A stretch of DNA of 64,000 bases, taken from Bacteroidales bacterium (lineage in GTDB: Bacteria; Bacteroidota; Bacteroidia; Bacteroidales; F082). Position numbers and translations under genes: made by a program. The stretch spans positions 23,086-87,085 of the forward strand of contig JAGBQJ010000037.1 in assembly GCA_017632935.1 (NCBI GenBank). The letters are read 5' to 3'. Position 1 is the stretch's first letter; every line of letters starts with the position of its first letter. Below are positions 1-64,000 of the stretch, piece by piece. Below the pieces are notes generated by a model. That model was given only the letters and a program-made list of their open reading frames with translations. It did no database searches and was not told where the DNA came from.

Positions 1-1
1 G

Positions 2-1780
2 GCCAACTACAAGAGCTATGACGTGGACGGAAACGAGGTGCAAGGTCCGCTGTGGAAGATGTTTGAGGATGAATACAATCGCTATCTGAACGAGAACCTG
101 ACCCTCTTTGAGGACGATTATCAGAGATACCTGCGCCGTTTTACCGCCGCGCAAGTACACAACGGCTATTTTTCCATTGACAAAAAAGGCCATTCGATTG
201 ACAGTGAGGTGAAACGCGGCAAGGATACATCAGATGACATCTCGGCTTACGACCTGATTCTGAAAAACAAGGAACGCCTGTTGAGTTTCGATGAGCCAAC
301 ACGATTCATCTTCTCCCATTCCGCCTTGCGCGAAGGTTGGGACAACCCCAATGTGTTCCAAATCTGCACCTTGCGTCACGCCAACTCCAGCACCGCCAAA
401 CGGCAGGAGGTAGGTCGCGGTTTGCGAATCTGCGTTGATAATGACGGCAACCGCATGGACAAAGAACGTTTGGGCGATGCCGTGCACGACACCAACAAAC
501 TGACCGTCATCGCCAACGAAAACTACAGTTCTTTCGTTGATGCTTTGCAGAAGGAGACCAAAGACACCCTTCGTGAACGCCCGACACAAGCGACGGTCGA
601 TTACTTCAAAGGGGTTACCGTCAAAGTGGGCGAGGAGAAGCACACCATTTCGGAGCAAGAGGCTGCCAGCATCGTTAGCTATTTGTTCGACAACGACTAT
701 ATTGATGAAAAGGGCAATATTCTGCAAGACTATCATACCGACATGGAAAAGGGTACTTTGGCCCCGATGAGCAAGAAATTGCAACCCATCGAAGAACAAG
801 TCCACAAACTGATCCAAAGTATCTTTGATCCTGCCGCTTTGGAAGACATGGTGGAAGATGCCAACGGCAAGGCAGAAGTGGTGAACGAGCGTTTGAACGA
901 CAATGCCGAGAAGAAGGAATTCAAAGCCTTGTGGAACGAAATCAACCATCGCTATGTCTATACGGTGCATTACGACAGCGAAGAACTGATTCAGAAAGCC
1001 ATTGCCGCCATCAATAGTGAGTTGAATGTCACGCAGTTGAAGTATGTAGTGACCACAGGCACGCAGGGTGATGACGAGTTGGATTTCACTGGCGAGCAAA
1101 GCACCCGTACAAAGGAGATGCGTGATGTGTCAACCAGTAATGTGCCTTACGATTTGGTGGGCGACATCGCCAAAGCAGCCACATTGACCCGCCGCACGGT
1201 CACCCGCATTCTGAAGGGCATTCAGCGGTCGAAGTTGTACATGTTCAAGAATAACCCTGAAGAATTCATTCGCAAGGTGAGCCATATCATCCGTGAGCAG
1301 AAAGCCACGATGATTGTGGAACACATCAGCTACAACCGTACGGAAAACCAATACGATTCCGACATCTTCACTAAAGAGAAGAGCCGCCAAACCGTGGATA
1401 AAGCTTACGAAGCCAAGAAGCACATCCTCGATTATGTGTTCCCCGACAGCCAAGGCGAGCGCGCTTTTGCCGAAGATTTGGACAAAGCGGAAGAAGTCTG
1501 TGTCTATGCCAAATTGCCGAGGTCGTTCCAGATCCCGACACCCGTAGGCAACTACGCTCCCGACTGGGCCATCGCCTTCAACGACAACATGGGCGTCAAA
1601 CATGTATTCTTTATCGCCGAGACCAAAGGCTCGATGGATTCCATGCAGTTGAAAGGCGTGGAAAAGGCGAAGATTGACTGCGCCAAGAAGCTGTTCAACA
1701 ATGTCTCAACCAGTCAGGTGAGATATGGTTGTGTGGATTCCTACGGAAGTTTGTTGGAAGTGATGAAGGGGATGGAGTGA
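2..1780 (+). CDS. Type III restriction enzyme, Res subunit (C-terminal part, runs off the left edge)
   Basis: The reading frame is open to the left edge, so the start and the helicase motifs I-IV lie outside the window. The visible part begins inside the SF2 helicase core: a motif V-like stretch (ALREGWDNPNVFQ, near base 325) is followed by a motif VI-like QEVGRGLR. About 400 residues later a PD-(D/E)xK-type nuclease end is visible, with PDW near base 1558 and AETKG near base 1618. This order (helicase, then C-terminal nuclease) is that of type III Res subunits, which translocate on DNA and cut when two complexes meet. The Mod methyltransferase gene would be expected just to the left and is not visible. 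The gene ends 148 bases before the antiporter gene, which has its own promoter. A related SF2 helicase-nuclease is the only alternative I would consider. Confidence 0.88.
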   Translation, partial: ANYKSYDVDGNEVQGPLWKMFEDEYNRYLNENLTLFEDDYQRYLRRFTAAQVHNGYFSIDKKGHSIDSEVKRGKDTSDDISAYDLILKNKERLLSFDEPTRFIFSHSALREGWDNPNVFQICTLRHANSSTAKRQEVGRGLRICVDNDGNRMDKERLGDAVHDTNKLTVIANENYSSFVDALQKETKDTLRERPTQATVDYFKGVTVKVGEEKHTISEQEAASIVSYLFDNDYIDEKGNILQDYHTDMEKGTLAPMSKKLQPIEEQVHKLIQSIFDPAALEDMVEDANGKAEVVNERLNDNAEKKEFKALWNEINHRYVYTVHYDSEELIQKAIAAINSELNVTQLKYVVTTGTQGDDELDFTGEQSTRTKEMRDVSTSNVPYDLVGDIAKAATLTRRTVTRILKGIQRSKLYMFKNNPEEFIRKVSHIIREQKATMIVEHISYNRTENQYDSDIFTKEKSRQTVDKAYEAKKHILDYVFPDSQGERAFAEDLDKAEEVCVYAKLPRSFQIPTPVGNYAPDWAIAFNDNMGVKHVFFIAETKGSMDSMQLKGVEKAKIDCAKKLFNNVSTSQVRYGCVDSYGSLLEVMKGME

Positions 1781-1871
1781 TTCTCTGTTCCTCATGGCTA
1801 GCCTAAATATGGCATGTTTACCGAAGCTTGCTAATTATCTATGAGTGCAGGTCATTTAGCAAAAGATTGAT

Positions 1872-1902
1872 TTTGATTTTACTGGTATTTTTTGTAATTT
1901 TG
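1872..1902 (+). promoter_or_regulatory. Promoter of the cation antiporter gene
   Basis: TTTG at 1872-1875 and TAATTTTG at 1895-1902, separated by 19 bases, match the Bacteroidota -33/-7 promoter. The start codon follows at 1928. Confidence 0.7.
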
Positions 1903-1927
1903 CAAACTCATAAAACAGACAGTCTTT

Positions 1928-4216
1928 ATGGAATCCTTACCCGCGTTATTTTCCGATCTTGCCTTGATATTGGTCACAGCAGGTATCACTACGGTGATTT
2001 TCAAATGGTTGAAGCAACCTGTCGTGTTGGGCTACATCATCGCTGGTTTCTTGATCGGTCCCAATTTTGAATGGTTTCCTGTCATCAACGACCACACGAG
2101 TGTGGAGACTTGGAGTGAAATTGGCATGGTGTTCATGCTGTTTGGTATCGGATTGGAGTTCAGTTTCAAGAAGCTGAAGAAAGTGGGCGGAACGGTCGGC
2201 ATCACCGCCATGACCGAGCTGGTGACGATGTGTCTGGTGGGCTTCCTGTTGGGCAAACTGCTAGGTTGGTCGCAGATGGATTGCATCTTCCTCGGCGCGA
2301 TGCTGTCGATTTCATCGACAACGATTATCGCCAAAGCCTTCGACGACATGAAACTGCACCGCGAGAAGTTCAGCGGCAACGTTATCGGTGAGTTGGTCGT
2401 TGAGGACCTTGAAGCGGTCTTGTTGATGGTCATCTTGTCCACTTTGGCGGTGAGTAAGACCTTCGACGGCATGCAGCTGGTTACCAGCATGTTGAAGCTT
2501 GGCTTCTTTCTGTTGATTTGGTTTATTGGTGGTATTTTCATTGTGCCGACCATTTTGCGTTGGTCGCGGAAGTTCATGTCGGAGGAGACGCTGACGGTGT
2601 TTTCGGTGGGTTTGTGTTTCATGATGGTGGTGTTGGCCAATATTGCTGGATTCTCTTCGGCTTTGGGTGCCTTTATCATGGGCTCTATTTTGGCCGAAAC
2701 CCTTGAGGCTGAGATGATTCACAAGCTGACGACACCCATCAAAAACCTGTTTGGAGCCATCTTCTTTGTCTCGGTGGGTATGATGGTCGACCCGCAGATT
2801 CTGGTCAACTACTGGTGGCAGATTCTGGTGGTGACCGTTGTGTTGCTCCTTTTCAAGCCTTTGAGCAATGTCATTGGACGTCTGTTGGCGGGCTTGGGAC
2901 TGAAACAAGCCATTCAGGGCGGTTTCTGTTTCTGTCAGATTGGAGAGTTCTCCTTCATCATCGCGACGTTGGGCTTGAGTTATGGCGTCATCGACGATTT
3001 TTTGTATCCCATCATCGTTTCTGTGTCCATCATCACGACTTTCATCACGCCTTATGCCATCAAAGCCGCTGCGCCGACCTACAATTGGGTACACAAGCAC
3101 CTGCCTGAGCGTTGGCTGAGCCATCTGGAGAATACCGACCGTGGCATCAAGGTGAAGAGTGGGGAGAAGGTGAGCATGGCCAGCTTCGTTGGGCGACAGG
3201 TCAAGCATATCATCATAAATATTGCCATTGTCATCGCGGTGCTGTTTCTTTGTTTCTGGGTCAGCTCCGAGGTCATCATGGATTATGTGCATGGGATATG
3301 GGGCGTCGTTATTAGTGCGGCCATCACTTTGGTGTTGGTCTCGCCTTTCCTATGGGCCATTGGCTTCCGGCACACTTTGGTCAAGACCACACATAAGCTG
3401 ATGGAACACAGTCGCTTCAATAAAACGGTGATTTTAGTAATCTTTATCCTTCGTTTCATTATCGTTTGGGTGGTGGCTATTGCGATTATGCGGCATTTCT
3501 TCAATGGGGCATTCTGGTCACGTCTGGGAATAAGTGCGCCATATTATCGCTTGATCAATATCGCTATGGCCTTGGTTTACACCATCATGCTTCGCGTTTT
3601 GAGTCCTGCGATGAAGTTCTACAAACGCATTGAGGACAACTTCCAGGGCAACCTGAACAAGCGGCAGTCGACTCAGGTGTTTACCGTGCCTGAAATCTTG
3701 CAGGAAAACTGCCATTTGCAGAAGATGACTTTGAGCCCCGACAGCACGTATGCCGGCAAACTCATCAAAGAGACCGACTTCCGCGACAACTATAACGTGA
3801 GCGTGGTGAGTGTGGAGCGCGGCAAGCAGCTTTTCGAACTGCCGAAGTCTGATTTTCAGCTGTTTCCGTATGATAAAATCACCTTTGTGGGGCACGAAGA
3901 CCATCTCAGGTTGCTGGTGAGCAAGGTGGAGGCATTCGATGACGCTTTGATCCAGGAGCACGAGGAGAGCGAGGTGGATTTGTACAATGTACGAGTGCGT
4001 CCCAATAGTCCGTATGTCGGCGTCGCCCTTAAGGATTCGGGCTTGGCCGAGAACTTTGAGGCCATGATTATCGCCATCGAGCGCGATGGCCACTTCATCT
4101 TGAATCCTTCGGCGCGCATCACCTTCCAACCCGCTGATTTGGTGTGGTTTGTGGCGCAGAAAGAGCGGGCAGAGGTGTTGATGGATTATAACCCGGAGGA
4201 GATTTCTAATTCGTAA
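1928..4216 (+). CDS. CPA2-family monovalent cation:proton antiporter with regulatory C-terminus
   Basis: Inner-membrane exchanger of the KefB/Na+-H+ antiporter family, probably controlling K+ or Na+ and pH. The first roughly 385 residues carry the repeated hydrophobic helices of the exchanger fold, with the family-like stretch LGAMLSISSTTIIAKAFDD and a later GAFIMGSILAETLEAE. A second block of about four membrane segments follows (about residues 415-555). Two soluble domains that look like RCK-C/TrkA-C folds close the protein (about 590-670 and 680-755), each with a beta-rich GKLIKETDFRDNYNVSVV-like pattern. No complete RCK-N (Rossmann) domain is apparent between them, which differs from classical KefB/KefC. 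At 762 residues it is longer than many family members because of the extra membrane block. The ATG at 1928 is the first in frame after the promoter. Confidence 0.85.
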   Translation: MESLPALFSDLALILVTAGITTVIFKWLKQPVVLGYIIAGFLIGPNFEWFPVINDHTSVETWSEIGMVFMLFGIGLEFSFKKLKKVGGTVGITAMTELVTMCLVGFLLGKLLGWSQMDCIFLGAMLSISSTTIIAKAFDDMKLHREKFSGNVIGELVVEDLEAVLLMVILSTLAVSKTFDGMQLVTSMLKLGFFLLIWFIGGIFIVPTILRWSRKFMSEETLTVFSVGLCFMMVVLANIAGFSSALGAFIMGSILAETLEAEMIHKLTTPIKNLFGAIFFVSVGMMVDPQILVNYWWQILVVTVVLLLFKPLSNVIGRLLAGLGLKQAIQGGFCFCQIGEFSFIIATLGLSYGVIDDFLYPIIVSVSIITTFITPYAIKAAAPTYNWVHKHLPERWLSHLENTDRGIKVKSGEKVSMASFVGRQVKHIIINIAIVIAVLFLCFWVSSEVIMDYVHGIWGVVISAAITLVLVSPFLWAIGFRHTLVKTTHKLMEHSRFNKTVILVIFILRFIIVWVVAIAIMRHFFNGAFWSRLGISAPYYRLINIAMALVYTIMLRVLSPAMKFYKRIEDNFQGNLNKRQSTQVFTVPEILQENCHLQKMTLSPDSTYAGKLIKETDFRDNYNVSVVSVERGKQLFELPKSDFQLFPYDKITFVGHEDHLRLLVSKVEAFDDALIQEHEESEVDLYNVRVRPNSPYVGVALKDSGLAENFEAMIIAIERDGHFILNPSARITFQPADLVWFVAQKERAEVLMDYNPEEISNS

Positions 4217-4227
4217 AAACTCATTAT

Positions 4228-4273
4228 CTGGATTGCTTCTTCCGTTTTCACGGAATGAGGCCTCGCGATGACG
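4228..4273. repeat. Interspersed REP-like element, copy A
   Basis: CTGGATTGCTTC (4228-4239) and CCTCGCGATGACG (4261-4273) bracket a small hairpin (TTCCG...CGGAA). The same two halves occur nearly fused at 61868-61895. It lies between the antiporter and topB. It is followed at about 4294-4315 by AACTGAACAACTGAACAACT, a simple repeat also seen at 61434-61469. Confidence 0.55.
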
Positions 4274-4322
4274 AAAAGTGCGTCTAACTACAAACTGAAC
4301 AACTGAACAACTTTCAATTGAA

Positions 4323-6377
4323 ATGATTGTTTGCATTGCCGAAAAGCCAAGCGTCGCCCGCGACATCGCCAAGGTGCTGGGAGCCAACACCGCCCATGAG
4401 GGATACATGGAAGGCAACGGCTACCAGGTGACTTGGACTTTCGGCCATCTCTGCACCTTGAAGGAACCTCACGATTACACCGACCAGTGGAAGGCCTGGG
4501 CACTAAGCCGCTTGCCGATGATTCCGCCGCGTTTCGGCATCAAACTCATCACCGATAAAGGCGTGGAAAAACAATTCAAGGTCATTGAATCCTTATTTCA
4601 GAAAGCCGATGAAATAGTGAATTGCGGCGATGCCGGACAGGAGGGCGAGCTCATCCAGCGTTGGGTGATGCAGAAGGCCGCCGTGCATTGTCCCGTGAAG
4701 CGTCTGTGGATTTCCTCGCTGACTGAGGAATCCATCAAGGAAGGCTTCAAGACCTTGAAGGATCAGGCTGACTATCAATCGCTTTATGAGGCAGGTCTCT
4801 CGCGTGCTATCGGTGACTGGCTCTTGGGCATGAATGCCACACGGCTCTACACCTTGAAATATGGACAAAACCGTCAGGTACTGTCTATCGGCAGGGTGCA
4901 GACGCCCACTTTGGCGCTGATTGTCAACCGTTACCACGAAATCGTGAACTTCAAGCCAGAGGCTTATTGGGTGCTGTCGACGGTGTATCGCGACACGACC
5001 TTCACGGCCACCAAAGGCAAATACGGCGCCGTGGAAGACGGCCAAAAAGACCTGCAAAGCGTTGAGGGAAAAGAGTTTACGGTGAATGATATTTCCACCA
5101 AGAAAGGCACGGAAGCACCGCCGAGGTTGTACGACTTGACTTCGTTACAAGTGGAATGCAACAAGAAATATAACCTGTCCGCCGACCAGACCCTGCAGAC
5201 CATACAGAGCCTCTACGAGAAGAAATACACCACTTATCCTCGTGTTGACACCACCTATCTGAGTGACGACATCTATCCTAAGTGTCCCGACATTCTGGCG
5301 AAACTCACCAATTACGCTGAATACACCGCGCCGTTGGCGGGCAAGAAATTGCCCAAGAGCAAGAAGGTGTTCGACAACAGCAAGGTCACCGACCACCATG
5401 CTATCATCCCGACGGGTGTGGTGCCGCAAGGTCTGTCGTTTGCCGAGCAGCAGGTCTATGATGAGGTCTGCCGTCATTTCATCGCCGTGTTTTACCCTGA
5501 CTGTCAGTTTGCCACGACGACCGTCTTGGGCAAGGTGGAAGACGTGGAGTTCAAGACCTCGGGCAAGCAGATACTTGTACCAGGTTGGCGTGATGTCATT
5601 AAGCCTCAGAAACAGATGGATGAGGAAAAGAAGGAAGGGCAGGAGGACGAAGAGAAGACCTTGCCTATCTTCGAGAAAGGCGAGCACGGATCGCACCAGC
5701 CGTCGTTGGCCGAAAAATGGACCTCGCCACCGAAACCCTATACTGAGGCCACCTTGTTGCGAGCCATGGAAACGGCGGGTAAACTCGTTGATGACGAGTC
5801 GCTGCGTGAGGTGATGAAGGAGAACGGCATAGGGCGTCCTTCCACGCGTGCGGCCATCATCGAGACGCTGTTCAAGCGCAACTATATTAAAAAGGTGCGC
5901 AAGAGCCTTGAGCCCACACCCACGGGCATCGAGCTCATTGGCCTCATCCACGAAGACCTCTTGAAGAGCGCTGAACTGACGGGCATCTGGGAGAAGAAGC
6001 TCCGCGAGATAGAGCAGCACAAATACGAGGCCCGACAGTTCCTCGATGAGCTGAAACAGATGGTGACAGAGATTGTCACCACGGTGATGCTGGACAATAG
6101 CAACCGCCGTGTGGCTGCTGCCGTGGTGGAGCAGCCGAAGCCCAAGAAGGCGACACCTAAAAAAGCTGCTGCGCCTAAAACCAAGAAAGCCTCGGAAGGC
6201 ATGTCATCCCTGCATGGGGAAGTGCGTGGGCGGGGATCTATGCCTTCCCAAACAAATCCTGATGCCATTATCGGTCAGCCCTGTCCGCTATGTGGCAAGG
6301 GGCATATTATTAAAGGTAAGACGGCCTACGGCTGTTCCGAGTGGAGAAATGGTTGCGGGTGGCGGAAGGCGTTTTAG
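4323..6377 (+). CDS. topB: DNA topoisomerase III
   Basis: Type IA topoisomerase that passes single strands to resolve catenated DNA. The N-terminal Toprim domain starts with CIAEKPSVARDIAKVLGA and has the acidic motif as GDAGQEGELIQ, i.e. without the second Asp of the usual DxDxEGE. The catalytic tyrosine is in TYPRVDTTYL (about residue 305). A GRPSTRA motif follows near residue 505, and the C-terminal tail has a lysine/alanine-rich linker and a four-cysteine zinc finger (CPLC, then CSEWRNGC). Length 684 residues is typical for TopB of this phylum. The ATG at 4323 starts directly at the conserved beta-strand. The last codons (GWRKAF-stop) overlap the 16-base direct repeat at 6360-6375 that marks the left border of the island. 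Toprim variants of this kind are common in Bacteroidota and plasmid TopB proteins, so activity is expected. Confidence 0.95.
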   Translation: MIVCIAEKPSVARDIAKVLGANTAHEGYMEGNGYQVTWTFGHLCTLKEPHDYTDQWKAWALSRLPMIPPRFGIKLITDKGVEKQFKVIESLFQKADEIVNCGDAGQEGELIQRWVMQKAAVHCPVKRLWISSLTEESIKEGFKTLKDQADYQSLYEAGLSRAIGDWLLGMNATRLYTLKYGQNRQVLSIGRVQTPTLALIVNRYHEIVNFKPEAYWVLSTVYRDTTFTATKGKYGAVEDGQKDLQSVEGKEFTVNDISTKKGTEAPPRLYDLTSLQVECNKKYNLSADQTLQTIQSLYEKKYTTYPRVDTTYLSDDIYPKCPDILAKLTNYAEYTAPLAGKKLPKSKKVFDNSKVTDHHAIIPTGVVPQGLSFAEQQVYDEVCRHFIAVFYPDCQFATTTVLGKVEDVEFKTSGKQILVPGWRDVIKPQKQMDEEKKEGQEDEEKTLPIFEKGEHGSHQPSLAEKWTSPPKPYTEATLLRAMETAGKLVDDESLREVMKENGIGRPSTRAAIIETLFKRNYIKKVRKSLEPTPTGIELIGLIHEDLLKSAELTGIWEKKLREIEQHKYEARQFLDELKQMVTEIVTTVMLDNSNRRVAAAVVEQPKPKKATPKKAAAPKTKKASEGMSSLHGEVRGRGSMPSQTNPDAIIGQPCPLCGKGHIIKGKTAYGCSEWRNGCGWRKAF
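6360..6375 (+). repeat. Left copy of 16-base direct repeat, putative attachment site in topB 3' end
   Basis: TGGCGGAAGGCGTTTT, identical to 21537-21552. It covers the last codons of topB (W R K A F). The other copy is 15,177 bases away, at the far end of the AT-rich region. Confidence 0.65.
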
Positions 6378-6380
6378 CGT

Positions 6381-6470
6381 TATTCGTCTCGGTTTTGTCA
6401 AAAATTGGGTGATTATTCGTCTCGGTTTTGTCAAAAATTGGGTGATTATTCGTCTCGGTTTTGTCAAAAA
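6381..6470 (+). repeat. Three tandem copies of a 33-base repeat
   Basis: Copies start at 6381, 6414 and 6447. The first two are complete and identical, and the third is truncated after 24 bases. Each begins TATTCGTCTCGGTTTTGTCA. The array starts three bases after the topB stop, immediately inside the left border of the island, and runs up to the promoter of the ATPase gene. The unit is not spaced, so it is not CRISPR. Iteron-like or recombinase-arm binding sites are possible. Confidence 0.8.
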
Positions 6471-6474
6471 GTAT

Positions 6475-6482
6475 TATTTTTG
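6475..6482 (+). promoter_or_regulatory. Promoter -7 box of the DUF4143 ATPase gene
   Basis: TATTTTTG at 6475-6482, 29 bases before the ATG at 6512. No good -33 element at normal spacing; the upstream DNA is the 33-base repeat array. Confidence 0.5.
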
Positions 6483-6511
6483 CCAGCGGAATTATCAATT
6501 AAATTCTTGAA

Positions 6512-7885
6512 ATGTATATAGAAAGACCCATAGACGCATTGCTTCTGGAATGGAAGAACAGCCGCAATCACAAACCACTCTTGTTGAGAGGTGCACGACA
6601 GGTGGGTAAATCGTGGGCCGTGGAACACTTGGCTGAGACGTTTGAATACTTTATCGAGGTAAACTTTGAAAAAAACTCGGATATGCTGGAGTTTTTCGAG
6701 AAGATTCACGATGTGCACGAGTTGGCCAACAGGTTGGGCATGTATTTTAACACCCCAGCGGTTCCAGGCAAGACCCTGCTTTTCATTGACGAGATACAAG
6801 ACTCGGTGGATGCCATCAAGAGCCTATGGTCGTTCAAAGAGGATTTCCCGGAACTTCATGTAGTAGCTGCAGGCTCGCTTTTGGAGTTTGCTCTCAAAGG
6901 GTTGTCGTCGTTTGGTGTGGGTCGGATACGCTCGTTGTTTGTCTATCCCTTCTCTTTTGACGAGTTTTTGGTGGCAGAGGGAAAATCGGCATGGGTGAAA
7001 GCCAAGCAGGAAGCAACCTCGGAAAAGCCGTTGCTCACGCCATTGTACAATGACCTTGTACAGCATTACCGCACTTTCCTGATGGTGGGTGGTATGCCTG
7101 CCAGCGTGGCTGCCTGGATAACGACGCACGACTACCGAGAATGTCAGGCTGAGCTTGACGACATCCAGCTGACCTATTACGACGACTTCCCGAAATACGC
7201 CGACAAGGTTGATCCGACGTTGCTTCGCAACACATTGCAAAGCGTAGTGATGCAGATAGGGGAGAAATTCACCTATAGCCATGTGGACGGAGGTTATCGG
7301 GCCGAGGACGTGAAAAAGGCTTTGTCCCTGTTGTGCGATGCGGGCATCATCAAGAGGGTGAAACACACGGCTGCCAACGGCATTCCACTTGGAGCAGAAG
7401 TCAACAATAAATTCAACAAATACATCTATCTTGACAGCGGGTTGTTGCTGCGGATTCTCGACATGGACCTGGGCGGATCGCGACAGCTGACCGAGCTGAT
7501 TCTCGCCGGTACCGCCGAGGATTTGGTGAACAAAGGTGGTTTGGCAGAGATGATGCTGGGCTGGGAGTTGGTGAAGTACAACAATTCACGTTCGCAGCAT
7601 GAGCTGTTCTATTGGGAAAACACTGCCGAGGGTACGCGGTCAGAGGTGGATTACATCATCACTCGCGACCTGAAGGTGCTGCCCATCGAATGCAAGGCGG
7701 GTGTTAGCGGCAAGATGAAGAGTTTGTATGAGTTTATGCGCCAGAAGCATTTGACGGAAGCCATTCGTTGTTCGTTGGAGAACTTTGAACAGTTGGAAAA
7801 CATTGACAAGAAGGACAACAATGCTGTGCGTCATGTCCAGATACTTCCGCTGTTTGCGGTTTCTAATCTTTTTGATGTTTTTTAA
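6512..7885 (+). CDS. AAA ATPase with DUF4143 C-terminal domain
   Basis: ATP-binding protein of the AAA_14/DUF4143 family, which is abundant in Bacteroidota and archaea and has no settled function. Walker A is LLRGARQVGKSW (about residues 24-35) and Walker B is TLLFIDEIQD (about residue 90). A sensor-like stretch LHVVAAGSLLEFAL follows. The C-terminal DUF4143 part ends with an acidic/lysine pattern, RSEVDYII...LPIECKAG, that resembles a PD-(D/E)xK nuclease core. The length of 457 residues is usual for the family. The gene is monocistronic and sits between the 33-base repeats and the structured RNA. Its base composition is closer to the core genome than to the AT-rich genes that follow, so it may have a separate origin. 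Confidence 0.85.
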   Translation: MYIERPIDALLLEWKNSRNHKPLLLRGARQVGKSWAVEHLAETFEYFIEVNFEKNSDMLEFFEKIHDVHELANRLGMYFNTPAVPGKTLLFIDEIQDSVDAIKSLWSFKEDFPELHVVAAGSLLEFALKGLSSFGVGRIRSLFVYPFSFDEFLVAEGKSAWVKAKQEATSEKPLLTPLYNDLVQHYRTFLMVGGMPASVAAWITTHDYRECQAELDDIQLTYYDDFPKYADKVDPTLLRNTLQSVVMQIGEKFTYSHVDGGYRAEDVKKALSLLCDAGIIKRVKHTAANGIPLGAEVNNKFNKYIYLDSGLLLRILDMDLGGSRQLTELILAGTAEDLVNKGGLAEMMLGWELVKYNNSRSQHELFYWENTAEGTRSEVDYIITRDLKVLPIECKAGVSGKMKSLYEFMRQKHLTEAIRCSLENFEQLENIDKKDNNAVRHVQILPLFAVSNLFDVF

Positions 7886-7965
7886 GTGCTTGGCTATTTA
7901 TGTGCATGGAGGATATGTGAATTTGCAATTTTTTTTTCGTTTTATGTTGGAAAAAGAAAAATTTG

Positions 7966-7973
7966 TATATTTG
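7966..7973 (+). promoter_or_regulatory. Promoter -7 box upstream of the structured RNA
   Basis: TATATTTG. A TTG at 7947-7949 is slightly too close (16-base spacer) to be an ideal -33 element. Transcription would start near 7980. Confidence 0.55.
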
Positions 7974-7979
7974 CAACGC

Positions 7980-8217
7980 TAATTAACGGATTGTATCACA
8001 AAAACGAATAAAAACAAAAATTATACACCTTAATTAATAAATAAGCAAGCATAGAGACGAATTTCATCTGTTCTAAAATTTGGCGATTTTAACGGATAGT
8101 AAATCTTGCAGTTTAGTCGAAATGCTCACGCATGGCGTGAGCTGGACTATTTCACGGATTTACGGGTTACGCCAAATACCTTGAACAGCGCGAAACGGTC
8201 TGGTTTCACGCTTTTTT
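7980..8217 (+). ncRNA. Candidate structured RNA or attenuator leader at the head of the tubulin-like gene cluster
   Basis: After about 100 unstructured A/T-rich bases, four nested perfect helices can be read off. They are 8078-8085 with 8170-8177 (ATTTGGCG/CGCCAAAT), 8099-8105 with 8157-8163 (GTAAATC/GATTTAC), 8114-8118 with 8145-8149, and 8124-8131 with 8135-8142 (GCTCACGC/GCGTGAGC, loop ATG). Ten bases later comes a terminator-type hairpin with a T-run. No reading frame of note crosses it. It could be a free-standing RNA of about 240 bases or a leader that decides read-through into the gene cluster. I cannot assign it to a named RNA family. Confidence 0.6.
8188..8217 (+). terminator. Rho-independent-type terminator of the structured RNA
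   Basis: Stem 8188-8196 with 8203-8211 (GCG + one mismatch + GAAAC/GTTTC), loop GGTCTG, then six T (8212-8217). The gene cluster lies downstream without another clear promoter. Confidence 0.65.
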
Positions 8218-8251
8218 GTTTGTATATGGTGGAAAACTGAAAGGACAAAAA

Positions 8252-8636
8252 ATGAAAAAAAACTTGGATTAATTATGGATTGTTAGTAGGGATTGTTATG
8301 CTTTTAGCAGCCTGCCAATCTACGCCCCTGGGATATGTGAATAGTTTTGAAAGGTTTGTGGAACGTGTTGAAAAAAATGCTTCATCATATTCTCAAGAAC
8401 AGTGGGAACGGAACGACTAGCATTTACAAGAATTTGTTGAAAGGTATAATAAAAAGAAACAAAAACTTTCACCAGAGCAAAAGAGAAAAGTTGGAGAATT
8501 GCCAGGCAGGTATTATAAAGCAAGAGTGAAATCTATGGGTCTCAATATCTTAGGTGAGATTGGTGGCTGGTTGGATTATATCAAAGGTTTTGCCGATGAA
8601 ATCATGGAAGACATTGAAAACTATCAAAATCAATAA
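8252..8636 (+). pseudogene. Small lipoprotein gene, broken by a frameshift and an in-frame TAG
   Basis: The ATG at 8252 is followed by eight A (8255-8262). With seven A the frame would read MKKTWINYGLLVGIVMLLAAC, a clear lipoprotein signal with the lipobox LAAC, and continue into the downstream frame. That frame is interrupted by a TAG at 8418-8420 and then runs on to TAA at 8634-8636. The predicted mature protein (about 105 residues) is charged and helical, with YNKKKQKLSPEQKRKVGEL in its second half. It directly precedes the VWA lipoprotein gene (4 bases). The A8 tract could be a phase-variation site, but the extra stop argues for simple decay or sequencing error. Function unknown. Confidence 0.65.
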
Positions 8637-8640
8637 AAAA

Positions 8641-9891
8641 ATGAAGAGAATTGTACTTTATGCGATTATGGCTTTATGCTTGATTAGTTCAAGTTGTGAT
8701 GCCCAAACAAGAAGAAGAGGTGGCGGTCATGAAGGAAACAGTGAGCCTACCCAAAAAACAGAAACGATTAAACCAGCTTCTAATAAGCCTGTAGTCAATG
8801 TTTATATTGAGAATTCAGGGAGTATGGATGGATATTTGAAGGGGGTTACCGAGTTTGAGTCTGCAGTATATAACTATTTGTCAGACATTAAGATTTCGGA
8901 TATTACCGACACCTTGAATTTGTATTATATCAATAGTGAGATTATTTCCTATGCGCAAAGTGCTGATGCTGATGTTATTCGAGATTTTATTAGCAAACTC
9001 GAGCCAAATGAGTTTAAAAAACGAGGAGGAAACAGAGGTACTTCTGATATTGCTGATGTAATAAAGTCAATATTAAAGGAAACTCGAGATGGTGTTATTT
9101 CCATAATGGTTACTGACGGCATTTTTTCACCAGGTAAAGGTAAAGATGCTGAAGCTTATCTTGTAAATCAAGAAATCGGAATAAAAACATCGATGGCTGA
9201 GCATTTAAATAAATATCCAAAATCGGCTGTGATTTTATATCAATTGTCTTCGAAGTTTGATGGCACTTATTATAATAAGGTGGATGCTAAGATTCCCTTG
9301 AATAATGTACAAAGGCCATTTTATATTTGGATATTTGGTCAAGCATCTGATCTGGCAGCATTGAGAGAAGCAGTTCCGGAAAACAAGTTTAATGGAAGTG
9401 GAGTTGAAAAAATGTTTTCTATTGTCGCTGGAAATCAAAGAGTTGATTATGCAGTTAAGCCAAAGTCGGGTAATTTTTGTGTTTCAAGAAATAATCCAAA
9501 AACAGAAATTAATAAACTAAAAGCGGATCGTGACGGGAAAGTGAGGTTTTCCGTAAACGCGGACTTTAAAGATTTACTGTTGGATGAATCTTATATTATT
9601 GATTCTAGAAATTATGAATTACAGATTTATGATCTTAAAGTTGCACCGAAAACAGATTCCAAATACACTCATACGATTACGCTTGCTACTGAAAATAGGA
9701 AACAGAAAAATGGAGAATTGAGCATCAAATTAATGATGACCGAACCTAATTGGGATGATGTGAACGATCCTATTGGTTTAGAAGCCGTTCCTGGAAAAAC
9801 CTATGGAATAAAGTATCAGATAAGTGGCATTTATAAGGCTTTTGCAAATAAGGCAAATTATTATACGGAGCTTATTATCAACATTAAATAA
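8641..9891 (+). CDS. VWA-like lipoprotein, first intact gene of the tubulin-like cluster
   Basis: Predicted exported lipoprotein: MKRIVLYAIMALCLISSSC gives a signal peptide with lipobox SSSC. The ATG at 8641 is chosen because the frame upstream of it has no signal-like sequence. Residues about 48-250 look like a von Willebrand A fold. The first strand ends in VYIENSGSMDGYL, a MIDAS-like DxSxS with Asn in place of Asp, and a later strand IMVTDGIFS resembles the third MIDAS loop. The C-terminal part (about 290-416) is beta-rich and unassigned. VWA domains usually hold protein-protein contacts through a metal ion; whether this one binds metal is unclear given the Asn. It begins a series of same-strand genes with short gaps up to 19497. 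Low GC compared with flanking regions. Confidence 0.7.
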   Translation: MKRIVLYAIMALCLISSSCDAQTRRRGGGHEGNSEPTQKTETIKPASNKPVVNVYIENSGSMDGYLKGVTEFESAVYNYLSDIKISDITDTLNLYYINSEIISYAQSADADVIRDFISKLEPNEFKKRGGNRGTSDIADVIKSILKETRDGVISIMVTDGIFSPGKGKDAEAYLVNQEIGIKTSMAEHLNKYPKSAVILYQLSSKFDGTYYNKVDAKIPLNNVQRPFYIWIFGQASDLAALREAVPENKFNGSGVEKMFSIVAGNQRVDYAVKPKSGNFCVSRNNPKTEINKLKADRDGKVRFSVNADFKDLLLDESYIIDSRNYELQIYDLKVAPKTDSKYTHTITLATENRKQKNGELSIKLMMTEPNWDDVNDPIGLEAVPGKTYGIKYQISGIYKAFANKANYYTELIINIK

Positions 9892-9909
9892 CTAAAAGTA
9901 ACATTTATT

Positions 9910-10350
9910 ATGAACATTATTTTTTCATGGATTTATGGATGGTTTATCTCTATTTTTGGAGAAGATCTGGATTATCACTTATTTGGTTATGAATGCCAAG
10001 GTGATGAATTTGTTTTGGGCGACAGATGCCTCTATACCCCAATTGGATTAGTTGCACTAGGTGTTGCTATTCTGTTTTTTGTGCTGTATTATTACATAGT
10101 TAATTCAGCAAAATTAAACAGGTGGTGGCATTGGGTAATCGTGATGCTATTGGTTGGTATTGTTAATTTCTTTGTCGGTCACGCATGGACTGTTGCCGAA
10201 TTGCCCAATATGGGAGGATGTTTGACAGTCTATGTTGGTGATTGCTGGTTGTTTGGATTAGCAAACGCTATTGTGTCCGCTCTTTTCTTCATTATTATCT
10301 CGTTCGCAGGGAAATGGGGAAGTAGTCAATGTAAACATACACCTTTCTAA
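9910..10350 (+). CDS. Small multi-spanning membrane protein of the cluster
   Basis: 146 residues with four probable membrane segments: an N-terminal amphipathic/hydrophobic start (about 1-16), then about 40-62 (PIGLVALGVAILFFVLYYYIV), about 74-92 and about 110-135. Cysteines occur in the loops (YECQGDEFVLGDRC and GGCLTVYVGDC), possibly periplasmic disulfides. No family recognised. It follows the VWA lipoprotein by 18 bases and precedes the tubulin-like gene by 34 bases, so co-transcription is likely. A role as membrane anchor or channel component of the system is inference from position only. Confidence 0.65.
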   Translation: MNIIFSWIYGWFISIFGEDLDYHLFGYECQGDEFVLGDRCLYTPIGLVALGVAILFFVLYYYIVNSAKLNRWWHWVIVMLLVGIVNFFVGHAWTVAELPNMGGCLTVYVGDCWLFGLANAIVSALFFIIISFAGKWGSSQCKHTPF

Positions 10351-10384
10351 TTTAACTGAGTATTAACAAATTAAATAAGCAAAC

Positions 10385-11806
10385 ATGAAAGTATATGTAT
10401 TTGGTATAGGAGGAACAGGATCTCGCGTTATGCGTGCTATGACTATGCTTTTAGCTTCTGGTGTGGAATGCAAGGCCGACGCTATTGTTCCGATTATTGT
10501 CGACCCAGATGCTGCGGGTGGTGATGTTGAACGTGCAGCCACTTTGATGCGGCATTATGGTGAAATTAGAAGCAAATTGGACTTTTCATCCAAAAAGCAA
10601 AACAGGTTTTTCCGTACAGAAATTATGGAAACCATGCCTAATTTTCGATTACCTTTAAGCAACACAGAGGATTGCCGCTTTGATGAATACATGGATTTGA
10701 GCGGCATGTCGAAAGAGAACAAAGCTTTGGCTAGATTATTGTTTTCGCAGAAAAACCTTGACTCTGACATGAAGATTGGATTTAAAGGCAATCCCAATGT
10801 GGGTAGTGTGGTTTTGAATCAGTTCGAGGATTCCATACATTTCCAGAATTTTGCGAATGACTTTACCGCACAAGATAAGATATTTATCATTTCTTCCATC
10901 TTTGGTGGAACAGGAGCTAGCGGCTTCCCGCTTTTGTTGAAGACGTTGCGCACTAGCAATAACATCGCAAATCCTAATCTTGTGAATAATGCTCACATTG
11001 GTGCCATTACGGTGTTGCCCTATTTCCAAGTGCAACAAGATGATGAGTCTTCGATAGATTCAGCTACTTTTGTTTCAAAGGCGAAATCAGCTTTGTCGTA
11101 CTATCTTCGTTCCATTAGTCAAAACAACACCATTGACGATCTCTATTACGTGGGAGATGATACCCGAACAACATACGAGAATGTTGAAGGTGGTGCAGAG
11201 CAAAAAAACAATGCTCATTTTGTAGAATTGATTTCAGCTTTAGCATTGATAGACTTTGCCAATTCACAAAATCCGAATCCAGAAAGGTCTAATGCAGAGT
11301 ATTTGCAGACTGTACACAAGGAGTTTGGTATTGAAAAAGATTCCAATGAAATAACTTTTGTGGAACTTGGACAAAAATCAAAAAAGCAACTTCGCAAGCC
11401 CATGACCCAGTTTTTATTGTTTGCTAAATACTTGGATGAATACAGGGACTTTATGAGTCAGCCATGGGTGGTTGACCGCAAATTTGACGATAACTTCTTT
11501 GATAGCGATTTTATTTCTACATTAAAGACGGTACAAAGCGAGTATATAGGATGGCTTGCTGAAATGGCTGGGCAACAAAGAGCTTTTACACCATTTAATT
11601 TGCATCGTGATCCTAATAGAGTATTTGATTTGGTAAAAGGCAATTCTCCGAGAGGAGTTTTCTTTGATAAAAACTTCAAATTTTTTGATAATCGTTTGAA
11701 CGGAACGCGTGGCGAAAGCAAATCGGGAGAAAAAGAACAACAATTTGCGGAGTTGTTCTATTTGGCTACAGAAAAATTGGTAAAGGACAAATTAAATATT
11801 GATTAA
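10385..11806 (+). CDS. Tubulin/FtsZ-like protein
   Basis: The N-terminus KVYVFGIGGTGSRVMRAM (residues about 2-19) is a Rossmann-type start seen in tubulin-like proteins. At about residues 173-180, after a hydrophobic strand (IFIISSIF), comes GGTGASG, equivalent to the GGGTGSG tubulin signature that binds the nucleotide phosphates. Overall length is 473 residues, within the range of the tubulin_2-like family. The C-terminal third is charged and unassigned. I infer a cytoplasmic GTP-binding protein, possibly forming filaments. Tubulin-like proteins of this type have been linked by gene context to VWA-domain and OmpA-family proteins in predicted membrane-remodelling systems, which fits the neighbours here. 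Start ATG 10385 is directly at the conserved strand. The next gene starts 2 bases after the stop. Confidence 0.8.
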   Translation: MKVYVFGIGGTGSRVMRAMTMLLASGVECKADAIVPIIVDPDAAGGDVERAATLMRHYGEIRSKLDFSSKKQNRFFRTEIMETMPNFRLPLSNTEDCRFDEYMDLSGMSKENKALARLLFSQKNLDSDMKIGFKGNPNVGSVVLNQFEDSIHFQNFANDFTAQDKIFIISSIFGGTGASGFPLLLKTLRTSNNIANPNLVNNAHIGAITVLPYFQVQQDDESSIDSATFVSKAKSALSYYLRSISQNNTIDDLYYVGDDTRTTYENVEGGAEQKNNAHFVELISALALIDFANSQNPNPERSNAEYLQTVHKEFGIEKDSNEITFVELGQKSKKQLRKPMTQFLLFAKYLDEYRDFMSQPWVVDRKFDDNFFDSDFISTLKTVQSEYIGWLAEMAGQQRAFTPFNLHRDPNRVFDLVKGNSPRGVFFDKNFKFFDNRLNGTRGESKSGEKEQQFAELFYLATEKLVKDKLNID

Positions 11807-11808
11807 TT

Positions 11809-14800
11809 ATGGCAGTTTTTAGATTATACAATATCCAAGGCAACAACAATATAGTTGATTGGCAGGTGTCTCAAGTGTATGGCACTCAGGCTATCGGTGA
11901 AATCTCAGACCCAGACGGAGCTACGGCCAAAAAAGAAATAACATCAATTCCTTCACCTTTTGCAAGAATCGACTTGGTAAAGACTGCATTTAGGGAAGTG
12001 ACGAACATGGTAAGAGGTGGTCGAGATAAGAAAGCGGCGTTAAACGGGATAACCATTTATCATAAAATGGTGTCCGAAATGTTTGATGTGGCTCAGCTGT
12101 TCTTTAATTTTAACCGCTTTAAGGACAAGTTCGAAATTCTTGTGTGGGATAGAGATAGAGATTTGGATGTGAACAACATATTAGGTAATACGCTCAAACT
12201 TTATCTGGAATCGGATGCGAAAGGAAATGATCCATACAATTTTGGGAAGATGAGAAGGATTTATTTGCTGAATTATATAGGTCCAGACCGTCCTTCGGAC
12301 ATGAATATTGTTGGTGGAACTTCACCTACGACACTTTTCTTTTCGTCGGCGAATAGCTTAAGCTATGTCTCAAGGAACGTTATGTTTGATACTGATAGGC
12401 CATTTGACGATGGTTTTAGTCCCTTGTACAAACGCAGTTTTGATTTCCAAAAATACATGTTCGCATTAAGGAAATCTAACAGGAGGTTTGCCACAGAGTT
12501 TCCTGAGGTTAACGATTATCTTGATTTGACCTATGGCTGCCTTTCCAATGATGAGAAAAGTGAAATTGACCGACTGACAGAGACTACTATCAACGATTAT
12601 GAACCTATTGGTGTGGGTGAAAGGGGGCAGGATTTTCTTGAGATTCTTGGCCATCCTTTCCATAAAATATCTCAAGCTCCTAACTGGGATAGCGATTTTA
12701 AGATCAGAACAAGTATCTATTCTGGTGACAAACTTCCTTTTGTTTTACCTATAGAAAAGGGTAATGTATATGCAAATTATGTATATACAAGTAGCATTTG
12801 GGGACAGGAAAATGCTGCACCCTATGTTGCATTGGATAGCAATAAAAAAGTCATCCCGTGGAAACAACGCCGTCTTCCTAAAGTGAACGATGAGTATCCT
12901 TTCTTGACTATCAGCGACTTTTTGGAGGATGTTGTAATCCGTTTGCCATACAAGCAAAATAGTGACGATTACTTTGATGGAGGTTATGTATGCCGTGATG
13001 AGAACGAGAAATGCAGTTATCTTTTACCACTGACTGATTTGTTTTTCCAATTCTTTAGTGTAAAGGAACTGAAAGAGACTATTCCTGGAACAAATAAAAA
13101 AATGCTTGAGTTTGTTGAAAATGTAGGCGGTGTAAAAGTGTTGTTACGTGTTCCTGTTAAAAAAGGTTTTATTGAGTATAGTCGTATCTATTATAAGGAC
13201 GCCAGTCCTGATGTGAGTGAGAAAAAGAATGACGGTGGTTTGATTGAAACCAAATTCGGATTGGGAATCATGCCGTTTGTCCGTTTCCCAGATGATGTGG
13301 ATAAGCATTATCGCGTCGCGTTTTATGACAAAGGTAAATCAAATACTACTCTTTCTTTTAGAGATTTGAATAACAATAACGACCTTGTAACAAATAGAGT
13401 GCCTCGTGCTGAAAAGGGCGTTTCTGGTTGTAGCCATGAAGCTTATGTTGTAGAAAGCAATTTTGACAGAATTAAGGTCCGAATGGGACAATATGGGGGT
13501 TATATTGTTCCAAAATTCCAAAAAGTCAATGAAACAAATGGAACCTTTACTTTTGCTGTTGATTTTGGAACTACCAATACCCACATTGAGTATTGCACTG
13601 ATGCTAATAAAACGCCAAAGGCATTTGACGTTAAAAAGGATGAAAAGCAAATTCATAAAATGCATGAGTTTTATGATGATCCAGATATTCGAATAGCCTT
13701 TGAACAGGATTTTATCCCCGATACTATTGGCGATAAATACAATTTCCCCATGCGTACAGTGTTTGCCAGTCGAAAAGGAATGAAATTGGAAAATAATCCC
13801 ATGCCCTTGAGCGATGGTAATATTCCATTTTTGTATGAAAAAGACATTATGCCTATTTGGGATACAATTAATACTGAATTGAAATGGGGAAGTGTTTCTG
13901 AGCGTTTACTTGAAATGCATCTGGAAACACTATTCATTCTCATGCGCAACAAAGTGGCTATAAATAATGGTAATCTTTCTGCAACTAGAGTGATTTGGTT
14001 CTATCCAGCCAGCATGACGGTGGCAAAGGTCAATCAATTCAATCGGATTTGGAAAGATGCATACGAAAAATATTTCGGTAGTAATTCGCAAAACAATGTG
14101 ATTAGCATTTCTGAATCAAAAGCTCCGTATCTACACTTCATTTCATCACAGGGAGCAGCTGATGAAATAGTTACTATTGATATTGGTGGAGGCACTACGG
14201 ATGTTTTTGTTGTTGAGGAGCAAAACGATCGAATGTTGCTTTCGTTCAGATTTGCTTCCAATGCTATTTTTGGAGACGCATACAATAGCAATCCTCAGAA
14301 AAATGGATTCGTATGCAAGTATAAAGATGATTTCAAAAAGAAATTGGATAGCAATGGTCTGCTTGAACTGTCTCAGGCCTTGACTCAAATTGAGGCACAA
14401 GGGAAATCTTCGGATATTGTAGCTTTCCTGTTCTCATTGGTAGGTGATAAAGTAAAAAGCAACAAAGAACTCGATTTCTTACGCAAACTCAAAGGAGATG
14501 ATCGTATGCGTTATGTTTTCATCATCTTTTATGGATCAATCCTGTATTTCTTGGCTAAGGCTATGAAAGCTAAGGGCCTGGTTAAACCAAAGACAATAGC
14601 GTTCAGTGGAAATGGTGCCAAGACGCTCCATATTCTTTCAGAAGAAGATAGTATGGTTGCTCGTTTTGCCAAACTAATTTTTGATGGAGTTTATGGTGAC
14701 AGCACTGGTACTATTGAGGTGATGATGGAAAAGAATCCCAAGATAGCCACTTGTAAAGGAGGTATCGAAAGACCTAATGCTCAACCGTATGATCAAATTG

Positions 14801-15186
14801 GTAATATCAAAACTATTTTTGTAGGAAATGATTTTGCATCTACCAACGATGAAAAGCTTACTTATGCTAATATTACAGATAGTATTAAGAACGAAGTAGT
14901 AGAGTCGGTGAAGGATTTCTTTGTCTTCTTGTTTGAACTTCATAAAAACAATAATGAGTTTCTCATCAATAATCTTGCAGCCGATTCCTCTATTTTCAAT
15001 GAAGTGAAGGAGTTTTGTTTGGGAGATGAAGGAATGCAGCTGTTGCAAGTGTCAATGTCAAAGGGAATCGCTAACAAACGTGATACCGACGGAGTGAATG
15101 ATGAAACCCAACTAGAGGAAACGTTATTCTTCTATCCATTGGTGGGATTCCTTCATAATTTGGCATACAAAATCTATAAGATGTAA
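11809..15186 (+). CDS. Very large protein with Hsp70/actin-type ATPase domain
   Basis: 1125 residues. The second half has the three signature loops of the actin/Hsp70/sugar-kinase fold. Phosphate 1 is FAVDFGTTNTHIEY (about residues 580-595), phosphate 2 is VTIDIGGGTTDVFVV (about 787-801), and an adenosine-type loop is IAFSGNGAKT (about 928-938). The first 570 residues show no motif I recognise. No signal peptide, so cytoplasmic. It starts 2 bases after the tubulin-like gene, implying translational coupling and probably similar amounts of both proteins. Proteins of this size and fold are sometimes annotated as SrfB-like virulence factors; I regard that as possible, not proven. A tubulin-like GTPase and an actin-like ATPase encoded back to back is unusual. 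Confidence 0.75.
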   Translation: MAVFRLYNIQGNNNIVDWQVSQVYGTQAIGEISDPDGATAKKEITSIPSPFARIDLVKTAFREVTNMVRGGRDKKAALNGITIYHKMVSEMFDVAQLFFNFNRFKDKFEILVWDRDRDLDVNNILGNTLKLYLESDAKGNDPYNFGKMRRIYLLNYIGPDRPSDMNIVGGTSPTTLFFSSANSLSYVSRNVMFDTDRPFDDGFSPLYKRSFDFQKYMFALRKSNRRFATEFPEVNDYLDLTYGCLSNDEKSEIDRLTETTINDYEPIGVGERGQDFLEILGHPFHKISQAPNWDSDFKIRTSIYSGDKLPFVLPIEKGNVYANYVYTSSIWGQENAAPYVALDSNKKVIPWKQRRLPKVNDEYPFLTISDFLEDVVIRLPYKQNSDDYFDGGYVCRDENEKCSYLLPLTDLFFQFFSVKELKETIPGTNKKMLEFVENVGGVKVLLRVPVKKGFIEYSRIYYKDASPDVSEKKNDGGLIETKFGLGIMPFVRFPDDVDKHYRVAFYDKGKSNTTLSFRDLNNNNDLVTNRVPRAEKGVSGCSHEAYVVESNFDRIKVRMGQYGGYIVPKFQKVNETNGTFTFAVDFGTTNTHIEYCTDANKTPKAFDVKKDEKQIHKMHEFYDDPDIRIAFEQDFIPDTIGDKYNFPMRTVFASRKGMKLENNPMPLSDGNIPFLYEKDIMPIWDTINTELKWGSVSERLLEMHLETLFILMRNKVAINNGNLSATRVIWFYPASMTVAKVNQFNRIWKDAYEKYFGSNSQNNVISISESKAPYLHFISSQGAADEIVTIDIGGGTTDVFVVEEQNDRMLLSFRFASNAIFGDAYNSNPQKNGFVCKYKDDFKKKLDSNGLLELSQALTQIEAQGKSSDIVAFLFSLVGDKVKSNKELDFLRKLKGDDRMRYVFIIFYGSILYFLAKAMKAKGLVKPKTIAFSGNGAKTLHILSEEDSMVARFAKLIFDGVYGDSTGTIEVMMEKNPKIATCKGGIERPNAQPYDQIGNIKTIFVGNDFASTNDEKLTYANITDSIKNEVVESVKDFFVFLFELHKNNNEFLINNLAADSSIFNEVKEFCLGDEGMQLLQVSMSKGIANKRDTDGVNDETQLEETLFFYPLVGFLHNLAYKIYKM

Positions 15187-15245
15187 GTGTTTAACGAGGC
15201 AGCAATAGGTTGTTAAACCTGTTGCTGCCTTTAAATAGAGGAGCC

Positions 15246-16160
15246 ATGAAAAAAAGGTGCTTTTTATTGTTGTTTTTTTGTGGATTTTTTGCTTATTGTA
15301 GTGCAGCTTCTACATTAGATTTAAACAAAATACTGCAAGCTTCCGGTGTGCTTATTATTAAGGTTGATACGGTAACAATAGTAGATTCAACTAATGTCAT
15401 TACCCTTGATAATATAATGTTTGAGAATTTCAAATCCCGTATCGTTGACACTACTGACTACAAGGCTTCCGTTGCTCGTTTAACAGGGCAAATAGAGGGT
15501 TTACAATTACAATTGTCAGAGGAAAATGGGAAGAAATCTTCATTGATGAAAATCTTTCCTTTTTTATTATTAGGTTTAGTTTTCATTTTGTTTGTCTTGT
15601 TTTTCGTGGATAGAGCAAAAAGAAAAGATAGGTTAAAAGAAGAGGTAGTAAGAATTGTTCTAGAGAGCAAACGGCTGAAGAGTTGGCGTGATGATAGCGA
15701 GGCAAAACCAAGAGTCCAATCTACTGTTCAAAATGTCAAAACGTATGATCGAGAAATCAATGATTTGCTACGAAGGATAGGTGCTTTGGAGGACAAGAAC
15801 CAAAAGGAGGAACAATCTTATCGGAAGACCGAAATACCGATTTCGCAACCTATACCTACAAAGAATAATATGATGTTATATGGAGATTTCATCAATGACG
15901 GCTGTTTCTCTAGGGTGAAGGAAAACCCAGATGATGACACTAACTTTGAATTGCATTTAATAAACGAAAGAACTGCATCTTTCATTATCTACCGACCTGC
16001 ATGCCCTCGTATTATCAGTAATCCTATGGCTTTCTTGCAAGGATGTGAAAAGCAGGTTTTGGGAAATACTATAGTATCAATTGTAAAAGAAGGAACTGCA
16101 ATGAAAGATGATAATGGGAAATGGAGAATAAGCGATGAATTAAAGGTTGAAATTAGATAG
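15246..16160 (+). CDS. Signal peptide/TM coiled-coil protein with cluster-specific C-terminal domain (paralog 1)
   Basis: 304 residues from the ATG at 15246, chosen because it is followed at once by a signal sequence (KKRCFLLLFFCGFFAYCSAAS). A short outer domain (about 22-95) leads to a membrane segment near 104-124 (FPFLLLGLVFILFVLFFV). A cytoplasmic coiled-coil/charged linker follows, then a C-terminal domain of about 90 residues with DFINDGCFSRV, FELHL, ASFIIY and LQGCEKQVLG. The same domain ends the next protein. The topology puts the shared domain in the cytoplasm with the tubulin-like and actin-like proteins, and the N-terminus in the periplasm. The stop codon is TAG, 4 bases before the next ATG. 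No family recognised. Confidence 0.7.
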   Translation: MKKRCFLLLFFCGFFAYCSAASTLDLNKILQASGVLIIKVDTVTIVDSTNVITLDNIMFENFKSRIVDTTDYKASVARLTGQIEGLQLQLSEENGKKSSLMKIFPFLLLGLVFILFVLFFVDRAKRKDRLKEEVVRIVLESKRLKSWRDDSEAKPRVQSTVQNVKTYDREINDLLRRIGALEDKNQKEEQSYRKTEIPISQPIPTKNNMMLYGDFINDGCFSRVKENPDDDTNFELHLINERTASFIIYRPACPRIISNPMAFLQGCEKQVLGNTIVSIVKEGTAMKDDNGKWRISDELKVEIR

Positions 16161-16164
16161 TGCT

Positions 16165-17172
16165 ATGCGAAAGCGATTTGTTTTAGGACTTCTGACAATG
16201 TTGTTGTGTTATTCGTTTGGAATGGCGCAGAAAACATATACAGTAACTGGAAATGGAGATGGAGGATTGCTTTTGATTGCAAAAAAGAATAATATTTCAT
16301 TAGAGCAATTACGTGAATGGAATAATAAATGTGATGATTTGGTTAAGAAAGGAGATGTATATTATGTAGAAGACCCCAAAGAATATACAAAAAATGCTGA
16401 AACGCAACTCCAATTTGATTCAAATATGGAGTTGAATAAAAGCAAAGAAGAATTTGGCGATACCAACGGCGTTGTAAGTAGTGGCGATTCGAATACACTA
16501 CAAAATGATACATATGCTAATCCATCTGGAAAAACAAATCCTCGTTTTTGGTGGTTTTGGCTCATCATTGGAATTATTACAGGAGCCTTCATTTGGGAAA
16601 TTGGGGTGAGAAAACGGATAATTCGAGACAAAGAGAATCAGAATTCTCCTAAACAGAATCTTGATAATTCTTTTGAAATAGGTAGTCTGAAGAATGAAAT
16701 CCAAAAACTTACCAAGGAAAAGCACCAGCTTAAGAAAAAGGTCGAAAGCCTTGAGGAAGAGAAAGGAGAGTTGCTTGAGGAGAATATTAGACTTGGAGAA
16801 AGAATGGATGATGCTTTCAGCAGAAATATTGATGAAAAGGCATCCAATAATAACCATAATACCTATAATAAATGTAGTGATGTATTATATGCTGATTTTA
16901 TAAACGAAGGTTGTTTTTCTCGTGTAACTGAAATTCCGAATGATGATTCAAATTTCGAGTTGCATTTGAAGAATGAAAAAACGGCAGCTTTTATTATCTA
17001 TTTGCCTGCTATGCCTAGAATTGTAAGTAATCCCGCTGCATTTCTGCAAGGATGTGACAAGCAGGTTCTTGGTCAAATAGGCGAGGTGGCAATAAATAGG
17101 GAGGGATTAGCTCAATATGATACAGATGACAAATGGAAAGTGATTAATAAGTTGAATGTTATAATCAAGTAA
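16165..17172 (+). CDS. LysM-like/TM/coiled-coil protein with cluster-specific C-terminal domain (paralog 2)
   Basis: 335 residues from the ATG at 16165, which begins a signal peptide (RKRFVLGLLTMLLCYSFGMAQ). Residues about 23-70 resemble a LysM module (TYTVTGNGDGGLLLIAKKNN, ISLEQLREWN), which would bind peptidoglycan. A low-complexity stalk leads to a membrane segment near 129-150 (FWWFWLIIGIITGAFIWEI). A strong heptad coiled coil (about 175-215, KLTKEKHQLKKKVESLEEEK) and the same C-terminal domain as in the preceding protein follow (DFINEGCFSRV, AAFIIY, LQGCDKQVLG). The design suggests a link from the cell wall to the cytoplasmic components. It overlaps nothing and is followed after 4 bases by the channel-like gene. 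Confidence 0.7.
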   Translation: MRKRFVLGLLTMLLCYSFGMAQKTYTVTGNGDGGLLLIAKKNNISLEQLREWNNKCDDLVKKGDVYYVEDPKEYTKNAETQLQFDSNMELNKSKEEFGDTNGVVSSGDSNTLQNDTYANPSGKTNPRFWWFWLIIGIITGAFIWEIGVRKRIIRDKENQNSPKQNLDNSFEIGSLKNEIQKLTKEKHQLKKKVESLEEEKGELLEENIRLGERMDDAFSRNIDEKASNNNHNTYNKCSDVLYADFINEGCFSRVTEIPNDDSNFELHLKNEKTAAFIIYLPAMPRIVSNPAAFLQGCDKQVLGQIGEVAINREGLAQYDTDDKWKVINKLNVIIK

Positions 17173-17176
17173 GACT

Positions 17177-18796
17177 ATGCATTATCTCATAATTTTTGTT
17201 ATTATTGCTATAATTGTTTTCTTTCAAATCAAGAGATACAAAGACACAATAAGGAAAATCAATATCTTCAAGAATGTCTTTGCTTCAAAAAGGGAAAGTT
17301 ACACTTATGGTAACTTACAGCAAATTGAGAAATCTGTCATCGATGCCAAAGATGAAGACTTGAAGATGATGCTAAAAATAGCTGGAGCCGATGTTGAAGA
17401 TTTCTACTTTGTGGAAAGAGGCGAGGATGGGGATGAGTATTTTGCGTTCAACACTTCTGCCGCCCCAAAGGCTCTTATAGAAAACAAATCTTTATCGAAG
17501 GGGATTTCATCAAGCCACTGCAACCCAATTTTCAATGAGATTAAGGATGCTATCAATAGTTATCTTTCCAACAACAAAGGTTCGGTTAGTGATTTCCATC
17601 TAATGAAAGACATTGTTGACCGTAATTGTGATGCCAAAGAGGAAGAAATCAATACACAAATCCCAGTTCCCCTTTATCTTGGTTTAATGGGCACAATGGC
17701 AGGTATTTTGATTGGCATTGGTTATCTTTGGTTTTCTGGCGATTTGTCGGCGCTTTTGAATGCAGAAAATGACAATTCTGGAGCGGAAGGAGTGGAGGCT
17801 TTACTTGGTGGTGTTGCATTGGCAATGATTTCGAGCATTTTGGGTATTTTCTTTACCACAAGAGGCTCAATGAAAGCTAAGGATGCTAAAGCCGAAGAAG
17901 AAAAGAACAAGCATTTGTTTTTGAGTTGGATGCAAGCTAATTTGTTGCCTAACCTTTCGAATGATACTGCCCAAATGCTGGAAAGAATGTCGAGCAACCT
18001 AGTGGCGTTCAATAATACTTTTTCCAACAATACGACAGAATTGGGAAAGGCGTTGTCACAAGTTAATGAAGCAACAAAACTGCAAGGTCAGTTAATTCAA
18101 GCGGTTGAGAAACTGGCGGATAAAAACATTTCTATGCAGAATCTTGAAGTATATAATGCGCTGAAGAACAGCTCTGAAGAGATAGGAACTTTGGCAAAGT
18201 ATTTGAATAGTTCGAATGAATACCTTGCTGCCGTTCGTGAACTGAATGAAAAACTGGATAAGGATGAAAATCGAACGAAAGCTGTGGAAATGATGGCTGT
18301 ATTCTTTGAGAATGAAGTGACACAAATAGAACAAAGGAAGGCTTTTATTAGCAAAACGGTTGGTGAAATTGATAGTCAATTGGAGGAACAATTGCGGAAA
18401 CTTGGTGAACACGCAAGTGAAAATGTGAATAATTTCTATTTGGCTTTGGGTAAGCAACAGGATGCGTTACAAAAAAAATTAGATGAAACACAGGTCGTTG
18501 TGGATGAACTAAAGAACTTGAGTCCTATAAAGGATAGTATTTCCAGATTTGAGAAAGCTATCACAGAACAGAATCGTAAGATTGATCGACTGACAGAGAG
18601 TATCAAGTTGCTTGCAGAGGCAAAAGTAGAAGACTCTATTCGTGTACATCGCGCACATATTGAGCATGGAATTCCAGTTTGGAAAATAGTAATAATTTGG
18701 AGTTCCGTGGTATTAGGTTTTTTGGTGCTTTTGTCGTTAATTATTGCAAATTGGAATGCAATATATTCATTTTTGTTGGATGTTTTGAGGTTTTGA
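17177..18796 (+). CDS. MotA/TolQ/ExbB-type proton-channel subunit, ZorA-like
   Basis: 539 residues. A short N-terminal membrane helix (about 3-18) is followed by a cytoplasmic stretch, then two characteristic helices: about 162-187 (IPVPLYLGLMGTMAGILIGIGYL) and about 205-229 (EALLGGVALAMISSILGIFF). This is the MotA/TolQ channel core with its G-rich turn. A long helical cytoplasmic tail follows (about 235-490, many coiled-coil heptads), and an additional membrane helix lies near 500-525. The long coiled-coil tail is a feature shared with ZorA of the Zorya anti-phage system, where it reaches into the cytoplasm; flagellar MotA lacks it. The partner gene downstream has the matching MotB-like plan. 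I infer an ion-driven inner-membrane motor. No flagellar genes are present in the window. Confidence 0.8.
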   Translation: MHYLIIFVIIAIIVFFQIKRYKDTIRKINIFKNVFASKRESYTYGNLQQIEKSVIDAKDEDLKMMLKIAGADVEDFYFVERGEDGDEYFAFNTSAAPKALIENKSLSKGISSSHCNPIFNEIKDAINSYLSNNKGSVSDFHLMKDIVDRNCDAKEEEINTQIPVPLYLGLMGTMAGILIGIGYLWFSGDLSALLNAENDNSGAEGVEALLGGVALAMISSILGIFFTTRGSMKAKDAKAEEEKNKHLFLSWMQANLLPNLSNDTAQMLERMSSNLVAFNNTFSNNTTELGKALSQVNEATKLQGQLIQAVEKLADKNISMQNLEVYNALKNSSEEIGTLAKYLNSSNEYLAAVRELNEKLDKDENRTKAVEMMAVFFENEVTQIEQRKAFISKTVGEIDSQLEEQLRKLGEHASENVNNFYLALGKQQDALQKKLDETQVVVDELKNLSPIKDSISRFEKAITEQNRKIDRLTESIKLLAEAKVEDSIRVHRAHIEHGIPVWKIVIIWSSVVLGFLVLLSLIIANWNAIYSFLLDVLRF

Positions 18797-18828
18797 TACA
18801 TGTTGGAAATGTGTAGTTTTAGTTTGTC

Positions 18829-19497
18829 ATGAAAAAAAACAAAAAAGAATCCTATTTTTGGACAAGTTATTCTGACTTGATGACGAGTTTATTCTTTGTC
18901 ATGCTTGTATTGTTTATTTTGACAATTGTATTGCTTCGAAACAAGATGATTGAACTTGAGAGAGAAAGAAATATAGCAGAAGGAGAAAAAGCCGCTACAG
19001 AAGCACAATTGACAAAGATTACGGAACTTGAAAAATCAATACAGAATATTGACACTGTTTATTTTTTGTATAACGCTGATTATAAGATGCATGTGCTAAA
19101 GACAAAAGTGAAATTTAAGAGTGGTAGCGCAAATTTTGGAGATTTGACTTTTGAAGCTAGGCAGGAGTTATATGCTGTTAGGGATCTGCTAAAGGAATCG
19201 ATGGAATCTTTTGTGAAGACTAATCCGGAAGCTTCATATTTACTGATAATAGAAGGCCAAGCTTCTTTTGATGATTACATCCATAACAATGAGTTGAGCT
19301 ATCAAAGGGCGTTGGCGTTGTTCAAGTTTTGGTTTCCAAATCAAAAAACAACGAACTTGAGGTTTTACAATCTGCCTTGTGAGGTCATCATCGCAGGCGC
19401 GGGTTGTATGGAAGGCAAACCAAGGGCTCCTTTGAATGAGGATAATCAACGTTTTTTAATACGAATACTACCTAAACCAGGATTAATAGGAGAATAA
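18829..19497 (+). CDS. MotB/OmpA-like stator partner, ZorB-like
   Basis: 222 residues. The N-terminus has the conserved MotB-type start: a short basic tail, then WTSYSDLMTSLFFVMLVLFIL, with Asp16 at the position of the proton-carrying aspartate of MotB/ZorB just before a single membrane helix. A short charged helical linker leads to a C-terminal domain (about 90-215) of OmpA/peptidoglycan-binding type. KFKSGSANF begins it, LLIIEGQASFDD follows, and LSYQRALALFKF matches the usual NxxLSxxRA helix. It pairs with the MotA-like gene 32 bases upstream. The pair would form a stator complex anchored to the wall. The NxxLSxxRA region is somewhat degenerate. Confidence 0.8.
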   Translation: MKKNKKESYFWTSYSDLMTSLFFVMLVLFILTIVLLRNKMIELERERNIAEGEKAATEAQLTKITELEKSIQNIDTVYFLYNADYKMHVLKTKVKFKSGSANFGDLTFEARQELYAVRDLLKESMESFVKTNPEASYLLIIEGQASFDDYIHNNELSYQRALALFKFWFPNQKTTNLRFYNLPCEVIIAGAGCMEGKPRAPLNEDNQRFLIRILPKPGLIGE

Positions 19498-19517
19498 AGA
19501 ACATAAAACAAGGTAGT

Positions 19518-19996
19518 ATGAAATACCAAAGGAATAATATGACTTATTATGCTATTCTTCAAAAAAAACTGTCACTACAGCTAAGCCAAATGTTGAAAGA
19601 ATAAAACAAGATTTAGTCGGTCATCAGCTTTCCGAGGGTTTTGAAAACGAACTGAATGCATTTAATGCTCGAGCAAAGATGTTTTATGTGCTTCCTGATG
19701 CTGAAGATTGGAAACTGGAGTTCGTGAATTCTTTGGGTGTAACTATAGTGAAGACTCACAAATATGATGACTTGGTCAATTTTGAGATTATGGATGACGG
19801 ATGGGGCGGCGTGGATGCATTGTTTATCACAAATAAAGCCGAAATAGAATTAGGCGTGGGTGTTGAAGTTGTTGCTAATGGTAGTAGAAAACGCTATGCC
19901 GTAAGGGTGGGTCCAGACAAAAAATCCCAAGTGGGAGGGTTGTTTGGAGGTGAGAATATGACTTTATACGAGGTGGAGTTTGTTGAAAGATTTTGA
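19518..19996 (+). pseudogene. Probable lipoprotein gene with broken 5' end
   Basis: The ATG at 19518 opens a frame that ends after 29 codons. A different frame, open from 19538, reads LLCYSSKKTVTTAKPNVER and then a folded domain down to TGA at 19994-19996. LLCYSS looks like the end of a lipoprotein signal, so a frameshift between 19520 and 19568 has separated start and body. There is an A8 tract at 19561-19568, and nine A would also restore a continuous frame. The body is about 145 residues with a repeated short beta pattern (IVKTHKYDDLVNFEIMDDGW). It could still be translated from the internal ATG at 19679. It closes the gene cluster after the MotB-like gene. No family recognised. Confidence 0.55.
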
Positions 19997-20052
19997 AGAA
20001 GTAATCAGGATTAAACCTGACTCAAATATCTATTAAACAAAACATAACTACT

Positions 20053-20370
20053 ATGAAAATGAAAGAATTGAAAATTACCACATTGTTTCTTTTGGCGTTT
20101 ATCTTGACAGGGTGCTCTTCGCAGATGGATCGTGATGCGACTAAGATGGCAAAACGTGTCGTTGAACTGGAACGGTTGCAAAAACGTATGGAAGACCGCT
20201 CTAATTTGAGGGGCAAAAGGATGTCGGAACAAGAATACGAGCAGTATTCGAGAGAAAACGTTGAATACGCCAATAAAATGTTGGAGAAGTATAGTGAAAC
20301 GCCTGGACAGAAGAAGGAGTTTTACCAACTCGTAGAAAGGAAGGCAAAAGAGATGAAGAATAAACAATAA
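20053..20370 (+). CDS. Small helical lipoprotein
   Basis: 105 residues. MKMKELKITTLFLLAFILTGC is a lipoprotein signal with lipobox LTGC. The mature part (about 84 residues) is almost entirely charged helix (ELERLQKRMEDRSN, YEQYSRENVEYANKMLEKY), likely a single coiled coil lying along the membrane or cell wall. It sits 57 bases after the broken lipoprotein gene and 52 bases before another broken secreted-protein gene, so it may be the accessory tail of the island cluster. It resembles in size and charge the broken lipoprotein at 8252-8636. Function unknown. Confidence 0.6.
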   Translation: MKMKELKITTLFLLAFILTGCSSQMDRDATKMAKRVVELERLQKRMEDRSNLRGKRMSEQEYEQYSRENVEYANKMLEKYSETPGQKKEFYQLVERKAKEMKNKQ

Positions 20371-20421
20371 CTCAATATTAACCATACTGCAGGCAACAGG
20401 ATAAAGACCGCCGCGAATAAT

Positions 20422-21320
20422 ATGAAATACAAGGCACTGATTTTTGTTTCATTATTTGTCTTGTCATCAATCTGTACCTTTGCGCAGATGGGATTACAAG
20501 ATTATGACCAATTGGCACCTAAGTATTCAGGCCATATACCAACCTATAAACTGTCACAGACTGGATTAAAAGGCAAAATTCGTACAATTGTTTTAAAAAC
20601 GGGGGAAGGAGAAGAAAGGTTCGGAGAAGTTGGTTTTAAGGATTATAATGATGCTGAATCAACAATCCTCTCATTTGACGAGAAAGGTAATTTGTTGAAT
20701 TGCTCTTGTTTCGGAAAAATTGGTGGTGATAGGATGATTAAATCAAAGGTGGTGTATTCTTATGATAACAAGAACAGGCTTTTAAGAATTGACCAATAGG
20801 ATTCTACTGGTGAAAGGCTGAAATCCTGGCTATATAATTATGATCAGAATAAAGGATTAAGTTCGGTTAAGGTGGTTGATATTTTGCACGATGGAAGTGC
20901 TGAGTTTGAATTAGATGAAAATGGAGGAATACTAAAATGGAGAGAATATGACAACGATGGCAATCTGAAAGATGTAACCAATTTTGATAATAGATATACA
21001 TATTTCAGTAATGGAAAACTAAAGTTGGTTGCAGTGTATGTGTTCGATCAACTCGGAAGATTAATAACATTAGACGACTCAGGGAGGATTGTTGAAGATG
21101 TGTATTATGAAGGAGACGGCGTTTGGAGCGAGAAAAGCAAATACTCATATGACTCGAAAGGTTTTTTTCCACGTTTGAAAAAACCAACATTGTTTCAGGT
21201 AGTCAAGGAGTTTGGAATTATTCCAGTGTTTATGATAACCAAGGAAATGTCATAAAAACGTACAGAGGTGATGCTTCAACTGGTATATATTTAACCACAT
21301 TTGAAATCGACTATTGGTGA
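20422..21320 (+). pseudogene. Secreted YD-repeat-like protein, broken by a stop and a frameshift
   Basis: Starts with a signal peptide (MKYKALIFVSLFVLSSICTFAQ). The frame meets TAG at 20797-20799 and continues open behind it to about 21165. There a frameshift, near T7 or A6 tracts at 21163-21184, moves the rest (VYDNQGNVIKTYRGD...) into another frame ending in TGA at 21318-21320. Repaired, it would be about 300 residues with repeated YDxxGN/FDEKGN motifs typical of RHS/YD-like beta-sheet proteins. The intact gene at 59622-60449 encodes a similar kind of protein. It lies near the right border of the island. Confidence 0.65.
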
Positions 21321-21536
21321 TAATAATGTCGAAGCAGAGTCTGGAGTTTTGTTTTTGTGATAGTTGCCCTTTCAAGCACAGCGCAAAAACTACCTGGTTG
21401 TCAGAACGGCTTGCGTCAACCATGTAAAGTTCCTCTATTCGTAGGTAAAGGATTCTGCGTTGTAAAGACAACACTTTTCAATAGTTTGGCTATGGTTCAT
21501 GTATTATGATATATAGCCAAAAAGATGATCTTCGGC

Positions 21537-21552
21537 TGGCGGAAGGCGTTTT
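21537..21552 (+). repeat. Right copy of 16-base direct repeat, putative attachment site
   Basis: Identical to 6360-6375. In frame, the codons from 21534 read G W R K A F stop (GGC TGG CGG AAG GCG TTT TGA), the same peptide end as topB but with a different glycine codon and stop codon. This looks like a left-over topB 3' end. Confidence 0.6.
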
Positions 21553-21603
21553 GATTGGTTAATGTGTTTTTTTGATTGAAATATAGTGTTTCGTGAAAAT
21601 TTG

Positions 21604-21611
21604 TATTTTTG
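21604..21611 (+). promoter_or_regulatory. Promoter -7 box of the phosphoribosyltransferase-like gene
   Basis: TATTTTTG, 40 bases before the ATG at 21652. Confidence 0.5.
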
Positions 21612-21651
21612 CATTTGAAAATCGACGTATATCGCAGTTAAAACATACACT

Positions 21652-22230
21652 ATGGGCGTAACATACGATAACGAGAAGCAGATGTTCGTGTTTGACTTTG
21701 AGCACGATGGCGCTGAAGACATCGTCAATCTGACGGGCAACGGCTATCAGGTAGAGGCGTTTGGAAGGTGCTTCTACTATGGGTATGAGTTCTCGGATCA
21801 AGTGGACAGCAATGTCCGTAGTGCGTTCATTAAGTATGTGAAGTTTAACGATGCCTTGCAGGACAGCCCCGATTTGACGCAATTCATCAAAAAGGCTGTG
21901 GACAACCTTAATAGGAAGATCAACCTTTATGATTACAATCTTGTGGTCATGCCGGAATCGTCAAGTAAGGTGAACCAGTATATGCTGCGCTATATCTATC
22001 GTTTTGCCCAACCCAAATTATGCCATGTTCAAGAAATAATGAATCCTCAAATTGACGAAAAGCTTTGCGCCTCCTTGCGTCAGCAAAATGTGCTGGTAAT
22101 TGATGATGTGACGACTAGCGGCTCAACTCTGAATGAAGTCTTGAGGACGCTTCGTATCCTCAACGAAGACAATGAAATCACAATCTTTAGTCTCATAGGC
22201 AGAAAAGACCTGATGGCCGAAGCTGTATAG
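21652..22230 (+). CDS. Phosphoribosyltransferase-like protein
   Basis: 192 residues. The 13-residue PRPP-binding motif is clear near the C-terminus: VLVIDDVTTSGST (about residues 144-156), the two acidic residues followed by the phosphate loop. Upstream, LVVMPESSSKVNQYMLRYI is placed where PRTases of the ComF/amidophosphoribosyl type have their PPi loop. The N-terminal 70 residues are beta-rich and not recognised. Substrate cannot be told. The gene starts a run of three same-strand genes, but the other two encode exported proteins, so a functional link is not evident. It is the first gene outside the putative island. Confidence 0.7.
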   Translation: MGVTYDNEKQMFVFDFEHDGAEDIVNLTGNGYQVEAFGRCFYYGYEFSDQVDSNVRSAFIKYVKFNDALQDSPDLTQFIKKAVDNLNRKINLYDYNLVVMPESSSKVNQYMLRYIYRFAQPKLCHVQEIMNPQIDEKLCASLRQQNVLVIDDVTTSGSTLNEVLRTLRILNEDNEITIFSLIGRKDLMAEAV

Positions 22231-22253
22231 TTTATTTCTTTTGGATGTCTGAT

Positions 22254-23252
22254 ATGAAACGCTCGTTGTTGATAGTAGCCTTTTTTGTCCTCGTGCTCTC
22301 CGCCTGTGCCCCGAAGCACCACCACGACGTGGACTTCTATTACTGGAAGTCGAAGTGCGCGATAGGGGAGACGGAGCGTGAGTATTTCAACAAATTGGGG
22401 AGCAAACGGCTGTTTGTGCGACTGTTTGATGTGGACCTTCAGGACGGCGTGGCTGTCCCCGTTGGACAGATACAGGATTTCGGGAAGGAACAGCTTCCGA
22501 ACGACAGCACCACGGTAATCCCAGTGGTGTTCATCACCAACCAGACGTTTTTGAGATATGTAGATGAAGTTGATATTGAACGACTTGTGAACAATGTCAG
22601 CACGTCCATCGGGCATGTCATGGAGACGGCAGGCGTGTCTTATGACGAAATCCAAATCGACTGCGACTGGACGGAACGCACTAAAAAGACTTATTTCCAC
22701 TTTCTGGAAAAACTTGCCGAGCAGTCGGGACGCGACATCAGCTGCACGCTGCGCCTGCATCAGATCCGTAACCGCGAGAAGACAGGTGTGCCGCCCGCCA
22801 AACGCGGCAGCCTGATGTGCTACGCCACCTCAAACCCGATGGAAGGCGACACGCGCAACTCCATCCTCGACATGGAGCTGCTGAAAGCCTACACAAGGAA
22901 CATCAACGATTATCCACTTGACTTCGACGTGATTCTGCCCATCTATTCCTGGGGCATCGTCACCAACCATCTGGGCAAGGTGAAACTCGTCAACGGGCTC
23001 ACCGAGGCCGACCTCCAAACGCCCATGTTCGAGAAAATCGACAATAACCTCTATCTCGTGAAAGAAGACGGCTTCTTGCAGGGCTTGTATGTCAACAGCG
23101 GCTTCACCGTGAAGATTGAGACCATCACGCCCGAGCTTCTTCTCGGGGCGAAACATTACCTTGACCATCAGATTGACAGGGATTTCACCTGGGTGTATTT
23201 CCATCTGAGTCAAGGCTTCCTGACCCGATACAACATTGAAAATCTTAAATAA
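22254..23252 (+). CDS. Lipoprotein with probable glycosidase-like barrel
   Basis: 332 residues from ATG 22254; an in-frame ATG at 22245 is possible but the signal peptide (MKRSLLIVAFFVLVLSAC, lipobox LSAC) begins at the second. After the lipid-bearing Cys comes a His cluster (KHHH). The body shows alternating strand/helix pattern with EIQIDCDWTERTKKTYFHFL (about residues 138-157), LMCYATSNP and YSWGIV. This is reminiscent of TIM-barrel glycoside-hydrolase-like DUF3142 proteins. No catalytic assignment is made. The next gene begins 6 bases after the stop, so the two exported proteins probably act together at the cell surface. Confidence 0.6.
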   Translation: MKRSLLIVAFFVLVLSACAPKHHHDVDFYYWKSKCAIGETEREYFNKLGSKRLFVRLFDVDLQDGVAVPVGQIQDFGKEQLPNDSTTVIPVVFITNQTFLRYVDEVDIERLVNNVSTSIGHVMETAGVSYDEIQIDCDWTERTKKTYFHFLEKLAEQSGRDISCTLRLHQIRNREKTGVPPAKRGSLMCYATSNPMEGDTRNSILDMELLKAYTRNINDYPLDFDVILPIYSWGIVTNHLGKVKLVNGLTEADLQTPMFEKIDNNLYLVKEDGFLQGLYVNSGFTVKIETITPELLLGAKHYLDHQIDRDFTWVYFHLSQGFLTRYNIENLK

Positions 23253-23258
23253 AACCTT

Positions 23259-25520
23259 ATGAATATGCGAAAGAAACTGTTACTCGTTGCCGTCATGCTG
23301 ACGGCATTTTGGGGCAAGTCCTTTGCCTGTGGCTGGGATGACGGGGATTGGTATTATTACAACCTCTTCTCCCAAGAGCTCATGAACGACCCGGTTTATC
23401 GGCCGTTCCTTCTGACGTACGAATCCAAGTATTACACTGATGACATCATTCGCAATGGCAACATCGCGGAGTGGCAGAAGTATCTTGGGCTGAGCTATGA
23501 AGACACACAGTATCTGGTGTTTGAGTCTTCACGCGACGACTTGCAAAACCTCACCAAAGGCAAGGCCGCTGCCGACAGCAGGTTGGCCTTCGCCACGCCC
23601 GAGTTTGTGAAGAAACACAAACAGGCCTTGCTCTATCTCGCCTACGCCAAATACCTTGAGCCTTACATGCGTGTCATTCCCGATACCGATAGTGAAGTGT
23701 ATTTCTGGTGGTGGGATGAAAAGTATGAACACAACGCTGGCGACTTGGATTATAACAAGGTGAAGACCGTGCTCACCAAGAGTTGGAACGCAGAGAGCGA
23801 CGATGAGCTCAAGCTGCGCTATGGCTATCAGCTGGTCAGATTGGCGCATTATTCGCGTAAATACCAAGAGGCTATTGATTTGTTCGACCAATACGTGAAG
23901 CCGCTGAACATGCGCACCGAGATGTATTACTACGCCTTGAGCCAGAAGGCGGGTGCCTTGCGTGGCATGGGTCAGATTGAGAAGGCCAATCGTGAGTTTA
24001 TCCACGTGTTCACCAATTCTATTGACTTGAAGACCTCGGCTTATACCTCGATGACCTTTGGTGAGGAAAACGACATCAACTTCGCCGATTTCGTGGCAGG
24101 TGCCGCCGATGACAAAGAGCGCAACGACATCTATTTCATGATGGGTTACAGCGATTTCAACAATCCCGTCAACGAAATCGAGAAAATCGTGGCCAATGAC
24201 CCCAATGCCATCCAAGCCAGGGTGCTGATGGTGCGTACGGTTAACCTGGTGGAGCGTGCACTGCTCACCACTCACCTCGATGCCGATGACAATGAGGCTC
24301 TTTATCCTTCGTGGAAAGCCAGCAACGTTGAGACGATGCGTTTCTTTGAACAAGCCATCCGCTTGAGCGACAAGCAACGCGAAAACGCCGCCGACAAGAA
24401 CTTCTGGAATTTGACCTCGTCCTATCTGCATTTCCTGAACAATGATTTCGACAAGGCCAGCACGTATCTTGCCAACGTGAAGTCGAAGGATGAGCTCTAC
24501 ATGACCATGGTGGGTAATCTGACTGCCTTCATCGACATTTGCCGCCAGCCGACCATCGATGCCGAGGCCGAGCGTAACCTCTATGCCAAATACAGCAGCC
24601 TGATCGAAGGAGAAATTGGGGGGAACTTTAATATGGCGTACAATTCATTTGTCGGTAATGTGCTGACGAATCGTTACGCCAGACAAGGCGAAAACGCCAA
24701 GTCGTATCTGGTGCTCAACCATCTGAAAGAACTCGAAAACGCGCCCAACGAGAAGCTGCTCGATGAGATTCAAACCTTCCTGAACAAGAAAAAGAAGACC
24801 CCGATGGAACAGTATTTTGCTGACAAGGGAACGATGGAGTTAGGCAATTACAACAACTACATCGCCTATTTCAAGGGCGTGTTGCGCCTTACCGAGGGCA
24901 ACTTCAAAGAAGCCAAGAAACAGTTTGACAAGCAAACGCGACTCATCGTATCGAAGCGTATCTTTGGCCACAATATTATGGTGAATTACGGACTTGTTGA
25001 CAATTTCATCATGCGCGACGACTATATCAGTGAGTTCCCGTTCATCCATGACGACATGACCGAAGCCGATGTGGCCGATGCGTTGATGCAACTCCAGAAG
25101 ATTGGTGACAAGAAGGGTGACGAGGCTGCCAAAGCCAATTACCTGATTGCCAATTTCTACTACAATGTCAGCGTCACTGGCTATTATCGTCATTATCTCC
25201 GCTTCGATGATGACAATAGCTTCAGCTATTACAAATATGGCAACTATGGTGACGAGCCTTATAAAAACACTTTGCAGCTGTCAAGCACCTATTTGGAGAA
25301 GGCCATGAAAACTGCTACCGACAACGAGCTGAAGGCGCATATTGTGTTTGCGCAGGCAAAGAACGCACAGCAGGTCATGGAAGGCGAGGATTTCTCGACT
25401 TGGGATTACACCATGGTGATTCCCCATGCATGGTTTTACGAACTGGACAAATACAGAGGTACGGCTTATCAAAAAGAAGTGCTCTCCAATTGCGTGTATT
25501 ATAGCGATTACCACAATTAA
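23259..25520 (+). CDS. Large secreted helical-repeat protein
   Basis: 753 residues with signal peptide (MNMRKKLLLVAVMLTAFWGKSFACG). The mature N-terminus is aromatic-rich (CGWDDGDWYYYNLFSQEL). Most of the rest is built from paired helices resembling TPR repeats, for example AGALRGMGQIEKANREFIHVF, FKGVLRLTEGNFKEAKKQFDK and HIVFAQAKNAQQVMEG. It probably serves as a periplasmic or surface scaffold. No enzymatic motif seen. It is coupled to the preceding lipoprotein gene and ends at a bidirectional terminator. Confidence 0.7.
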   Translation: MNMRKKLLLVAVMLTAFWGKSFACGWDDGDWYYYNLFSQELMNDPVYRPFLLTYESKYYTDDIIRNGNIAEWQKYLGLSYEDTQYLVFESSRDDLQNLTKGKAAADSRLAFATPEFVKKHKQALLYLAYAKYLEPYMRVIPDTDSEVYFWWWDEKYEHNAGDLDYNKVKTVLTKSWNAESDDELKLRYGYQLVRLAHYSRKYQEAIDLFDQYVKPLNMRTEMYYYALSQKAGALRGMGQIEKANREFIHVFTNSIDLKTSAYTSMTFGEENDINFADFVAGAADDKERNDIYFMMGYSDFNNPVNEIEKIVANDPNAIQARVLMVRTVNLVERALLTTHLDADDNEALYPSWKASNVETMRFFEQAIRLSDKQRENAADKNFWNLTSSYLHFLNNDFDKASTYLANVKSKDELYMTMVGNLTAFIDICRQPTIDAEAERNLYAKYSSLIEGEIGGNFNMAYNSFVGNVLTNRYARQGENAKSYLVLNHLKELENAPNEKLLDEIQTFLNKKKKTPMEQYFADKGTMELGNYNNYIAYFKGVLRLTEGNFKEAKKQFDKQTRLIVSKRIFGHNIMVNYGLVDNFIMRDDYISEFPFIHDDMTEADVADALMQLQKIGDKKGDEAAKANYLIANFYYNVSVTGYYRHYLRFDDDNSFSYYKYGNYGDEPYKNTLQLSSTYLEKAMKTATDNELKAHIVFAQAKNAQQVMEGEDFSTWDYTMVIPHAWFYELDKYRGTAYQKEVLSNCVYYSDYHN

Positions 25521-25540
25521 TCCGTGGACAGGATTCATTA

Positions 25541-25575
25541 AAAAAGCAGGTTGTCGTCATGGCAACCTGCTTTTT
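25541..25575. terminator. Bidirectional terminator between convergent genes
   Basis: AAAAAGCAGGTTG (25541-25553), nine-base loop, CAACCTGCTTTTT (25563-25575): a perfect 13-pair stem usable from both strands, between the secreted-protein gene and pncB. Confidence 0.85.
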
Positions 25576-25595
25576 GCTATATAGTCGGTGACTGA

Positions 25596-26789
25596 TCACT
25601 CAATCTCCAGCGTCTTCTTGCAAATCTCAATCTCTTCGGGGTCGCCGGTGTACTTGCCGAGGTCGTCGCTGAGCTTGACCACCTTCTTCCAGTTGCGTTT
25701 CTCAGTGATCTTGGCGGCTGTGAGCTTCACCACGATATTCATGGCTTGCACGTTGTCGATGTCACAGGTGAGGTGCGTGCCGATGCCGAAGGAATCTTGC
25801 ATGCGTCCTGCCACAGCCTCGTGGATGGCTATGGCCTCGTCCACATTCAGGCCGTTGCTGAAGATGATGGACTTCTGCGACGGGTCGATGCCCAACTCCT
25901 TGTATTTCTCGATGATTTCCTCCAAGGCCTCGTAGTTGTCGCCGCTGTCGACGCGCAGACCGTCAAACAGTTTGGCGTGCAACGTGGTGAAGTTCTGGAA
26001 GAAAGCTTTGCGGGTGTAAGTGTCGTAGAGGTAAACACCCAAGCTGCCGGCATACACCTCTTGCCAGTAGTCCATGGCTAGGTAGTTGGCTTCGTTGTAA
26101 CCATAGAGCGAGCAGGTCTCAATGAATTGGTGACTCATGGTGCCGATAGGGGTGAGGTCATACTTCATGGCCAGCAGCACGTTGGAGGTACCTACAAAAC
26201 AGGTCTTGGTGAACTGCTTCTGTGCCTCGATGAAGCTGCGGATGACAAGGTCTTGGTGTTCGAACGAGAAACGACGGCGTGTGCCGAAGTCACTGAACTT
26301 GACGCCGTTGCCAATGAGACGGATGCCCTTGGCGTATGATTTTTCGTATTCTTTCTGGGCATTGTAGTGTTCAAACTCGCCTTTTAACTCATGCATTAGT
26401 TCGGAGACAGTGGCTAAGATAGGCATCTCCCAAAACACGGTGCGCCATAGCAGACCGGTTACTTGGATGTGCAAATGCCCTTCCTCGTCTTGGCTTACCT
26501 CAACCTCGGAGGGACGCATGTGGAAACCTTTCAGGAAGGTGAAAAACCATAGCGGGAAATAGTAGCATTTCCGTTTCATGAAACGCACTTCCTCGTCAGT
26601 GATTTTGATGTTGCCGTATAGGTCGAACTGTTTGCGAAGTTTCTCGGCAAAGCCTTTGGGGTAGACCGTGTTGTTGCGGTCGACGAAGGTGTATTGCCCC
26701 ATGGCACGGGGAAACTTCTGTAGGTAGGCGTAGCACACGCTGAAGGTGTAGAGGTCGTTGTCTAATAGGCTGGTGATGATTTGTCTCAT
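25596..26789 (-). CDS. pncB: Nicotinate phosphoribosyltransferase
   Basis: 397 residues, the usual length. It converts nicotinate and PRPP to nicotinate mononucleotide in NAD salvage. N-terminal ITSLLDNDLYTFSVCYAYLQKFP (abridged here as the SLLDNDLYTF motif) is the family signature. Later come the substrate region around GTSNVLLAMKYDLTPIGTM and the PRPP/phosphate region IFSNGLNVDEAIAI and SFGIGTHLTCDID. The gene lies 3 bases after the DUF47 gene and is probably the last gene of the phosphate-transport operon. NMN synthesis consumes ATP and PRPP, so a tie to phosphate supply is plausible but not shown. Confidence 0.95.
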   Translation of the reverse strand: MRQIITSLLDNDLYTFSVCYAYLQKFPRAMGQYTFVDRNNTVYPKGFAEKLRKQFDLYGNIKITDEEVRFMKRKCYYFPLWFFTFLKGFHMRPSEVEVSQDEEGHLHIQVTGLLWRTVFWEMPILATVSELMHELKGEFEHYNAQKEYEKSYAKGIRLIGNGVKFSDFGTRRRFSFEHQDLVIRSFIEAQKQFTKTCFVGTSNVLLAMKYDLTPIGTMSHQFIETCSLYGYNEANYLAMDYWQEVYAGSLGVYLYDTYTRKAFFQNFTTLHAKLFDGLRVDSGDNYEALEEIIEKYKELGIDPSQKSIIFSNGLNVDEAIAIHEAVAGRMQDSFGIGTHLTCDIDNVQAMNIVVKLTAAKITEKRNWKKVVKLSDDLGKYTGDPEEIEICKKTLEIE

Positions 26790-26792
26790 GAT

Positions 26793-27440
26793 TTATAGTT
26801 TGCTTATGATGCTTCTAACTTTATCTGAAATATACTTTGCGGAGTTGGTTGTGTTTTCCAACACTTGAACTAAGTCCTTACGCTTGATGATTTCTGTAAG
26901 GCTGTAGTCTTGGCTGAATAGCTTGCTGATGTAACTGCCGTATAGCTCGTCGTTGTCGTGCTCAATGGTCTTGATTTCCTGACACAAACGGTTGATTTCC
27001 TTGCTTTTGCTGTCTATAAACTCAAGGTCGCGGATGATGCTGCTCAGGCTCTCGGCGGCAAACATGATGTTTTCCGTCATGGTGGTAAGGTCGGTGTCGA
27101 CGTCAAGGAAGCGGCGGGTGAGGATGATGTTGGCCGAGTCGTCGATGCGGTCGAGGAAAGTGTCCATCATCTCGGCGAGTTCGTGTACGTCTTCGCGTTC
27201 AAAGGGAGTCAGCACCGTGCTGAAAAGCTGGGAATAGAACAATTGCAACACTTCATCGCCTCCACGTTCACAAGCCTTGATTTCCTTTTTCAACTCTTCA
27301 AGTTGCTGTAAATCAGTTTTTCTGATCATCTGATACAGCAGTTTTGAGGCTTGCTCGATGTAGTCGGCCTGCTGCGTATAGAGCGGGTAGAACTTCTTTT
27401 CCTTGGGGACGAAAAACTGGAAGAAACTGTTGAGGCTCAT
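26793..27440 (-). CDS. DUF47 (PhoU-like) regulator, second copy
   Basis: 215 residues from the ATG at 27440 (MSLNSFFQFFVPKEKKFYPLY). A GTG two codons upstream overlaps the stop of the pit gene, and the ATG fits the family start better. All-helical PhoU-like protein of the DUF47/TIGR00153 type with conserved acidic helices (EREDVHELAEMMDTFLDRIDDSAN). Such proteins accompany PiT transporters and are thought to regulate them. It is homologous to the product of 28510-29160 on the other side of the transporter gene. Confidence 0.88.
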   Translation of the reverse strand: MSLNSFFQFFVPKEKKFYPLYTQQADYIEQASKLLYQMIRKTDLQQLEELKKEIKACERGGDEVLQLFYSQLFSTVLTPFEREDVHELAEMMDTFLDRIDDSANIILTRRFLDVDTDLTTMTENIMFAAESLSSIIRDLEFIDSKSKEINRLCQEIKTIEHDNDELYGSYISKLFSQDYSLTEIIKRKDLVQVLENTTNSAKYISDKVRSIISKL

Positions 27441-27442
27441 AA

Positions 27443-28510
27443 TCACTGCATTAAGAGGTTAAACAACAGGTTGAGCAGGCCGCTGATGACCAAGGGCACG
27501 GGAATGGTAAGGATCCATGACAGGACGATGCGCTTGGCCGTGACCCATTTGACGGACTTCATGCCGTCGGTGAGGCCCACGCCAATCACACCGCCGGTGA
27601 TGGTGTGTGTGGTACTGACAGGGATACCCATGAAAGACGTGGCAATCAAGGTGGTGGCACCGGCAAATTCAGCAGAGAAACCACGCACTGGCGTGATTTT
27701 GGCTAAACCGCCGCCCATGGTCTTGATGACGTTCTTGCCGCCAATGAGGATGCCCAACGACATGATGATGTAGCACACAACAGCAAGAATATCAGGGATA
27801 TGGAAGCCTTGACGGCTGTCGTAGAAGTTGCTGATGAAATCCTGCATCTCGGGACTGACACCTTTTGTGGTGAATACGCTGGCCATCAGCACGGCGATGA
27901 TACCCATGGTCTTGGGGGCGTCGTTGGAGCCGTGGCCGATGCAGAAAGCCGCCGTAGAGAAATGCTGCAACACCTTGAAGAGTTTATCGACGCGCTTACG
28001 AGGCTTGTTTTTGAAAATCCTTAAGAAGATACATTCAAGGAAGAAGCCCAAAAACAGGCCAATCAGTGGCGATAACACAATGAAGGCCAAGGTGATGATG
28101 ATGGGTTTCAAATGGAGCACTGCGCTGCCGTTGACAAACCAAGCCGCCCCGATGATGCCGCCGATGAGGGCGTGTGAGGTGGAGATAGGCATGCCGTTGC
28201 GTGTGCAGATAGCCACCCAGATGGCCGCACCCACCAATGCGGACAAAATCAAATAAGGCGTGATGACATTCTGATCGGCAAAGTTGGCCATAGTGTTACC
28301 TACGGCGAACTGTTGGTTGAGCACTAACCGAATGATAATGAACGCGGTAAACTCCCAAAACGAGGCCCATAGGATGGCCTGCATTGGCGTCATCACCTTG
28401 GTGGCGATGATGGTCGAGATGGAGTTGGCCGCGTCGTTCATGCCGTTCAGGAAGGTGAAGACGAAGGCAAGGACGATGGAGAGGATGATGGCTATGGTCA
28501 GGAGATTCAT
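27443..28510 (-). CDS. pit: PiT-family inorganic phosphate transporter
   Basis: 355 residues from ATG 28510, which shares one base with the stop codon of the upstream DUF47 gene (TGATG). Integral membrane symporter with the two signature repeats of the family: FTFLNGMNDAANSISTII near the N-terminus and CIGHGSNDAPKTMG (about residue 182), each with GxNDxxx. Another typical segment is GIPVSTTHTITGGVIGVG near the C-terminus, mirrored by GMPISTSHALIGGIIG. It imports phosphate with H+ or Na+. It forms an operon with the two DUF47 genes and pncB. Confidence 0.93.
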   Translation of the reverse strand: MNLLTIAIILSIVLAFVFTFLNGMNDAANSISTIIATKVMTPMQAILWASFWEFTAFIIIRLVLNQQFAVGNTMANFADQNVITPYLILSALVGAAIWVAICTRNGMPISTSHALIGGIIGAAWFVNGSAVLHLKPIIITLAFIVLSPLIGLFLGFFLECIFLRIFKNKPRKRVDKLFKVLQHFSTAAFCIGHGSNDAPKTMGIIAVLMASVFTTKGVSPEMQDFISNFYDSRQGFHIPDILAVVCYIIMSLGILIGGKNVIKTMGGGLAKITPVRGFSAEFAGATTLIATSFMGIPVSTTHTITGGVIGVGLTDGMKSVKWVTAKRIVLSWILTIPVPLVISGLLNLLFNLLMQ

Positions 28511-29160
28511 CACGATTCTTTTATGATCAAACTTTTCACGGTGCCGGTCACTTCTTTGGCGCGGTCGGTGGTGTCTTCTACGACTTGGGCTATCTCCTTG
28601 TATTTCAGCAACTCAATCTCGTCCTTCTCGTTGTCGAAGAGGTAAGAGATGTAGTCGCCGTAGATGTCATCGACGGCGTGCTCTATAAGAGTGACTTTGT
28701 CGCACAACTCACTGATTCGCTGATGGTTTTTCCCAAGGTCATCGAGCAAGCTGAAGATTTCAATCATGATGGAGGCGTCCTCGTGGATATTGTCGATAAT
28801 TTCCTTGATTTGCTTGTCGATTTTCTTCGGGTTGTACATCAGGATGGTCTTGGCCGAGTGGTTGATGAAGTCAAGGAACTTGTCCAAGTCCATGGCTAGG
28901 GCATTCATGTCCTCACGGTCGAAGGGCGTGACGAAGGCACCGTTGAGCTCGATGTAGAACTCGCGCAGCAGCTCGTCGCCCGTGGTCTCCTGTTTCTTGA
29001 TCATGCGGGTGAGCAGTCGGCGCTCGTCAGGGTCGTCGCTCTTGACGAGTTCCTTGAGATATTTGGCGGCAACCTGTGCCGTCTCCGACTGCTTGACATA
29101 GGTGGGGAAGAAGTGCTTTTCTCGGTTTCCGCCCCGAGTGAAAATGTTGTTCAGTGCCAT
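28510..29160 (-). CDS. DUF47 (PhoU-like) regulator, first copy
   Basis: 216 residues. MALNNIFTRGGNREKHFFPTY is the typical N-terminus, followed by the helical core with FDREDMNALAMDLDKFLDFINHSAK, matching the acidic motif of the other DUF47 copy. It is the first gene of the operon, with its own promoter at 29186-29219. Two DUF47 genes flanking one pit gene suggests a heteromeric regulator or two separate regulatory states; this is inference. Confidence 0.88.
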   Translation of the reverse strand: MALNNIFTRGGNREKHFFPTYVKQSETAQVAAKYLKELVKSDDPDERRLLTRMIKKQETTGDELLREFYIELNGAFVTPFDREDMNALAMDLDKFLDFINHSAKTILMYNPKKIDKQIKEIIDNIHEDASIMIEIFSLLDDLGKNHQRISELCDKVTLIEHAVDDIYGDYISYLFDNEKDEIELLKYKEIAQVVEDTTDRAKEVTGTVKSLIIKES

Positions 29161-29185
29161 TGTGAAATGGGTTTGAATTTGGGTG

Positions 29186-29219
29186 CAAATTTATTTAAAA
29201 TATAGTACGAATGCAAAAA
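29186..29219 (-). promoter_or_regulatory. Promoter of the DUF47-pit-DUF47-pncB operon
   Basis: On the minus strand TTTTTG (29219-29214), 20-base spacer, TAAATTTG (29193-29186), then the ATG at 29160. Confidence 0.75.
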
Positions 29220-29234
29220 TAATAAAGAAACTGA

Positions 29235-30266
29235 TCATTTTGCCAAAACCCCGCACAAATGGAACAACACCCGAGCCCCAACATTCCCGTCCCAGTCGCC
29301 GCCGTCGGGCGAAGGGGAGACTTCGCAAAGGTCGAAGCCGATGATGTCCTTGCCAGCCTCGCGGATGCGGTTGAGCAGATACATCAGCTCCTCGTATTCC
29401 AAGCCGCCCGGCACAGGAGTCCCCGTGTTGGGGCAGAGCTTCGGGTCTAAGGCATCGATGTCGATGGAGAGGTAGACCTTGTCGGGCAAAGCGGCAATCA
29501 TCTCGTCCACGATGGCTTTCCAAGTCGAGCCTTCGTACATTCTACGGCGGCAGTCGCGGTCGAAAAACACTTTGATGCGCTCGGGCTGACTCTCGGCCAA
29601 GGCTTTCTCCTGATGGCAGTAGTCGCGGATACCGACTTGCACGAGCTTCTTCACGTTGCTGAATTGCAGCGTGTTGTAGAAGATGGAAGCGTGTGAGTAT
29701 TTGAAGCCCTCGAAAGCCTCGCGCAGGTCGCAGTGGGCGTCGGCATGCAGGATGCCATATTCCACACCTTGTTGGTTGAGGTATTGGTGGTAGGCAAGGG
29801 GACAGCTGTGGTCGCCACCCAAGAGACCGACCACCTTGCCATGAGCCTTCCAATAGGCAATGCGCTCGCGAAGCCAGGCGTTTTTCTTCTCCGTGGCGGC
29901 TTCGATTCGGGCATATAGATCGGCGTATTTCTCGGGCTCGTCGTCGATGGTGCCTTCATACAGCGCGTTGATAATGTCCTCGCTCAATGGAGCCAACTCG
30001 TCATGCAGTTTCCTCAATTCCTTGGGGAATTCATCCATCCAGATGCCTTTCTGCCAAAGGTCGGGGTAGTCGTGGTGGCAGAGGTCGACTTGCAAAGAGG
30101 CCTCCATGATGGTGGCGGGACCGTCGACGGTGCCACGGTTGTAGCTCGTGGTGAGTTCCCATTCGACGGGTATGATGATGATTTGTGCTTCCTCAGCGGT
30201 GCAGGGCAGGCCGTAGATGCCCGAATCGGCGACGGCGGCGGCATTGGGGTCAAAGTTGTTTTCCAT
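29235..30266 (-). CDS. Ureohydrolase: agmatinase/arginase family
   Basis: 343 residues from the ATG at 30266, directly downstream of a TATTTTTG box; the longer upstream frame is not translated into family-like sequence. Metal-dependent hydrolase cleaving guanidino groups (agmatine to putrescine and urea, or similar). The di-manganese ligands are in GLLGGDHSC, ILHADAHCDLR and SIDIDALDP, the three family signatures. Insert loops make it longer than typical SpeB (about 300). Substrate cannot be settled from motifs, and formiminoglutamase remains possible. Monocistronic and divergent from the MBL hydrolase gene. Confidence 0.85.
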   Translation of the reverse strand: MENNFDPNAAAVADSGIYGLPCTAEEAQIIIIPVEWELTTSYNRGTVDGPATIMEASLQVDLCHHDYPDLWQKGIWMDEFPKELRKLHDELAPLSEDIINALYEGTIDDEPEKYADLYARIEAATEKKNAWLRERIAYWKAHGKVVGLLGGDHSCPLAYHQYLNQQGVEYGILHADAHCDLREAFEGFKYSHASIFYNTLQFSNVKKLVQVGIRDYCHQEKALAESQPERIKVFFDRDCRRRMYEGSTWKAIVDEMIAALPDKVYLSIDIDALDPKLCPNTGTPVPGGLEYEELMYLLNRIREAGKDIIGFDLCEVSPSPDGGDWDGNVGARVLFHLCGVLAK

Positions 30267-30285
30267 TGTTGATAATTTTGATGGA

Positions 30286-30293
30286 CAAAAATA
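30286..30293 (-). promoter_or_regulatory. Promoter -7 box of the ureohydrolase gene
   Basis: Minus-strand TATTTTTG, 20 bases before the start codon at 30266. Confidence 0.55.
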
Positions 30294-30314
30294 GACAAAA
30301 ATCGAATAAATCAT

Positions 30315-30322
30315 TACTTTTG
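30315..30322 (+). promoter_or_regulatory. Promoter -7 box of the MBL-fold hydrolase gene
   Basis: TACTTTTG, 18 bases before the ATG at 30340; back-to-back with the ureohydrolase promoter. Confidence 0.55.
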
Positions 30323-30339
30323 CGGCAAAATTGACCCCA

Positions 30340-31161
30340 ATGGACCTTTTCTCCTGTCTTTCGCCTTTTGTCTTTTGCAGCTTTGCCTCGGGCAGTAGCG
30401 GCAACTGCTATTATGTGGGCAAGCAGGACGAAGGCGTTTTGGTGGATGTGGGCATCGCTGCGCAGCAAATCATTACAGGGCTGAAAAAGAATGACTTGCG
30501 CATCAGCGACATCAAGGCTATCCTCATTACGCATGACCACATCGACCACGTGAAAGGCTTGGAGGTGCTGACCAAAAACCACCCCATCCCGATTTATGCC
30601 CATTCCGATTGTCTGCAAGGCCTTGTGGAAGGTAAGGCCACGAAAAATGTCGATCCAGGTCTTTTCCACGAAATCGAGACCATGCAGCCTTTCGATATGT
30701 GTGGCATCACTGTGGAGGCTTTTCCCGTCATGCACGATGGGCGAGGAGCTGTAGGCTATCATTTTAATTTTGAGGGACATACCTTGACTATAGCCACTGA
30801 CATTGGTATGCTCGACAAGGTGGTGAAGGAGCAGATCCGCAGGGCCGACAACCTTGTCATCGAGGCCAACTACGATGTGGAAATGTTGGAGAAGGGCTCG
30901 TATCCGTATATTCTGAAGCAGCGTATCTCAGGCCCCTTTGGTCATCTGAGCAACGAGGAATCGGCGAGGTTTGTAGCCGACATCTATCATACGGGCATGA
31001 AAAACATCATGTTGTGCCATCTCAGTGAGAACAACAACACCCCAGAACGGGCCATGCAGTGCCTCTATCAACAGTTCCACAAGAAGCATGTGCATCCTGA
31101 CGTGAACACATCCATCTTCCCTTTGCCACGCCACAAAAGCACGGGCTTTGTGTATCTGTAG
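30340..31161 (+). CDS. MBL-fold metallo-hydrolase (YycJ-like)
   Basis: 273 residues from the ATG at 30340. Metallo-beta-lactamase fold with FASGSSGNCYYVG at the N-terminus, typical of the YycJ/WalJ subgroup. Then ILITHDHIDHVKG carries the HxHxDH zinc motif (about residues 63-68). Further metal ligands are expected at MHDGRGAVGYHF and ATDIGML, and a late histidine is in IMLCHLSENNN. Cytoplasmic; members of this subgroup are proposed to act on DNA or RNA ends, or to support cell-wall homeostasis. Monocistronic with its own promoter. Confidence 0.85.
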   Translation: MDLFSCLSPFVFCSFASGSSGNCYYVGKQDEGVLVDVGIAAQQIITGLKKNDLRISDIKAILITHDHIDHVKGLEVLTKNHPIPIYAHSDCLQGLVEGKATKNVDPGLFHEIETMQPFDMCGITVEAFPVMHDGRGAVGYHFNFEGHTLTIATDIGMLDKVVKEQIRRADNLVIEANYDVEMLEKGSYPYILKQRISGPFGHLSNEESARFVADIYHTGMKNIMLCHLSENNNTPERAMQCLYQQFHKKHVHPDVNTSIFPLPRHKSTGFVYL

Positions 31162-31334
31162 ATTCCCCGTTTTTCCACGATTATCGCTGGTATTTGTGGC
31201 TTTCCACATATTTCCACAACATGTGGTGTCCGTAGAAATGAACATAAAGTGTTGATAACCTTTGTTTTCGAAGCGTTTTGTTATTGTGGCACACATTATG
31301 CTATATAAATAAGGTGATTCAAATTTAAGCTGTT

Positions 31335-32222
31335 ATGCAACACAAAATGACATTGGTTTCGCTGTTTTTCATTGGCTTGATGGTCGCGTCATGCGATGTG
31401 GAACGTTCTGAAAAGTACCAAGCCCTTTTGGCAGAACGCGATTCCCTGTACACGGAAGCCGTAGCGTCTAAAGGCGGTTTCGACAATGCCTTGAACACCA
31501 TCAATGAGATTGAGGCTGCTTTGGAAGCGGTGCGTGTCCAAGAGAACATCATTATGATGGAGAATCAGGAGGGCAATACCAATAAGGCTGTTTCTGAAAT
31601 CAATGCCATTCAGCAGACTTTGCAGGAGAATCGCCAGAAAATCAGTCAGCTTGAGAAACAGTTGGCCGAACAAGGTGCAAGCTCGAAGGCTTTGAATGAG
31701 ACGGTGAGCCGCTTGAAGAAGCAACTGGAGGAAAAAGACACTTATATCAACAGCCTAAAGGATGAGCTGCAGCAAAGCAAGCAACAGATTGCTAATCTGA
31801 ATGAACAAGTCTCTGACCTGAACGAGAACATCAATGAGTTGAACAGCAACCTTGATGTGATGTCGGTGCAGAATGCGGCCCAGCAGGCCACCATCGAAAA
31901 CCAGGACGTCATGCTGAATACGGTATGGGTTTGCATCGCTCCGCAGAAGACCTTGATAGAAAAGGGTGTTCTCAGCAAAGGCGGCTTGTTCTCGTCGAGC
32001 GAGATCTCGAAACAAGGCTTCGACAAGAGCCAGTTTGAAGTGGCCAACAAACGCGACTTGGAGCTTATCCCGCTGAATACCAAGAAGCCTAAAATCATGA
32101 CCACTCACCCGGAAGGCAGCTACCAGCTCAACGAAGGAGAGGGCGGGGCTCTGACCCTGCAAATCCTCGACAAGGAAGCTTTCTGGAGTATGTCGAATTA
32201 TTTGGTAGTATCCATCAAATAA
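31335..32222 (+). CDS. Coiled-coil lipoprotein
   Basis: 295 residues. MQHKMTLVSLFFIGLMVASC is a lipoprotein signal (lipobox VASC). Residues about 25-180 form an almost unbroken coiled coil rich in Q, N and E (QLEKQLAEQGASSKALNETV, NLNEQVSDLNENINELN). The C-terminal 100 residues form a small beta-rich domain (VWVCIAPQKTLIEKGVLSKGG). Such proteins may span the periplasm from the outer membrane. No close neighbour on the same strand; it ends at a strong terminator. Confidence 0.75.
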   Translation: MQHKMTLVSLFFIGLMVASCDVERSEKYQALLAERDSLYTEAVASKGGFDNALNTINEIEAALEAVRVQENIIMMENQEGNTNKAVSEINAIQQTLQENRQKISQLEKQLAEQGASSKALNETVSRLKKQLEEKDTYINSLKDELQQSKQQIANLNEQVSDLNENINELNSNLDVMSVQNAAQQATIENQDVMLNTVWVCIAPQKTLIEKGVLSKGGLFSSSEISKQGFDKSQFEVANKRDLELIPLNTKKPKIMTTHPEGSYQLNEGEGGALTLQILDKEAFWSMSNYLVVSIK

Positions 32223-32267
32223 AAATCCGTTTCTAACGGAACTGCTCGTTTTCAATTTTTTTAAATT

Positions 32268-32299
32268 GCCTCACATTTCCCCAATGTGAGGCTTTTTTT
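32268..32299 (+). terminator. Terminator after the coiled-coil lipoprotein gene
   Basis: GCCTCACATT (32268-32277), loop TCCCC, AATGTGAGGC (32283-32292), then seven T. Confidence 0.9.
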
Positions 32300-32307
32300 G
32301 TGTGTAA

Positions 32308-32340
32308 TTTTGTGGAATCAGCGGAAAATTGTTATTTTTG
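32308..32340 (+). promoter_or_regulatory. Promoter of the NtrC-type regulator gene
   Basis: TTTTG at 32308-32312, 20-base spacer, TATTTTTG at 32333-32340. The ATG at 32345 lies only 4 bases further on, so the transcript may be leaderless. Confidence 0.7.
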
Positions 32341-32344
32341 CACC

Positions 32345-33682
32345 ATGAAATGTAGAATTCTTGTTGTGGAAGATGATGCCTCCTTCGGCATGATGATTCA
32401 GACTTGGCTGAAGAAGAACGGCTATGAGGCAGTGCTCGCATCGCGGTACGAACAGGCGAAAATCGAGATTTCCAATGGAGATTTTGGCCTGATTCTCACG
32501 GATTTGCGTCTGCCGGACGGCGATGGCATCATCTTGATGACTTGGGTGCGCGAGAAACTGAAAAGCAAGGTGCCCATCATCGTGATGACAGGCTATGCCG
32601 AAGTGCAGACCGCTGTTTCAGCCATGAAACTTGGTGCTTTTGATTACCTCAAGAAACCCATCAATCCGAGCGTGTTGGAGGAAAAGATCGCTGCGGCGTT
32701 AGCGTCTACCGACGAGGAAGTGGAGGATACCTTTGTCCCAGGCAACAAACAATGGGTGAGGGGGAACAGCCCTGCTATGCAGCGACTTTACAAACATGTG
32801 GAATTGGTGGCACCTACCAAGTTCTCTGTGTTGATCCTTGGCGAGAGCGGCACAGGCAAGGAATACATCGCCCGCATGATCCACGACAGAAGTCAATACA
32901 AAGACGGCCCTTTCATCCCTGTTGATTGTGGAAGTTTATCTAAAGAATTGGCTCCCAGTGAATTATTTGGGCATCTGAAGGGATCTTTCACTTCGGCTAT
33001 TGCTGACAAGAAAGGCGTCTTCGAGCAAGCCAAGGGTGGCACGGTATTCCTCGATGAGGTGGGCAACCTGCCTTATGAGGTGCAGATGCAGCTGTTGCGT
33101 GCCTTGCAGGAACAGAAGGTGAGACCTGTGGGATCGGCCACCGACATCCATGTGGATGTGCGCATCATTGCCGCTACCAACGAAAACTTGGAACAAGCCA
33201 TTGAGGAAGGACGTTTTCGCCAGGATCTGTTCCACAGAATCAATGAGTTCGCTATCGAGGTGCCGCCTTTGCGTGAGCGACTGGAGGACTTTGATGAGTT
33301 GACGGCCTTTTTCATCCGTCAAGCCAACGAGGAGTTGGGCAAAAATGTGAAAGGCATTTCCGATGATGCCTTGCAGCGCATGAAGGAACAGCGTTGGAAC
33401 GGCAACCTGCGTGAGTTGCGTAATGTGTTGCGCCGTTGCGTTCTGTTTGCTGAAGGCGAGAATATTGAGATGGATGACCTACCGGTGTTCAGCGCCCCCA
33501 ATAAGAAGACCGTCATCGCCACTGACGAGGACGACTGGGCATTGCGTCCCGAGCACGAGAAGGAGCAAATTGAGGCGGCCTTGCAGAAGGCGAGGGGCAA
33601 CAAGACTGTGGCTGCCAAGCTCTTGCAAATCGACCGCAAGACCTTGTATAATAAGATGCATCTCTACGGGATAGAACTGTAA
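32345..33682 (+). CDS. Sigma-54-dependent response regulator, NtrC/AtoC type
   Basis: 445 residues. Receiver domain at residues 1-120 with phosphorylation site Asp53 (LILTDLRLPDGDG) and Lys in YLKKPIN. AAA+ domain at about 140-375: Walker A GESGTGKEYIARMIH, Walker B GGTVFLDEVGNL, arginine-finger region ENLEQAIEEGRFRQDLFHR (abridged as GRFRQDLFHRI). The sigma-54 contact loop reads GSFTSA instead of GAFTGA. A Fis-type helix-turn-helix ends the protein (NKTVAAKLLQIDRKTLYNKM). The ATG at 32345 matches the first beta strand of the receiver (KCRILVVEDD). It ends back-to-back, with no spacing, with the histidine kinase gene on the other strand; that kinase may or may not be its partner. Confidence 0.92.
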   Translation: MKCRILVVEDDASFGMMIQTWLKKNGYEAVLASRYEQAKIEISNGDFGLILTDLRLPDGDGIILMTWVREKLKSKVPIIVMTGYAEVQTAVSAMKLGAFDYLKKPINPSVLEEKIAAALASTDEEVEDTFVPGNKQWVRGNSPAMQRLYKHVELVAPTKFSVLILGESGTGKEYIARMIHDRSQYKDGPFIPVDCGSLSKELAPSELFGHLKGSFTSAIADKKGVFEQAKGGTVFLDEVGNLPYEVQMQLLRALQEQKVRPVGSATDIHVDVRIIAATNENLEQAIEEGRFRQDLFHRINEFAIEVPPLRERLEDFDELTAFFIRQANEELGKNVKGISDDALQRMKEQRWNGNLRELRNVLRRCVLFAEGENIEMDDLPVFSAPNKKTVIATDEDDWALRPEHEKEQIEAALQKARGNKTVAAKLLQIDRKTLYNKMHLYGIEL

Positions 33683-36139
33683 CTATCCAATTCCATACTT
33701 TTCTGCCAACAAATCCATCAATTCATCGGTCTGTGCCATGAATTGGGTTGCGTCTTCTTTCCAGTTCGGATAGTCTTCTTCCGTTTCGCCCTTACCACGC
33801 ATGGCATTCATCTTAGCGAGGAAGGTGGTGTCACGTTCCAATTGGATAAACATGGGTAACATCTTATGGCAAAGTCCTTGAGCTTCAATAAAATCAGATT
33901 TTTCAATTAAAGCGTTCATTGAAACCAAGTCGTTAGCCGTCGATTGCACGAAAACGGTCAGAATGTCGGTCATGGCTTCTTTGTCGTTGCCCATCATTTC
34001 GCTGAAGTCAGGGAAGTCAGGGAAGGCGGTTTCTTCTTCGTTTTCACTTAAAGCAACACTTCCGAATAAGCTTTCTAACTGCTTTAAATTAAACGGTTTT
34101 TGCAGGAACCCGTCAAAGCCTTCTTCCTTGGCTTTCTCGTTGGTGTATTCGATGCGGCCGGTCATTAGGATGACGGGTTTGTTGGCATCAGTTTCTTTGA
34201 AAACGTGAAGTATATCGTTGCCGGAGAGAGCACCCATTTCTCGGTCAGTGAGAATATAGTCGTAATCAGCGATTTGCGCTACAGCGCTTTCCACGTCACT
34301 CTTCGACCTGCATGGGATGGCTTGGTGTCCGAGTCGGTGCAACATGGTGTCGATTACAGATAGCAAAGTATTGTCATCGTCGATAACTAATATATTAAGG
34401 CTCTTTTTGTTGTCTTCTGTTACATCGTCTTTTGCTTCAAGTTGTGATTCGACGCTGCCGACGGGTATCCTGACCTCGAAATGTGATCCTTTATCGACTT
34501 CCGACTCGATGTGGATCTCGCCGCCAAGCAGGTCGACGAGACCTTTGACAACCGACATGCCATAGCCACTGCCTTCAGCGAATTGGTTGTAAGTCTCGAT
34601 ACGCACGAAGGGTTTGAACACCTCTTCCAACTTGTCTTGTGGGATGCCTACGCCCGTATCGGTGATGTCGAAAACAATCAGGTTGCGGCCCATGCGTACC
34701 TTGAAGGTAACGCTGCCCTCTAAAGTGTATTTGATGCCGTTGGAAATCAGGTTGCTAAGTATCTGCTTGATTTTCAGCCTATCGGAGAGGATAGTGCATT
34801 CTTCTTCAAAGGAGGGCTCGTAGATGAATTGCAGGTTTTTATGGCGTGCGATGGGCTCAAACATCTCAGCGGTCTCGTCGCAGAGTTGACGTAGGTTGAA
34901 GGCTTCATTGTTGATTTGCAGCTTGCCTTGCTCAAGGCTCGAATACTCCAAAAGGTTGGTCAACAGGTTGAGAATGTGGTCGGCGGACTGCTGTATTGAG
35001 CTGAATTCCTTCTCGTTACCGGTTTTGTCCATGAGTTCCACGTTACCCATTATGGAGCTCAAAGGTGTCTTGATGTCGTGTGTAACCGAGAGCAGCAGCT
35101 TGTGTCGGCTTTCCATGATTTCCTCGGTCTTCCTCTTGGCTTCCTCGGCGGCGCGTCGAGCCCTGTAACCTTTATTCACATCGCTGATTATCAGTATGAT
35201 GAATATAATGATAAGTCCCAACGTGATCGCGCCGATGAGGATGGAATAATGTGTGTTCTCCTGAATGATTTCCTCGCTTTTCTCGATTTCGGCAATGGTG
35301 GAGTCGAGGATTTCCTGGTTGAGTCGTATTAATAAGGAAGAGATTTGTTCCGATAGCTCGTTGTCAGCCTTCACCAGCTCTTGCGTTTTCTTCTCGTATT
35401 GCTTGATTTTTTTCCAATACTCAGTCTTGGCTTTATCAGAGAGCACGCGGAGGTTGGCCAGAATGTTGACAGAGTCTTGGCCCTGGCGTTGGATGCGTAA
35501 CGTGTCAGTACGCTCCATGGAGATATGTACTATGCTGTCTTCCACCTCTTCTGATCCACTGAACACATTGCCGACACGTCCCCAAAAGCTCTTTTTCTCA
35601 GCCTTCTTCGGCACATGGATAACAGTGTCTTTCGATACGGTGGTGACCACGATTTCCTCTTCGGGTTTCGGAGGGCGATAGTCGTCGATGGTGCGGTCGA
35701 ATTCGGCCAAGGGGTTGAAGTCATGGAACTGTTTCGACAGCTCGTTGCTGATTCTACCTTTACTTTTAATGAGGTTACCTATCTCATTAACCATCATTTT
35801 GTTATCATCGCTAATCTCAAACAGAAGAAGTGAATCGGTTTGTGCTTTGATGGCGTCTCGGTAGGTGTTGAATTCACGTTTGTATTTGGCCTGCTCGGTG
35901 AAGGCGTAAAGGTTGGCCGCATTTTGGGCGGAATGCACGTTTTTGGTGAACTCGTTGACCCAGTTGAGGGCGTCGTGTTGCGTGTTGATGTTGGAGCGTT
36001 GGTTTTCAATGCTTTTACGCAGGTTGAAGATGTAATAAAACAAAGCCGCGCAAAGGGCAATGACGAAGAGGTAGGTGATGACCACCTTCCAACTCGTCCG
36101 GCTCCCGCTTGGGTATTCGTTTCGGCTTTTCTTCGACAT
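33683..36139 (-). CDS. Hybrid sensor histidine kinase with receiver and HPt-like domain
   Basis: 818 residues from the ATG at 36139. One membrane helix near 24-43, then a mostly helical periplasmic sensor (about 45-300) with long coiled-coil segments, and a second helix near 300-322 (ILIGAITLGLIIIFIILII). Then HisKA with the phosphorylated His354 in SVTHDIKTPLSSI, an HATPase domain (N-box LSNLISNGIKYT, G-boxes DTGVGIP and GSGYGMSVV), and a receiver with Asp631 (YILTDREMG). The C-terminal helical bundle has His758 in CHKMLP, which looks like an HPt. A multistep phosphorelay is therefore encoded in one chain. Its promoter is minus-strand TACCTTTG (36154-36147). Confidence 0.9.
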   Translation of the reverse strand: MSKKSRNEYPSGSRTSWKVVITYLFVIALCAALFYYIFNLRKSIENQRSNINTQHDALNWVNEFTKNVHSAQNAANLYAFTEQAKYKREFNTYRDAIKAQTDSLLLFEISDDNKMMVNEIGNLIKSKGRISNELSKQFHDFNPLAEFDRTIDDYRPPKPEEEIVVTTVSKDTVIHVPKKAEKKSFWGRVGNVFSGSEEVEDSIVHISMERTDTLRIQRQGQDSVNILANLRVLSDKAKTEYWKKIKQYEKKTQELVKADNELSEQISSLLIRLNQEILDSTIAEIEKSEEIIQENTHYSILIGAITLGLIIIFIILIISDVNKGYRARRAAEEAKRKTEEIMESRHKLLLSVTHDIKTPLSSIMGNVELMDKTGNEKEFSSIQQSADHILNLLTNLLEYSSLEQGKLQINNEAFNLRQLCDETAEMFEPIARHKNLQFIYEPSFEEECTILSDRLKIKQILSNLISNGIKYTLEGSVTFKVRMGRNLIVFDITDTGVGIPQDKLEEVFKPFVRIETYNQFAEGSGYGMSVVKGLVDLLGGEIHIESEVDKGSHFEVRIPVGSVESQLEAKDDVTEDNKKSLNILVIDDDNTLLSVIDTMLHRLGHQAIPCRSKSDVESAVAQIADYDYILTDREMGALSGNDILHVFKETDANKPVILMTGRIEYTNEKAKEEGFDGFLQKPFNLKQLESLFGSVALSENEEETAFPDFPDFSEMMGNDKEAMTDILTVFVQSTANDLVSMNALIEKSDFIEAQGLCHKMLPMFIQLERDTTFLAKMNAMRGKGETEEDYPNWKEDATQFMAQTDELMDLLAEKYGIG

Positions 36140-36146
36140 GACGGCG

Positions 36147-36154
36147 CAAAGGTA
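36147..36154 (-). promoter_or_regulatory. Promoter -7 box of the hybrid histidine kinase gene
   Basis: Minus-strand TACCTTTG, 7 bases upstream of the start codon region; divergent from 36167-36174. Confidence 0.45.
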
Positions 36155-36166
36155 ATACTTTTTTCC

Positions 36167-36174
36167 TAATTTTG
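36167..36174 (+). promoter_or_regulatory. Promoter -7 box of the 5'-nucleotidase gene
   Basis: TAATTTTG, 25 bases before the ATG at 36200. Confidence 0.5.
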
Positions 36175-36199
36175 CAGGCATAATAATTAGGTATTACTT

Positions 36200-37651
36200 A
36201 TGAAACGCCATTTCATTCTTGTCGTAACACTTTGCCTCATAGTGTTTTATGGATGTGAGTTGCCATCAGTGCCCGAACAACAACAAGCTTCACAGAAGCC
36301 CCAACAGCCTCAAAATGAGACGGAAATCGTCATCCTTTCGGTCAATGACATGCACTCCAGCATCGACATGTTCCCGAAGTTTGCCTTTATGGTCGACAGT
36401 TTGCGGGCAGTCTATCCCGACATGCTGCTGTTCTCGGCGGGCGACAATCGCACGGGCAATCCCGTAAATGACCAATATGAGCCGGTCAACTATCCTATAA
36501 TCACACTGATGAACAAGGTAGGCTTTGACCTTAGTGCTGTTGGTAACCACGAGTGGGATGGTGATATTAACAATTTTCGGAACGACATGGAAAGAGCCCA
36601 ATTCCCGTTCCTTTGTGCCAATGTGTTTGTCCCAGAGGCAGTTAACCTAAATATTAAGCCTTTTGTTACGATGGAGCATCAAGGTGTGAAGATGGCTGTG
36701 GTGGGTATGATTGAAATCCGCCACGACGGCATTCCTGGGACGCATCCCGACAAGATAAAAGAGGTGAGCTTCAAACATCCTAAGGTGGTGTTGCCTGATT
36801 ACAAATACCTTAGAAACGACAACGATGTGGTGATTTTGTTGTCGCATTGTGGCTTTGAGGACGACATGGAACTGGCCCAGGCTAACCCATGGCTTGATGC
36901 CATCATCGGAGGCCATTCGCACACATTGGTTGAAAAGCCTTCAGAGACCAATGGCGTGCTCATCACCCAGTCGGGATCGCATTTGAAATATGCTACCTTG
37001 GTGAAACTGAGAGTGAAAGACCACAAAGTGATTGGGAAGGATGCTATCGTGTTGGATGTCAATAAAGTACGTAAGGAGAAACCCGAGATTCAGCAGTTGG
37101 TGAACGACTTCAACGATGCGCCAGCCTTGAATGAGCCTATAGCCGTGGCGAAATCGAAGTTCGAGACGCCTCAGGAGTTAGGGTGTATGATGACCGATGC
37201 CTTACGCGAAGTCAGTGGTGCCGATTTTGCTTTCCAAAACACGGGTGGTGTGCGCATCAACTATCTGAAGAAGGGTCCCATCACGGTGAAGGACATCTAT
37301 AGCCTCGATCCGTTTAACAACGATGTGGTGGTGTTCGAGATGACTGGCGCGCAGGTGAAGAAATTCATTTTGAACTCCTACCGCAAGAATGGCGGCTATC
37401 CCTCGTATGTGTCGGGCATGACCTATTCCGTTGACGATGATGGTCGCAATGTGTGGGTTGAAATGGAAGGCGAGAGTTTCTCGACAAAAAAACTATATAA
37501 GGTGGCGATGAATAGCTACATGGTCTCCACGGTCAACATAGAGAGTGAAGACGATGGTCGAAGCATGTTCATGACCTCGGAGGAGATGATGATTGAGTTT
37601 TTGCGTAACCGCAAAGAGGTTGATTATCAGGGTGTAGTGAGAACAAGATAG
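36200..37651 (+). CDS. Surface/periplasmic 5'-nucleotidase-type metallophosphatase (lipoprotein)
   Basis: 483 residues. MKRHFILVVTLCLIVFYGC is a lipoprotein signal (lipobox FYGC), followed by a Gln/Pro-rich linker. The N-terminal calcineurin-like domain has the metal ligands in VNDMHSSID, SAGDNRTGNP, AVGNHEWDG and later GGHSHT. The C-terminal 5'-nucleotidase domain (about 310-470) has QNTGGVRINYLKKG and SLDPFNNDVVVFEMTG, which form the nucleotide pocket. It would dephosphorylate extracellular nucleotides or related substrates. In Bacteroidota such genes are often split in two neighbours; here both domains are on one chain. Confidence 0.9.
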   Translation: MKRHFILVVTLCLIVFYGCELPSVPEQQQASQKPQQPQNETEIVILSVNDMHSSIDMFPKFAFMVDSLRAVYPDMLLFSAGDNRTGNPVNDQYEPVNYPIITLMNKVGFDLSAVGNHEWDGDINNFRNDMERAQFPFLCANVFVPEAVNLNIKPFVTMEHQGVKMAVVGMIEIRHDGIPGTHPDKIKEVSFKHPKVVLPDYKYLRNDNDVVILLSHCGFEDDMELAQANPWLDAIIGGHSHTLVEKPSETNGVLITQSGSHLKYATLVKLRVKDHKVIGKDAIVLDVNKVRKEKPEIQQLVNDFNDAPALNEPIAVAKSKFETPQELGCMMTDALREVSGADFAFQNTGGVRINYLKKGPITVKDIYSLDPFNNDVVVFEMTGAQVKKFILNSYRKNGGYPSYVSGMTYSVDDDGRNVWVEMEGESFSTKKLYKVAMNSYMVSTVNIESEDDGRSMFMTSEEMMIEFLRNRKEVDYQGVVRTR

Positions 37652-37654
37652 GTC

Positions 37655-37671
37655 GCTGAACTTGTCGAAGC
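37655..37671. repeat. Short interspersed motif related to the one inside the TolC-family gene
   Basis: GCTGAACTTGTCGAAGC, an imperfect copy of the CTGAGCCTGTCGAAG core at 47342-47356. It lies directly behind the stop of the nucleotidase gene. Confidence 0.4.
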
Positions 37672-37678
37672 AAAAATG

Positions 37679-37711
37679 TTTTGCACAGATGGAAGAGTTT
37701 TTGTATTTTTG
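37679..37711 (+). promoter_or_regulatory. Promoter of the aldose 1-epimerase gene
   Basis: TTTTG (37679-37683), 20-base spacer, TATTTTTG (37704-37711). Confidence 0.75.
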
Positions 37712-37742
37712 CAGCCAATTTTGAGGATTTGAATCGAAAAAG

Positions 37743-38888
37743 ATGAAAAAAGCATTATTAGTATTTGCAATCGCTTTATTGTTAGTCGGTTGCAATCGGA
37801 AGAAAGAAGTCAAATTGATTCCTGCCGAAAACTTCAACACGGAAGTGGAAGGCAAGAAAGTGTCGCTTTATACCTTACACAATGGTTTTTTGACGATGCA
37901 AGTGACCAACTATGGCGGCCGCGTGGTTGCCCTATGGATGCCTGACAGGCGCGACAGCTTTGAGGATATCGTTTTGGGTTACGACCATATCGACAAGTAC
38001 TTGAACAATAGCGGTGAACGCTATCTTGGCGCTGTGGTCGGTCGTTGCGCCAACCGCATCTCCAATGGTGCTTTTACCTTGGATGGCGTTGAGTATCAAC
38101 TGTCTAAGAATGATGGTGAGAATACTTTGCATGGTGGTCTCGTTGGTGCGGACAAGCGTGTTTGGGACGTGACTTCGGTCAACGACAGCGTGATAGAGAT
38201 GCACACCGTGTTTGCCGATGGTGAAGATGGCTTCCCGGGCAACCTTGACGTGACGATGAGCTATACGTTGACCCACGACAACCAGTTCCAGATCCGCTAC
38301 AAAGCCACCACCGATGCTCCTACGTTGTGCAACTTCTCGCATCATTCCTTCTTCAACCTGAAGGGCGAAGGCAATGGCACCATCCTCGACCAGACACTGC
38401 AAATCAACTCGCGCTATATGACCACCGTTAACGAGCATTTGATTCCTAACGGCAAGTTCTCTGGCGTGAAGAGCACGCCTTTTGACTTCCGTGAGAAACA
38501 GCTTATTGGCGATAACATTGCCGCCGACGATGAACAGTTGAGAAATGCCAAAGGTTATGACCACAATTGGATTGTGGACAAGACCGACATCAAGGCCTAC
38601 ACTTGGAACGCCACGCTGGCCGACCCGAAGAGCGGTCGCGAGATGCAGTTGTGGAGCGACCAAGTGGGTATGCAGTTCAATAGCGGAAACCTTTTCAATG
38701 GCAAGGGCACGGGCAAGTGCGGCAAGACTTTGAATTATCGTGAAGGCCTGGCGCTCGAACCTCAGTCTTTCCCGGATGCCATCAACCATGAAACCTTGTC
38801 GCCCATGCCCATCCTGAGACCTGGCGAGGAGTACCACCAGCTCTGCATCTATAAGTTTGCGGTGCTGCCCAAGGAAGCTAAAAAGTAA
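37743..38888 (+). CDS. Aldose 1-epimerase, exported lipoprotein
   Basis: 381 residues with lipoprotein signal (MKKALLVFAIALLLVGC). Mutarotase fold interconverting alpha and beta anomers of hexoses. Family motifs: VTNYGGRVVALWMPD, YLGAVVGRCANRISNGAF, ENTLHGGLVGADKRVWD with the catalytic-type His, LCNFSHHSFFNLKGEG, and the C-terminal glutamate region EGLALEPQSFPDAIN. Being lipid-anchored it probably acts in the periplasm on sugars imported from polysaccharide breakdown. Monocistronic, followed by a terminator. Confidence 0.93.
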   Translation: MKKALLVFAIALLLVGCNRKKEVKLIPAENFNTEVEGKKVSLYTLHNGFLTMQVTNYGGRVVALWMPDRRDSFEDIVLGYDHIDKYLNNSGERYLGAVVGRCANRISNGAFTLDGVEYQLSKNDGENTLHGGLVGADKRVWDVTSVNDSVIEMHTVFADGEDGFPGNLDVTMSYTLTHDNQFQIRYKATTDAPTLCNFSHHSFFNLKGEGNGTILDQTLQINSRYMTTVNEHLIPNGKFSGVKSTPFDFREKQLIGDNIAADDEQLRNAKGYDHNWIVDKTDIKAYTWNATLADPKSGREMQLWSDQVGMQFNSGNLFNGKGTGKCGKTLNYREGLALEPQSFPDAINHETLSPMPILRPGEEYHQLCIYKFAVLPKEAKK

Positions 38889-38909
38889 TGTTTTTTCATA
38901 AAAGATGAC

Positions 38910-38940
38910 GCCTCGTGTCCTCGGATGCGAGGCTTTTTTT
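38910..38940 (+). terminator. Terminator after the aldose epimerase gene
   Basis: GCCTCG (38910-38915) pairs with CGAGGC (38928-38933), then seven T. The T-run merges into the TATCTTTG box of the next gene. Confidence 0.75.
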
Positions 38941-38947
38941 ATCTTTG
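38940..38947 (+). promoter_or_regulatory. Promoter -7 box of the VOC/ABC-F operon
   Basis: TATCTTTG, 20 bases before the ATG at 38968, starting at the last T of the preceding terminator. Confidence 0.5.
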
Positions 38948-38967
38948 CGCTATCAAAACTGAGAATT

Positions 38968-39432
38968 ATGCTGAAATTCAAATGCCCGCTATTGGCAGTT
39001 ACCGATATGGAAAAAGCCGTCACTTTCTATGAAGAGGTGATTGGCGACCGCGTTGCCATGAACTTTGGCGAGAACGTCCAATTTGAAGGCGGTTTCGCGC
39101 TGCAGGAGATGAAGAAATGGAAATCCATGATTCATACCGACAAGGTGCGCCGTAGGAACAATGCCGTGGAACTCTATTTTGAAGAGGAGGACTTTGACAG
39201 ATTCCTCGAATACCTGAAGGAATTCCCTGAGATACAGTATGTTCATGGCGTTGAGGAGATGCCTTGGGGGCAGCGTATCATCCGCTTCTATGACCCTGAT
39301 TTCCATATCATTGAAGTCGGCGAGCCTATGGATGCCGTCATCAAGAGGATGCTTGCATCGGGCATGACGGTGGAGCAGGTCTCGGAGAAGTCGCAGTATC
39401 CCATCGAATACGTCAAGCGGTTTGCGAAATGA
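38968..39432 (+). CDS. VOC-superfamily (glyoxalase/bleomycin-resistance-like) protein
   Basis: 154 residues from ATG 38968, where the VOC fold begins (LKFKCPLLAVTDMEKAVTFYEEVIG). The second half has QRIIRFYDPDFHIIEVGEP, the typical last strand carrying a possible metal ligand (Glu). The C-terminal 35 residues add a small helical tail (MLASGMTVEQVSEKSQYP). Substrate unknown; members bind metals, drugs or small aldehydes. Its stop overlaps the start of the ABC-F gene (ATGA), so the two are co-translated. Confidence 0.85.
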   Translation: MLKFKCPLLAVTDMEKAVTFYEEVIGDRVAMNFGENVQFEGGFALQEMKKWKSMIHTDKVRRRNNAVELYFEEEDFDRFLEYLKEFPEIQYVHGVEEMPWGQRIIRFYDPDFHIIEVGEPMDAVIKRMLASGMTVEQVSEKSQYPIEYVKRFAK

Positions 39433-41189
39433 ACTACCTGTCGGTCAACGCGATATCCAAGTCGTACGGCATCAAGATGCTGTTTGAGGACGTCACCTTC
39501 GGTATTGAAAAAGGCGACAAGACTGCGCTGATTGCCACCAATGGCTCGGGCAAGTCCACGATGCTGAAGATACTGGTGGGGCAGGAGTCGCCCGACTCGG
39601 GGACGATTACCTACGCCAACGACATCAAAATCGGCTATTTGGAGCAACTGCCCGTGTATCCTGCTGGGACGCGTGTCACGGATTTGTTGGCCGACCTCAA
39701 CGAAGAGCAACACCTCAAGGCAAGGCAGTATTTGACTCGTTTCGCCATCACTAATTTGGAGCAGTCGGTTGACGAGCTATCGGGCGGACAGATAAAGCGT
39801 CTGGCATTGGCTTTGGTGCTGCTGCATGAGCCTGATTTCCTGATTCTTGACGAGCCCACCAACCACCTCGATATGGAGATGGTGGAATGGCTGGAGAAGT
39901 TCCTCACCCAGTCGAGCATGACGCTGCTGATGGTGACGCACGACCGATACTTTCTTGACCGTGTATGTAACAAGATCTTTGAGCTCTACCAAGGCGTGAT
40001 GTACACCCATAACGGCAACTTCGACTATTATGTGCAAAAGAGCCGCGAGCGCGAGGAAGTGAAACGCGCCACGGCCGAGCGTAACAGTCAGCTGTTGAAA
40101 TACGAGTTGGAGTGGATGCGCAGCACCCCACAAGCACGTACGAGCAAGTCGAAGAGCCGCATTGATGCGTTTTATGACTTGAAGGAACGGAGCAAATACC
40201 AGGAGCAAGACGAACGCCTCGAGTTTGGCCTGCAGATGCAGCGTCTGGGCGGTAAGATATTGGAACTCAGTAATGTGTCGAAGTCGTTTGGTGACCTTAC
40301 TGTGCTCAAGGACTTTGACTATGTCTTCAAGCGCGGCGAGCGCATCGGCCTGATTGGCAAGAACGGAGTGGGGAAGTCCACTTTCCTTAATCTCATCACT
40401 GGCGCGATGCAGCCCGACCGAGGCCGTGTGAAGACTGGAGAAACCGTCACTTACGGTTACTACCGTCAGGAAGGCATACAGTTCGACGAGAGCAAGACGG
40501 TGATCAGCACCGTGCGCGACATCGCCGAGGTGATGACCTACGGCAAGGACAAAGTCTATACCGCCGACCAGCTGTTGGCGCATTTCATGTTCCCTTACAA
40601 GATGCACCGTCAGCCCGTGGCCTTGCTCAGCGGTGGTGAGAAACGGCGCTTGTATCTGTTGACCATCTTGGTGCAGAATCCCAACTTCCTCATCCTCGAC
40701 GAGCCCACCAACGACTTGGATTTGTTGACGCTACAGAAGTTGGAGGACTTCCTGCAAGGCTATAAAGGCTGTCTTTTGGTGGTCTCGCACGACCGTTTCT
40801 TCATGGATCAGGTCGTCGACCAGCTCTTTGTCTTCCAAGGCGATGGCATGGTGAAAGGCTTCATGGGCAACTACAGCCAGTACAAGGACTATTTGGATGC
40901 CAAGCAACGTGAGGAACGAAAGGAGAAGTCGGCGCAGAAGAAGGAAGAGCCACGACCTGTAAAGCAGCGCGAGAAAGTGAAGCGTACCTTCAAGGAGCAG
41001 CGTGAGTATGAGACGCTCGCCCAAGAGATGGAAGCCCTTGAGGCAGAAAAGCAAAGCCTAACCGAAGCTTTGAACAACGAGACCGACTACCAGAAATTGC
41101 AAGAGATGGGTAACCGTTTGCAGGAGATTAAGGACTTGTTGGATGAAAAAGAACTTAGGTGGCTTGAATTGGACGAAATTGGAGGATAA
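39429..41189 (+). CDS. ABC-F family ATPase, Uup-like
   Basis: 586 residues, soluble, two ABC domains and no membrane segments. The first site has ATNGSGKSTMLKIL, signature LSGGQIKRL and DEPTNHLDM; the second has GKNGVGKSTFLNLI, LSGGEKRRL and DEPTNDLDL. The inter-domain linker is the helical P-site tRNA-interaction motif region. A charged C-terminal coiled coil (about 505-580) as in Uup follows. ABC-F proteins act on ribosomes or in DNA precise-excision phenotypes (Uup). It overlaps the VOC gene by 4 bases, and the following small lipoprotein gene starts 4 bases after its stop. Confidence 0.92.
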   Translation: MNYLSVNAISKSYGIKMLFEDVTFGIEKGDKTALIATNGSGKSTMLKILVGQESPDSGTITYANDIKIGYLEQLPVYPAGTRVTDLLADLNEEQHLKARQYLTRFAITNLEQSVDELSGGQIKRLALALVLLHEPDFLILDEPTNHLDMEMVEWLEKFLTQSSMTLLMVTHDRYFLDRVCNKIFELYQGVMYTHNGNFDYYVQKSREREEVKRATAERNSQLLKYELEWMRSTPQARTSKSKSRIDAFYDLKERSKYQEQDERLEFGLQMQRLGGKILELSNVSKSFGDLTVLKDFDYVFKRGERIGLIGKNGVGKSTFLNLITGAMQPDRGRVKTGETVTYGYYRQEGIQFDESKTVISTVRDIAEVMTYGKDKVYTADQLLAHFMFPYKMHRQPVALLSGGEKRRLYLLTILVQNPNFLILDEPTNDLDLLTLQKLEDFLQGYKGCLLVVSHDRFFMDQVVDQLFVFQGDGMVKGFMGNYSQYKDYLDAKQREERKEKSAQKKEEPRPVKQREKVKRTFKEQREYETLAQEMEALEAEKQSLTEALNNETDYQKLQEMGNRLQEIKDLLDEKELRWLELDEIGG

Positions 41190-41193
41190 AATA

Positions 41194-41625
41194 ATGAGAA
41201 TCAGAAAGATAATTTTAGCATTATTCCTGTGTTTGGGACTCTTTGCCTGCGATAGCCGTGAGACGGATTTTGAAGTCGCGTACATCTATTTAGGTCGGGC
41301 AGAGGGCTGCAATTTCTTCTCTCAAGGCGATGTGAACATTGTTGCAGACAGTGACTTCAATATCACGAATACAGGCTCGGGCCAAGTTGAGTTTGCTTTC
41401 GTGAAGGATTTGGTCTATCGTTTGAGGATGGTCAACAAAATCCCCAAAGACGGCTGGACCGATACCATCGAGCATATCAACTTACAAGATGGCTATGTCG
41501 GTCGCCTGCTCTTAGACGACGGCAGCTATGAGTATTGTCGTTTCTGTGTCCACACCATCGACTACGACATGAACGCAGACCAGTTTATTCTGTTCAAGTA
41601 TCAGAGTGAGTTTAAGACAAACTAA
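41194..41625 (+). CDS. Small lipoprotein
   Basis: 143 residues from ATG 41194: MRIRKIILALFLCLGLFAC is a lipoprotein signal (LFAC). The mature part is beta-rich with several aromatic and acidic residues (FEVAYIYLGRAEGCNFFSQGD, YRLRMVNKIPKDGW) and four cysteines. No family recognised. It follows the ABC-F gene by 4 bases and overlaps the end of the convergent PII-like gene by 4 bases. Confidence 0.7.
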   Translation: MRIRKIILALFLCLGLFACDSRETDFEVAYIYLGRAEGCNFFSQGDVNIVADSDFNITNTGSGQVEFAFVKDLVYRLRMVNKIPKDGWTDTIEHINLQDGYVGRLLLDDGSYEYCRFCVHTIDYDMNADQFILFKYQSEFKTN

Positions 41626-41915
41626 ATCATCTTCTCCACATTCCAGCTAAACGCCCTCAACCCCAATTCCGGCGTCTTGAGGTCTTTCTCGTGCAGCTGG
41701 CTGAGGATGGCGTCCACCTTGTCGTCGTCGACGATGCTGATGATGGCGTTGTTCAAGGTCGGCCAGGCATGCGTGCCATAGTGCGGCTCGCCGGTATTGC
41801 TGCCGTGGCCTTTGATTTCGTTCCATTCAGTGTAGCCCTTCGTGCCGTTGTCGTTCAGCACCTTGGCGATTTCGTCGTAGTAGGCCTGGTTATATGTGAT
41901 GAGTATCGCTTTCAT
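41622..41915 (-). CDS. PII-like protein of the RND efflux operon
   Basis: 97 residues with the ferredoxin-like alpha-beta pattern of PII/CutA-type proteins: KAILITYNQAYYDEIAKVLND, a glycine-rich loop GYTEWNEIKGHGSNTGE, and NNAIISIVDDDKVDAILSQL. Small PII-like proteins of this kind often close RND efflux operons in Bacteroidota. A sensory or metal-binding role is inferred. It starts 2 bases after the stop of the pump gene. Confidence 0.75.
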   Translation of the reverse strand: MKAILITYNQAYYDEIAKVLNDNGTKGYTEWNEIKGHGSNTGEPHYGTHAWPTLNNAIISIVDDDKVDAILSQLHEKDLKTPELGLRAFSWNVEKMI

Positions 41916-41917
41916 GG

Positions 41918-44900
41918 TTATCGGATGTTTTCAGTTTTCGTCAAGGCTTCCTCGGCTTTACGTCTCTTGCGGCGCACGGCGCGGGTTTCAAGCGAACAAT
42001 ACAGCGCAGGAATTAGCAACAAAGTGATCAACGTCGAGACCGTCAAGCCCCAAGCAACGGTGGTACCCAAGGAGTTCCACATCTCGGCACCTTCGCCGCG
42101 GCCTATGGCCAACGGAATCATACCCAAAACGGTGGTTAAGGTGGTCATCAAGATAGGACGCAGACGTGACCGGGCAGCTTGTACCGTGGCTTCCTTGACT
42201 TCTACGCCGCGTTCCTCTAACAGGGTGGTGTAGTCGATGAGCACGATACCGTTCTTTACGACGATACCCATCAGGATCAAGACGCCGACGAAGGCCATGG
42301 CGCCCAAGGCGGTGTTGGTGGCCCAGAGGCCGAGCAACACACCGGTGAAGGTGAAAGGCACGGAGAACATGATGACGAAAGGCTTCATGAGGTTTTCGAA
42401 CTGAGAGGCCATCACGATGTAAACCAAGATGATGATGAGGATAAGCAAGGTGAGCAGGTCGCCAAACATCTCCTGCTGGGTCTCGTAGTCACCGGCGATT
42501 TTGGTCATGATCTCAGACGGAATGTCGGTGTCGTCGATGACTTCCTCGCAAATCTTGACCACGTCACTCAGCACCATACCCTTACCGACCACAGCAGTCA
42601 CGCTGACCATTCGTTCACGGTCCTTGCGCTGGATTTGGGGCGGGGTGAGCGTTTCAATCACTTCGCCCATGTCGCCCACGCGGACGGCCTGTCCGTAGTT
42701 GTTGTATATCTTGATGTTTTCGATATCCTCAACGCTCTTGCGGAACTCGGGGGCGTAGCGCACGCGGATATCGTATTCCTCGCCGTCCTCACGGTAGTAG
42801 GAACCCACCGAGCCGTTGATGCGGTTCTTGACATAGGTGGCTGCCGTAGTGCTGTTCATGCCGTTGAGGGCAAGTTTCTCGCGGTCGAAGTCGACTTGGT
42901 ACTCGGGAGTGTATTCATCGCGGCTGACAATGACTTGCAGGATGCCCTTGTCGCGGAGCTTCTGGGCAATCTCGTTGGCCACATTGTCGGTGGTGGCAAA
43001 GTCGTAGCCGTAAACCTCGACCTGCACGGTGCTCATGCCGCCCATACCGCCGCCGCCTTCGTTGACATTGGCCTTCTTGATCTCGGGCATTGCGTTGAGC
43101 TTAGTGCGGATCTCGTCGGCCACCTCACTGGTCTTGCGTAGGCCCGCTTTCCGACGCTCGGTCTTTGTGCCCAGTCGTAGGTTGAACGACATGATATGCG
43201 TACCGTTGTTACGCATCGAGGCGAAGGCGTTGTCGGAATCGGCCTGACCGAAGCTGTAGTTGCAGATTTTCACTTCGGGAATGGCCATAAAGTCTTCTGC
43301 GAGGTTCTTGGCAAAGGCACCTGTGACGTCTTGTCCCGTACCTGTGGGCAGCTCGATGTTGATACTCAATCGGCCTTCATCCATTTTCGGCATCATCTCC
43401 ATCTTCAAGGTTGGGGCGAGCAAAACAATGGATAGTGCAAATAGCAACAACATGCTTAAAATCACCACTATGCGATGGTTGACGCACCATTCGATGAGGC
43501 GTGCATAGCCGTTACTGAGGGCATCCAGTACCTTGTTGATAGGGGTGAAGATGGCCTTGTGCAGCTTACCTTGGTGAGGGTTCATCACCAGCATCTTGGA
43601 ACACATCATCGGCACCAAAGTCAAAGCGCCGGTGGTAGAGACCACCATGATGATGGACACAATCCAACCCAACTGTTTGAACATCACGCCTGTGGTGCCC
43701 TTGATCATTGTCAAAGGTAAGAACACAGCCAACATGGTCAAGGTGGAGGCGATAACGGAGAGTTGCACCTCTTGGGTGGCGTGAACGGCAGCTTCTTTGG
43801 GTTTCGAGCCGCGTTCGATGTGTGTGGTGATGTTCTCCAACACCACGATGGCGTCGTCCACGACCATACCAATGGCGATGGTTAGCGACGACATGGATAT
43901 GATATTCAATGTGTTGCCTGTGGCATACAGGTAAATCAATGAGGCCAGCAACGAAATCGGGATGGCCAGCACGATGATGAAGGTGGCGCGCCAGCGACCT
44001 AAAAACACGAACACGACCAGCATCACCAAAAGGAAGGTGATGAAGATGGTGTCGCGCAGGTTGTTGATGGTGTTTTGGATGGCGGTGGAGCCGTCGACGA
44101 TGACACTGATTTTGACATCAGAAGGCAAGGTGGGCTCAATCTCCTTCAGTTGTTTCTTGATGCCCTTGATGACATTGACGGCATTGGCATCGGTTTGTTT
44201 TTGAATGACGATGGTGGCGCCTTGACGGCCGTTGCTGTACGACTCTTGGATACGTTCCTCGGAGCCGTCTTTGACCGTGGCTACGTCGCGCAGATAGATT
44301 GGTGCAGTGCCCTTTGAACCTACGATGACGTTCTCCATCTCCTTGGCAGAGGTGAATTCCTTCTGGATACGCAGGCTGTAGCTATTCGAGCCGATGTCGA
44401 TGTAACCAGCGGGAACATTGCGGTTTTCAGTGGCCAAGGTGTTGGAGATGCTCTCCAAAGTCAGGTTGTAAGCCTCCAACTTGTTCGGGTCGACATAGAC
44501 TTGGATCTCACGTTTCGGAGCACCGTTGGCCGACACCGTACCCACGCCGCTTACACGCGCCAAAGGCGTGGTGACCCGGTCTTCGATGATCTTGTCCAAG
44601 GCAGGCAGACTCTCTTCAGCCGTAACACTGAGCAGCATGATGGGCATGTCTTCAGCGTTGAACTTGAACAACACGGGGTTGGTGGCTCCGTCAGGCAGGT
44701 AGTTGCGCACCATGTCGATCTTATCGCGAACGTTGTTGGTGGCAGTCTCGATGTCGATGCCGCTCTCAAACTCCAACGAAAGCACCGAGGTGTTCTCACG
44801 CGAGGTGGAGGAGAGGTGCTTCAGGTCGGGGACGGCGTTCAGCGTGTTCTCCAAGGTCTTAGAAATGTTGGTCTCAATATCGGCGGCACTGGCTCCAGGG

Positions 44901-45052
44901 TAGGAGGTCATCACCATGATGAAGTTGGTCTCCATGTTAGGCAGTTGGTTGATGGAGAGGTTCATCAGGGAGAAGATGCCGAAGATGGCGATGGCGACAA
45001 ACACCAAGGCCGTCGTCACCGGATTATTTACTGCTGTGCGTTGTAGACTCAT
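41918..45052 (-). CDS. RND-family efflux pump, inner-membrane transporter (AcrB/MdtB-like)
   Basis: 1044 residues, the usual length. Two homologous halves, each with one helix, a large periplasmic porter/docking region and a five- to six-helix bundle. The proton-relay aspartates are in AIGMVVDDAIVVLENI of TM4, and the N-terminal NPVTTALVFVAIAIFGI and PNMETNFIMVMTSYPGAS are typical of the HAE1 group. The C-terminal repeat has FVGVLILMGIVVKNGIVLIDY. It exports hydrophobic drugs or toxic metabolites through the TolC-type channel encoded upstream. Substrate unknown. Confidence 0.95.
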   Translation of the reverse strand: MSLQRTAVNNPVTTALVFVAIAIFGIFSLMNLSINQLPNMETNFIMVMTSYPGASAADIETNISKTLENTLNAVPDLKHLSSTSRENTSVLSLEFESGIDIETATNNVRDKIDMVRNYLPDGATNPVLFKFNAEDMPIMLLSVTAEESLPALDKIIEDRVTTPLARVSGVGTVSANGAPKREIQVYVDPNKLEAYNLTLESISNTLATENRNVPAGYIDIGSNSYSLRIQKEFTSAKEMENVIVGSKGTAPIYLRDVATVKDGSEERIQESYSNGRQGATIVIQKQTDANAVNVIKGIKKQLKEIEPTLPSDVKISVIVDGSTAIQNTINNLRDTIFITFLLVMLVVFVFLGRWRATFIIVLAIPISLLASLIYLYATGNTLNIISMSSLTIAIGMVVDDAIVVLENITTHIERGSKPKEAAVHATQEVQLSVIASTLTMLAVFLPLTMIKGTTGVMFKQLGWIVSIIMVVSTTGALTLVPMMCSKMLVMNPHQGKLHKAIFTPINKVLDALSNGYARLIEWCVNHRIVVILSMLLLFALSIVLLAPTLKMEMMPKMDEGRLSINIELPTGTGQDVTGAFAKNLAEDFMAIPEVKICNYSFGQADSDNAFASMRNNGTHIMSFNLRLGTKTERRKAGLRKTSEVADEIRTKLNAMPEIKKANVNEGGGGMGGMSTVQVEVYGYDFATTDNVANEIAQKLRDKGILQVIVSRDEYTPEYQVDFDREKLALNGMNSTTAATYVKNRINGSVGSYYREDGEEYDIRVRYAPEFRKSVEDIENIKIYNNYGQAVRVGDMGEVIETLTPPQIQRKDRERMVSVTAVVGKGMVLSDVVKICEEVIDDTDIPSEIMTKIAGDYETQQEMFGDLLTLLILIIILVYIVMASQFENLMKPFVIMFSVPFTFTGVLLGLWATNTALGAMAFVGVLILMGIVVKNGIVLIDYTTLLEERGVEVKEATVQAARSRLRPILMTTLTTVLGMIPLAIGRGEGAEMWNSLGTTVAWGLTVSTLITLLLIPALYCSLETRAVRRKRRKAEEALTKTENIR

Positions 45053-45055
45053 GGT

Positions 45056-46087
45056 TTATTGTTTTACGGTAACGGAAACGCCGTCCTTCAGACGGATCTG
45101 TCCTTCGGTGACGATGCGGTCGCCTTCGTTGATGCCGCTGACGATTTCGTAACGGTTGCCAAGGCGCTTGCCAAGTTCCACAAGGGTGTATTTCACGGTG
45201 CTGTCGGGCTGGAGCACATACACGAAATGCTCACCCGAGCCTTGTTGTTTGACGACGGCGTTGTCGGGAATCACAATGTGGTGGTTGGTGCCGAAGTTGG
45301 CCGTCACGCGGGCGAACATGCCGGGGCGCAGACGCTCGTCAGTGTTCTGGCAGATGACCTCGACGGGGAAAGTGTGTGTAGTCGCGCTGACGGTGGGGTA
45401 GAGCAAGTTGACCGTGCCCTTGAAGACTTCATTGGGATAGGCGTCCACGGTGATGTCAAACTCCATGCCTTTGTCAACTTGGGTAAAGAGACTTTCCGAC
45501 ACGTTGACCAGCATCTTCACAGGCTGAATCTGCTCAACGACGAAAATGGGTTGGGTCATGCTGTACATGTCGCCCTTATCGTAGTTACGGGCCGTCACCA
45601 CGCCGTTGATGGGGCTGCGGAGATAGGTGTTCTCGGCAAGGTTGTAATAGGTCTTCTTTGTGATATTCAAGGACAGTTTGGCCATATCGTAGTCGGCCTG
45701 GGCGACGGCACCGATATTATAGAGTTCGGTAAGGCGTGCCAGCTCGGTCGAGTCGTTGACAAATTGCATACGGGTCTTAGCGAGGTTGACGTCGTCCATG
45801 GTGGCCAAAAGCTGACCTTTGCGCACTTTCTGTCCCACTTCGGTTCTGATGCTCACGATGCGGCCCGCAGTCTGCGAGACAATGTTGTTGATGGCGAAAG
45901 GCTCGATGTTGGAGGTGAAGGTGTTGGTAATGTCGACGTCTTCGGCTTGTGCCGTAATGACGCTGACGACAGGGGCGGCCTTCGGTGCGCCTTGTCCCGA
46001 TGTGCTGTTCTTGGTGTCTTTCTCTCCGCATGCGGTCATCATAACGGCAGCGGCAAGAGCGATGATACTGAGTTTGATGTATTTCAT
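45056..46087 (-). CDS. RND efflux periplasmic adaptor (membrane fusion protein)
   Basis: 343 residues, lipoprotein (MKYIKLSIIALAAAVMMTAC). Lipoyl-type half motifs RIVSIRTEVGQKVRKGQLLATMD and YLRSPINGVVTARNYDKGD flank a short helical hairpin. The beta-barrel and membrane-proximal domains follow (FEVICQNTDERLRPGMFARV pattern, abridged). It connects the pump to the outer-membrane channel. Sits 3 bases before the pump gene and 12 bases after the channel gene. Confidence 0.93.
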   Translation of the reverse strand: MKYIKLSIIALAAAVMMTACGEKDTKNSTSGQGAPKAAPVVSVITAQAEDVDITNTFTSNIEPFAINNIVSQTAGRIVSIRTEVGQKVRKGQLLATMDDVNLAKTRMQFVNDSTELARLTELYNIGAVAQADYDMAKLSLNITKKTYYNLAENTYLRSPINGVVTARNYDKGDMYSMTQPIFVVEQIQPVKMLVNVSESLFTQVDKGMEFDITVDAYPNEVFKGTVNLLYPTVSATTHTFPVEVICQNTDERLRPGMFARVTANFGTNHHIVIPDNAVVKQQGSGEHFVYVLQPDSTVKYTLVELGKRLGNRYEIVSGINEGDRIVTEGQIRLKDGVSVTVKQ

Positions 46088-46099
46088 GGATTTGTAGGT

Positions 46100-47443
46100 T
46101 TATTCTTCTTTTCCGATAAGTTCATCCAAGGTGGCTTTGGTCACCATAAAGTTATAAATGGCTTGTGCCTGTGTGAGTTGTGCCTGTGTGAGAGCCAACT
46201 GGGCGTCGTTCAGTTCCACCAAGGTAGCTTTGCCTACCTCGTACATTTTTGCAGAGATGTCGTAGCTCTTTTGGGCAATTTCCACAGTGGAGTTGGCGGC
46301 TTGGTAGTTCTTGATGCAAAGCGCCATCTGGTCGTTGTAGTTACGGATGGCGATGCGCAGGTTACGTTCGGTGTCCTCGCGTTGCAAGGCAAGCATGTTG
46401 CGTGTCACCTTGCTCTGCTTGATGGTGTAGCGTTTTTGGAAACCGTCAAACACAGGGATGCTGAGGCTCAAGGCAGCAGTGGAGGAGGGGAACCAACTGA
46501 GTTGGTCGTCGCCCATGGCGCTGTAGTTGTAATTTATGCTTGCTGCCAAGGTGGGCAGGTATTGCTTCTTCTGCATGCGGATGGTGGATTCAAGCATACG
46601 GTCTTGGATGTCAAACTGAAGCAGCGAGCTGTTGTTGCTGAGGTCGTCTTCCGAAGCGTAAGGTGTGAGCAGTCTTTCGGTGTAGTCGTTCAAGTCGCCA
46701 ATCACCTCGATTTCTGTGCCGAGGTCAACGCCCATGACGGCTTTCAGTTGCCATGTGGCGAGGAGCACGGCGTTTTCGGCGCTCGACACGTTGGGCTCGG
46801 CATTCAACATCGTGACTTCAGCGCGGAGGCGTTCCAGTTCCGAGGCCTTGCCTACATTGAAACGTTGCAGCGTCTTCTCGTAGTTTTTCTGTGCGTTTTC
46901 GTAAACCTGGCTCATGACATGAAGCGACTCTTGTGCCAGCAGCACGGCATAGAATGCTTGTTTCACCTGCTTGACCAAGGCAATCTTAGACGAGCGCGCT
47001 TGTTCCACGGCCATCTCCACATCCATGCCCGACAGCTTGAGGCTTTCCCACAGCGAGGCGTTCACCAAAGGCATGCTGGCCGAGGCCGAAGTGTTGATGT
47101 TGTTGTCGCGGCCCACCTTGATTTCCATCGGCTGACCACCCATGTCCATCACCATCACTTGCTTCTGCAAAGTGCGCTGGTAGGACCCGCTGATATTGAC
47201 ATTGGGATATAGCGAAGCATAACTGCCTTGTTTGGCGTAACCCGTCTTCTCCACGGTCATGTCGGCAATCTTTACGGTAGTGCTCTCCGACAGGGCAATC
47301 TCCAAGGCTTGGTCAAGGGTGAGTTGTAAGGCTTGAGGCCCCTGAGCCTGTCGAAGGGCCGAAGAATTGTCTTGCGCTTGGACGTAATAGGGTGAGACTA
47401 TTATTGTAAAAAACGCTAAAATGCTTATAATCAATCTTTTCAT
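46100..47443 (-). CDS. TolC-family outer-membrane efflux channel, with a repeat inserted in frame
   Basis: 447 residues with signal peptide (MKRLIISILAFFTIIVSPYYVQAQ). Two outer-membrane-efflux repeats with long coiled-coil helices; LTLDQALEIALSESTTVKIAD starts the first, and the LNVGKASELERLRAEV-like and YEVGKATLVELNDAQ motifs mark the helix ends. It forms the trimeric exit duct. Directly after the signal peptide the peptide SALRQAQGPQ is encoded by a palindromic repeat (47337-47360) that looks inserted into the gene without breaking the frame. First gene of the operon. Confidence 0.93.
   Translation of the reverse strand: MKRLIISILAFFTIIVSPYYVQAQDNSSALRQAQGPQALQLTLDQALEIALSESTTVKIADMTVEKTGYAKQGSYASLYPNVNISGSYQRTLQKQVMVMDMGGQPMEIKVGRDNNINTSASASMPLVNASLWESLKLSGMDVEMAVEQARSSKIALVKQVKQAFYAVLLAQESLHVMSQVYENAQKNYEKTLQRFNVGKASELERLRAEVTMLNAEPNVSSAENAVLLATWQLKAVMGVDLGTEIEVIGDLNDYTERLLTPYASEDDLSNNSSLLQFDIQDRMLESTIRMQKKQYLPTLAASINYNYSAMGDDQLSWFPSSTAALSLSIPVFDGFQKRYTIKQSKVTRNMLALQREDTERNLRIAIRNYNDQMALCIKNYQAANSTVEIAQKSYDISAKMYEVGKATLVELNDAQLALTQAQLTQAQAIYNFMVTKATLDELIGKEE
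47337..47360. repeat. Palindromic interspersed repeat inside the TolC-family gene
   Basis: GGCC (47337-47340), core CCTGAGCCTGTCGAAG (47341-47356), GGCC (47357-47360). It is translated on the minus strand as part of SALRQAQGPQ. A diverged copy is at 37655-37671. Confidence 0.55.
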
Positions 47444-47486
47444 ATATTCAATTTCCCTAAATGTCTTGTTCTAATTAATTAAGGTG

Positions 47487-47494
47487 CAAAAATA
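47487..47494 (-). promoter_or_regulatory. Promoter -7 box of the RND efflux operon
   Basis: Minus-strand TATTTTTG, 43 bases before the TolC start codon; divergent from the LytS promoter. Confidence 0.55.
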
Positions 47495-47569
47495 GGAATA
47501 ATTGCTTTGTGTAGACGTAGATTTCAACGAAATATTATGCCAATTCAACGAAAAATAATCCAAAAGTCT

Positions 47570-47577
47570 TATTTTTG
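47570..47577 (+). promoter_or_regulatory. Promoter -7 box of the LytS/LytTR pair
   Basis: TATTTTTG, 17 bases before the ATG at 47595. Confidence 0.5.
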
Positions 47578-47594
47578 CAATCAAAATTGCAGAG

Positions 47595-48668
47595 ATGAAG
47601 AAACGCTCACTGCCAACACTTCCCACCGCCAACCTCGACTTGTTGGAACGCCTCTATAAATGGGGTGTGATTTGGATAGTGCTGTTCATCGTCTTCTTTG
47701 CGGTACATTCCAACGGCAGTTACTTTTTCCGGGCTGCCAGCTCGCTCTGTTTTGTGGGCATGGCTGTGTTACTGGTGACCTTCATAAATAAGGTGTTGGT
47801 CCAGTATCTGTTGAGAAAGAGCAGGGTGGTGCTCTTCATCCTGTTGTCCATCATCGTGATACCATTATGGGCCATGGCCTCTACGGTCCTCGATGTCTGC
47901 CTGTTGCATTTCATAGACAAGATACCATTTGTTGAACTATTTAGTTTTCAACGCTTTATTGTTGCCTATTTGGTGCGTTTGATTTGGTTTATCGCCGTTT
48001 ATGCCATCGTCGTGATTTTCTATTACCAACGCAAGGAAAACGAGGAAAAGATCATCTCCGACCAGCTGAAGAGTGAGAAACTAGACATGGAGTTGCGTTA
48101 CCTGAAGTCGCAAATCAACCCGCATTTTCTGTTTAACGCTCTAAACAACATCTATTCGATGGTATACACCCACGACGACAACGCCGCCGATGGTGTGTTG
48201 AAGCTCTCCGAGATGCTGCGTTATGTGCTGGTTGACTGTCAGGCTGAAATCATTCCATTAAGCAAGGAAATCAACTATATAGAAAACTTTATCGACTTCC
48301 AGATGATGCGCATGGGCGGCGAACGTGATGTGATGTTGGAACAGGATATCGAGAAGGAAGACTTTATGATTGCGCCCATGCTGCTTCAGCCTATCATCGA
48401 GAACTGCTTCAAATACAGCCGTTTGGAGACGCACCCCGAAGGTTATGTGCACATCAGTATACGGCAGTCGGGCGACAGCTTTTGTTTTGTGGCCGAAAAC
48501 ACAGTCGCTTCCAATCCCATGCCAGTTACGGGCATTGGGAAAGAGGCAAAGAAGTCTGGCATTGGACAAAAGAACGTGCAACAACGCTTGATGTTGCATT
48601 ATGGTGAGAGCTATAAGTTTGATATTAAACAAGATAACGGGACCTATAAGGTCAAGATTGAACTATGA
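47595..48668 (+). CDS. LytS/YehU-type sensor histidine kinase
   Basis: 357 residues. Four membrane helices in the first 150 residues, then the His_kinase domain with QINPHFLFNALNNIYSM (phospho-acceptor His177) and a HATPase end with QPIIENCFKYS and GIGQKNVQQRL. It senses a membrane or envelope signal and phosphorylates the LytTR regulator encoded next; the two genes overlap by 4 bases (ATGA). Divergent from the RND operon, so regulation of that operon is a reasonable inference. Confidence 0.92.
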   Translation: MKKRSLPTLPTANLDLLERLYKWGVIWIVLFIVFFAVHSNGSYFFRAASSLCFVGMAVLLVTFINKVLVQYLLRKSRVVLFILLSIIVIPLWAMASTVLDVCLLHFIDKIPFVELFSFQRFIVAYLVRLIWFIAVYAIVVIFYYQRKENEEKIISDQLKSEKLDMELRYLKSQINPHFLFNALNNIYSMVYTHDDNAADGVLKLSEMLRYVLVDCQAEIIPLSKEINYIENFIDFQMMRMGGERDVMLEQDIEKEDFMIAPMLLQPIIENCFKYSRLETHPEGYVHISIRQSGDSFCFVAENTVASNPMPVTGIGKEAKKSGIGQKNVQQRLMLHYGESYKFDIKQDNGTYKVKIEL

Positions 48669-49381
48669 AAGAGAAATACAATGTGGTCATCGTGGATGAC
48701 GAGTATCTGGCCCAGAAACTGTTACAGGATTATGTCTCGAAGGTTGACGCTCTGCAGATTGTGGCCGTCTGCTCCAATGCTTTCGAGGCCATGAACGCCT
48801 TGAAGAACAACCAAGTGGACATCATGTTTCTTGACATCCAGATGCCCGACCTGACGGGACTGGAACTCGTGAAGAGCATGGAGCACAAGCCGGCCATCAT
48901 TTTCACCACAGCCTATTCTGAATATGCCGTTGACGCCTTCAACCTCTCGGTGGTCGACTATCTGCTGAAGCCTTTCGACTTTCAACGTTTCTTCCAAGCC
49001 GTCAGCAAAGCCATCGGTGTCGATCAGCCAGTAGTGAGCACCGAAGACAAGCCGCGTGATACCATCAGCCGATCCAATGATTTCATCACCGTCAAGGCCG
49101 ACTACAAGCTATACAAAATCAACTACGACGATTTGCTTTATATCGAAGGGCAGCATGAGTATGTCACGTTCCATACCACCCAACGCCGCATCACGGCTTT
49201 GTTTGCCTTGAAGGATTTGGAGGAGATTTTGCCCAAAGATATGTTTGTTCGTGTCCACAAGTCGTATATCGTTTCCTTCAAGCATATTCAGGACTTGGAT
49301 AAGTCAGATGTCACTGTGGCGGGAAACAAAGTCCCTGTGGGTGCCAGTTATCGCGATGAACTTTTGGCGCGTCTGCAATGA
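48665..49381 (+). CDS. LytTR-family response regulator
   Basis: 238 residues. Receiver domain with Asp57 (IMFLDIQMPDLTGLEL) and the Lys in LLKPFDF. The C-terminal LytTR DNA-binding domain has FITVKADYKLYKINYDDLLYIEGQ at its start (conserved first strand) and FVRVHKSYIVS near the end. It acts as the output of the LytS-type kinase. LytTR factors bind short direct repeats upstream of targets, and the divergent efflux promoter region is the obvious place to look. Confidence 0.93.
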   Translation: MKEKYNVVIVDDEYLAQKLLQDYVSKVDALQIVAVCSNAFEAMNALKNNQVDIMFLDIQMPDLTGLELVKSMEHKPAIIFTTAYSEYAVDAFNLSVVDYLLKPFDFQRFFQAVSKAIGVDQPVVSTEDKPRDTISRSNDFITVKADYKLYKINYDDLLYIEGQHEYVTFHTTQRRITALFALKDLEEILPKDMFVRVHKSYIVSFKHIQDLDKSDVTVAGNKVPVGASYRDELLARLQ

Positions 49382-49397
49382 AAAAAAATCATTTTTT

Positions 49398-49429
49398 TTT
49401 GGCAATGCGACCAAAAAAATGTATATTTG
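49398..49429 (+). promoter_or_regulatory. Promoter of the DUF1508 gene
   Basis: TTTG (49398-49401), 20-base spacer, TATATTTG (49422-49429). Confidence 0.8.
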
Positions 49430-49460
49430 CAGCCTAAACCAACCTTAAAAACAGACAATT

Positions 49461-49796
49461 ATGGGTAAATTTGAAATCAAAGCCAGAAAAAATGGCGAGT
49501 TCCAGTTCAATCTGAAGGCCACCAACGGCCAAGTGATCCTTACGAGTGAAGGATACAAAACAAAAGCCTCATGCCTCAATGGTGTGGAATCCGTAAAGAA
49601 GAATTGTAAGGAAGCGAAGCGTTTTGAGACGAAAGTCGCTTCGAACGGCAAGCCTTACTTTAACTTGATGGCCACCAATGGCCAGATTATCGGCTCAAGC
49701 CAGATGTATGCCAATGAGACCAACATGAAGAACGGCATCGCTTCGGTGCAGAAAAATGCTCCTGATGCCGAAATCGTCGATTTGACGGAGAAATAA
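49461..49796 (+). CDS. DUF1508 (YegP-like) protein, two tandem repeats
   Basis: 111 residues made of two copies of the DUF1508 unit. The first is GKFEIKARKNGEFQFNLKAT with ATNGQVILTSEGY, the second is RFETKVASNGKPYFNLMAT with ATNGQIIGSSQMY. Each unit folds as a small beta meander. Cytoplasmic, abundant in many bacteria, function unsettled. It has a strong-looking own promoter. Confidence 0.9.
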   Translation: MGKFEIKARKNGEFQFNLKATNGQVILTSEGYKTKASCLNGVESVKKNCKEAKRFETKVASNGKPYFNLMATNGQIIGSSQMYANETNMKNGIASVQKNAPDAEIVDLTEK

Positions 49797-49919
49797 AAAC
49801 GCTTGGCTAAGCTATTGAAAGGAACGGCAATGTCGTTCCTTTCATTTTTTAAGGTAAGGTGTATATTGTTGTAAATCAAAGAATAAAACAGAATATTCAA
49901 AAAAATCTGCAAAAAACGC

Positions 49920-49949
49920 TTGCTGGTAACTGAAAAAAGCCTATTTTTG
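49920..49949 (+). promoter_or_regulatory. Promoter of the tRNA-Ser gene
   Basis: TTG (49920-49922), 19-base spacer, TATTTTTG (49942-49949), 19 bases before the tRNA. Confidence 0.65.
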
Positions 49950-49968
49950 CACCGCAATTCACAACCGA

Positions 49969-50057
49969 GGAGAGGTGGGTGAGTGGCTGAAACCAACAGT
50001 TTGCTAAACTGTCGTATCCAGCAATGGGTACCGGGGGTTCGAATCCCCCCTTCTCCG
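49969..50057 (+). tRNA. tRNA-Ser (anticodon GCT)
   Basis: Acceptor GGAGAGG (49969-49975) pairs with CTTCTCC (50050-50056). Anticodon stem ACAGT/ACTGT with loop TTGCTAA puts GCT at 50003-50005. A long variable arm, as in serine tRNAs, and the T-arm GGGGG-TTCGAAT-CCCCC are present. CCA is not encoded. Confidence 0.95.
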
Positions 50058-50069
50058 CGAAAGAAAGAA

Positions 50070-50094
50070 GACGATGAGAAATCGTCTTTTTTTT
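50070..50094 (+). terminator. Hairpin with T-run between the two tRNA genes
   Basis: GACGAT (50070-50075), loop GAGAA, ATCGTC (50081-50086), eight T. The T-run ends at the base before tRNA-Pro. Confidence 0.7.
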
Positions 50095-50172
50095 CGGGGT
50101 ATGGCGCAGTCCGGCTAGCGCACCTGCTTTGGGAGCAGGGGGTCGAAGGTTCGAATCCTTTTGCCCCGACCA
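50095..50172 (+). tRNA. tRNA-Pro (anticodon TGG)
   Basis: Acceptor CGGGGTA (50095-50101) pairs with TGCCCCG (50162-50168). Anticodon stem CCTGC/GCAGG with loop TTTGGGA gives TGG. T-arm with GTTCGAATC. CCA is encoded (50170-50172), unlike in the neighbouring tRNA-Ser. Confidence 0.95.
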
Positions 50173-50183
50173 CTTAAAACCAA

Positions 50184-50218
50184 GGAGTTACAAGAATTTG
50201 TGACTCCAATTTTTTTTT
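50184..50218 (+). terminator. Terminator after tRNA-Pro
   Basis: GGAGTTACAA (50184-50193), loop GAAT, TTGTGACTCC (50198-50207), A A, then a run of T. Confidence 0.85.
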
Positions 50219-50231
50219 GCCCGTTTTGAAA

Positions 50232-50252
50232 ATTTGCACTCGATTTGCACTC
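50232..50252 (+). repeat. Short direct repeat downstream of tRNA-Pro
   Basis: ATTTGCACTC at 50232-50241 and again at 50243-50252. A separate perfect hairpin CTGCACC/GGTGCAG lies at 50266-50284. Such features behind a tRNA are common at integration sites, but no integrase gene is in the window. Confidence 0.45.
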
Positions 50253-50371
50253 AGACTTTTGATTTCTGCACCAGCTTGGTGCAGTTTCATCGAATGAAAA
50301 CACTACAAATTACACGAAATCAAGGTTGTGTTATATGCTTTAATTTTGTCTCCACATACTCATAAGAAATC

Positions 50372-50402
50372 TTGCATGATAAGCTGAAAATGTGTATATT
50401 TG
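50372..50402 (+). promoter_or_regulatory. Promoter of the BRO-type gene
   Basis: TTG (50372-50374), 20-base spacer, TATATTTG (50395-50402), 28 bases before the ATG at 50430. Confidence 0.7.
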
Positions 50403-50429
50403 CAAAGTTAATGAACAATTCAGAATACT

Positions 50430-50966
50430 ATGACACAAAAGCAAGCCATACAACTATTTGAGCAGAAGAAGGTGCGTACCGTTTGGGATACGGAAAAAGA
50501 AAAGTGGTATTTTTCAGTGGTGGATGTGGTAGCCGTTTTGACGGACAGCCCCAATCCTCGCAATTATTGGAAAGTATTAAAACACAGGCTGATAAAAGAA
50601 GGAAACGAGTCGGTTACAAATTGTAACCAACTGAAAATGCAATCCAGTGACGGCAAACGATATCTTACTGATGTCGCTGATACAGAGCAACTTTTCCGTC
50701 TAATACAATCCATTCCATCACCAAAAGCAGAGCCTGTTAAGCAGTGGATGGCGCAGGTGGCGGCCACCACGACACAAATCTCAAAGAACGAAAACCCGAA
50801 AGGCATGGCTGAAAGCGCTGGCATTGCCCGACGCGGTGGTGCCGTGGCCAACGACGCCCGCAAGGCCGTAGAGAAGGAAACCGGCCAGCCAGTGGTCTCA
50901 ACGATGAACGCCAAACAGATTGCACAGGGAGAAGGGGAATTACTATTGGAGGATGGTGAAGAATGA
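50430..50966 (+). CDS. BRO-family (phage antirepressor-like) protein with internal deletion
   Basis: 178 residues. The N-terminal Bro-N domain is well preserved (VWDTEKEKWYFSVVDVVAVLTD, RNYWKVLKHRLIKEG, YLTDVADTEQLFRLIQSI, PVKQWMAQVA). Full-length relatives continue with a roughly 100-residue helical middle part. Here the sequence jumps directly to what is normally the very C-terminus (STTxIxxxxxPKG..., then ARRGGAVANDARKAVEKETGQPVV). The reading frame is kept across the junction near base 50757. BRO proteins bind DNA and are found in phages and mobile elements. Its position behind two tRNA genes suggests a remnant of an integrated element. Whether the shortened form works is unknown. Confidence 0.75.
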   Translation: MTQKQAIQLFEQKKVRTVWDTEKEKWYFSVVDVVAVLTDSPNPRNYWKVLKHRLIKEGNESVTNCNQLKMQSSDGKRYLTDVADTEQLFRLIQSIPSPKAEPVKQWMAQVAATTTQISKNENPKGMAESAGIARRGGAVANDARKAVEKETGQPVVSTMNAKQIAQGEGELLLEDGEE

Positions 50967-50974
50967 AAAAGTTG

Positions 50975-50982
50975 TATATTTG
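50975..50982 (+). promoter_or_regulatory. Promoter -7 box of the second structured RNA
   Basis: TATATTTG. No good -33 element at the normal distance. Confidence 0.45.
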
Positions 50983-51236
50983 CAGATGAAATCAAGAAAT
51001 ATAGGACGAATTATTGAAATTAAAATATTGAAATACAAAAAGATATAAATAAACTAACATAGTTATAAATTTAGCGTTTGCTATTTGTTCCGACCACACT
51101 GAAACGTAGGAAATTTAAAGAGGTTTAGAGGAAGAAAGACCAGCAAATGTTCGTTTATGGCGAGCATTTCATCTTTTCCTCTAAGGTAATTCCTACGACC
51201 GCAGTGTGGAGACGAAATTGTTCGCCTCTTTTTTGT
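50983..51236 (+). ncRNA. Candidate structured RNA or attenuator leader before an XRE regulator
   Basis: After about 110 A/T-rich bases, nested helices are visible: 51094-51101 with 51202-51209 (CCACACTG/CAGTGTGG), 51105-51112 with 51190-51197 (CGTAGGAA/TTCCTACG), 51125-51133 with 51176-51184 minus one end base (TTAGAGGAA/TTCCTCTAA), and 51145-51153 with 51161-51169 (AAATGTTCG/CGAGCATTT, one wobble). A terminator hairpin follows at once. The order promoter, A/T leader, long nested hairpin, terminator, then gene is the same as at 7966-8252. No family assigned. Confidence 0.55.
51210..51236 (+). terminator. Terminator-like hairpin of the second structured RNA
   Basis: GAG-A-CGAA, loop ATTG, TTCG-C-CTC with one internal mismatch (about 51210-51229), followed by six or more T. 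Confidence 0.6.
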
Positions 51237-51288
51237 GGTCGTTGGAATCTGAGGAATTGGTAGCACTTCGCACAAATAACAAACTACC

Positions 51289-51528
51289 ATGCCAATACAT
51301 ATAGGTTCTCTTATTCGTGAAGAATTACGGCGACAAGGCCATACAAACGAATGGCTTGCTGACAGAATTAGTGTTACTCCACGCACGTTACAGAAAATTT
51401 TCAACAAGCACTCAATCAACACAGAACAGTTAGAAATCATAAGTCGCGCTCTTGGAGTAGACTTTTTCAGTTGTTATTCCAGTTCACTTTCTCTTCCATG
51501 TCCAATATCGACACATGTCCATTATTGA
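51289..51528 (+). CDS. Small XRE-family helix-turn-helix regulator
   Basis: 79 residues. A complete HTH unit at about 6-60: GSLIREELRRQGHTNEWLADRI, then SVTPRTLQKIFNKHSINTEQ and LEIISRALGVDFF. The last 20 residues are Ser/Pro/His-rich and look non-conserved. It probably binds DNA near its own gene. It lies 52 bases after the terminator of the structured RNA and has no other evident promoter, so its expression may depend on read-through. Confidence 0.75.
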   Translation: MPIHIGSLIREELRRQGHTNEWLADRISVTPRTLQKIFNKHSINTEQLEIISRALGVDFFSCYSSSLSLPCPISTHVHY

Positions 51529-51625
51529 CATTTCATAATTGAATATTAAATCGTTACTTCGCCGCCCAAAGGAGGACTTCGAAAATCCATAACAGAGTAG
51601 AAAAAAACTTTTAATCAACAATTAT

Positions 51626-51889
51626 ATGAAGAAAAGTATGAAAACAATCCTTTTTGGATTAATTGTAATCTGCGGAACTGCGTTCTGTGCGTTATCTTGT
51701 AGTAAACAAAAAGTGACATGTACATGTTACGAATACTGGAACCAATTCGGAAGCGGGCCTTGGGTGCTTTCAAATACATTCACGATAGATCCTGTAGAAG
51801 AAGGTTTTAATACCTGCCAACAGTTCGAAAGATATATGATTGCAAATAACAATGATGAAGGCTTTAATTACGATTGTGAAACCAATTAA
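51626..51889 (+). CDS. Small Cys-rich lipoprotein
   Basis: 87 residues with a lipoprotein signal (KTILFGLIVICGTAFCALSC, lipobox ALSC). The mature part has four more cysteines (VTCTCYEYW, FNTCQQFERY, FNYDCETN) that may form disulfides. No family recognised. Low GC, in the accessory stretch behind the tRNAs, directly before the MITE-like repeat. Confidence 0.6.
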   Translation: MKKSMKTILFGLIVICGTAFCALSCSKQKVTCTCYEYWNQFGSGPWVLSNTFTIDPVEEGFNTCQQFERYMIANNNDEGFNYDCETN

Positions 51890-51916
51890 TTACTGACTTC
51901 CCTTGTGTTCTTATGA

Positions 51917-52013
51917 AGGGTGTGTCAAAAGTCACTTTTGAAGAAAATCGACACTTGATAATCAGTTAGTTACAGATTAAAAAATGGTCATTTTCATAGT
52001 TTTGACACACCCT
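51917..52013. mobile_element. MITE-like element with 14-base perfect terminal inverted repeats
   Basis: AGGGTGTGTCAAAA (51917-51930) and TTTTGACACACCCT (52000-52013) enclose 69 A/T-rich bases without a gene, 97 bases in all. GGGTGTGTCAAAA-type ends look like insertion-sequence ends. No target-site duplication is evident. The right arm is followed by a T-run, so the element may also work as a terminator. Confidence 0.5.
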
Positions 52014-52037
52014 CTTTTTTAAACTCTGTTTGCAAAA

Positions 52038-52922
52038 ATGAAAGGTTTTTCAAAATTATCATCCTATATTGTCGGATTAGTATTCCTGCTTTCTTCTTTT
52101 GCCAAAGCTTCTGATTCAGGCTATTTTGCGAGTGTTCTTTTACAGTACGGGAGTCCTTATATGCAATTTCTTGCCCCTTTTATTATCTTGACGGAGGCAT
52201 TCCTTGGACTTCTTTTATTGTTCTTTCCAAAAACACGGTTGTTTTCTGTTTTCAGTCTAATATTTCTGTTCGTAGTCACTGTCGGATATGCTTATGGCAT
52301 AGTGTTCAAAGGGATTGAGGATTGTGGCTGTTTTGGGCATCTGAAGTTCTTGAGTTCTTCTCCAATAATTGTCTTTGCAAGAAATGCAGTCCTTGTTGTT
52401 TTGCTACTGATATCAATTAAACATAATAGCAACTCAAGTATTGAGAACTATAAGACATGGTTTATTATTTCCATTGTTGTCATAATCATATCCTTTTTTG
52501 CAGGTTTTTCTTATAATATCACCCCTATAAAAAAGAAATCACTTCCACAATTGGTCGATAGTGGACTACAGAACTTTATTGAAACTTCGCCAGATTCAAC
52601 CTATTTTGTCTTTTTATTCTCATATAAATGCCCGCGATGCCTTAATTCAATTGCAAATTTAAATACATACGAAGAAGACGGCATAGCAGACAAGGTTTAT
52701 GGCTTATCAACAGTTAGTGGTGGTGATGAGAAGTTTGTTGAAACGTTCAACAAAAACTTTAGTCCTAACTTTACAATTATTAACTGTTCGAAAGAATTAT
52801 ATAAAGTTACTTCGGATTTCCCTACATCATATCTCATCAAAAACAATCAGATTGTTATGATGATGAAAGGAGAACTACCCTGTTCATATGTGCTAAAATC
52901 TTCTTTGGATAAAAAGAAATAA
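52038..52922 (+). CDS. MauE/DoxX-like membrane protein fused to a thioredoxin-like domain
   Basis: 294 residues. The first half has four membrane helices of the MauE/DoxX type, with the diagnostic GIEDCGCFGHLKF (about residues 92-104). A fifth helix lies near 140-160. The C-terminal domain (about 175-294) is thioredoxin-like with CPRC at about residues 198-201 and a cis-Pro-like FPTSYLI. It would carry electrons or disulfides across the inner membrane to exported partners. The Cys-rich lipoprotein just upstream is a candidate substrate, by position only. Confidence 0.75.
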   Translation: MKGFSKLSSYIVGLVFLLSSFAKASDSGYFASVLLQYGSPYMQFLAPFIILTEAFLGLLLLFFPKTRLFSVFSLIFLFVVTVGYAYGIVFKGIEDCGCFGHLKFLSSSPIIVFARNAVLVVLLLISIKHNSNSSIENYKTWFIISIVVIIISFFAGFSYNITPIKKKSLPQLVDSGLQNFIETSPDSTYFVFLFSYKCPRCLNSIANLNTYEEDGIADKVYGLSTVSGGDEKFVETFNKNFSPNFTIINCSKELYKVTSDFPTSYLIKNNQIVMMMKGELPCSYVLKSSLDKKK

Positions 52923-52945
52923 TCATAAAACTACGGCATTACCCC

Positions 52946-53470
52946 TCAATCATACAATTCCACAAACTCATAAGTATTCCCCATCGCCTCCAAAAACTTG
53001 ATAAAGTCCTCCTGACTAATGATAATCGTCCCTGTGTTGTCATTGGGATGGAAACTCAGACGAGGGGCGTTGAGGAGGTTCTTGTCGATGAAGAGGTGCA
53101 CCTCATGGTTTTCGTCGTTGATGAGGCCGAAGGGGGAGACGCTGCCGGGCTTCAGGCCTAGGTATTTCTCCATGCGGGCTTCCGAGGCGAAGGTGAGCTT
53201 GCCTTGGTGCAGACGCTGCTCCAGGTCGTGGATGTCCATCTGGTGCATGCACTCGAAGATGACGAGGTAGTGCTTGTTGCCCTTGTGGTTCCTGAAAAAC
53301 AGGTTCTTGCAGTGCGTGGCTTCGAACTTGCCCCAGTAGGCCAACGACTCCTCGATGGAACCCAATGGCGGATGGAACTTGATGTCGAAGTCGATGCCGA
53401 GGCCAAGCAGGGTGTCTACTACCTTCTGCTGCCGCTCACTCAAGGGTTGGTTTATTTCTGATGGTTTCAT
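52946..53470 (-). CDS. Prolyl-tRNA editing protein, YbaK/ProX type
   Basis: 174 residues. Aminoacyl-tRNA deacylase fold that hydrolyses mischarged Ala-tRNA(Pro) or related species in trans. Family stretches: HPPLGSIEESLAYWGKFEATHCKNLFFRNHKGNKH (abridged as CKNLFFRNHKG), LTFASEARMEKYLGLKPGSVSPFGL and HLFIDKNLL. The GxxSPF loop forms the substrate pocket. It is a stand-alone editing protein, not a domain of ProS. It lies between the DoxX-type gene (convergent) and uvrA, separated from uvrA by a hairpin repeat. Confidence 0.9.
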   Translation of the reverse strand: MKPSEINQPLSERQQKVVDTLLGLGIDFDIKFHPPLGSIEESLAYWGKFEATHCKNLFFRNHKGNKHYLVIFECMHQMDIHDLEQRLHQGKLTFASEARMEKYLGLKPGSVSPFGLINDENHEVHLFIDKNLLNAPRLSFHPNDNTGTIIISQEDFIKFLEAMGNTYEFVELYD

Positions 53471-53508
53471 ATTGTTGTCAGTTTTTTCTTCTAATTCGGT
53501 CTTTTTCT

Positions 53509-53588
53509 GACTATGGCTTATGGCCGATGACTATGGCCGCTTTCACGAACGTTGAGGCGGCCATAGTCATAAGCCATTGGTCATAGTA
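53509..53588. repeat. Large palindromic repeat, copy 1
   Basis: Inner stem ATGACTATGGCCGC (53527-53540) with GCGGCCATAGTCAT (53557-53570), loop of 16 bases. Outer stem ATGGCTT (53513-53519) with AAGCCAT (53571-53577). It fills the gap between proX and uvrA. Related copy at 57461-57540. Confidence 0.8.
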
Positions 53589-56396
53589 CTACAACTTGCT
53601 TTTCAACGCTTTCCCTGTATATGATGCCTTGCACTTCACCAAGTCCTCGGGTGTGCCTTCAAAGACTATTTCGCCGCCCTTGTTGCCGCTCTCGGGACCC
53701 AGGTCGATGACCCAGTCCGCCGACTTGATGACATCCATGTTGTGCTCGATGATGATGACACTGTGGCCGTTGGCGATCAGCGCGTTGAACGACTCCAAAA
53801 GTTTGTTCACGTCATGGAAGTGTAACCCTGTGGTCGGCTCGTCGAAGATGAACAGCGTGGGTTTCTCGATTTGTCCCTTGACGAGGAAATAGGCCAACTT
53901 CACACGCTGCGCCTCGCCACCGGAGAGCGAACTCGACGACTGCCCGAGTTTGAGGTAACCTAAGCCGACTTCGCGCAAGGGCTTCAGTCGGGAAATGATG
54001 CGCCCCACGACGGCGGTGCTGCATTCCGACGAGTGCTCGAAGAAGTCCAATGCCTCGTCGATGCTCATGTTGAGGATGTCGGAGATATTCTTGCCGTCGT
54101 ATTTGATCTCCAGTACCTCTTCCTTGAAGCGCGTGCCATGGCAGGCCTCGCAAGGCAGGTAGACGTCGGCCATGAACTGCATCTCGATCTTTTGCACGCC
54201 TTCGCCCTCACATTCCTCGCAGCGACCACCCGGCACGTTGAACGAGAAAAAGGCAGGCTTGATGCCACGCAGCTTTGCGAGTTTCTGTTCCGAGAACAGC
54301 GTTCGTATCTCGTCGTAGGCCTTCAGGTAAGTGGCCGGATTGGAGCGCGATGACTTGCCGATGGGGTTTTGGTCGATGAACTCGACAGCCTGGATGAGGC
54401 GCAAGTCGCCTTCCAAGGCACCGTAGCTGCCGCATTTCTCGGCGTTCTCGCCCAGTTGCCGCTTCATGGCGGGGTAGAGCACATCCTTCACCAAAGTCGA
54501 TTTGCCCGAGCCACTCACGCCCGTGATGACGGTCATCATGTTGAGCGGGAAGCGTACGGTGAGGTTCTTGAGGTTGTTCTGCGAGGCACCTTTTATTATT
54601 ATGGCGTTGGCGCTCTTGCGGCGACGGGTGGGCACGGGGATGTGCATCTTGCCTGTGAGGTATTGCGTGGTGAGGCTCTTCTCGCAGTTGATCAGGTTCT
54701 TGATGTCGCCCTCGAAGACGACTTCGCCGCCAAATGCACCCGCCATCGGCCCTATGTCGATGATGTAGTCGGCGGCGCGGATGATCTCCTCATCGTGCTC
54801 CACCACGATGACTGTGTTGCCGATGTCACGCAGACGGCGCAGCACGGCAATGAGTCGCTCGGTGTCGCGGGAGTGCAGGCCGATGCTGGGCTCGTCCAAG
54901 ATATAGGTGGAACCGACTAAACTGCTGCCCAACGAAGTCGCGAGGTTGATGCGCTGCGACTCGCCGCCCGAGAGCGTGTTTGAGAGACGGTTTAGGGTCA
55001 GGTAACCCAAGCCCACTTCGATGATGAAATCCAGGCGGTTGTTGATTTCCACCAGCAGGCGCGAGGCGATCTTGCTGTCGGTCTCGTCGAGTTTCAGGTG
55101 GTCGAAGAAGACCTTCAACTCATCCAAGGGCATCATCACCAAGTCGGTGATGCTCTTGCCGCCGACCTTCACATATTGCGCCGCCCTGCGCAGGCGTGTG
55201 CCGTGGCATTCGGGACAGACCGTCTTGCCACGGTAGCGTGACAGCATCACACGGTATTGTATCTTATAGGACTGGCTTTCAACGTAGTTGAAGAAGTCCA
55301 CGATGCCTTCGAAGTACTGGTTGCCCGTCCAAAGCAGGCTCTTCTGCTCCTCGGTCAGTTCGTAGAACGGTTTGAAGATGGGGATGCCCACCTTGTCGGC
55401 CACACGGACGAGGGCGTCTTTCCATTCGCTCATCTTGTCGCCGCGCCAGCAGGCGATGGCGTTCTCGTAGATCGACAGGCTCTTGTTGGGCACCACCAGG
55501 TCGGGGTCGATGCCGATGACGCTGCCGAAGCCCTGACAGGTCGGGCAGGCGCCGTAGGGGTTGTTGAAGGCGAACATGTTGGCTGTAGGCGGCTCAAAGG
55601 TGATGCCATCGGCCTCGAAACGTGACGAGAAGTCGGCTTCCTGTCGCTCGCCGTTCAGCTCGCTGATGACTTGGCAGGTCTCCTTACCTTCATAGAAGGC
55701 CGTCTGCACCGAGTCGGAGATGCGTCCCACGGCGTCATCCATGCTCTCGTTGACCTTGATGCGGTCGATGAGCAGTTTCACCTTCTTCTCGCTGACCTTT
55801 TTCTTCTGGTCAAGGAAATCCTCGATTTTGACGATCTCACCATTATATAAAATACGGTAGAAGCCCTGCTGCATGAGGATGTTGAGGTGATCTTCGAGGC
55901 TACGGCCTTCGGGCAAGTGAAGCGGCGCGACGATATAGGCCGTGCTGCCCGTTGGTAGGCCGAGGATATAGTTCACCACGTCCATCACTTGGTGCTTCTT
56001 GACCAGTTTGCCCGAGGCAGGGGAGTAGGTCTTGCCGATGCGGGCATAGAGCAGCTTCAGGTATTCGTAAATCTCGGTGCTGGTGCCCACTGTGGAGCGT
56101 GGGTTATGGGTGTTCACCTTCTGTTCGATGGCGATGGCAGGGGAGAGGCCGGTGATGCTCTCCACGTCGGGCTTGTTGAGTCGGCCCATGAATTGCCGCG
56201 CGTAAGAACTCAGGCTCTCCACGTAGCGGCGTTGTCCTTCGGCATACAAAGTGTCGAACGCCAACGACGACTTGCCCGATCCCGACAGGCCGGTGATGAC
56301 CACCAGCTTGTTCTTCGGAATTTGCAAACTGATGCTTTTCAGGTTGTTGACCTTCGCGTTGCGGATGGTGATATAGGATGGTTTGTTTTCTTTCAA
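53589..56396 (-). CDS. uvrA: Excinuclease ABC subunit A
   Basis: 935 residues, the family length, when started at the TTG at 56396 (LKENKPSYITIRNAKVNNLKS). The frame runs open further upstream but that part is not conserved-looking. Damage recognition ATPase of nucleotide excision repair. First ABC unit: GLSGSGKSSLAFDTLYAEGQ, split by the UvrB-binding insert, with LSGGESQRINLA and DEPSIGLHSRD. Second: GVSGSGKSTLVKDVLYPA, LSGGEAQRVKLA and DEPTTGLHFHD. The C-terminal zinc finger has CEECEGEG and CEACHGTRF. The start codon choice (TTG) is a guess supported by length. Monocistronic between two copies of a palindromic repeat. Confidence 0.95.
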   Translation of the reverse strand: MKENKPSYITIRNAKVNNLKSISLQIPKNKLVVITGLSGSGKSSLAFDTLYAEGQRRYVESLSSYARQFMGRLNKPDVESITGLSPAIAIEQKVNTHNPRSTVGTSTEIYEYLKLLYARIGKTYSPASGKLVKKHQVMDVVNYILGLPTGSTAYIVAPLHLPEGRSLEDHLNILMQQGFYRILYNGEIVKIEDFLDQKKKVSEKKVKLLIDRIKVNESMDDAVGRISDSVQTAFYEGKETCQVISELNGERQEADFSSRFEADGITFEPPTANMFAFNNPYGACPTCQGFGSVIGIDPDLVVPNKSLSIYENAIACWRGDKMSEWKDALVRVADKVGIPIFKPFYELTEEQKSLLWTGNQYFEGIVDFFNYVESQSYKIQYRVMLSRYRGKTVCPECHGTRLRRAAQYVKVGGKSITDLVMMPLDELKVFFDHLKLDETDSKIASRLLVEINNRLDFIIEVGLGYLTLNRLSNTLSGGESQRINLATSLGSSLVGSTYILDEPSIGLHSRDTERLIAVLRRLRDIGNTVIVVEHDEEIIRAADYIIDIGPMAGAFGGEVVFEGDIKNLINCEKSLTTQYLTGKMHIPVPTRRRKSANAIIIKGASQNNLKNLTVRFPLNMMTVITGVSGSGKSTLVKDVLYPAMKRQLGENAEKCGSYGALEGDLRLIQAVEFIDQNPIGKSSRSNPATYLKAYDEIRTLFSEQKLAKLRGIKPAFFSFNVPGGRCEECEGEGVQKIEMQFMADVYLPCEACHGTRFKEEVLEIKYDGKNISDILNMSIDEALDFFEHSSECSTAVVGRIISRLKPLREVGLGYLKLGQSSSSLSGGEAQRVKLAYFLVKGQIEKPTLFIFDEPTTGLHFHDVNKLLESFNALIANGHSVIIIEHNMDVIKSADWVIDLGPESGNKGGEIVFEGTPEDLVKCKASYTGKALKSKL

Positions 56397-56864
56397 GACG
56401 CAAAAATTGAATCGGCAAAGGTAAAGAAAAGCGGGGAAATAGGAGAGGGGTGTTAATAGAAAAGTTTTTAATGCGTTTAAGGAAGGAGAATTGAATCGAG
56501 AGAATAACGTGCATTTTTTACACGTAATTGAGGTCGACAAGTCAGTACCGGAAAAATATGCGTAAAAACAAATAAATAATCAATTTTACACTCGAATTTG
56601 ATTGAAAATGTTGCGTAGCATCCAAGATTTTAAATCAAGAACGAGTGGATTTGCATGAGGATGCCTTGGAATTGCTCTACTCATTTCCAACAAATTTATT
56701 GCCCTTTCACGAAAAAAATCACGATTTTTGTTTGTTTTTCCAAAAAAGCCGTATATTTGCACCGAAATAACCAACGGATTCAAAACTAAAACTGACGCTA
56801 TCGAAAGATCTATACCCTTTATTAACAAGCACTTAAGTTGAGTACACAAAGAAAGGGGGACCCA
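56397..56864. other. Intergenic stretch between uvrA and the ECF sigma gene
   Basis: About 470 bases. No gene supported on either strand. Holds the promoter at 56727-56759 and otherwise A/T-rich DNA without repeats that I can see. Confidence 0.6.
56727..56759 (+). promoter_or_regulatory. Promoter of the ECF sigma factor gene
   Basis: TTTG (56727-56730), 21-base spacer, TATATTTG (56752-56759). About 100 bases of untranslated leader follow. Confidence 0.75.
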
Positions 56865-57452
56865 ATGTCCAACATAGTGAAAAGCGACAAAGAACTGATT
56901 GAACGCTACCAAGATGGTGATGTTCACAGTTTTGAATTATTGATTGGTAGATACCAGAAACAAGTTTATTCCTACATACTCACGCTCGTGAAAGACAAGC
57001 AGTTGGCTGATGATGTCTTTCAGGATACTTTCGTGAAGGTCATCCAGACCATCAAGTCGAAGGGCTACAAGGATGACGGACGTTTCGTGCAGTTTGCCAT
57101 GCGCATCGCCCACAACCTTGTCATCGACCATTTCCGCAAGGAGAACCGCATTCCCACGGTGGAGTCGTCAAGCGAGGACTACAACTACATCGACAACGTG
57201 CCGATTACCGACCATTCCGTCGAACAGGGCATGATCGTCGACCAGGTCCACAGTGACTTGCACCGCATGATCGCCTTCCTGCCCGACGAGCAGCGCGAGG
57301 TACTCCGTATGCGTATCTTCGACGACATGAGCTTCAAGGACATTGCCGACATCACCAACGTGAGCATCAACACGGCGCTGGGCCGCATGCGCTACGCTTT
57401 GATCAACTTGCGTAAGATGATGGTGGCCAATAATATGACCCTTACTTACTAG
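56865..57452 (+). CDS. ECF-type RNA polymerase sigma factor
   Basis: 195 residues from ATG 56865, which has a GGGGGA purine run just upstream; an in-frame TTG at 56838 is less likely. Region 2 has FELLIGRYQKQVYSYILTLV and LADDVFQDTFVKVIQ (core-binding and -10 recognition). Region 4 ends in EQREVLRMRIFDDMSFKDIA and NVSINTALGRMRYALINLRK (-35 recognition HTH). No anti-sigma gene with a membrane helix follows, so control may be transcriptional or through an unlinked partner. A small helical protein gene lies downstream. Confidence 0.93.
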   Translation: MSNIVKSDKELIERYQDGDVHSFELLIGRYQKQVYSYILTLVKDKQLADDVFQDTFVKVIQTIKSKGYKDDGRFVQFAMRIAHNLVIDHFRKENRIPTVESSSEDYNYIDNVPITDHSVEQGMIVDQVHSDLHRMIAFLPDEQREVLRMRIFDDMSFKDIADITNVSINTALGRMRYALINLRKMMVANNMTLTY

Positions 57453-57460
57453 CCCACGCT

Positions 57461-57540
57461 ACTATGGCCGATGACTATGGCTTATGGCCACTTTCACGAC
57501 CGTTGAAGTGGCCATCGTCATAAGCCATAGGCCATCGTCA
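57461..57540. repeat. Large palindromic repeat, copy 2
   Basis: GGCCACTT (57486-57493) pairs with AAGTGGCC (57506-57513). CTATGGCTTAT (57475-57485) pairs with ATAAGCCATAG (57520-57530), with a six-base bulge. The loop TCACGACCGTTG matches the loop of copy 1 except for one or two bases. Confidence 0.8.
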
Positions 57541-57617
57541 AAAAAATATTTTCCCGATACATAATAATCCCCAATTGTCTGCGTTATTAGGTCAAAAGTC
57601 AAACCTAAAACACGCCT

Positions 57618-57815
57618 ATGACAAATAGTTACACCTCTTACCCCTTATCCGTTGAAGACGCAGTGTTGGTATCACAAATCAAGGAGGTTTTCCGTAGGGA
57701 GAGCGAGCAACAGCAACCCAGCCGCAACGTATTGCGCTACCTGTTCGACTACGCCGCCGCCTACGAGTCGATGAACACTGGGCTGATGGGTCAAGTCTCA
57801 TACATGAACAACTGA
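57618..57815 (+). CDS. Small helical protein downstream of the sigma factor
   Basis: 65 residues, no signal peptide or membrane segment. Predicted mostly helical (VEDAVLVSQIKEVFRRESEQ, NVLRYLFDYAAAYESM). Followed by a strong terminator, which supports it being a real transcript end. It may be an accessory of the sigma factor encoded 166 bases upstream, beyond the palindromic repeat. No family recognised. Confidence 0.6.
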   Translation: MTNSYTSYPLSVEDAVLVSQIKEVFRRESEQQQPSRNVLRYLFDYAAAYESMNTGLMGQVSYMNN

Positions 57816-57842
57816 CCGGAACGGAACAGAAGGACAGAAAAG

Positions 57843-57868
57843 CCGCTGAATGCTCAGCGGTTTTTTTT
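57843..57868 (+). terminator. Terminator after the small helical protein gene
   Basis: CCGCTGA (57843-57849), loop ATGC, TCAGCGG (57854-57860), eight T. The stem core is the same as in the terminator at 60538-60564. Confidence 0.9.
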
Positions 57869-57913
57869 GTTTATTCATTTTCTTTAAACTGTTTCGGGTA
57901 TGGGAAAAATTTG

Positions 57914-57921
57914 TAAATTTG
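57914..57921 (+). promoter_or_regulatory. Promoter -7 box of the toxin-antitoxin operon
   Basis: TAAATTTG, with TTTCG about 18 bases upstream. The annotated ATG at 57926 is only 4 bases downstream, so either the mRNA is leaderless or the internal ATG at 57977 is used. Confidence 0.5.
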
Positions 57922-57925
57922 CAGC

Positions 57926-58255
57926 ATGGATAACAACGAACACAAAAAGTACGAACAAGACAATAGGGAGCCAAGTATGGCCTCAGAGCCTACAACAGCA
58001 TACGGTTATTCACAAGGTGCACCACTCACTGGCCTGCTTGAATATCTTTATGCCACACTCTCGCCGAACAGCATGCGATGGTTGGGTGAACACCTTATCG
58101 AACATGCTCAATCCGCCGTGCAACCCTACACGATGGCTGAAATTGATGCTATGTTGGAAGAATCGGAGCGTGATTTTGAGGCGGGAAGATGTTACAGCAC
58201 CGAGCAAGTGTTGCAGATGTGCAAAGAGGCGCAATCCAAAAAGCAAATGGCATGA
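57926..58255 (+). CDS. Antitoxin of a type II toxin-antitoxin pair
   Basis: 109 residues. The C-terminal part (YTMAEIDAMLEESERDFEAGRCYSTEQVLQMCKEA, abridged as EIDAMLEESERDFEAGR) has the amphipathic helix pattern of antitoxins that wrap RelE/ParE toxins. The N-terminal 60 residues would be the DNA-binding/dimerisation part but show no clear HTH. The stop overlaps the toxin start (ATGA), which is typical of such pairs. Confidence 0.75.
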   Translation: MDNNEHKKYEQDNREPSMASEPTTAYGYSQGAPLTGLLEYLYATLSPNSMRWLGEHLIEHAQSAVQPYTMAEIDAMLEESERDFEAGRCYSTEQVLQMCKEAQSKKQMA

Positions 58256-58563
58256 AGGTGTCATGGTCAAAAAAGGCTGGTGATGCCGTAGTGCAAACTT
58301 CAGTTTATATTTTGGACAAGTTTGGTCAAAAGGCAAGTGCAGAATTCTTGAAAGAAGTGCAGCATGTGTCGGATTTATTGGAAAGCAATCCTTGTCTTGG
58401 CCTAGTTGAGCCTTTGCTGGCTCAAAAGTCGAAGCCATACAGAAGTGTAGTCTTGAATCATCTGAACAAAATAGTCTATTACATCAAAGGCGACACCATC
58501 CGAGTCGCTGCTTTTTGGGACACTCGAAGGGAGCCAAAGGCGCAAGCAGACAGGTTGAAATGA
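58252..58563 (+). CDS. RelE/ParE-family toxin
   Basis: 103 residues from the ATG at 58252 overlapping the antitoxin stop. Fold pattern of the family: an N-terminal beta strand and two helices (SWSKKAGDAVVQTSVYILDKFG, AEFLKEVQHVSDLLESNP), then the antiparallel sheet (YRSVVLNHLNKIVYYIKGDTIRV) ending in AAFWDTRREPKA. The last motif, FWDTRxxP, is common in ParE-like toxins. It acts on mRNA at the ribosome or on DNA gyrase; which one cannot be told. Close to the structured RNA candidate at 58689. Confidence 0.82.
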   Translation: MKVSWSKKAGDAVVQTSVYILDKFGQKASAEFLKEVQHVSDLLESNPCLGLVEPLLAQKSKPYRSVVLNHLNKIVYYIKGDTIRVAAFWDTRREPKAQADRLK

Positions 58564-58674
58564 TGAAATGTCGCCGCCATGGGCTTTCCAAAAAGCTGGC
58601 ATCAGGAACCACTTTGGCAGTGATTTGTGGCAATAAAAAACCTTCCAAAAAACGCTTTGATTTGAAATAATTTG

Positions 58675-58682
58675 TACTTTTG
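58675..58682 (+). promoter_or_regulatory. Promoter -7 box of the third structured RNA
   Basis: TACTTTTG, with TTTG at 58656-58659 a little close (15-base spacer). Confidence 0.45.
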
Positions 58683-58688
58683 CCTTCG

Positions 58689-58930
58689 ATTGTTCGGGGA
58701 GACATCCGAGCGATTGAAGGCAATTTGTGCTTGTATCTAGTTAGCAATATCTGGAAAATATAGTAGATAGGTATGGGTCACAGGTTTGCCAGCCTGATTT
58801 GTATTCAATTGATTCTTGATACATACAGGCTAGGTAAACATGTACGGTTTTTATCTACAAGGTGTTTTCCAGAGCCTGCTAACTGAAAACTTGTACAAAT
58901 CAAGTTTCCTAGCCTTCTTATGCACAATCG
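58689..58930 (+). ncRNA. Candidate multi-helix RNA with a possible pseudoknot or switch
   Basis: Non-coding, about 240 bases. A closing helix (58725-58730 with 58922-58927, TTGTGC/GCACAA) encloses a long rod. The rod helices are 58739-58746 with 58877-58884 (AGTTAGCA/TGCTAACT), 58750-58758 with 58865-58873 (TCTGGAAAA/TTTTCCAGA), 58763-58769 with 58852-58858 (GTAGATA/TATCTAC), 58784-58796 with 58826-58839 (one bulge, one wobble), and 58800-58804 with 58819-58823. A second hairpin follows at 58888-58906 (AACTTG/CAAGTT). In addition AGGCTAGG (58827-58834) is fully complementary to CCTAGCCT (58908-58915), which competes with the rod tip. No terminator T-run at the 3' end. I could not match it to tmRNA, RNase P or SRP hallmarks; 6S-like is possible but not supported. 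Confidence 0.55.
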
Positions 58931-58964
58931 TAAACCTGCTGAATCGAGGAAGCAATAGGCAAAA

Positions 58965-58993
58965 AAAAGTTGCGCCCGATGACGAATTTAGGG
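58965..58993 (+). repeat. Cassette-border repeat, copy 1
   Basis: AAAAGTTGCGCCCGA (58965-58979) followed by TGACGAATTTAGGG. The same 15 bases and a similar tail occur at 59306-59333. Each copy stands 36-38 bases before a small gene. Confidence 0.6.
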
Positions 58994-59002
58994 TTTAGAC
59001 AA

Positions 59003-59298
59003 ATGACAGACAATATGTTAGGACAAGAAAACAAACCAACAGAACTCAGAAATGAAAAAACAGATTCATTACAAGTCAATTTTGTTGGATGGGGTGGAGC
59101 AATCCTCAGTCTGCTTAGTGTAATTTTTGCAATGAAAAGCACAACCATTCAAAATGAGTTTTTGCCATCTCATTATTCGTTGCTGGGGTATCGCTCTCTA
59201 TTGTTGCACTGCAATTTAAACCTCGTTGGCCTGCCTTAATCGGCATGTCGATTTCATGCGTGGCGTTTTTCTTCCTTTCAAGTTTGATTGGACTATAA
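59003..59298 (+). pseudogene. Small two-helix membrane protein, frameshifted
   Basis: The ATG at 59003 starts a frame reading MTDNMLGQENKPTELRNEKT and then a membrane helix (VGWGGAILSLLSVIFAM). Near 59175-59190, by a run of four G, the frame is lost. The alternative frame gives GVSLSIVALQFKPRWP and a second helix region (SISCVAFFFLSSLIGL) ending in TAA at 59296-59298. Combined it would be about 98 residues with two to three membrane helices. The upstream frame alone ends at 59239. No family recognised. Flanked on both sides by the 15-base repeat. Confidence 0.5.
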
Positions 59299-59305
59299 TT
59301 AACAT

Positions 59306-59333
59306 AAAAGTTGCGCCCGACACGGAATTAGGG
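59306..59333 (+). repeat. Cassette-border repeat, copy 2
   Basis: AAAAGTTGCGCCCGA (59306-59320) followed by CACGGAATTAGGG. See copy 1 at 58965-58993. Confidence 0.6.
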
Positions 59334-59341
59334 AAAACAAA

Positions 59342-59632
59342 ATGATAACAATCGCTGAAGCCGACGAAGTCTTACGGCACCTGCCAAATGAATTTGATTC
59401 GCATGATTTCATCGAAAAATACCTGACTGTTTTTGAAAGAGATTATGTGAACATGCTTATCAACAATATTGACAGTACCACTATTTTCAGAACTGTCAAT
59501 GCAACTATCGGAAGATTTTTGTCAAACAATCAAGAGACTCTGAATATTAGAAAGATTACGAGAACAGATTCTCAAAATGTAAGAGGCAATGTAACAGACA
59601 ATCAGTATTGGAGGAAATATCATGAAAGGTAA
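59342..59632 (+). CDS. Hypothetical small protein in cassette-like position
   Basis: 96 residues, soluble, mostly helical (IAEADEVLRHLPNEFDSHDF, YLTVFERDYVNMLINNID), ending in a charged tail (ITRTDSQNVRGNVTDNQYW). No domain recognised. The ATG at 59342 is 22 bases after the 15-base core repeat. Its 3' end overlaps the next gene by 11 bases, so the two are translated together or one has captured the other. Confidence 0.65.
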   Translation: MITIAEADEVLRHLPNEFDSHDFIEKYLTVFERDYVNMLINNIDSTTIFRTVNATIGRFLSNNQETLNIRKITRTDSQNVRGNVTDNQYWRKYHER

Positions 59633-60449
59633 TAATAGATTTGTATTGTTGTGTGTTGTTTTGTTAATGGCGCATCTTTCAGTTGTTGCACAGGACTTTC
59701 TATGGGTTAACGGTGAAGGCCAATTGGTTGACTATGCCTATATGATAAACAATCTTCCAACAGAGATTCGTCCAAAAGTAAAACACAACACAAAATCAGT
59801 AATAGTTAATCAATACCTTCTTGTCAACAGAATGGGTAAATTACATCGGTGGGCGGATCGTGATAGTCAATACATTATGCACTACGACACATTAGGAAGG
59901 CTCGTACAAATTCAAGGCTCCCAGGATGATTATGTTGGTGTCAACTTTATCTACGAAAATGGCAAAGTGGTTGAGGTTGATGGGAATTATGGTTGTAGTT
60001 TTACATATGACGAAAATGGGCGACTTAAAACAATGCAAAACATGTATGGCGATATCTACCAATATACCCTTGATAAAAATGGAAATATCACAAAAATCAA
60101 TAAGTATCATGGTTCAAAATTCATCTGTACATATACTTGCAATTTTGACAAAAAGAGTCGTAAGTTCATGTATAATCTTGTCAATGGAAACGAAAAAATG
60201 GATATTGTGATGTACTTCAATAACGCAGGTGATGTGTCAACAATAATGGCATATAGGGAGTTTAAATGGATTAGTGGGAGGGTTGACTATGAGCATAATG
60301 AGTTCCGATTTGAATACGATTCGGACGGCAATCCAATCCGATGTATTAAAACAGAGATTGGCGATATTGCAGTTGAAACCAAAGGCTATGAATATGAATA
60401 CACCTATGAGTTTTATCCAACAGAAACAGAAGAAGAAATAGAGAGATAA
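59622..60449 (+). CDS. Secreted YD-repeat-like protein
   Basis: 275 residues with signal peptide (NRFVLLCVVLLMAHLSVVAQ). The mature protein consists of short repeated beta units: YDTLGRLVQIQ, YENGKVVEVDGN, YDENGRLKTMQN, LDKNGNITKINKY, YDSDGNPIRCIKT. These are the YDxxGR/N pattern of RHS/YD proteins, without the toxin or core domains of large Rhs proteins. Likely a surface or periplasmic beta-sheet protein. It is of the same general type as the broken gene at 20422-21320 and may be its intact relative. Followed by a terminator. Confidence 0.7.
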   Translation: MKGNNRFVLLCVVLLMAHLSVVAQDFLWVNGEGQLVDYAYMINNLPTEIRPKVKHNTKSVIVNQYLLVNRMGKLHRWADRDSQYIMHYDTLGRLVQIQGSQDDYVGVNFIYENGKVVEVDGNYGCSFTYDENGRLKTMQNMYGDIYQYTLDKNGNITKINKYHGSKFICTYTCNFDKKSRKFMYNLVNGNEKMDIVMYFNNAGDVSTIMAYREFKWISGRVDYEHNEFRFEYDSDGNPIRCIKTEIGDIAVETKGYEYEYTYEFYPTETEEEIER

Positions 60450-60537
60450 ACAGAATGGAGAAATACATCATTCTGATAAACAAGATTCACAAGTCAGATT
60501 TCCAATGAAAATGAGCATTGGAGTTGGGGAAGTTAAA

Positions 60538-60564
60538 GCCGCTGAGCAATCAGCGGCTTTTTTT
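60538..60564 (+). terminator. Terminator after the YD-repeat gene
   Basis: GCCGCTGA (60538-60545), loop GCAA, TCAGCGGC (60550-60557), seven T. Confidence 0.9.
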
Positions 60565-60626
60565 GTTGTGCAAAACCTTGACCCTAATAGGGTTACACAC
60601 CTCTTTATAAAATAAATATTAATTTG

Positions 60627-60658
60627 TTTGGAAAGTGCTAGAAATCTCAGTAAATTTG
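60627..60658 (+). promoter_or_regulatory. Promoter of the lysine fermentation operon
   Basis: TTTG (60627-60630), 20-base spacer, TAAATTTG (60651-60658), 48 bases before the ATG at 60707. Confidence 0.8.
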
Positions 60659-60706
60659 CAGACTTTTATACGAGTTACAAATCTAAAATCTAAAACATAA
60701 CACATT

Positions 60707-61357
60707 ATGAACAAGCAGATTACATTAGAGCAGGCCGTCGAGAAGGTTCATGACGGCATGACCATCATGTTCGGCGGTTTCCTCGGTGTTGGAAGCGCCA
60801 CGCAAATTATTGACGCTATTGTTGCAAAAGGCGTTAAAGACCTCACTATCATTGCCAACGACACGGCCTACGACGAAGTTGCCCACGGCAAACTGGTCAG
60901 CAACCACCAAGTGAAGAAAGCCATCGTGTCGCATACCGGCACCAACAAGCAGACCGCCATCCAGAAGAACGAAGGCACCCTCATCGTGGAATACGTTCCC
61001 CAAGGCACCCTCGCAGAGCGCATCCGTGCCTACGGTGCAGGTCTCGGTGGCGTGCTGACCCCCACGGGCATGGGCACCATCATGGCCGATGGCAAGCAGG
61101 TGGTGAACGTCGATGGTAAGGACTACCTCCTTGAGAAGCCCCTGAAGGCCGACATCGCTTTCCTGCGCGCCAACATCGTCGACGAGTTCGGCAACATGGT
61201 GTTCCTCGGCACGACCAACAACTTCAACCCGCTGATGGCCACCGCCGCCGACTATGTCGTCGTCGAAGCCGAAAAGCTGGTGAAGGTCGGCGAGATCAAG
61301 CCTGAATGCGTGCATGCCTCGGGTATTTATGTCGATGCTATTTACGTTGAAAAATGA
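60707..61357 (+). CDS. atoD: CoA-transferase subunit A (acetate/butyryl-CoA:acetoacetate type)
   Basis: 216 residues, the usual size of the alpha subunit. Family I CoA-transferase: GMTIMFGGFLGVGSATQIIDAI holds the glycine-rich CoA-binding loop, followed by IANDTAYDEVAHGKLV and GTLAERIRAYGAGLGG; the SENG-type catalytic glutamate is on the beta subunit, not seen here. In lysine fermentation this enzyme moves CoA from butyryl-CoA to acetoacetate. The usual partner gene (atoA) is not adjacent and could lie beyond the right edge. First gene of the operon. Confidence 0.9.
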   Translation: MNKQITLEQAVEKVHDGMTIMFGGFLGVGSATQIIDAIVAKGVKDLTIIANDTAYDEVAHGKLVSNHQVKKAIVSHTGTNKQTAIQKNEGTLIVEYVPQGTLAERIRAYGAGLGGVLTPTGMGTIMADGKQVVNVDGKDYLLEKPLKADIAFLRANIVDEFGNMVFLGTTNNFNPLMATAADYVVVEAEKLVKVGEIKPECVHASGIYVDAIYVEK

Positions 61358-61470
61358 CACGAGACTTCGAGACACGAGACGCGAGACGAGGCAAAGTCCC
61401 GTGTCCCGCAGTCCAGCGTCCCGAGTCAAAAACTGAACAACTGAATAACTAACAACTGAACAACTGATAA
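61358..61470 (+). repeat. Low-complexity repeat spacer between the CoA-transferase gene and kal
   Basis: CGAGAC occurs four times within about 35 bases (61360-61395), facing a GTCCCG/GTCTCG-like cluster that could fold back on it. Then AACTGAACAACTGAATAACT and a further AACAACTGA copy follow, as before topB. No gene. Confidence 0.55.
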
Positions 61471-61472
61471 AT

Positions 61473-61862
61473 ATGGAATACAGAACAAAGATTAGACTTC
61501 GCATGAGTGCGAAGGACGCCCACTACGGTGGCAATTTGGTTGACGGCGCCCACATGGTTCACCTCTTCGGTGATGTGGCTACCGAACTCTTGATTATGCG
61601 CGACGGCGACGAAGGCCTCTTCTGCGCATACGACATGATTGAATTCAAGGCCCCTGTCTATGCAGGCGACTTCATCGAAGCCGAAGGCTGGATCGACCGC
61701 GAAGGCAACACCTCGCGCCACATGATGTTTGAGGCCCGCAAGGTGGCCGTCGCCCGCCCCGACATTTCCGCCTCTGCTGCCGACGAGCTGGATGAACCCA
61801 TCCTCGTTTGCCGCGCTTCGGGTACCTGCGTGACTCCTAAGGATTGCCAACGTAAAAAGTAA
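61473..61862 (+). CDS. kal: 3-aminobutyryl-CoA ammonia-lyase
   Basis: 129 residues, hot-dog fold. It removes ammonia from L-3-aminobutyryl-CoA to give crotonyl-CoA in the lysine fermentation pathway. The stretch [20 protein letters not shown] and the following [23 protein letters not shown] are characteristic, as is [21 protein letters not shown]. Location between the CoA-transferase and kce confirms the assignment. Codon use is GC-rich at third positions, as in the rest of the operon, pointing to high expression. Confidence 0.93.
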
Positions 61863-61867
61863 GATGT

Positions 61868-61895
61868 CTGGATTGCTTCGTTCCTCGCAATGACG
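61868..61895. repeat. Interspersed REP-like element, copy B
   Basis: CTGGATTGCTTC (61868-61879) runs directly into GTTCCTCGCAATGACG (61880-61895); related to 4228-4273. It lies in the operon between kal and kce. Confidence 0.6.
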
Positions 61896-61951
61896 CGAAG
61901 CGACCCAAACGAATCTTTGAATTTTGAATCTTTAAATTTTGAATTTACGAA

Positions 61952-62785
61952 ATGGATAAACTGATCATCACTGCCGCCATTTGCGGCGCGGAAGTTACGA
62001 AGGAGCAGAACCCCAACGTGCCTTATACCGTTGAAGAAATCGTGCGCGAGGCCAAGAGCGCTGTCGATGCCGGCGCCGCCATCGTCCACCTGCACGTCCG
62101 TTGGGACGACGGCACACCCACCCAAGACCGTGGCCGTTTCCAAGAGTGCGAAGAGGCCATCCTGAAGGTGTGCCCCGATGTCATCCTCATCCCTTCGACT
62201 GGCGGTGCCGTCGGTATGACTCCCGACGAGCGTCTGCAATCGACCGACACCAACCCGTTGCCTGAAATGGCTACCCTCGACTGCGGTACCTGCAACTTCG
62301 GCGACGAGATCTTCGACAACACCATGCCGACCATGCGCGCCTTCGGCAAACGCATGATGGAACGTGGCATCAAGCCCGAATACGAATGCTTCGAGATGGG
62401 TCACCTCGATACCATCCTCAACATGGCCAAGAAGGGCCAGGCCCCTGGCGCTCCCATGCAGTTCAACTTCGTGTTGGGCGTGCCCGGCTGCACCCCCGCC
62501 ACCGTCGCCAACCTCTGCTGGCTCGTCAACGGCATCCCCGCTGGCTCCACTTGGACAGTGACTGGCGTAGGTCGTCATGCCTTCCCGATGGCCGCCGCTG
62601 CCATCGCCATGGGCGGTAACGTCCGCGTGGGCTTCGAGGACAACCTCTATCTCTCGAAGGGCGTTCTCGCTCAATCGAATGGTGAACTGGTCGCCAAGGT
62701 CGTGCGCATCGCCAACGAACTCGGTCGCCCGATTGCCACCTCCGACGAGGCTCGCGAAATCCTTGGTTTGAAACCGAGAAAATAA
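61952..62785 (+). CDS. kce: 3-keto-5-aminohexanoate cleavage enzyme
   Basis: 277 residues, TIM-barrel zinc enzyme. It splits 3-keto-5-aminohexanoate with acetyl-CoA into acetoacetate and 3-aminobutyryl-CoA. Signatures: IITAAICGAEVTKEQNPNVPYT at the N-terminus, IVHLHVRWDDGTPTQD carrying the HxH zinc ligands, LIPSTGGAVGMTPDERLQ, ATLDCGTCNFGDEIF and FEMGHLDT; FVLGVPGCTPATVANL and VGRHAFPMAAAAIAMGG form the CoA side. The start ATG is at 61952. It follows kal after a spacer holding a REP-like repeat. Confidence 0.94.
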   Translation: MDKLIITAAICGAEVTKEQNPNVPYTVEEIVREAKSAVDAGAAIVHLHVRWDDGTPTQDRGRFQECEEAILKVCPDVILIPSTGGAVGMTPDERLQSTDTNPLPEMATLDCGTCNFGDEIFDNTMPTMRAFGKRMMERGIKPEYECFEMGHLDTILNMAKKGQAPGAPMQFNFVLGVPGCTPATVANLCWLVNGIPAGSTWTVTGVGRHAFPMAAAAIAMGGNVRVGFEDNLYLSKGVLAQSNGELVAKVVRIANELGRPIATSDEAREILGLKPRK

Positions 62786-62823
62786 TAATAGGAGAAAGGA
62801 AACATTGTTATAGAACTATGATT

Positions 62824-63285
62824 ATGAGAAATAAAGGTTTCATTTTTTGCTTGTTAGTCATTGCATTAACATCTTGTGACCCTTCGTCTATCATTGATTT
62901 CAAACTCGTCAATAATAGTGGACACGCAGTAACAATCACTTCCAATCTATCTCATAAGGACTTTTGGCCCAATGACATTTCTATTGAATCAGGACAAGAT
63001 ACTCTGATTTTCAGCGCTATGGACTTGGGACCTGCACCTGCAAGTTTGAATCAATTGACAATAGGTTTAGGCAAGATTAATTGTGATACCGTTATCTGTA
63101 CTTTTGACGATGGCAAGCGTTTGGTTTACACACAAGAAGAAGGGAATGGACCTTTTGATTTCAATGGAAAACATTACAATTGGACAACAAAAAAAGGCTT
63201 TATGTTCCTGATTCCTTTTAATCGTTATGGGCATCTTTCATACACGATTACAGAAGAGGATTATGCCAATAGTGTTGAACCTTAA
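62824..63285 (+). CDS. Foreign-looking lipoprotein inside the lysine operon
   Basis: 153 residues from ATG 62824 (an in-frame ATG at 62818 is also possible): MRNKGFIFCLLVIALTSC is a lipoprotein signal (LTSC). The mature part is a beta-rich domain of about 135 residues (FKLVNNSGHAVTITSNLSHK, TICTFDDGKRLVYTQ pattern). It is not part of the lysine pathway. Codon use is A/T-rich, in contrast to the GC-rich kce and kdd genes on both sides. It looks like a later insertion that left the operon order intact. No family recognised. Confidence 0.7.
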   Translation: MRNKGFIFCLLVIALTSCDPSSIIDFKLVNNSGHAVTITSNLSHKDFWPNDISIESGQDTLIFSAMDLGPAPASLNQLTIGLGKINCDTVICTFDDGKRLVYTQEEGNGPFDFNGKHYNWTTKKGFMFLIPFNRYGHLSYTITEEDYANSVEP

Positions 63286-63374
63286 TAATTGAACAATGTT
63301 CTTCATTAACGAAATGAATTACAAAAACAACAATTAAACATTTAAACAATAAACAATTAAACAACAACAAAGCA

Positions 63375-64000
63375 ATGCAAAAACATGGTAACAAATACGG
63401 TACTCACCGTGTCATCGAACCCGTCGGCGTGCTGCCGCAACCCGCTAACAAACTGAACAACAACATGGATGAGATTTGGGACAACGAGATCCTCATCGAC
63501 GTGCAGACCCTGAATATCGACTCCGCTTCGTTCACCGACATCCACAACTACGCCAAGCAACAGGCTGGTCCTGGCGCAAGCGAAGAGAAGATCATGGAAG
63601 AGGTGAAGAAGGAGATGTTCCTCAACGTGGAACTGCAAGGCAAGCACCGCAACCGTCGTACCGGCTCTGGCGGTATGCTCCTCGGCAAGGTCGAGAAGAT
63701 TGGTGATGCCCTGAAAGGCAAGATCGACCTGAAGGAAGGCGACCGCATCGCCACCCTCGTCTCCCTCTCACTGACCCCGCTCCGCATCGACGAGATCCTC
63801 GCCATCCGTCCCGATGTTGACCAAGTCGACATCAAGGGTAAGGCCATCCTGTTCGAAAGCGGTATCTATGCCAAGATCCCGACCGACATGCCCGAGAAAC
63901 TCGCTTTGAGCGCCCTCGACGTGGCTGGTGCTCCCGCCCAGACCGCCAAGTTGTGCCAATACGGCCAGACCGTCGTCATCCTCGGCGCCGGTGGTAAGAG
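63375..64000 (+). CDS. kdd: L-erythro-3,5-diaminohexanoate dehydrogenase (5' part, runs off the right edge)
   Basis: 208 codons visible from the ATG at 63375. NAD(P)-dependent oxidative deaminase of the lysine fermentation pathway, making 5-amino-3-oxohexanoate, the substrate of kce. N-terminus KYGTHRVIEPVGVLPQPANKL is typical of the family. The end of the window falls in the Rossmann loop (VVILGAGGKS). Aminomutase genes (kamA, kamD/E) are expected further right. Preceded by a long A/T-rich, AAC-repeat-rich leader (63290-63374). Confidence 0.92.
   Translation, partial: MQKHGNKYGTHRVIEPVGVLPQPANKLNNNMDEIWDNEILIDVQTLNIDSASFTDIHNYAKQQAGPGASEEKIMEEVKKEMFLNVELQGKHRNRRTGSGGMLLGKVEKIGDALKGKIDLKEGDRIATLVSLSLTPLRIDEILAIRPDVDQVDIKGKAILFESGIYAKIPTDMPEKLALSALDVAGAPAQTAKLCQYGQTVVILGAGGK

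What the first reader, a model, noticed from the sequence alone, without database searches (positions are those of the whole stretch)
8641..19497. Eight-gene cluster combining tubulin-like, actin/Hsp70-like, VWA-like and MotA/MotB-like proteins
On one strand with short gaps lie: VWA-like lipoprotein, small membrane protein, tubulin-like protein (GGTGASG), 1125-residue protein with Hsp70/actin loops, two coiled-coil membrane proteins, MotA/ZorA-like and MotB/ZorB-like proteins. From established work, an FtsZ-like family has been linked by gene context to VWA and OmpA-family proteins in a proposed membrane-remodelling system, and MotA/MotB-like ZorA/ZorB belong to Zorya phage defence. I know of no described system with both a tubulin-like and an actin-like NTPase plus a stator pair and paired wall-to-cytoplasm linkers. 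My inference is an envelope-spanning, ion-powered machine, either defensive or for membrane remodelling.
Basis: partly seen in the sequence, partly recalled or inferred. Interest (0 to 1): 0.92.

Follow-up and report, generated by a model that had tools for sequence, protein, structure and literature searches.

The report
Mobile tubulin, actin and motor machine
A bacterium of the Bacteroides group carries, on an acquired DNA island, eight genes for a machine that seems to span the cell envelope and combines relatives of tubulin, actin and an ion-driven motor; relatives of the core often sit beside exported enzymes that cut DNA or protein, which suggests defence against invading DNA, though no function has been tested.

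Summary
Window 8641-19497 encodes eight same-strand genes: VWA-like lipoprotein, 3-TM protein, tubulin-fold protein, 1125-aa protein with an actin-superfamily domain (residues 577-995), two membrane-spanning coiled-coil linkers sharing a C-terminal domain, and a ZorA/ZorB-like pair. The conserved unit is VWA-3TM-tubulin-actin: tubulin is followed by the actin-like gene in 44 of 48 regions compared (Bacteroidota, two cyanobacterial plasmids). The motor pair is exchangeable (16 of 48). Other loci carry, instead or in addition, exported nucleases and proteases (NucA-type, SNase, EEP, trypsin, retropepsin), a transglutaminase or an L,D-transpeptidase. Presence is patchy (20 of 295 order genomes, 13 of 395 phylum genomes). 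In the window the cluster lies between perfect 16-bp repeats 15.2 kb apart at the 3' end of topB, mostly low-GC; two same-genus genomes lack the insert at this site. It fails tests for Zorya and for DO-GTPase/GAP1 systems, and the window protein fails the FtsZl1 (Tubulin_2) cut-off, though some of its relatives touch that family. Best reading: a modular envelope-spanning immune-type machine. Defence is inferred, not shown; the window copy has no recognised hydrolase and few recognised defence genes lie nearby.

The parts
6360..6375 (+). Left 16-bp direct repeat, at the 3' end of topB
   Evidence: Perfect match to 21537-21552; 0 of 100 shuffles had two matches with up to 2 mismatches
6512..7885 (+). 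AAA_14/DUF4143 ATPase inside the island; host-like GC, so perhaps of other origin than the rest
   Evidence: Pfam, PADLOC candidate PDC-S01 E 7.9e-129; GC 0.499 at 6001-7500
8641..9891 (+). VWA-like lipoprotein (core)
   Evidence: Lipobox Cys and E/DxSxS conserved in 27 rows; no Pfam VWA match
9910..10350 (+). Small protein with three predicted TM helices (core)
   Evidence: Hydropathy; same position in relatives
10385..11806 (+). Tubulin/FtsZ-superfamily protein TUB (core)
11809..15186 (+). ACT, 1125 aa; actin-superfamily domain at residues 577-995, N-terminal part of untested fold (core)
15246..16160 (+). Linker CC1: signal peptide, one TM, coiled coil, shared C-terminal domain
   Evidence: Hydropathy; C-terminal domain
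16165..17172 (+). Linker CC2: signal peptide, weakly LysM-like periplasmic part, one TM, coiled coil, shared C-terminal domain
   Evidence: Pfam LysM E 0.034, sub-threshold; PHROG endolysin E 2.7e-5
17177..18796 (+). MotA/ZorA-like stator protein with long coiled-coil tail
   Evidence: NCBIfam ZorA E 6.3e-4; conserved TM motifs; weak profile match to solved ZorA chains
18829..19497 (+). MotB/ZorB-like protein with TM Asp16 and OmpA-like C-terminal part
   Evidence: PADLOC ZorB E 1.2e-12; profile match to type I ZorB 8VVN E 1.1e-9; Asp in 15 of 16 rows
19679..19996 (+). 105-aa protein of unknown family; membership in the system uncertain
20053..20370 (+). Small putative lipoprotein in the island; membership uncertain
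21537..21552 (+). Right 16-bp direct repeat

Best explanation
A horizontally transferred, modular machine that appears to span the cell envelope and most likely protects against phages or other incoming DNA. Shown by sequence and models: an exported VWA-like lipoprotein and a 3-TM protein are encoded with two cytoplasmic proteins of tubulin and actin fold; linkers run from the periplasm through one TM to a cytoplasmic domain that is fused to ACT in one relative; a ZorAB-like stator with the TM Asp and a wall-binding type domain follows. Inferred: TUB and ACT co-assemble into a membrane-tethered polymer held to the wall by the linkers; the VWA protein and the wall-bound stator sense disturbance of the envelope, for example phage DNA injection; ion flow and NTP turnover turn this into a mechanical or conformational output. 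In relatives that output would release or activate an exported protease and/or nuclease, which cuts incoming DNA at the envelope or kills the cell. In the window copy the payload is unrecognised, missing or encoded elsewhere.
For: Patchy: 20 of 295 order genomes and 13 of 395 phylum genomes (the own genome is in both counts). Insert between 16-bp repeats at topB, mostly low GC, absent at this site in the two same-genus genomes that could be compared. Two copies in the own genome lie on separate branches. Tyrosine integrase just upstream in L104, large terminase about 8 kb upstream in L103; plasmid copies in Cyanobacteria. Constant core, variable modules. Exported hydrolases beside the cluster: 9 hits of three families within 10 kb against 0.68 expected in 16 genomes (families chosen after seeing them). 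ZorB-like partner. Linker domain fused to ACT in L048.
Against: No phage or plasmid challenge exists. The window copy has no recognised nuclease or protease. PADLOC on 138 flank proteins found few defence genes (28 family models in all at E <= 1e-8, most matched by one protein; the three-member ones are trypsin-like models). Trypsin_2 alone is not enriched (2 seen, 0.40 expected, P 0.06). Single-sequence tblastn found neither TUB nor ACT in 50,697 phage records. No integrase among the island genes scanned. Kinship of some relatives with FtsZl1 also suits membrane remodelling.
Confidence: 0.5

Rival explanations
1. Membrane or wall remodelling / envelope-stress machine: TUB and ACT act like an FtsZ-FtsA pair at the inner membrane, and the stator, LysM-like, OmpA-like and L,D-transpeptidase parts reshape or repair the envelope, as proposed for FtsZl1-VWA-OmpA operons.
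For: Makarova and Koonin 2010 (PMC2875224, parts 1-3 of 5 read). L,D-transpeptidase in L074, OmpA-domain protein in L077; tubulin/actin folds recall FtsZ/FtsA. Four of nine Tubulin_2 matches in the phylum are members of this family.
Against: Patchy, island-borne, two unlike copies in one genome; nucleases, retropepsins and trypsins are hard to explain.
Confidence: 0.25
2. Antagonism or contact-dependent machine acting on neighbouring cells, with the exported hydrolases as weapons or as protection.
For: Exported nucleases, proteases and lipoproteins beside the cluster.
Against: No secretion-system gene, toxin delivery domain or immunity pair was recognised among the genes scanned; linker and NTPases face inward.
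Confidence: 0.1
3. A maintenance or positioning system of the mobile element itself (a cytoskeletal segregation device, as with TubZ or ParM).
For: Plasmid, integrase- and terminase-linked copies.
Against: No partition or replication gene was recognised among the island genes scanned; most parts are exported or membrane-bound; no match in phage records.
Confidence: 0.08

Closest known systems
Zorya anti-phage systems (types I-III)
   Same: ZorA/ZorB-like stator: type I ZorB 8VVN is the best solved relative of the MotB profile; long MotA tail; wall-binding type domain; nuclease linked to some relatives
   Different: No ZorC, D, E, F or G recognised by PADLOC among the ten window proteins; core is a tubulin-actin-VWA unit; the stator is absent in 32 of 48 regions (some cut by contig ends)
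FtsZl1 (Tubulin_2) - VWA - GTPase/kinase - OmpA operons, Makarova and Koonin 2010
   Same: Tubulin-superfamily protein with a VWA protein and OmpA-type domains; four of this family's proteins match Tubulin_2, one over the cut-off
   Different: Window TUB is below the cut-off (21.3 against 27 bits) and 473 aa, too short for the extended coiled coil; the five strong Tubulin_2 matches are in ORFs of 997-1215 aa; actin-like gene in place of the GTPase
DO-GTPase/GAP1-N2 conflict systems with tubulin or HSP70 themes, Kaur et al. 2020 (PMC7159879)
   Same: Tubulin-like, HSP70-like and vWA proteins in predicted NTP-dependent immunity with variable effectors
   Different: The paper calls the tubulin and HSP70 themes non-overlapping (its overview names the two together); no P-loop GTPase or GAP1 match here
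NucA-trypsin systems (System 3 of Kaur et al. 2020, section 32)
   Same: Trypsin-like peptidase next to NucA-type nuclease, as in L027
   Different: No tubulin, actin or stator described there
SNIPE (PMC13190303, abstract and outline)
   Same: Idea only: a nuclease at the membrane cutting DNA during injection
   Different: No cytoskeletal or motor part in the abstract; homology not tested

Membership tests
Zorya | ZorA and ZorB homologues | tested here: inconclusive
   ZorB-like clear (PADLOC E 1.2e-12); ZorA-like weak (NCBIfam E 6.3e-4 far below cut-off; no PADLOC ZorA; profile match E 1.2e-4 among coiled coils)
Zorya | Type-specific effectors ZorCD, ZorE or ZorFG | tested here: not met
   No such PADLOC match at E <= 1 among the ten window proteins
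Zorya | Protection against phage | not testable with these tools
   Needs an experiment
FtsZl1 (Tubulin_2) | Passes the Pfam Tubulin_2 cut-off | tested here: not met
   Window: 21.3 bits against 27, no hit in the own-genome search. But relative G576 passes (28.4 bits with neighbours) and G310, G385, G478 match below it
FtsZl1 (Tubulin_2) | Extended coiled coil and helical C-terminal domain after the FtsZ-like domain (in most members) | tested here: not met
   473 aa in the window, full-length relatives 465-600 aa, against 1051 aa for the type protein; judged by length and the model, no coiled-coil program run
FtsZl1 (Tubulin_2) | Operon with a VWA protein | tested here: met
   VWA-labelled gene in 34 of 48 regions
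DO-GTPase/GAP1 systems | TRAFAC GTPase plus GAP1 protein | tested here: not met
   No P-loop GTPase or GAP1 family listed at E <= 1 for the window proteins in Pfam or NCBIfam; that Pfam holds GAP1 and DO-GTPase models is recalled
Tubulin/FtsZ superfamily (TUB) | Superfamily GTPase fold and GGxGxG signature loop | tested here: met
   Pfam and Foldseek significance modest
Actin-like ATPase superfamily (ACT) | Actin/Hsp70-type fold with phosphate loops | tested here: met
   does not tell filament-formers from kinases or chaperones
VWA proteins | VWA fold with MIDAS motif | tested here: inconclusive
   MIDAS-like residues, often E for the first D; no family match; no model made
Anti-phage defence system | Location among known defence genes | tested here: inconclusive
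   Few PADLOC matches among 138 of 272 collected flank proteins; no matched control set

The most novel reading that the evidence does not exclude
An undescribed class of bacterial immunity in which a tubulin-like and an actin-like NTPase form one membrane-tethered assembly, coupled through wall-to-cytoplasm linkers to an ion-driven rotary stator and an exported VWA sensor, and which fires periplasm-facing proteases and nucleases where phage DNA enters. The core is widespread (Bacteroidota, Cyanobacteria), mobile, and takes up exchangeable drive and payload modules.
Probability: 0.3. Interest if true: 0.96.

Novelty: categorically new. Interest (0 to 1): 0.86.

Why it matters
A tubulin-like and an actin-like NTPase travel here as a linked, transferable pair with a VWA lipoprotein and often a rotary stator; no such set was listed in the searches made. 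If it is immune, it brings cytoskeletal proteins into prokaryotic defence and gives a second setting, beside Zorya, for an ion-driven motor guarding the envelope. The four-gene core with swapped modules also makes the open question of what VWA-associated tubulin-like proteins do testable in culturable Bacteroidota.

Tried and rejected
Single-sequence family searches left most proteins unnamed; profiles and models were needed. SrfB, suggested from memory for ACT, was not listed by Pfam and was dropped. PADLOC on flank proteins gave little, so defence-island location is not claimed. Whether the second copy (L035/L036) is an insertion could not be tested: its flanking genes were not found in 7 same-genus genomes, and those searches had no positive control. 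L101/L102: no phage structural gene among the six L101 neighbours scanned with PHROGs, so their viral nature is open. The HtrA-like trypsin-PDZ gene of L081-type loci was first grouped with trypsin payloads and then set aside. A MOTA profile hit at window 31335-32219 was rejected as coiled coil. The DUF4357 label holds for L101 only; the gene in that place in L050 has no Pfam match and its relative in the own genome was not scanned. The N-terminal half of ACT was not folded alone. Three TUB places (G128:C69, G017:C203, G278:C100) were left out of the neighbourhood table; L033, L102, L105 and L106 were dropped as duplicates before the count of 48.

Full report
Observation. The eight genes are present as described, 2-59 bases apart, so one transcription unit is likely (inference). 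None of the ten proteins first scanned (the eight plus two downstream) passes a curated Pfam or NCBIfam cut-off. In PADLOC the MotB-like protein matches ZorB (E 1.2e-12); other listed matches are weak (best E 1.2e-4, to unrelated coiled-coil or TM models), and ZorA is not listed for the MotA-like protein.

Stator. The MotB profile (16 rows) matches type I ZorB (8VVN, E 1.1e-9), 8QYD (a chain shared with ZorAB entries; E 3.3e-7) and flagellar MotB (E 6.7e-5). The TM Asp is in 15 of 16 rows; one of two tandem L027 copies lacks it. The MotA profile matches ZorA chains weakly (8VVI E 1.2e-4, 8QYK E 0.0058, 8VVN E 0.048) amid unrelated coiled coils, but its TM motifs are conserved and it sits with the ZorB-like gene in 16 regions; G601 has a MotA-like gene without a recognised MotB. 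Zorya requires wall binding by ZorB, the ZorA tail and ion flow (PMC11890865, passages only; Hu et al. 2025 is not held, and is recalled).

Linkers. CC1 and CC2 show signal peptide, one TM and a C-terminal domain of about 80 residues, found by iterated profile search in 26 proteins (25 without the duplicate locus L033). In L048 (G200), where ACT is followed directly by MotA with no linker gene, this domain is fused to the end of ACT. That fusion is the best sign that linkers meet ACT. The LysM-like part of CC2 is weak.

Distribution and order. TUB relatives (E <= 0.001) occur in 20 of 295 genomes sampled from the order (17 of 183 genera) and 13 of 395 from the phylum (11 of 171 genera); the own genome is in both. 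It has two copies, 38% identical in TUB. The one genome-contig scan gave 8 loci. Of 48 regions, TUB is followed by ACT in 44; a VWA-labelled gene is in 34, the 3-TM protein or a similar small membrane protein directly upstream in 35, a labelled linker in 21 and MotA plus MotB in 16. Of 33 with VWA and ACT, 15 have MotA plus MotB. Some regions end at contig edges and at least one linker (L075) was missed by the label, so these are lower bounds. The four without ACT next are G239b, G680 (decayed), G035 and G036. TUB relatives were found in 6 plasmid records: five cyanobacterial and one Prevotella record of 1.77 Mb. The two cyanobacterial ones read closely keep VWA, small membrane protein, TUB and ACT, with VWA on the other strand in Gloeothece; ACT itself was found by tblastn in only 2 of the 6. 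IMG/VR gave 5 TUB loci.

Modules. After ACT and the linker come MotA-MotB, or zinc-ribbon/TM/SH3 proteins (L037; L074 has SH3 below cut-off), or WG-repeat or unknown membrane proteins. Hydrolases follow or flank: Trypsin_2 (L042 E 1.4e-23), retropepsin (L037 E 7e-16, L049 E 3.8e-14), Endonuclease_NS (L101 E 7e-48, L036 E 4.1e-48), transglutaminase (L029 E 2.6e-12), Exo_endo_phos (L029 E 3.4e-9), SNase (L044 E 4.1e-29), YkuD (L074 E 9.4e-22). Of 138 flank proteins scanned (of 272 collected, chosen by me, hydrolases included) Endonuclease_NS is the commonest Pfam family, 5 members. Control in 16 genomes: within 10 kb of the cluster lie 3 of 29 Endonuclease_NS, 4 of 25 retropepsin and 2 of 71 Trypsin_2 matches, 9 against 0.68 expected. 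The families were picked after seeing them, so the computed P of 4e-8 is too small; Trypsin_2 alone gives P 0.06. One of the four retropepsin matches (G680) is a sub-threshold fragment and the G200 Endonuclease_NS match runs over stop codons. In the own genome, in G286 and in G200 the single Endonuclease_NS match is near the cluster; in G000 it lies by the second copy, not by the window copy. Of 17 payload candidates listed, 16 have a strong hydrophobic stretch in the first 45 residues and the L029 transglutaminase has it at 41-57; a lipobox-like Cys is called in 9. Three further proteins (one with DUF4357) have none. The window copy has only a 105-aa protein and a small lipoprotein there.

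Mobility. GC falls from about 0.50 to 0.35-0.39 between 7.5 and 21 kb; the ATPase gene just inside the left repeat keeps host-like GC. The 16 bases at the 3' end of topB recur perfectly at 21537-21552. In G694 and G688, the two of 12 other genus genomes in which both flanking genes were found, topB is followed within about 75 bases by the homologue of window 22.3 kb onward, so the 15.2 kb between the repeats, and about 0.7 kb with a phosphoribosyltransferase gene beyond the right repeat, are absent there. No integrase was recognised among the island genes scanned. In the TUB tree the two copies of one genome lie on separate branches and an oral Prevotella groups with other families; several deep forks are weak or long-branched. 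L104 has a tyrosine integrase just upstream; L103 has a large terminase about 8 kb upstream. Single-sequence tblastn found no TUB or ACT in 50,697 phage records.

Interpretation. Mobility, patchiness, a constant core with variable modules, and nuclease/protease neighbours follow the pattern from which Kaur et al. argue for conflict systems (PMC7159879: abstract, outline, passages, section 32). Their overview groups GTPases with tubulin and HSP70 proteins; the detailed section calls the tubulin and HSP70 themes non-overlapping, within GTPase-GAP1 systems, which were not seen here. Makarova and Koonin tied FtsZl1, VWA and OmpA proteins to membrane remodelling (PMC2875224, parts 1-3 of 5). The window TUB fails the Tubulin_2 cut-off, but of nine Tubulin_2 matches in 296 phylum genomes four are members of the present family, one over the cut-off: it is best seen as a short, distant cousin of FtsZl1. 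I file it in none of these systems and give an immune-type machine 0.5 and remodelling 0.25.

What is not in print. Searches of the held open-access library listed no paper with this combination; most subscription papers and preprints are outside it. The MotAB evolution paper PMC12505986 (passages) has no occurrence of tubulin, FtsZ or VWA. 'Categorically new' is meant for the tubulin-actin-VWA core and its union with a stator; that tubulin-like and VWA proteins may serve in conflict systems is prior art.

Noticed in passing
L122:2287-5361 and L123:2187-5186; compare window 6360-6377 and 22245: In two same-genus genomes the topB frame runs on without a stop into the following lipoprotein gene (ORFs of 1024 and 999 aa); in the window the insert sits at this junction and topB ends with its own stop.
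   Followed up: partly
window 6378-6480: Tandem copies of a unit of about 33 bases right after the left repeat (seen); possibly a recombination arm site.
   Followed up: no
window 21652-22230: Phosphoribosyltransferase-like gene (sub-threshold Pfam match) outside the right repeat, also absent at this site in the two relatives.
   Followed up: partly
window 20422-20799 and 20872-21255: Two short ORFs in the island that look like pieces of one secreted protein.
   Followed up: no
L071:7925-13067 (G680): Decayed cluster: TUB in two pieces, ACT missing, MotA and MotB short.
   Followed up: no
L027:17345-17938: Second, degenerate MotB-like copy without the TM Asp next to an intact one.
   Followed up: no
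L077, L079, L084: Divergent TUB-ACT operons with OmpA, TerD and PP2C neighbours, a possible bridge to Ter-type stress systems (that link is recalled).
   Followed up: partly
L103:53-1729 and 9992-21243: A contig with a terminase gene carries a TUB-ACT operon with a 1504-aa ACT and a second ACT-like ORF.
   Followed up: no
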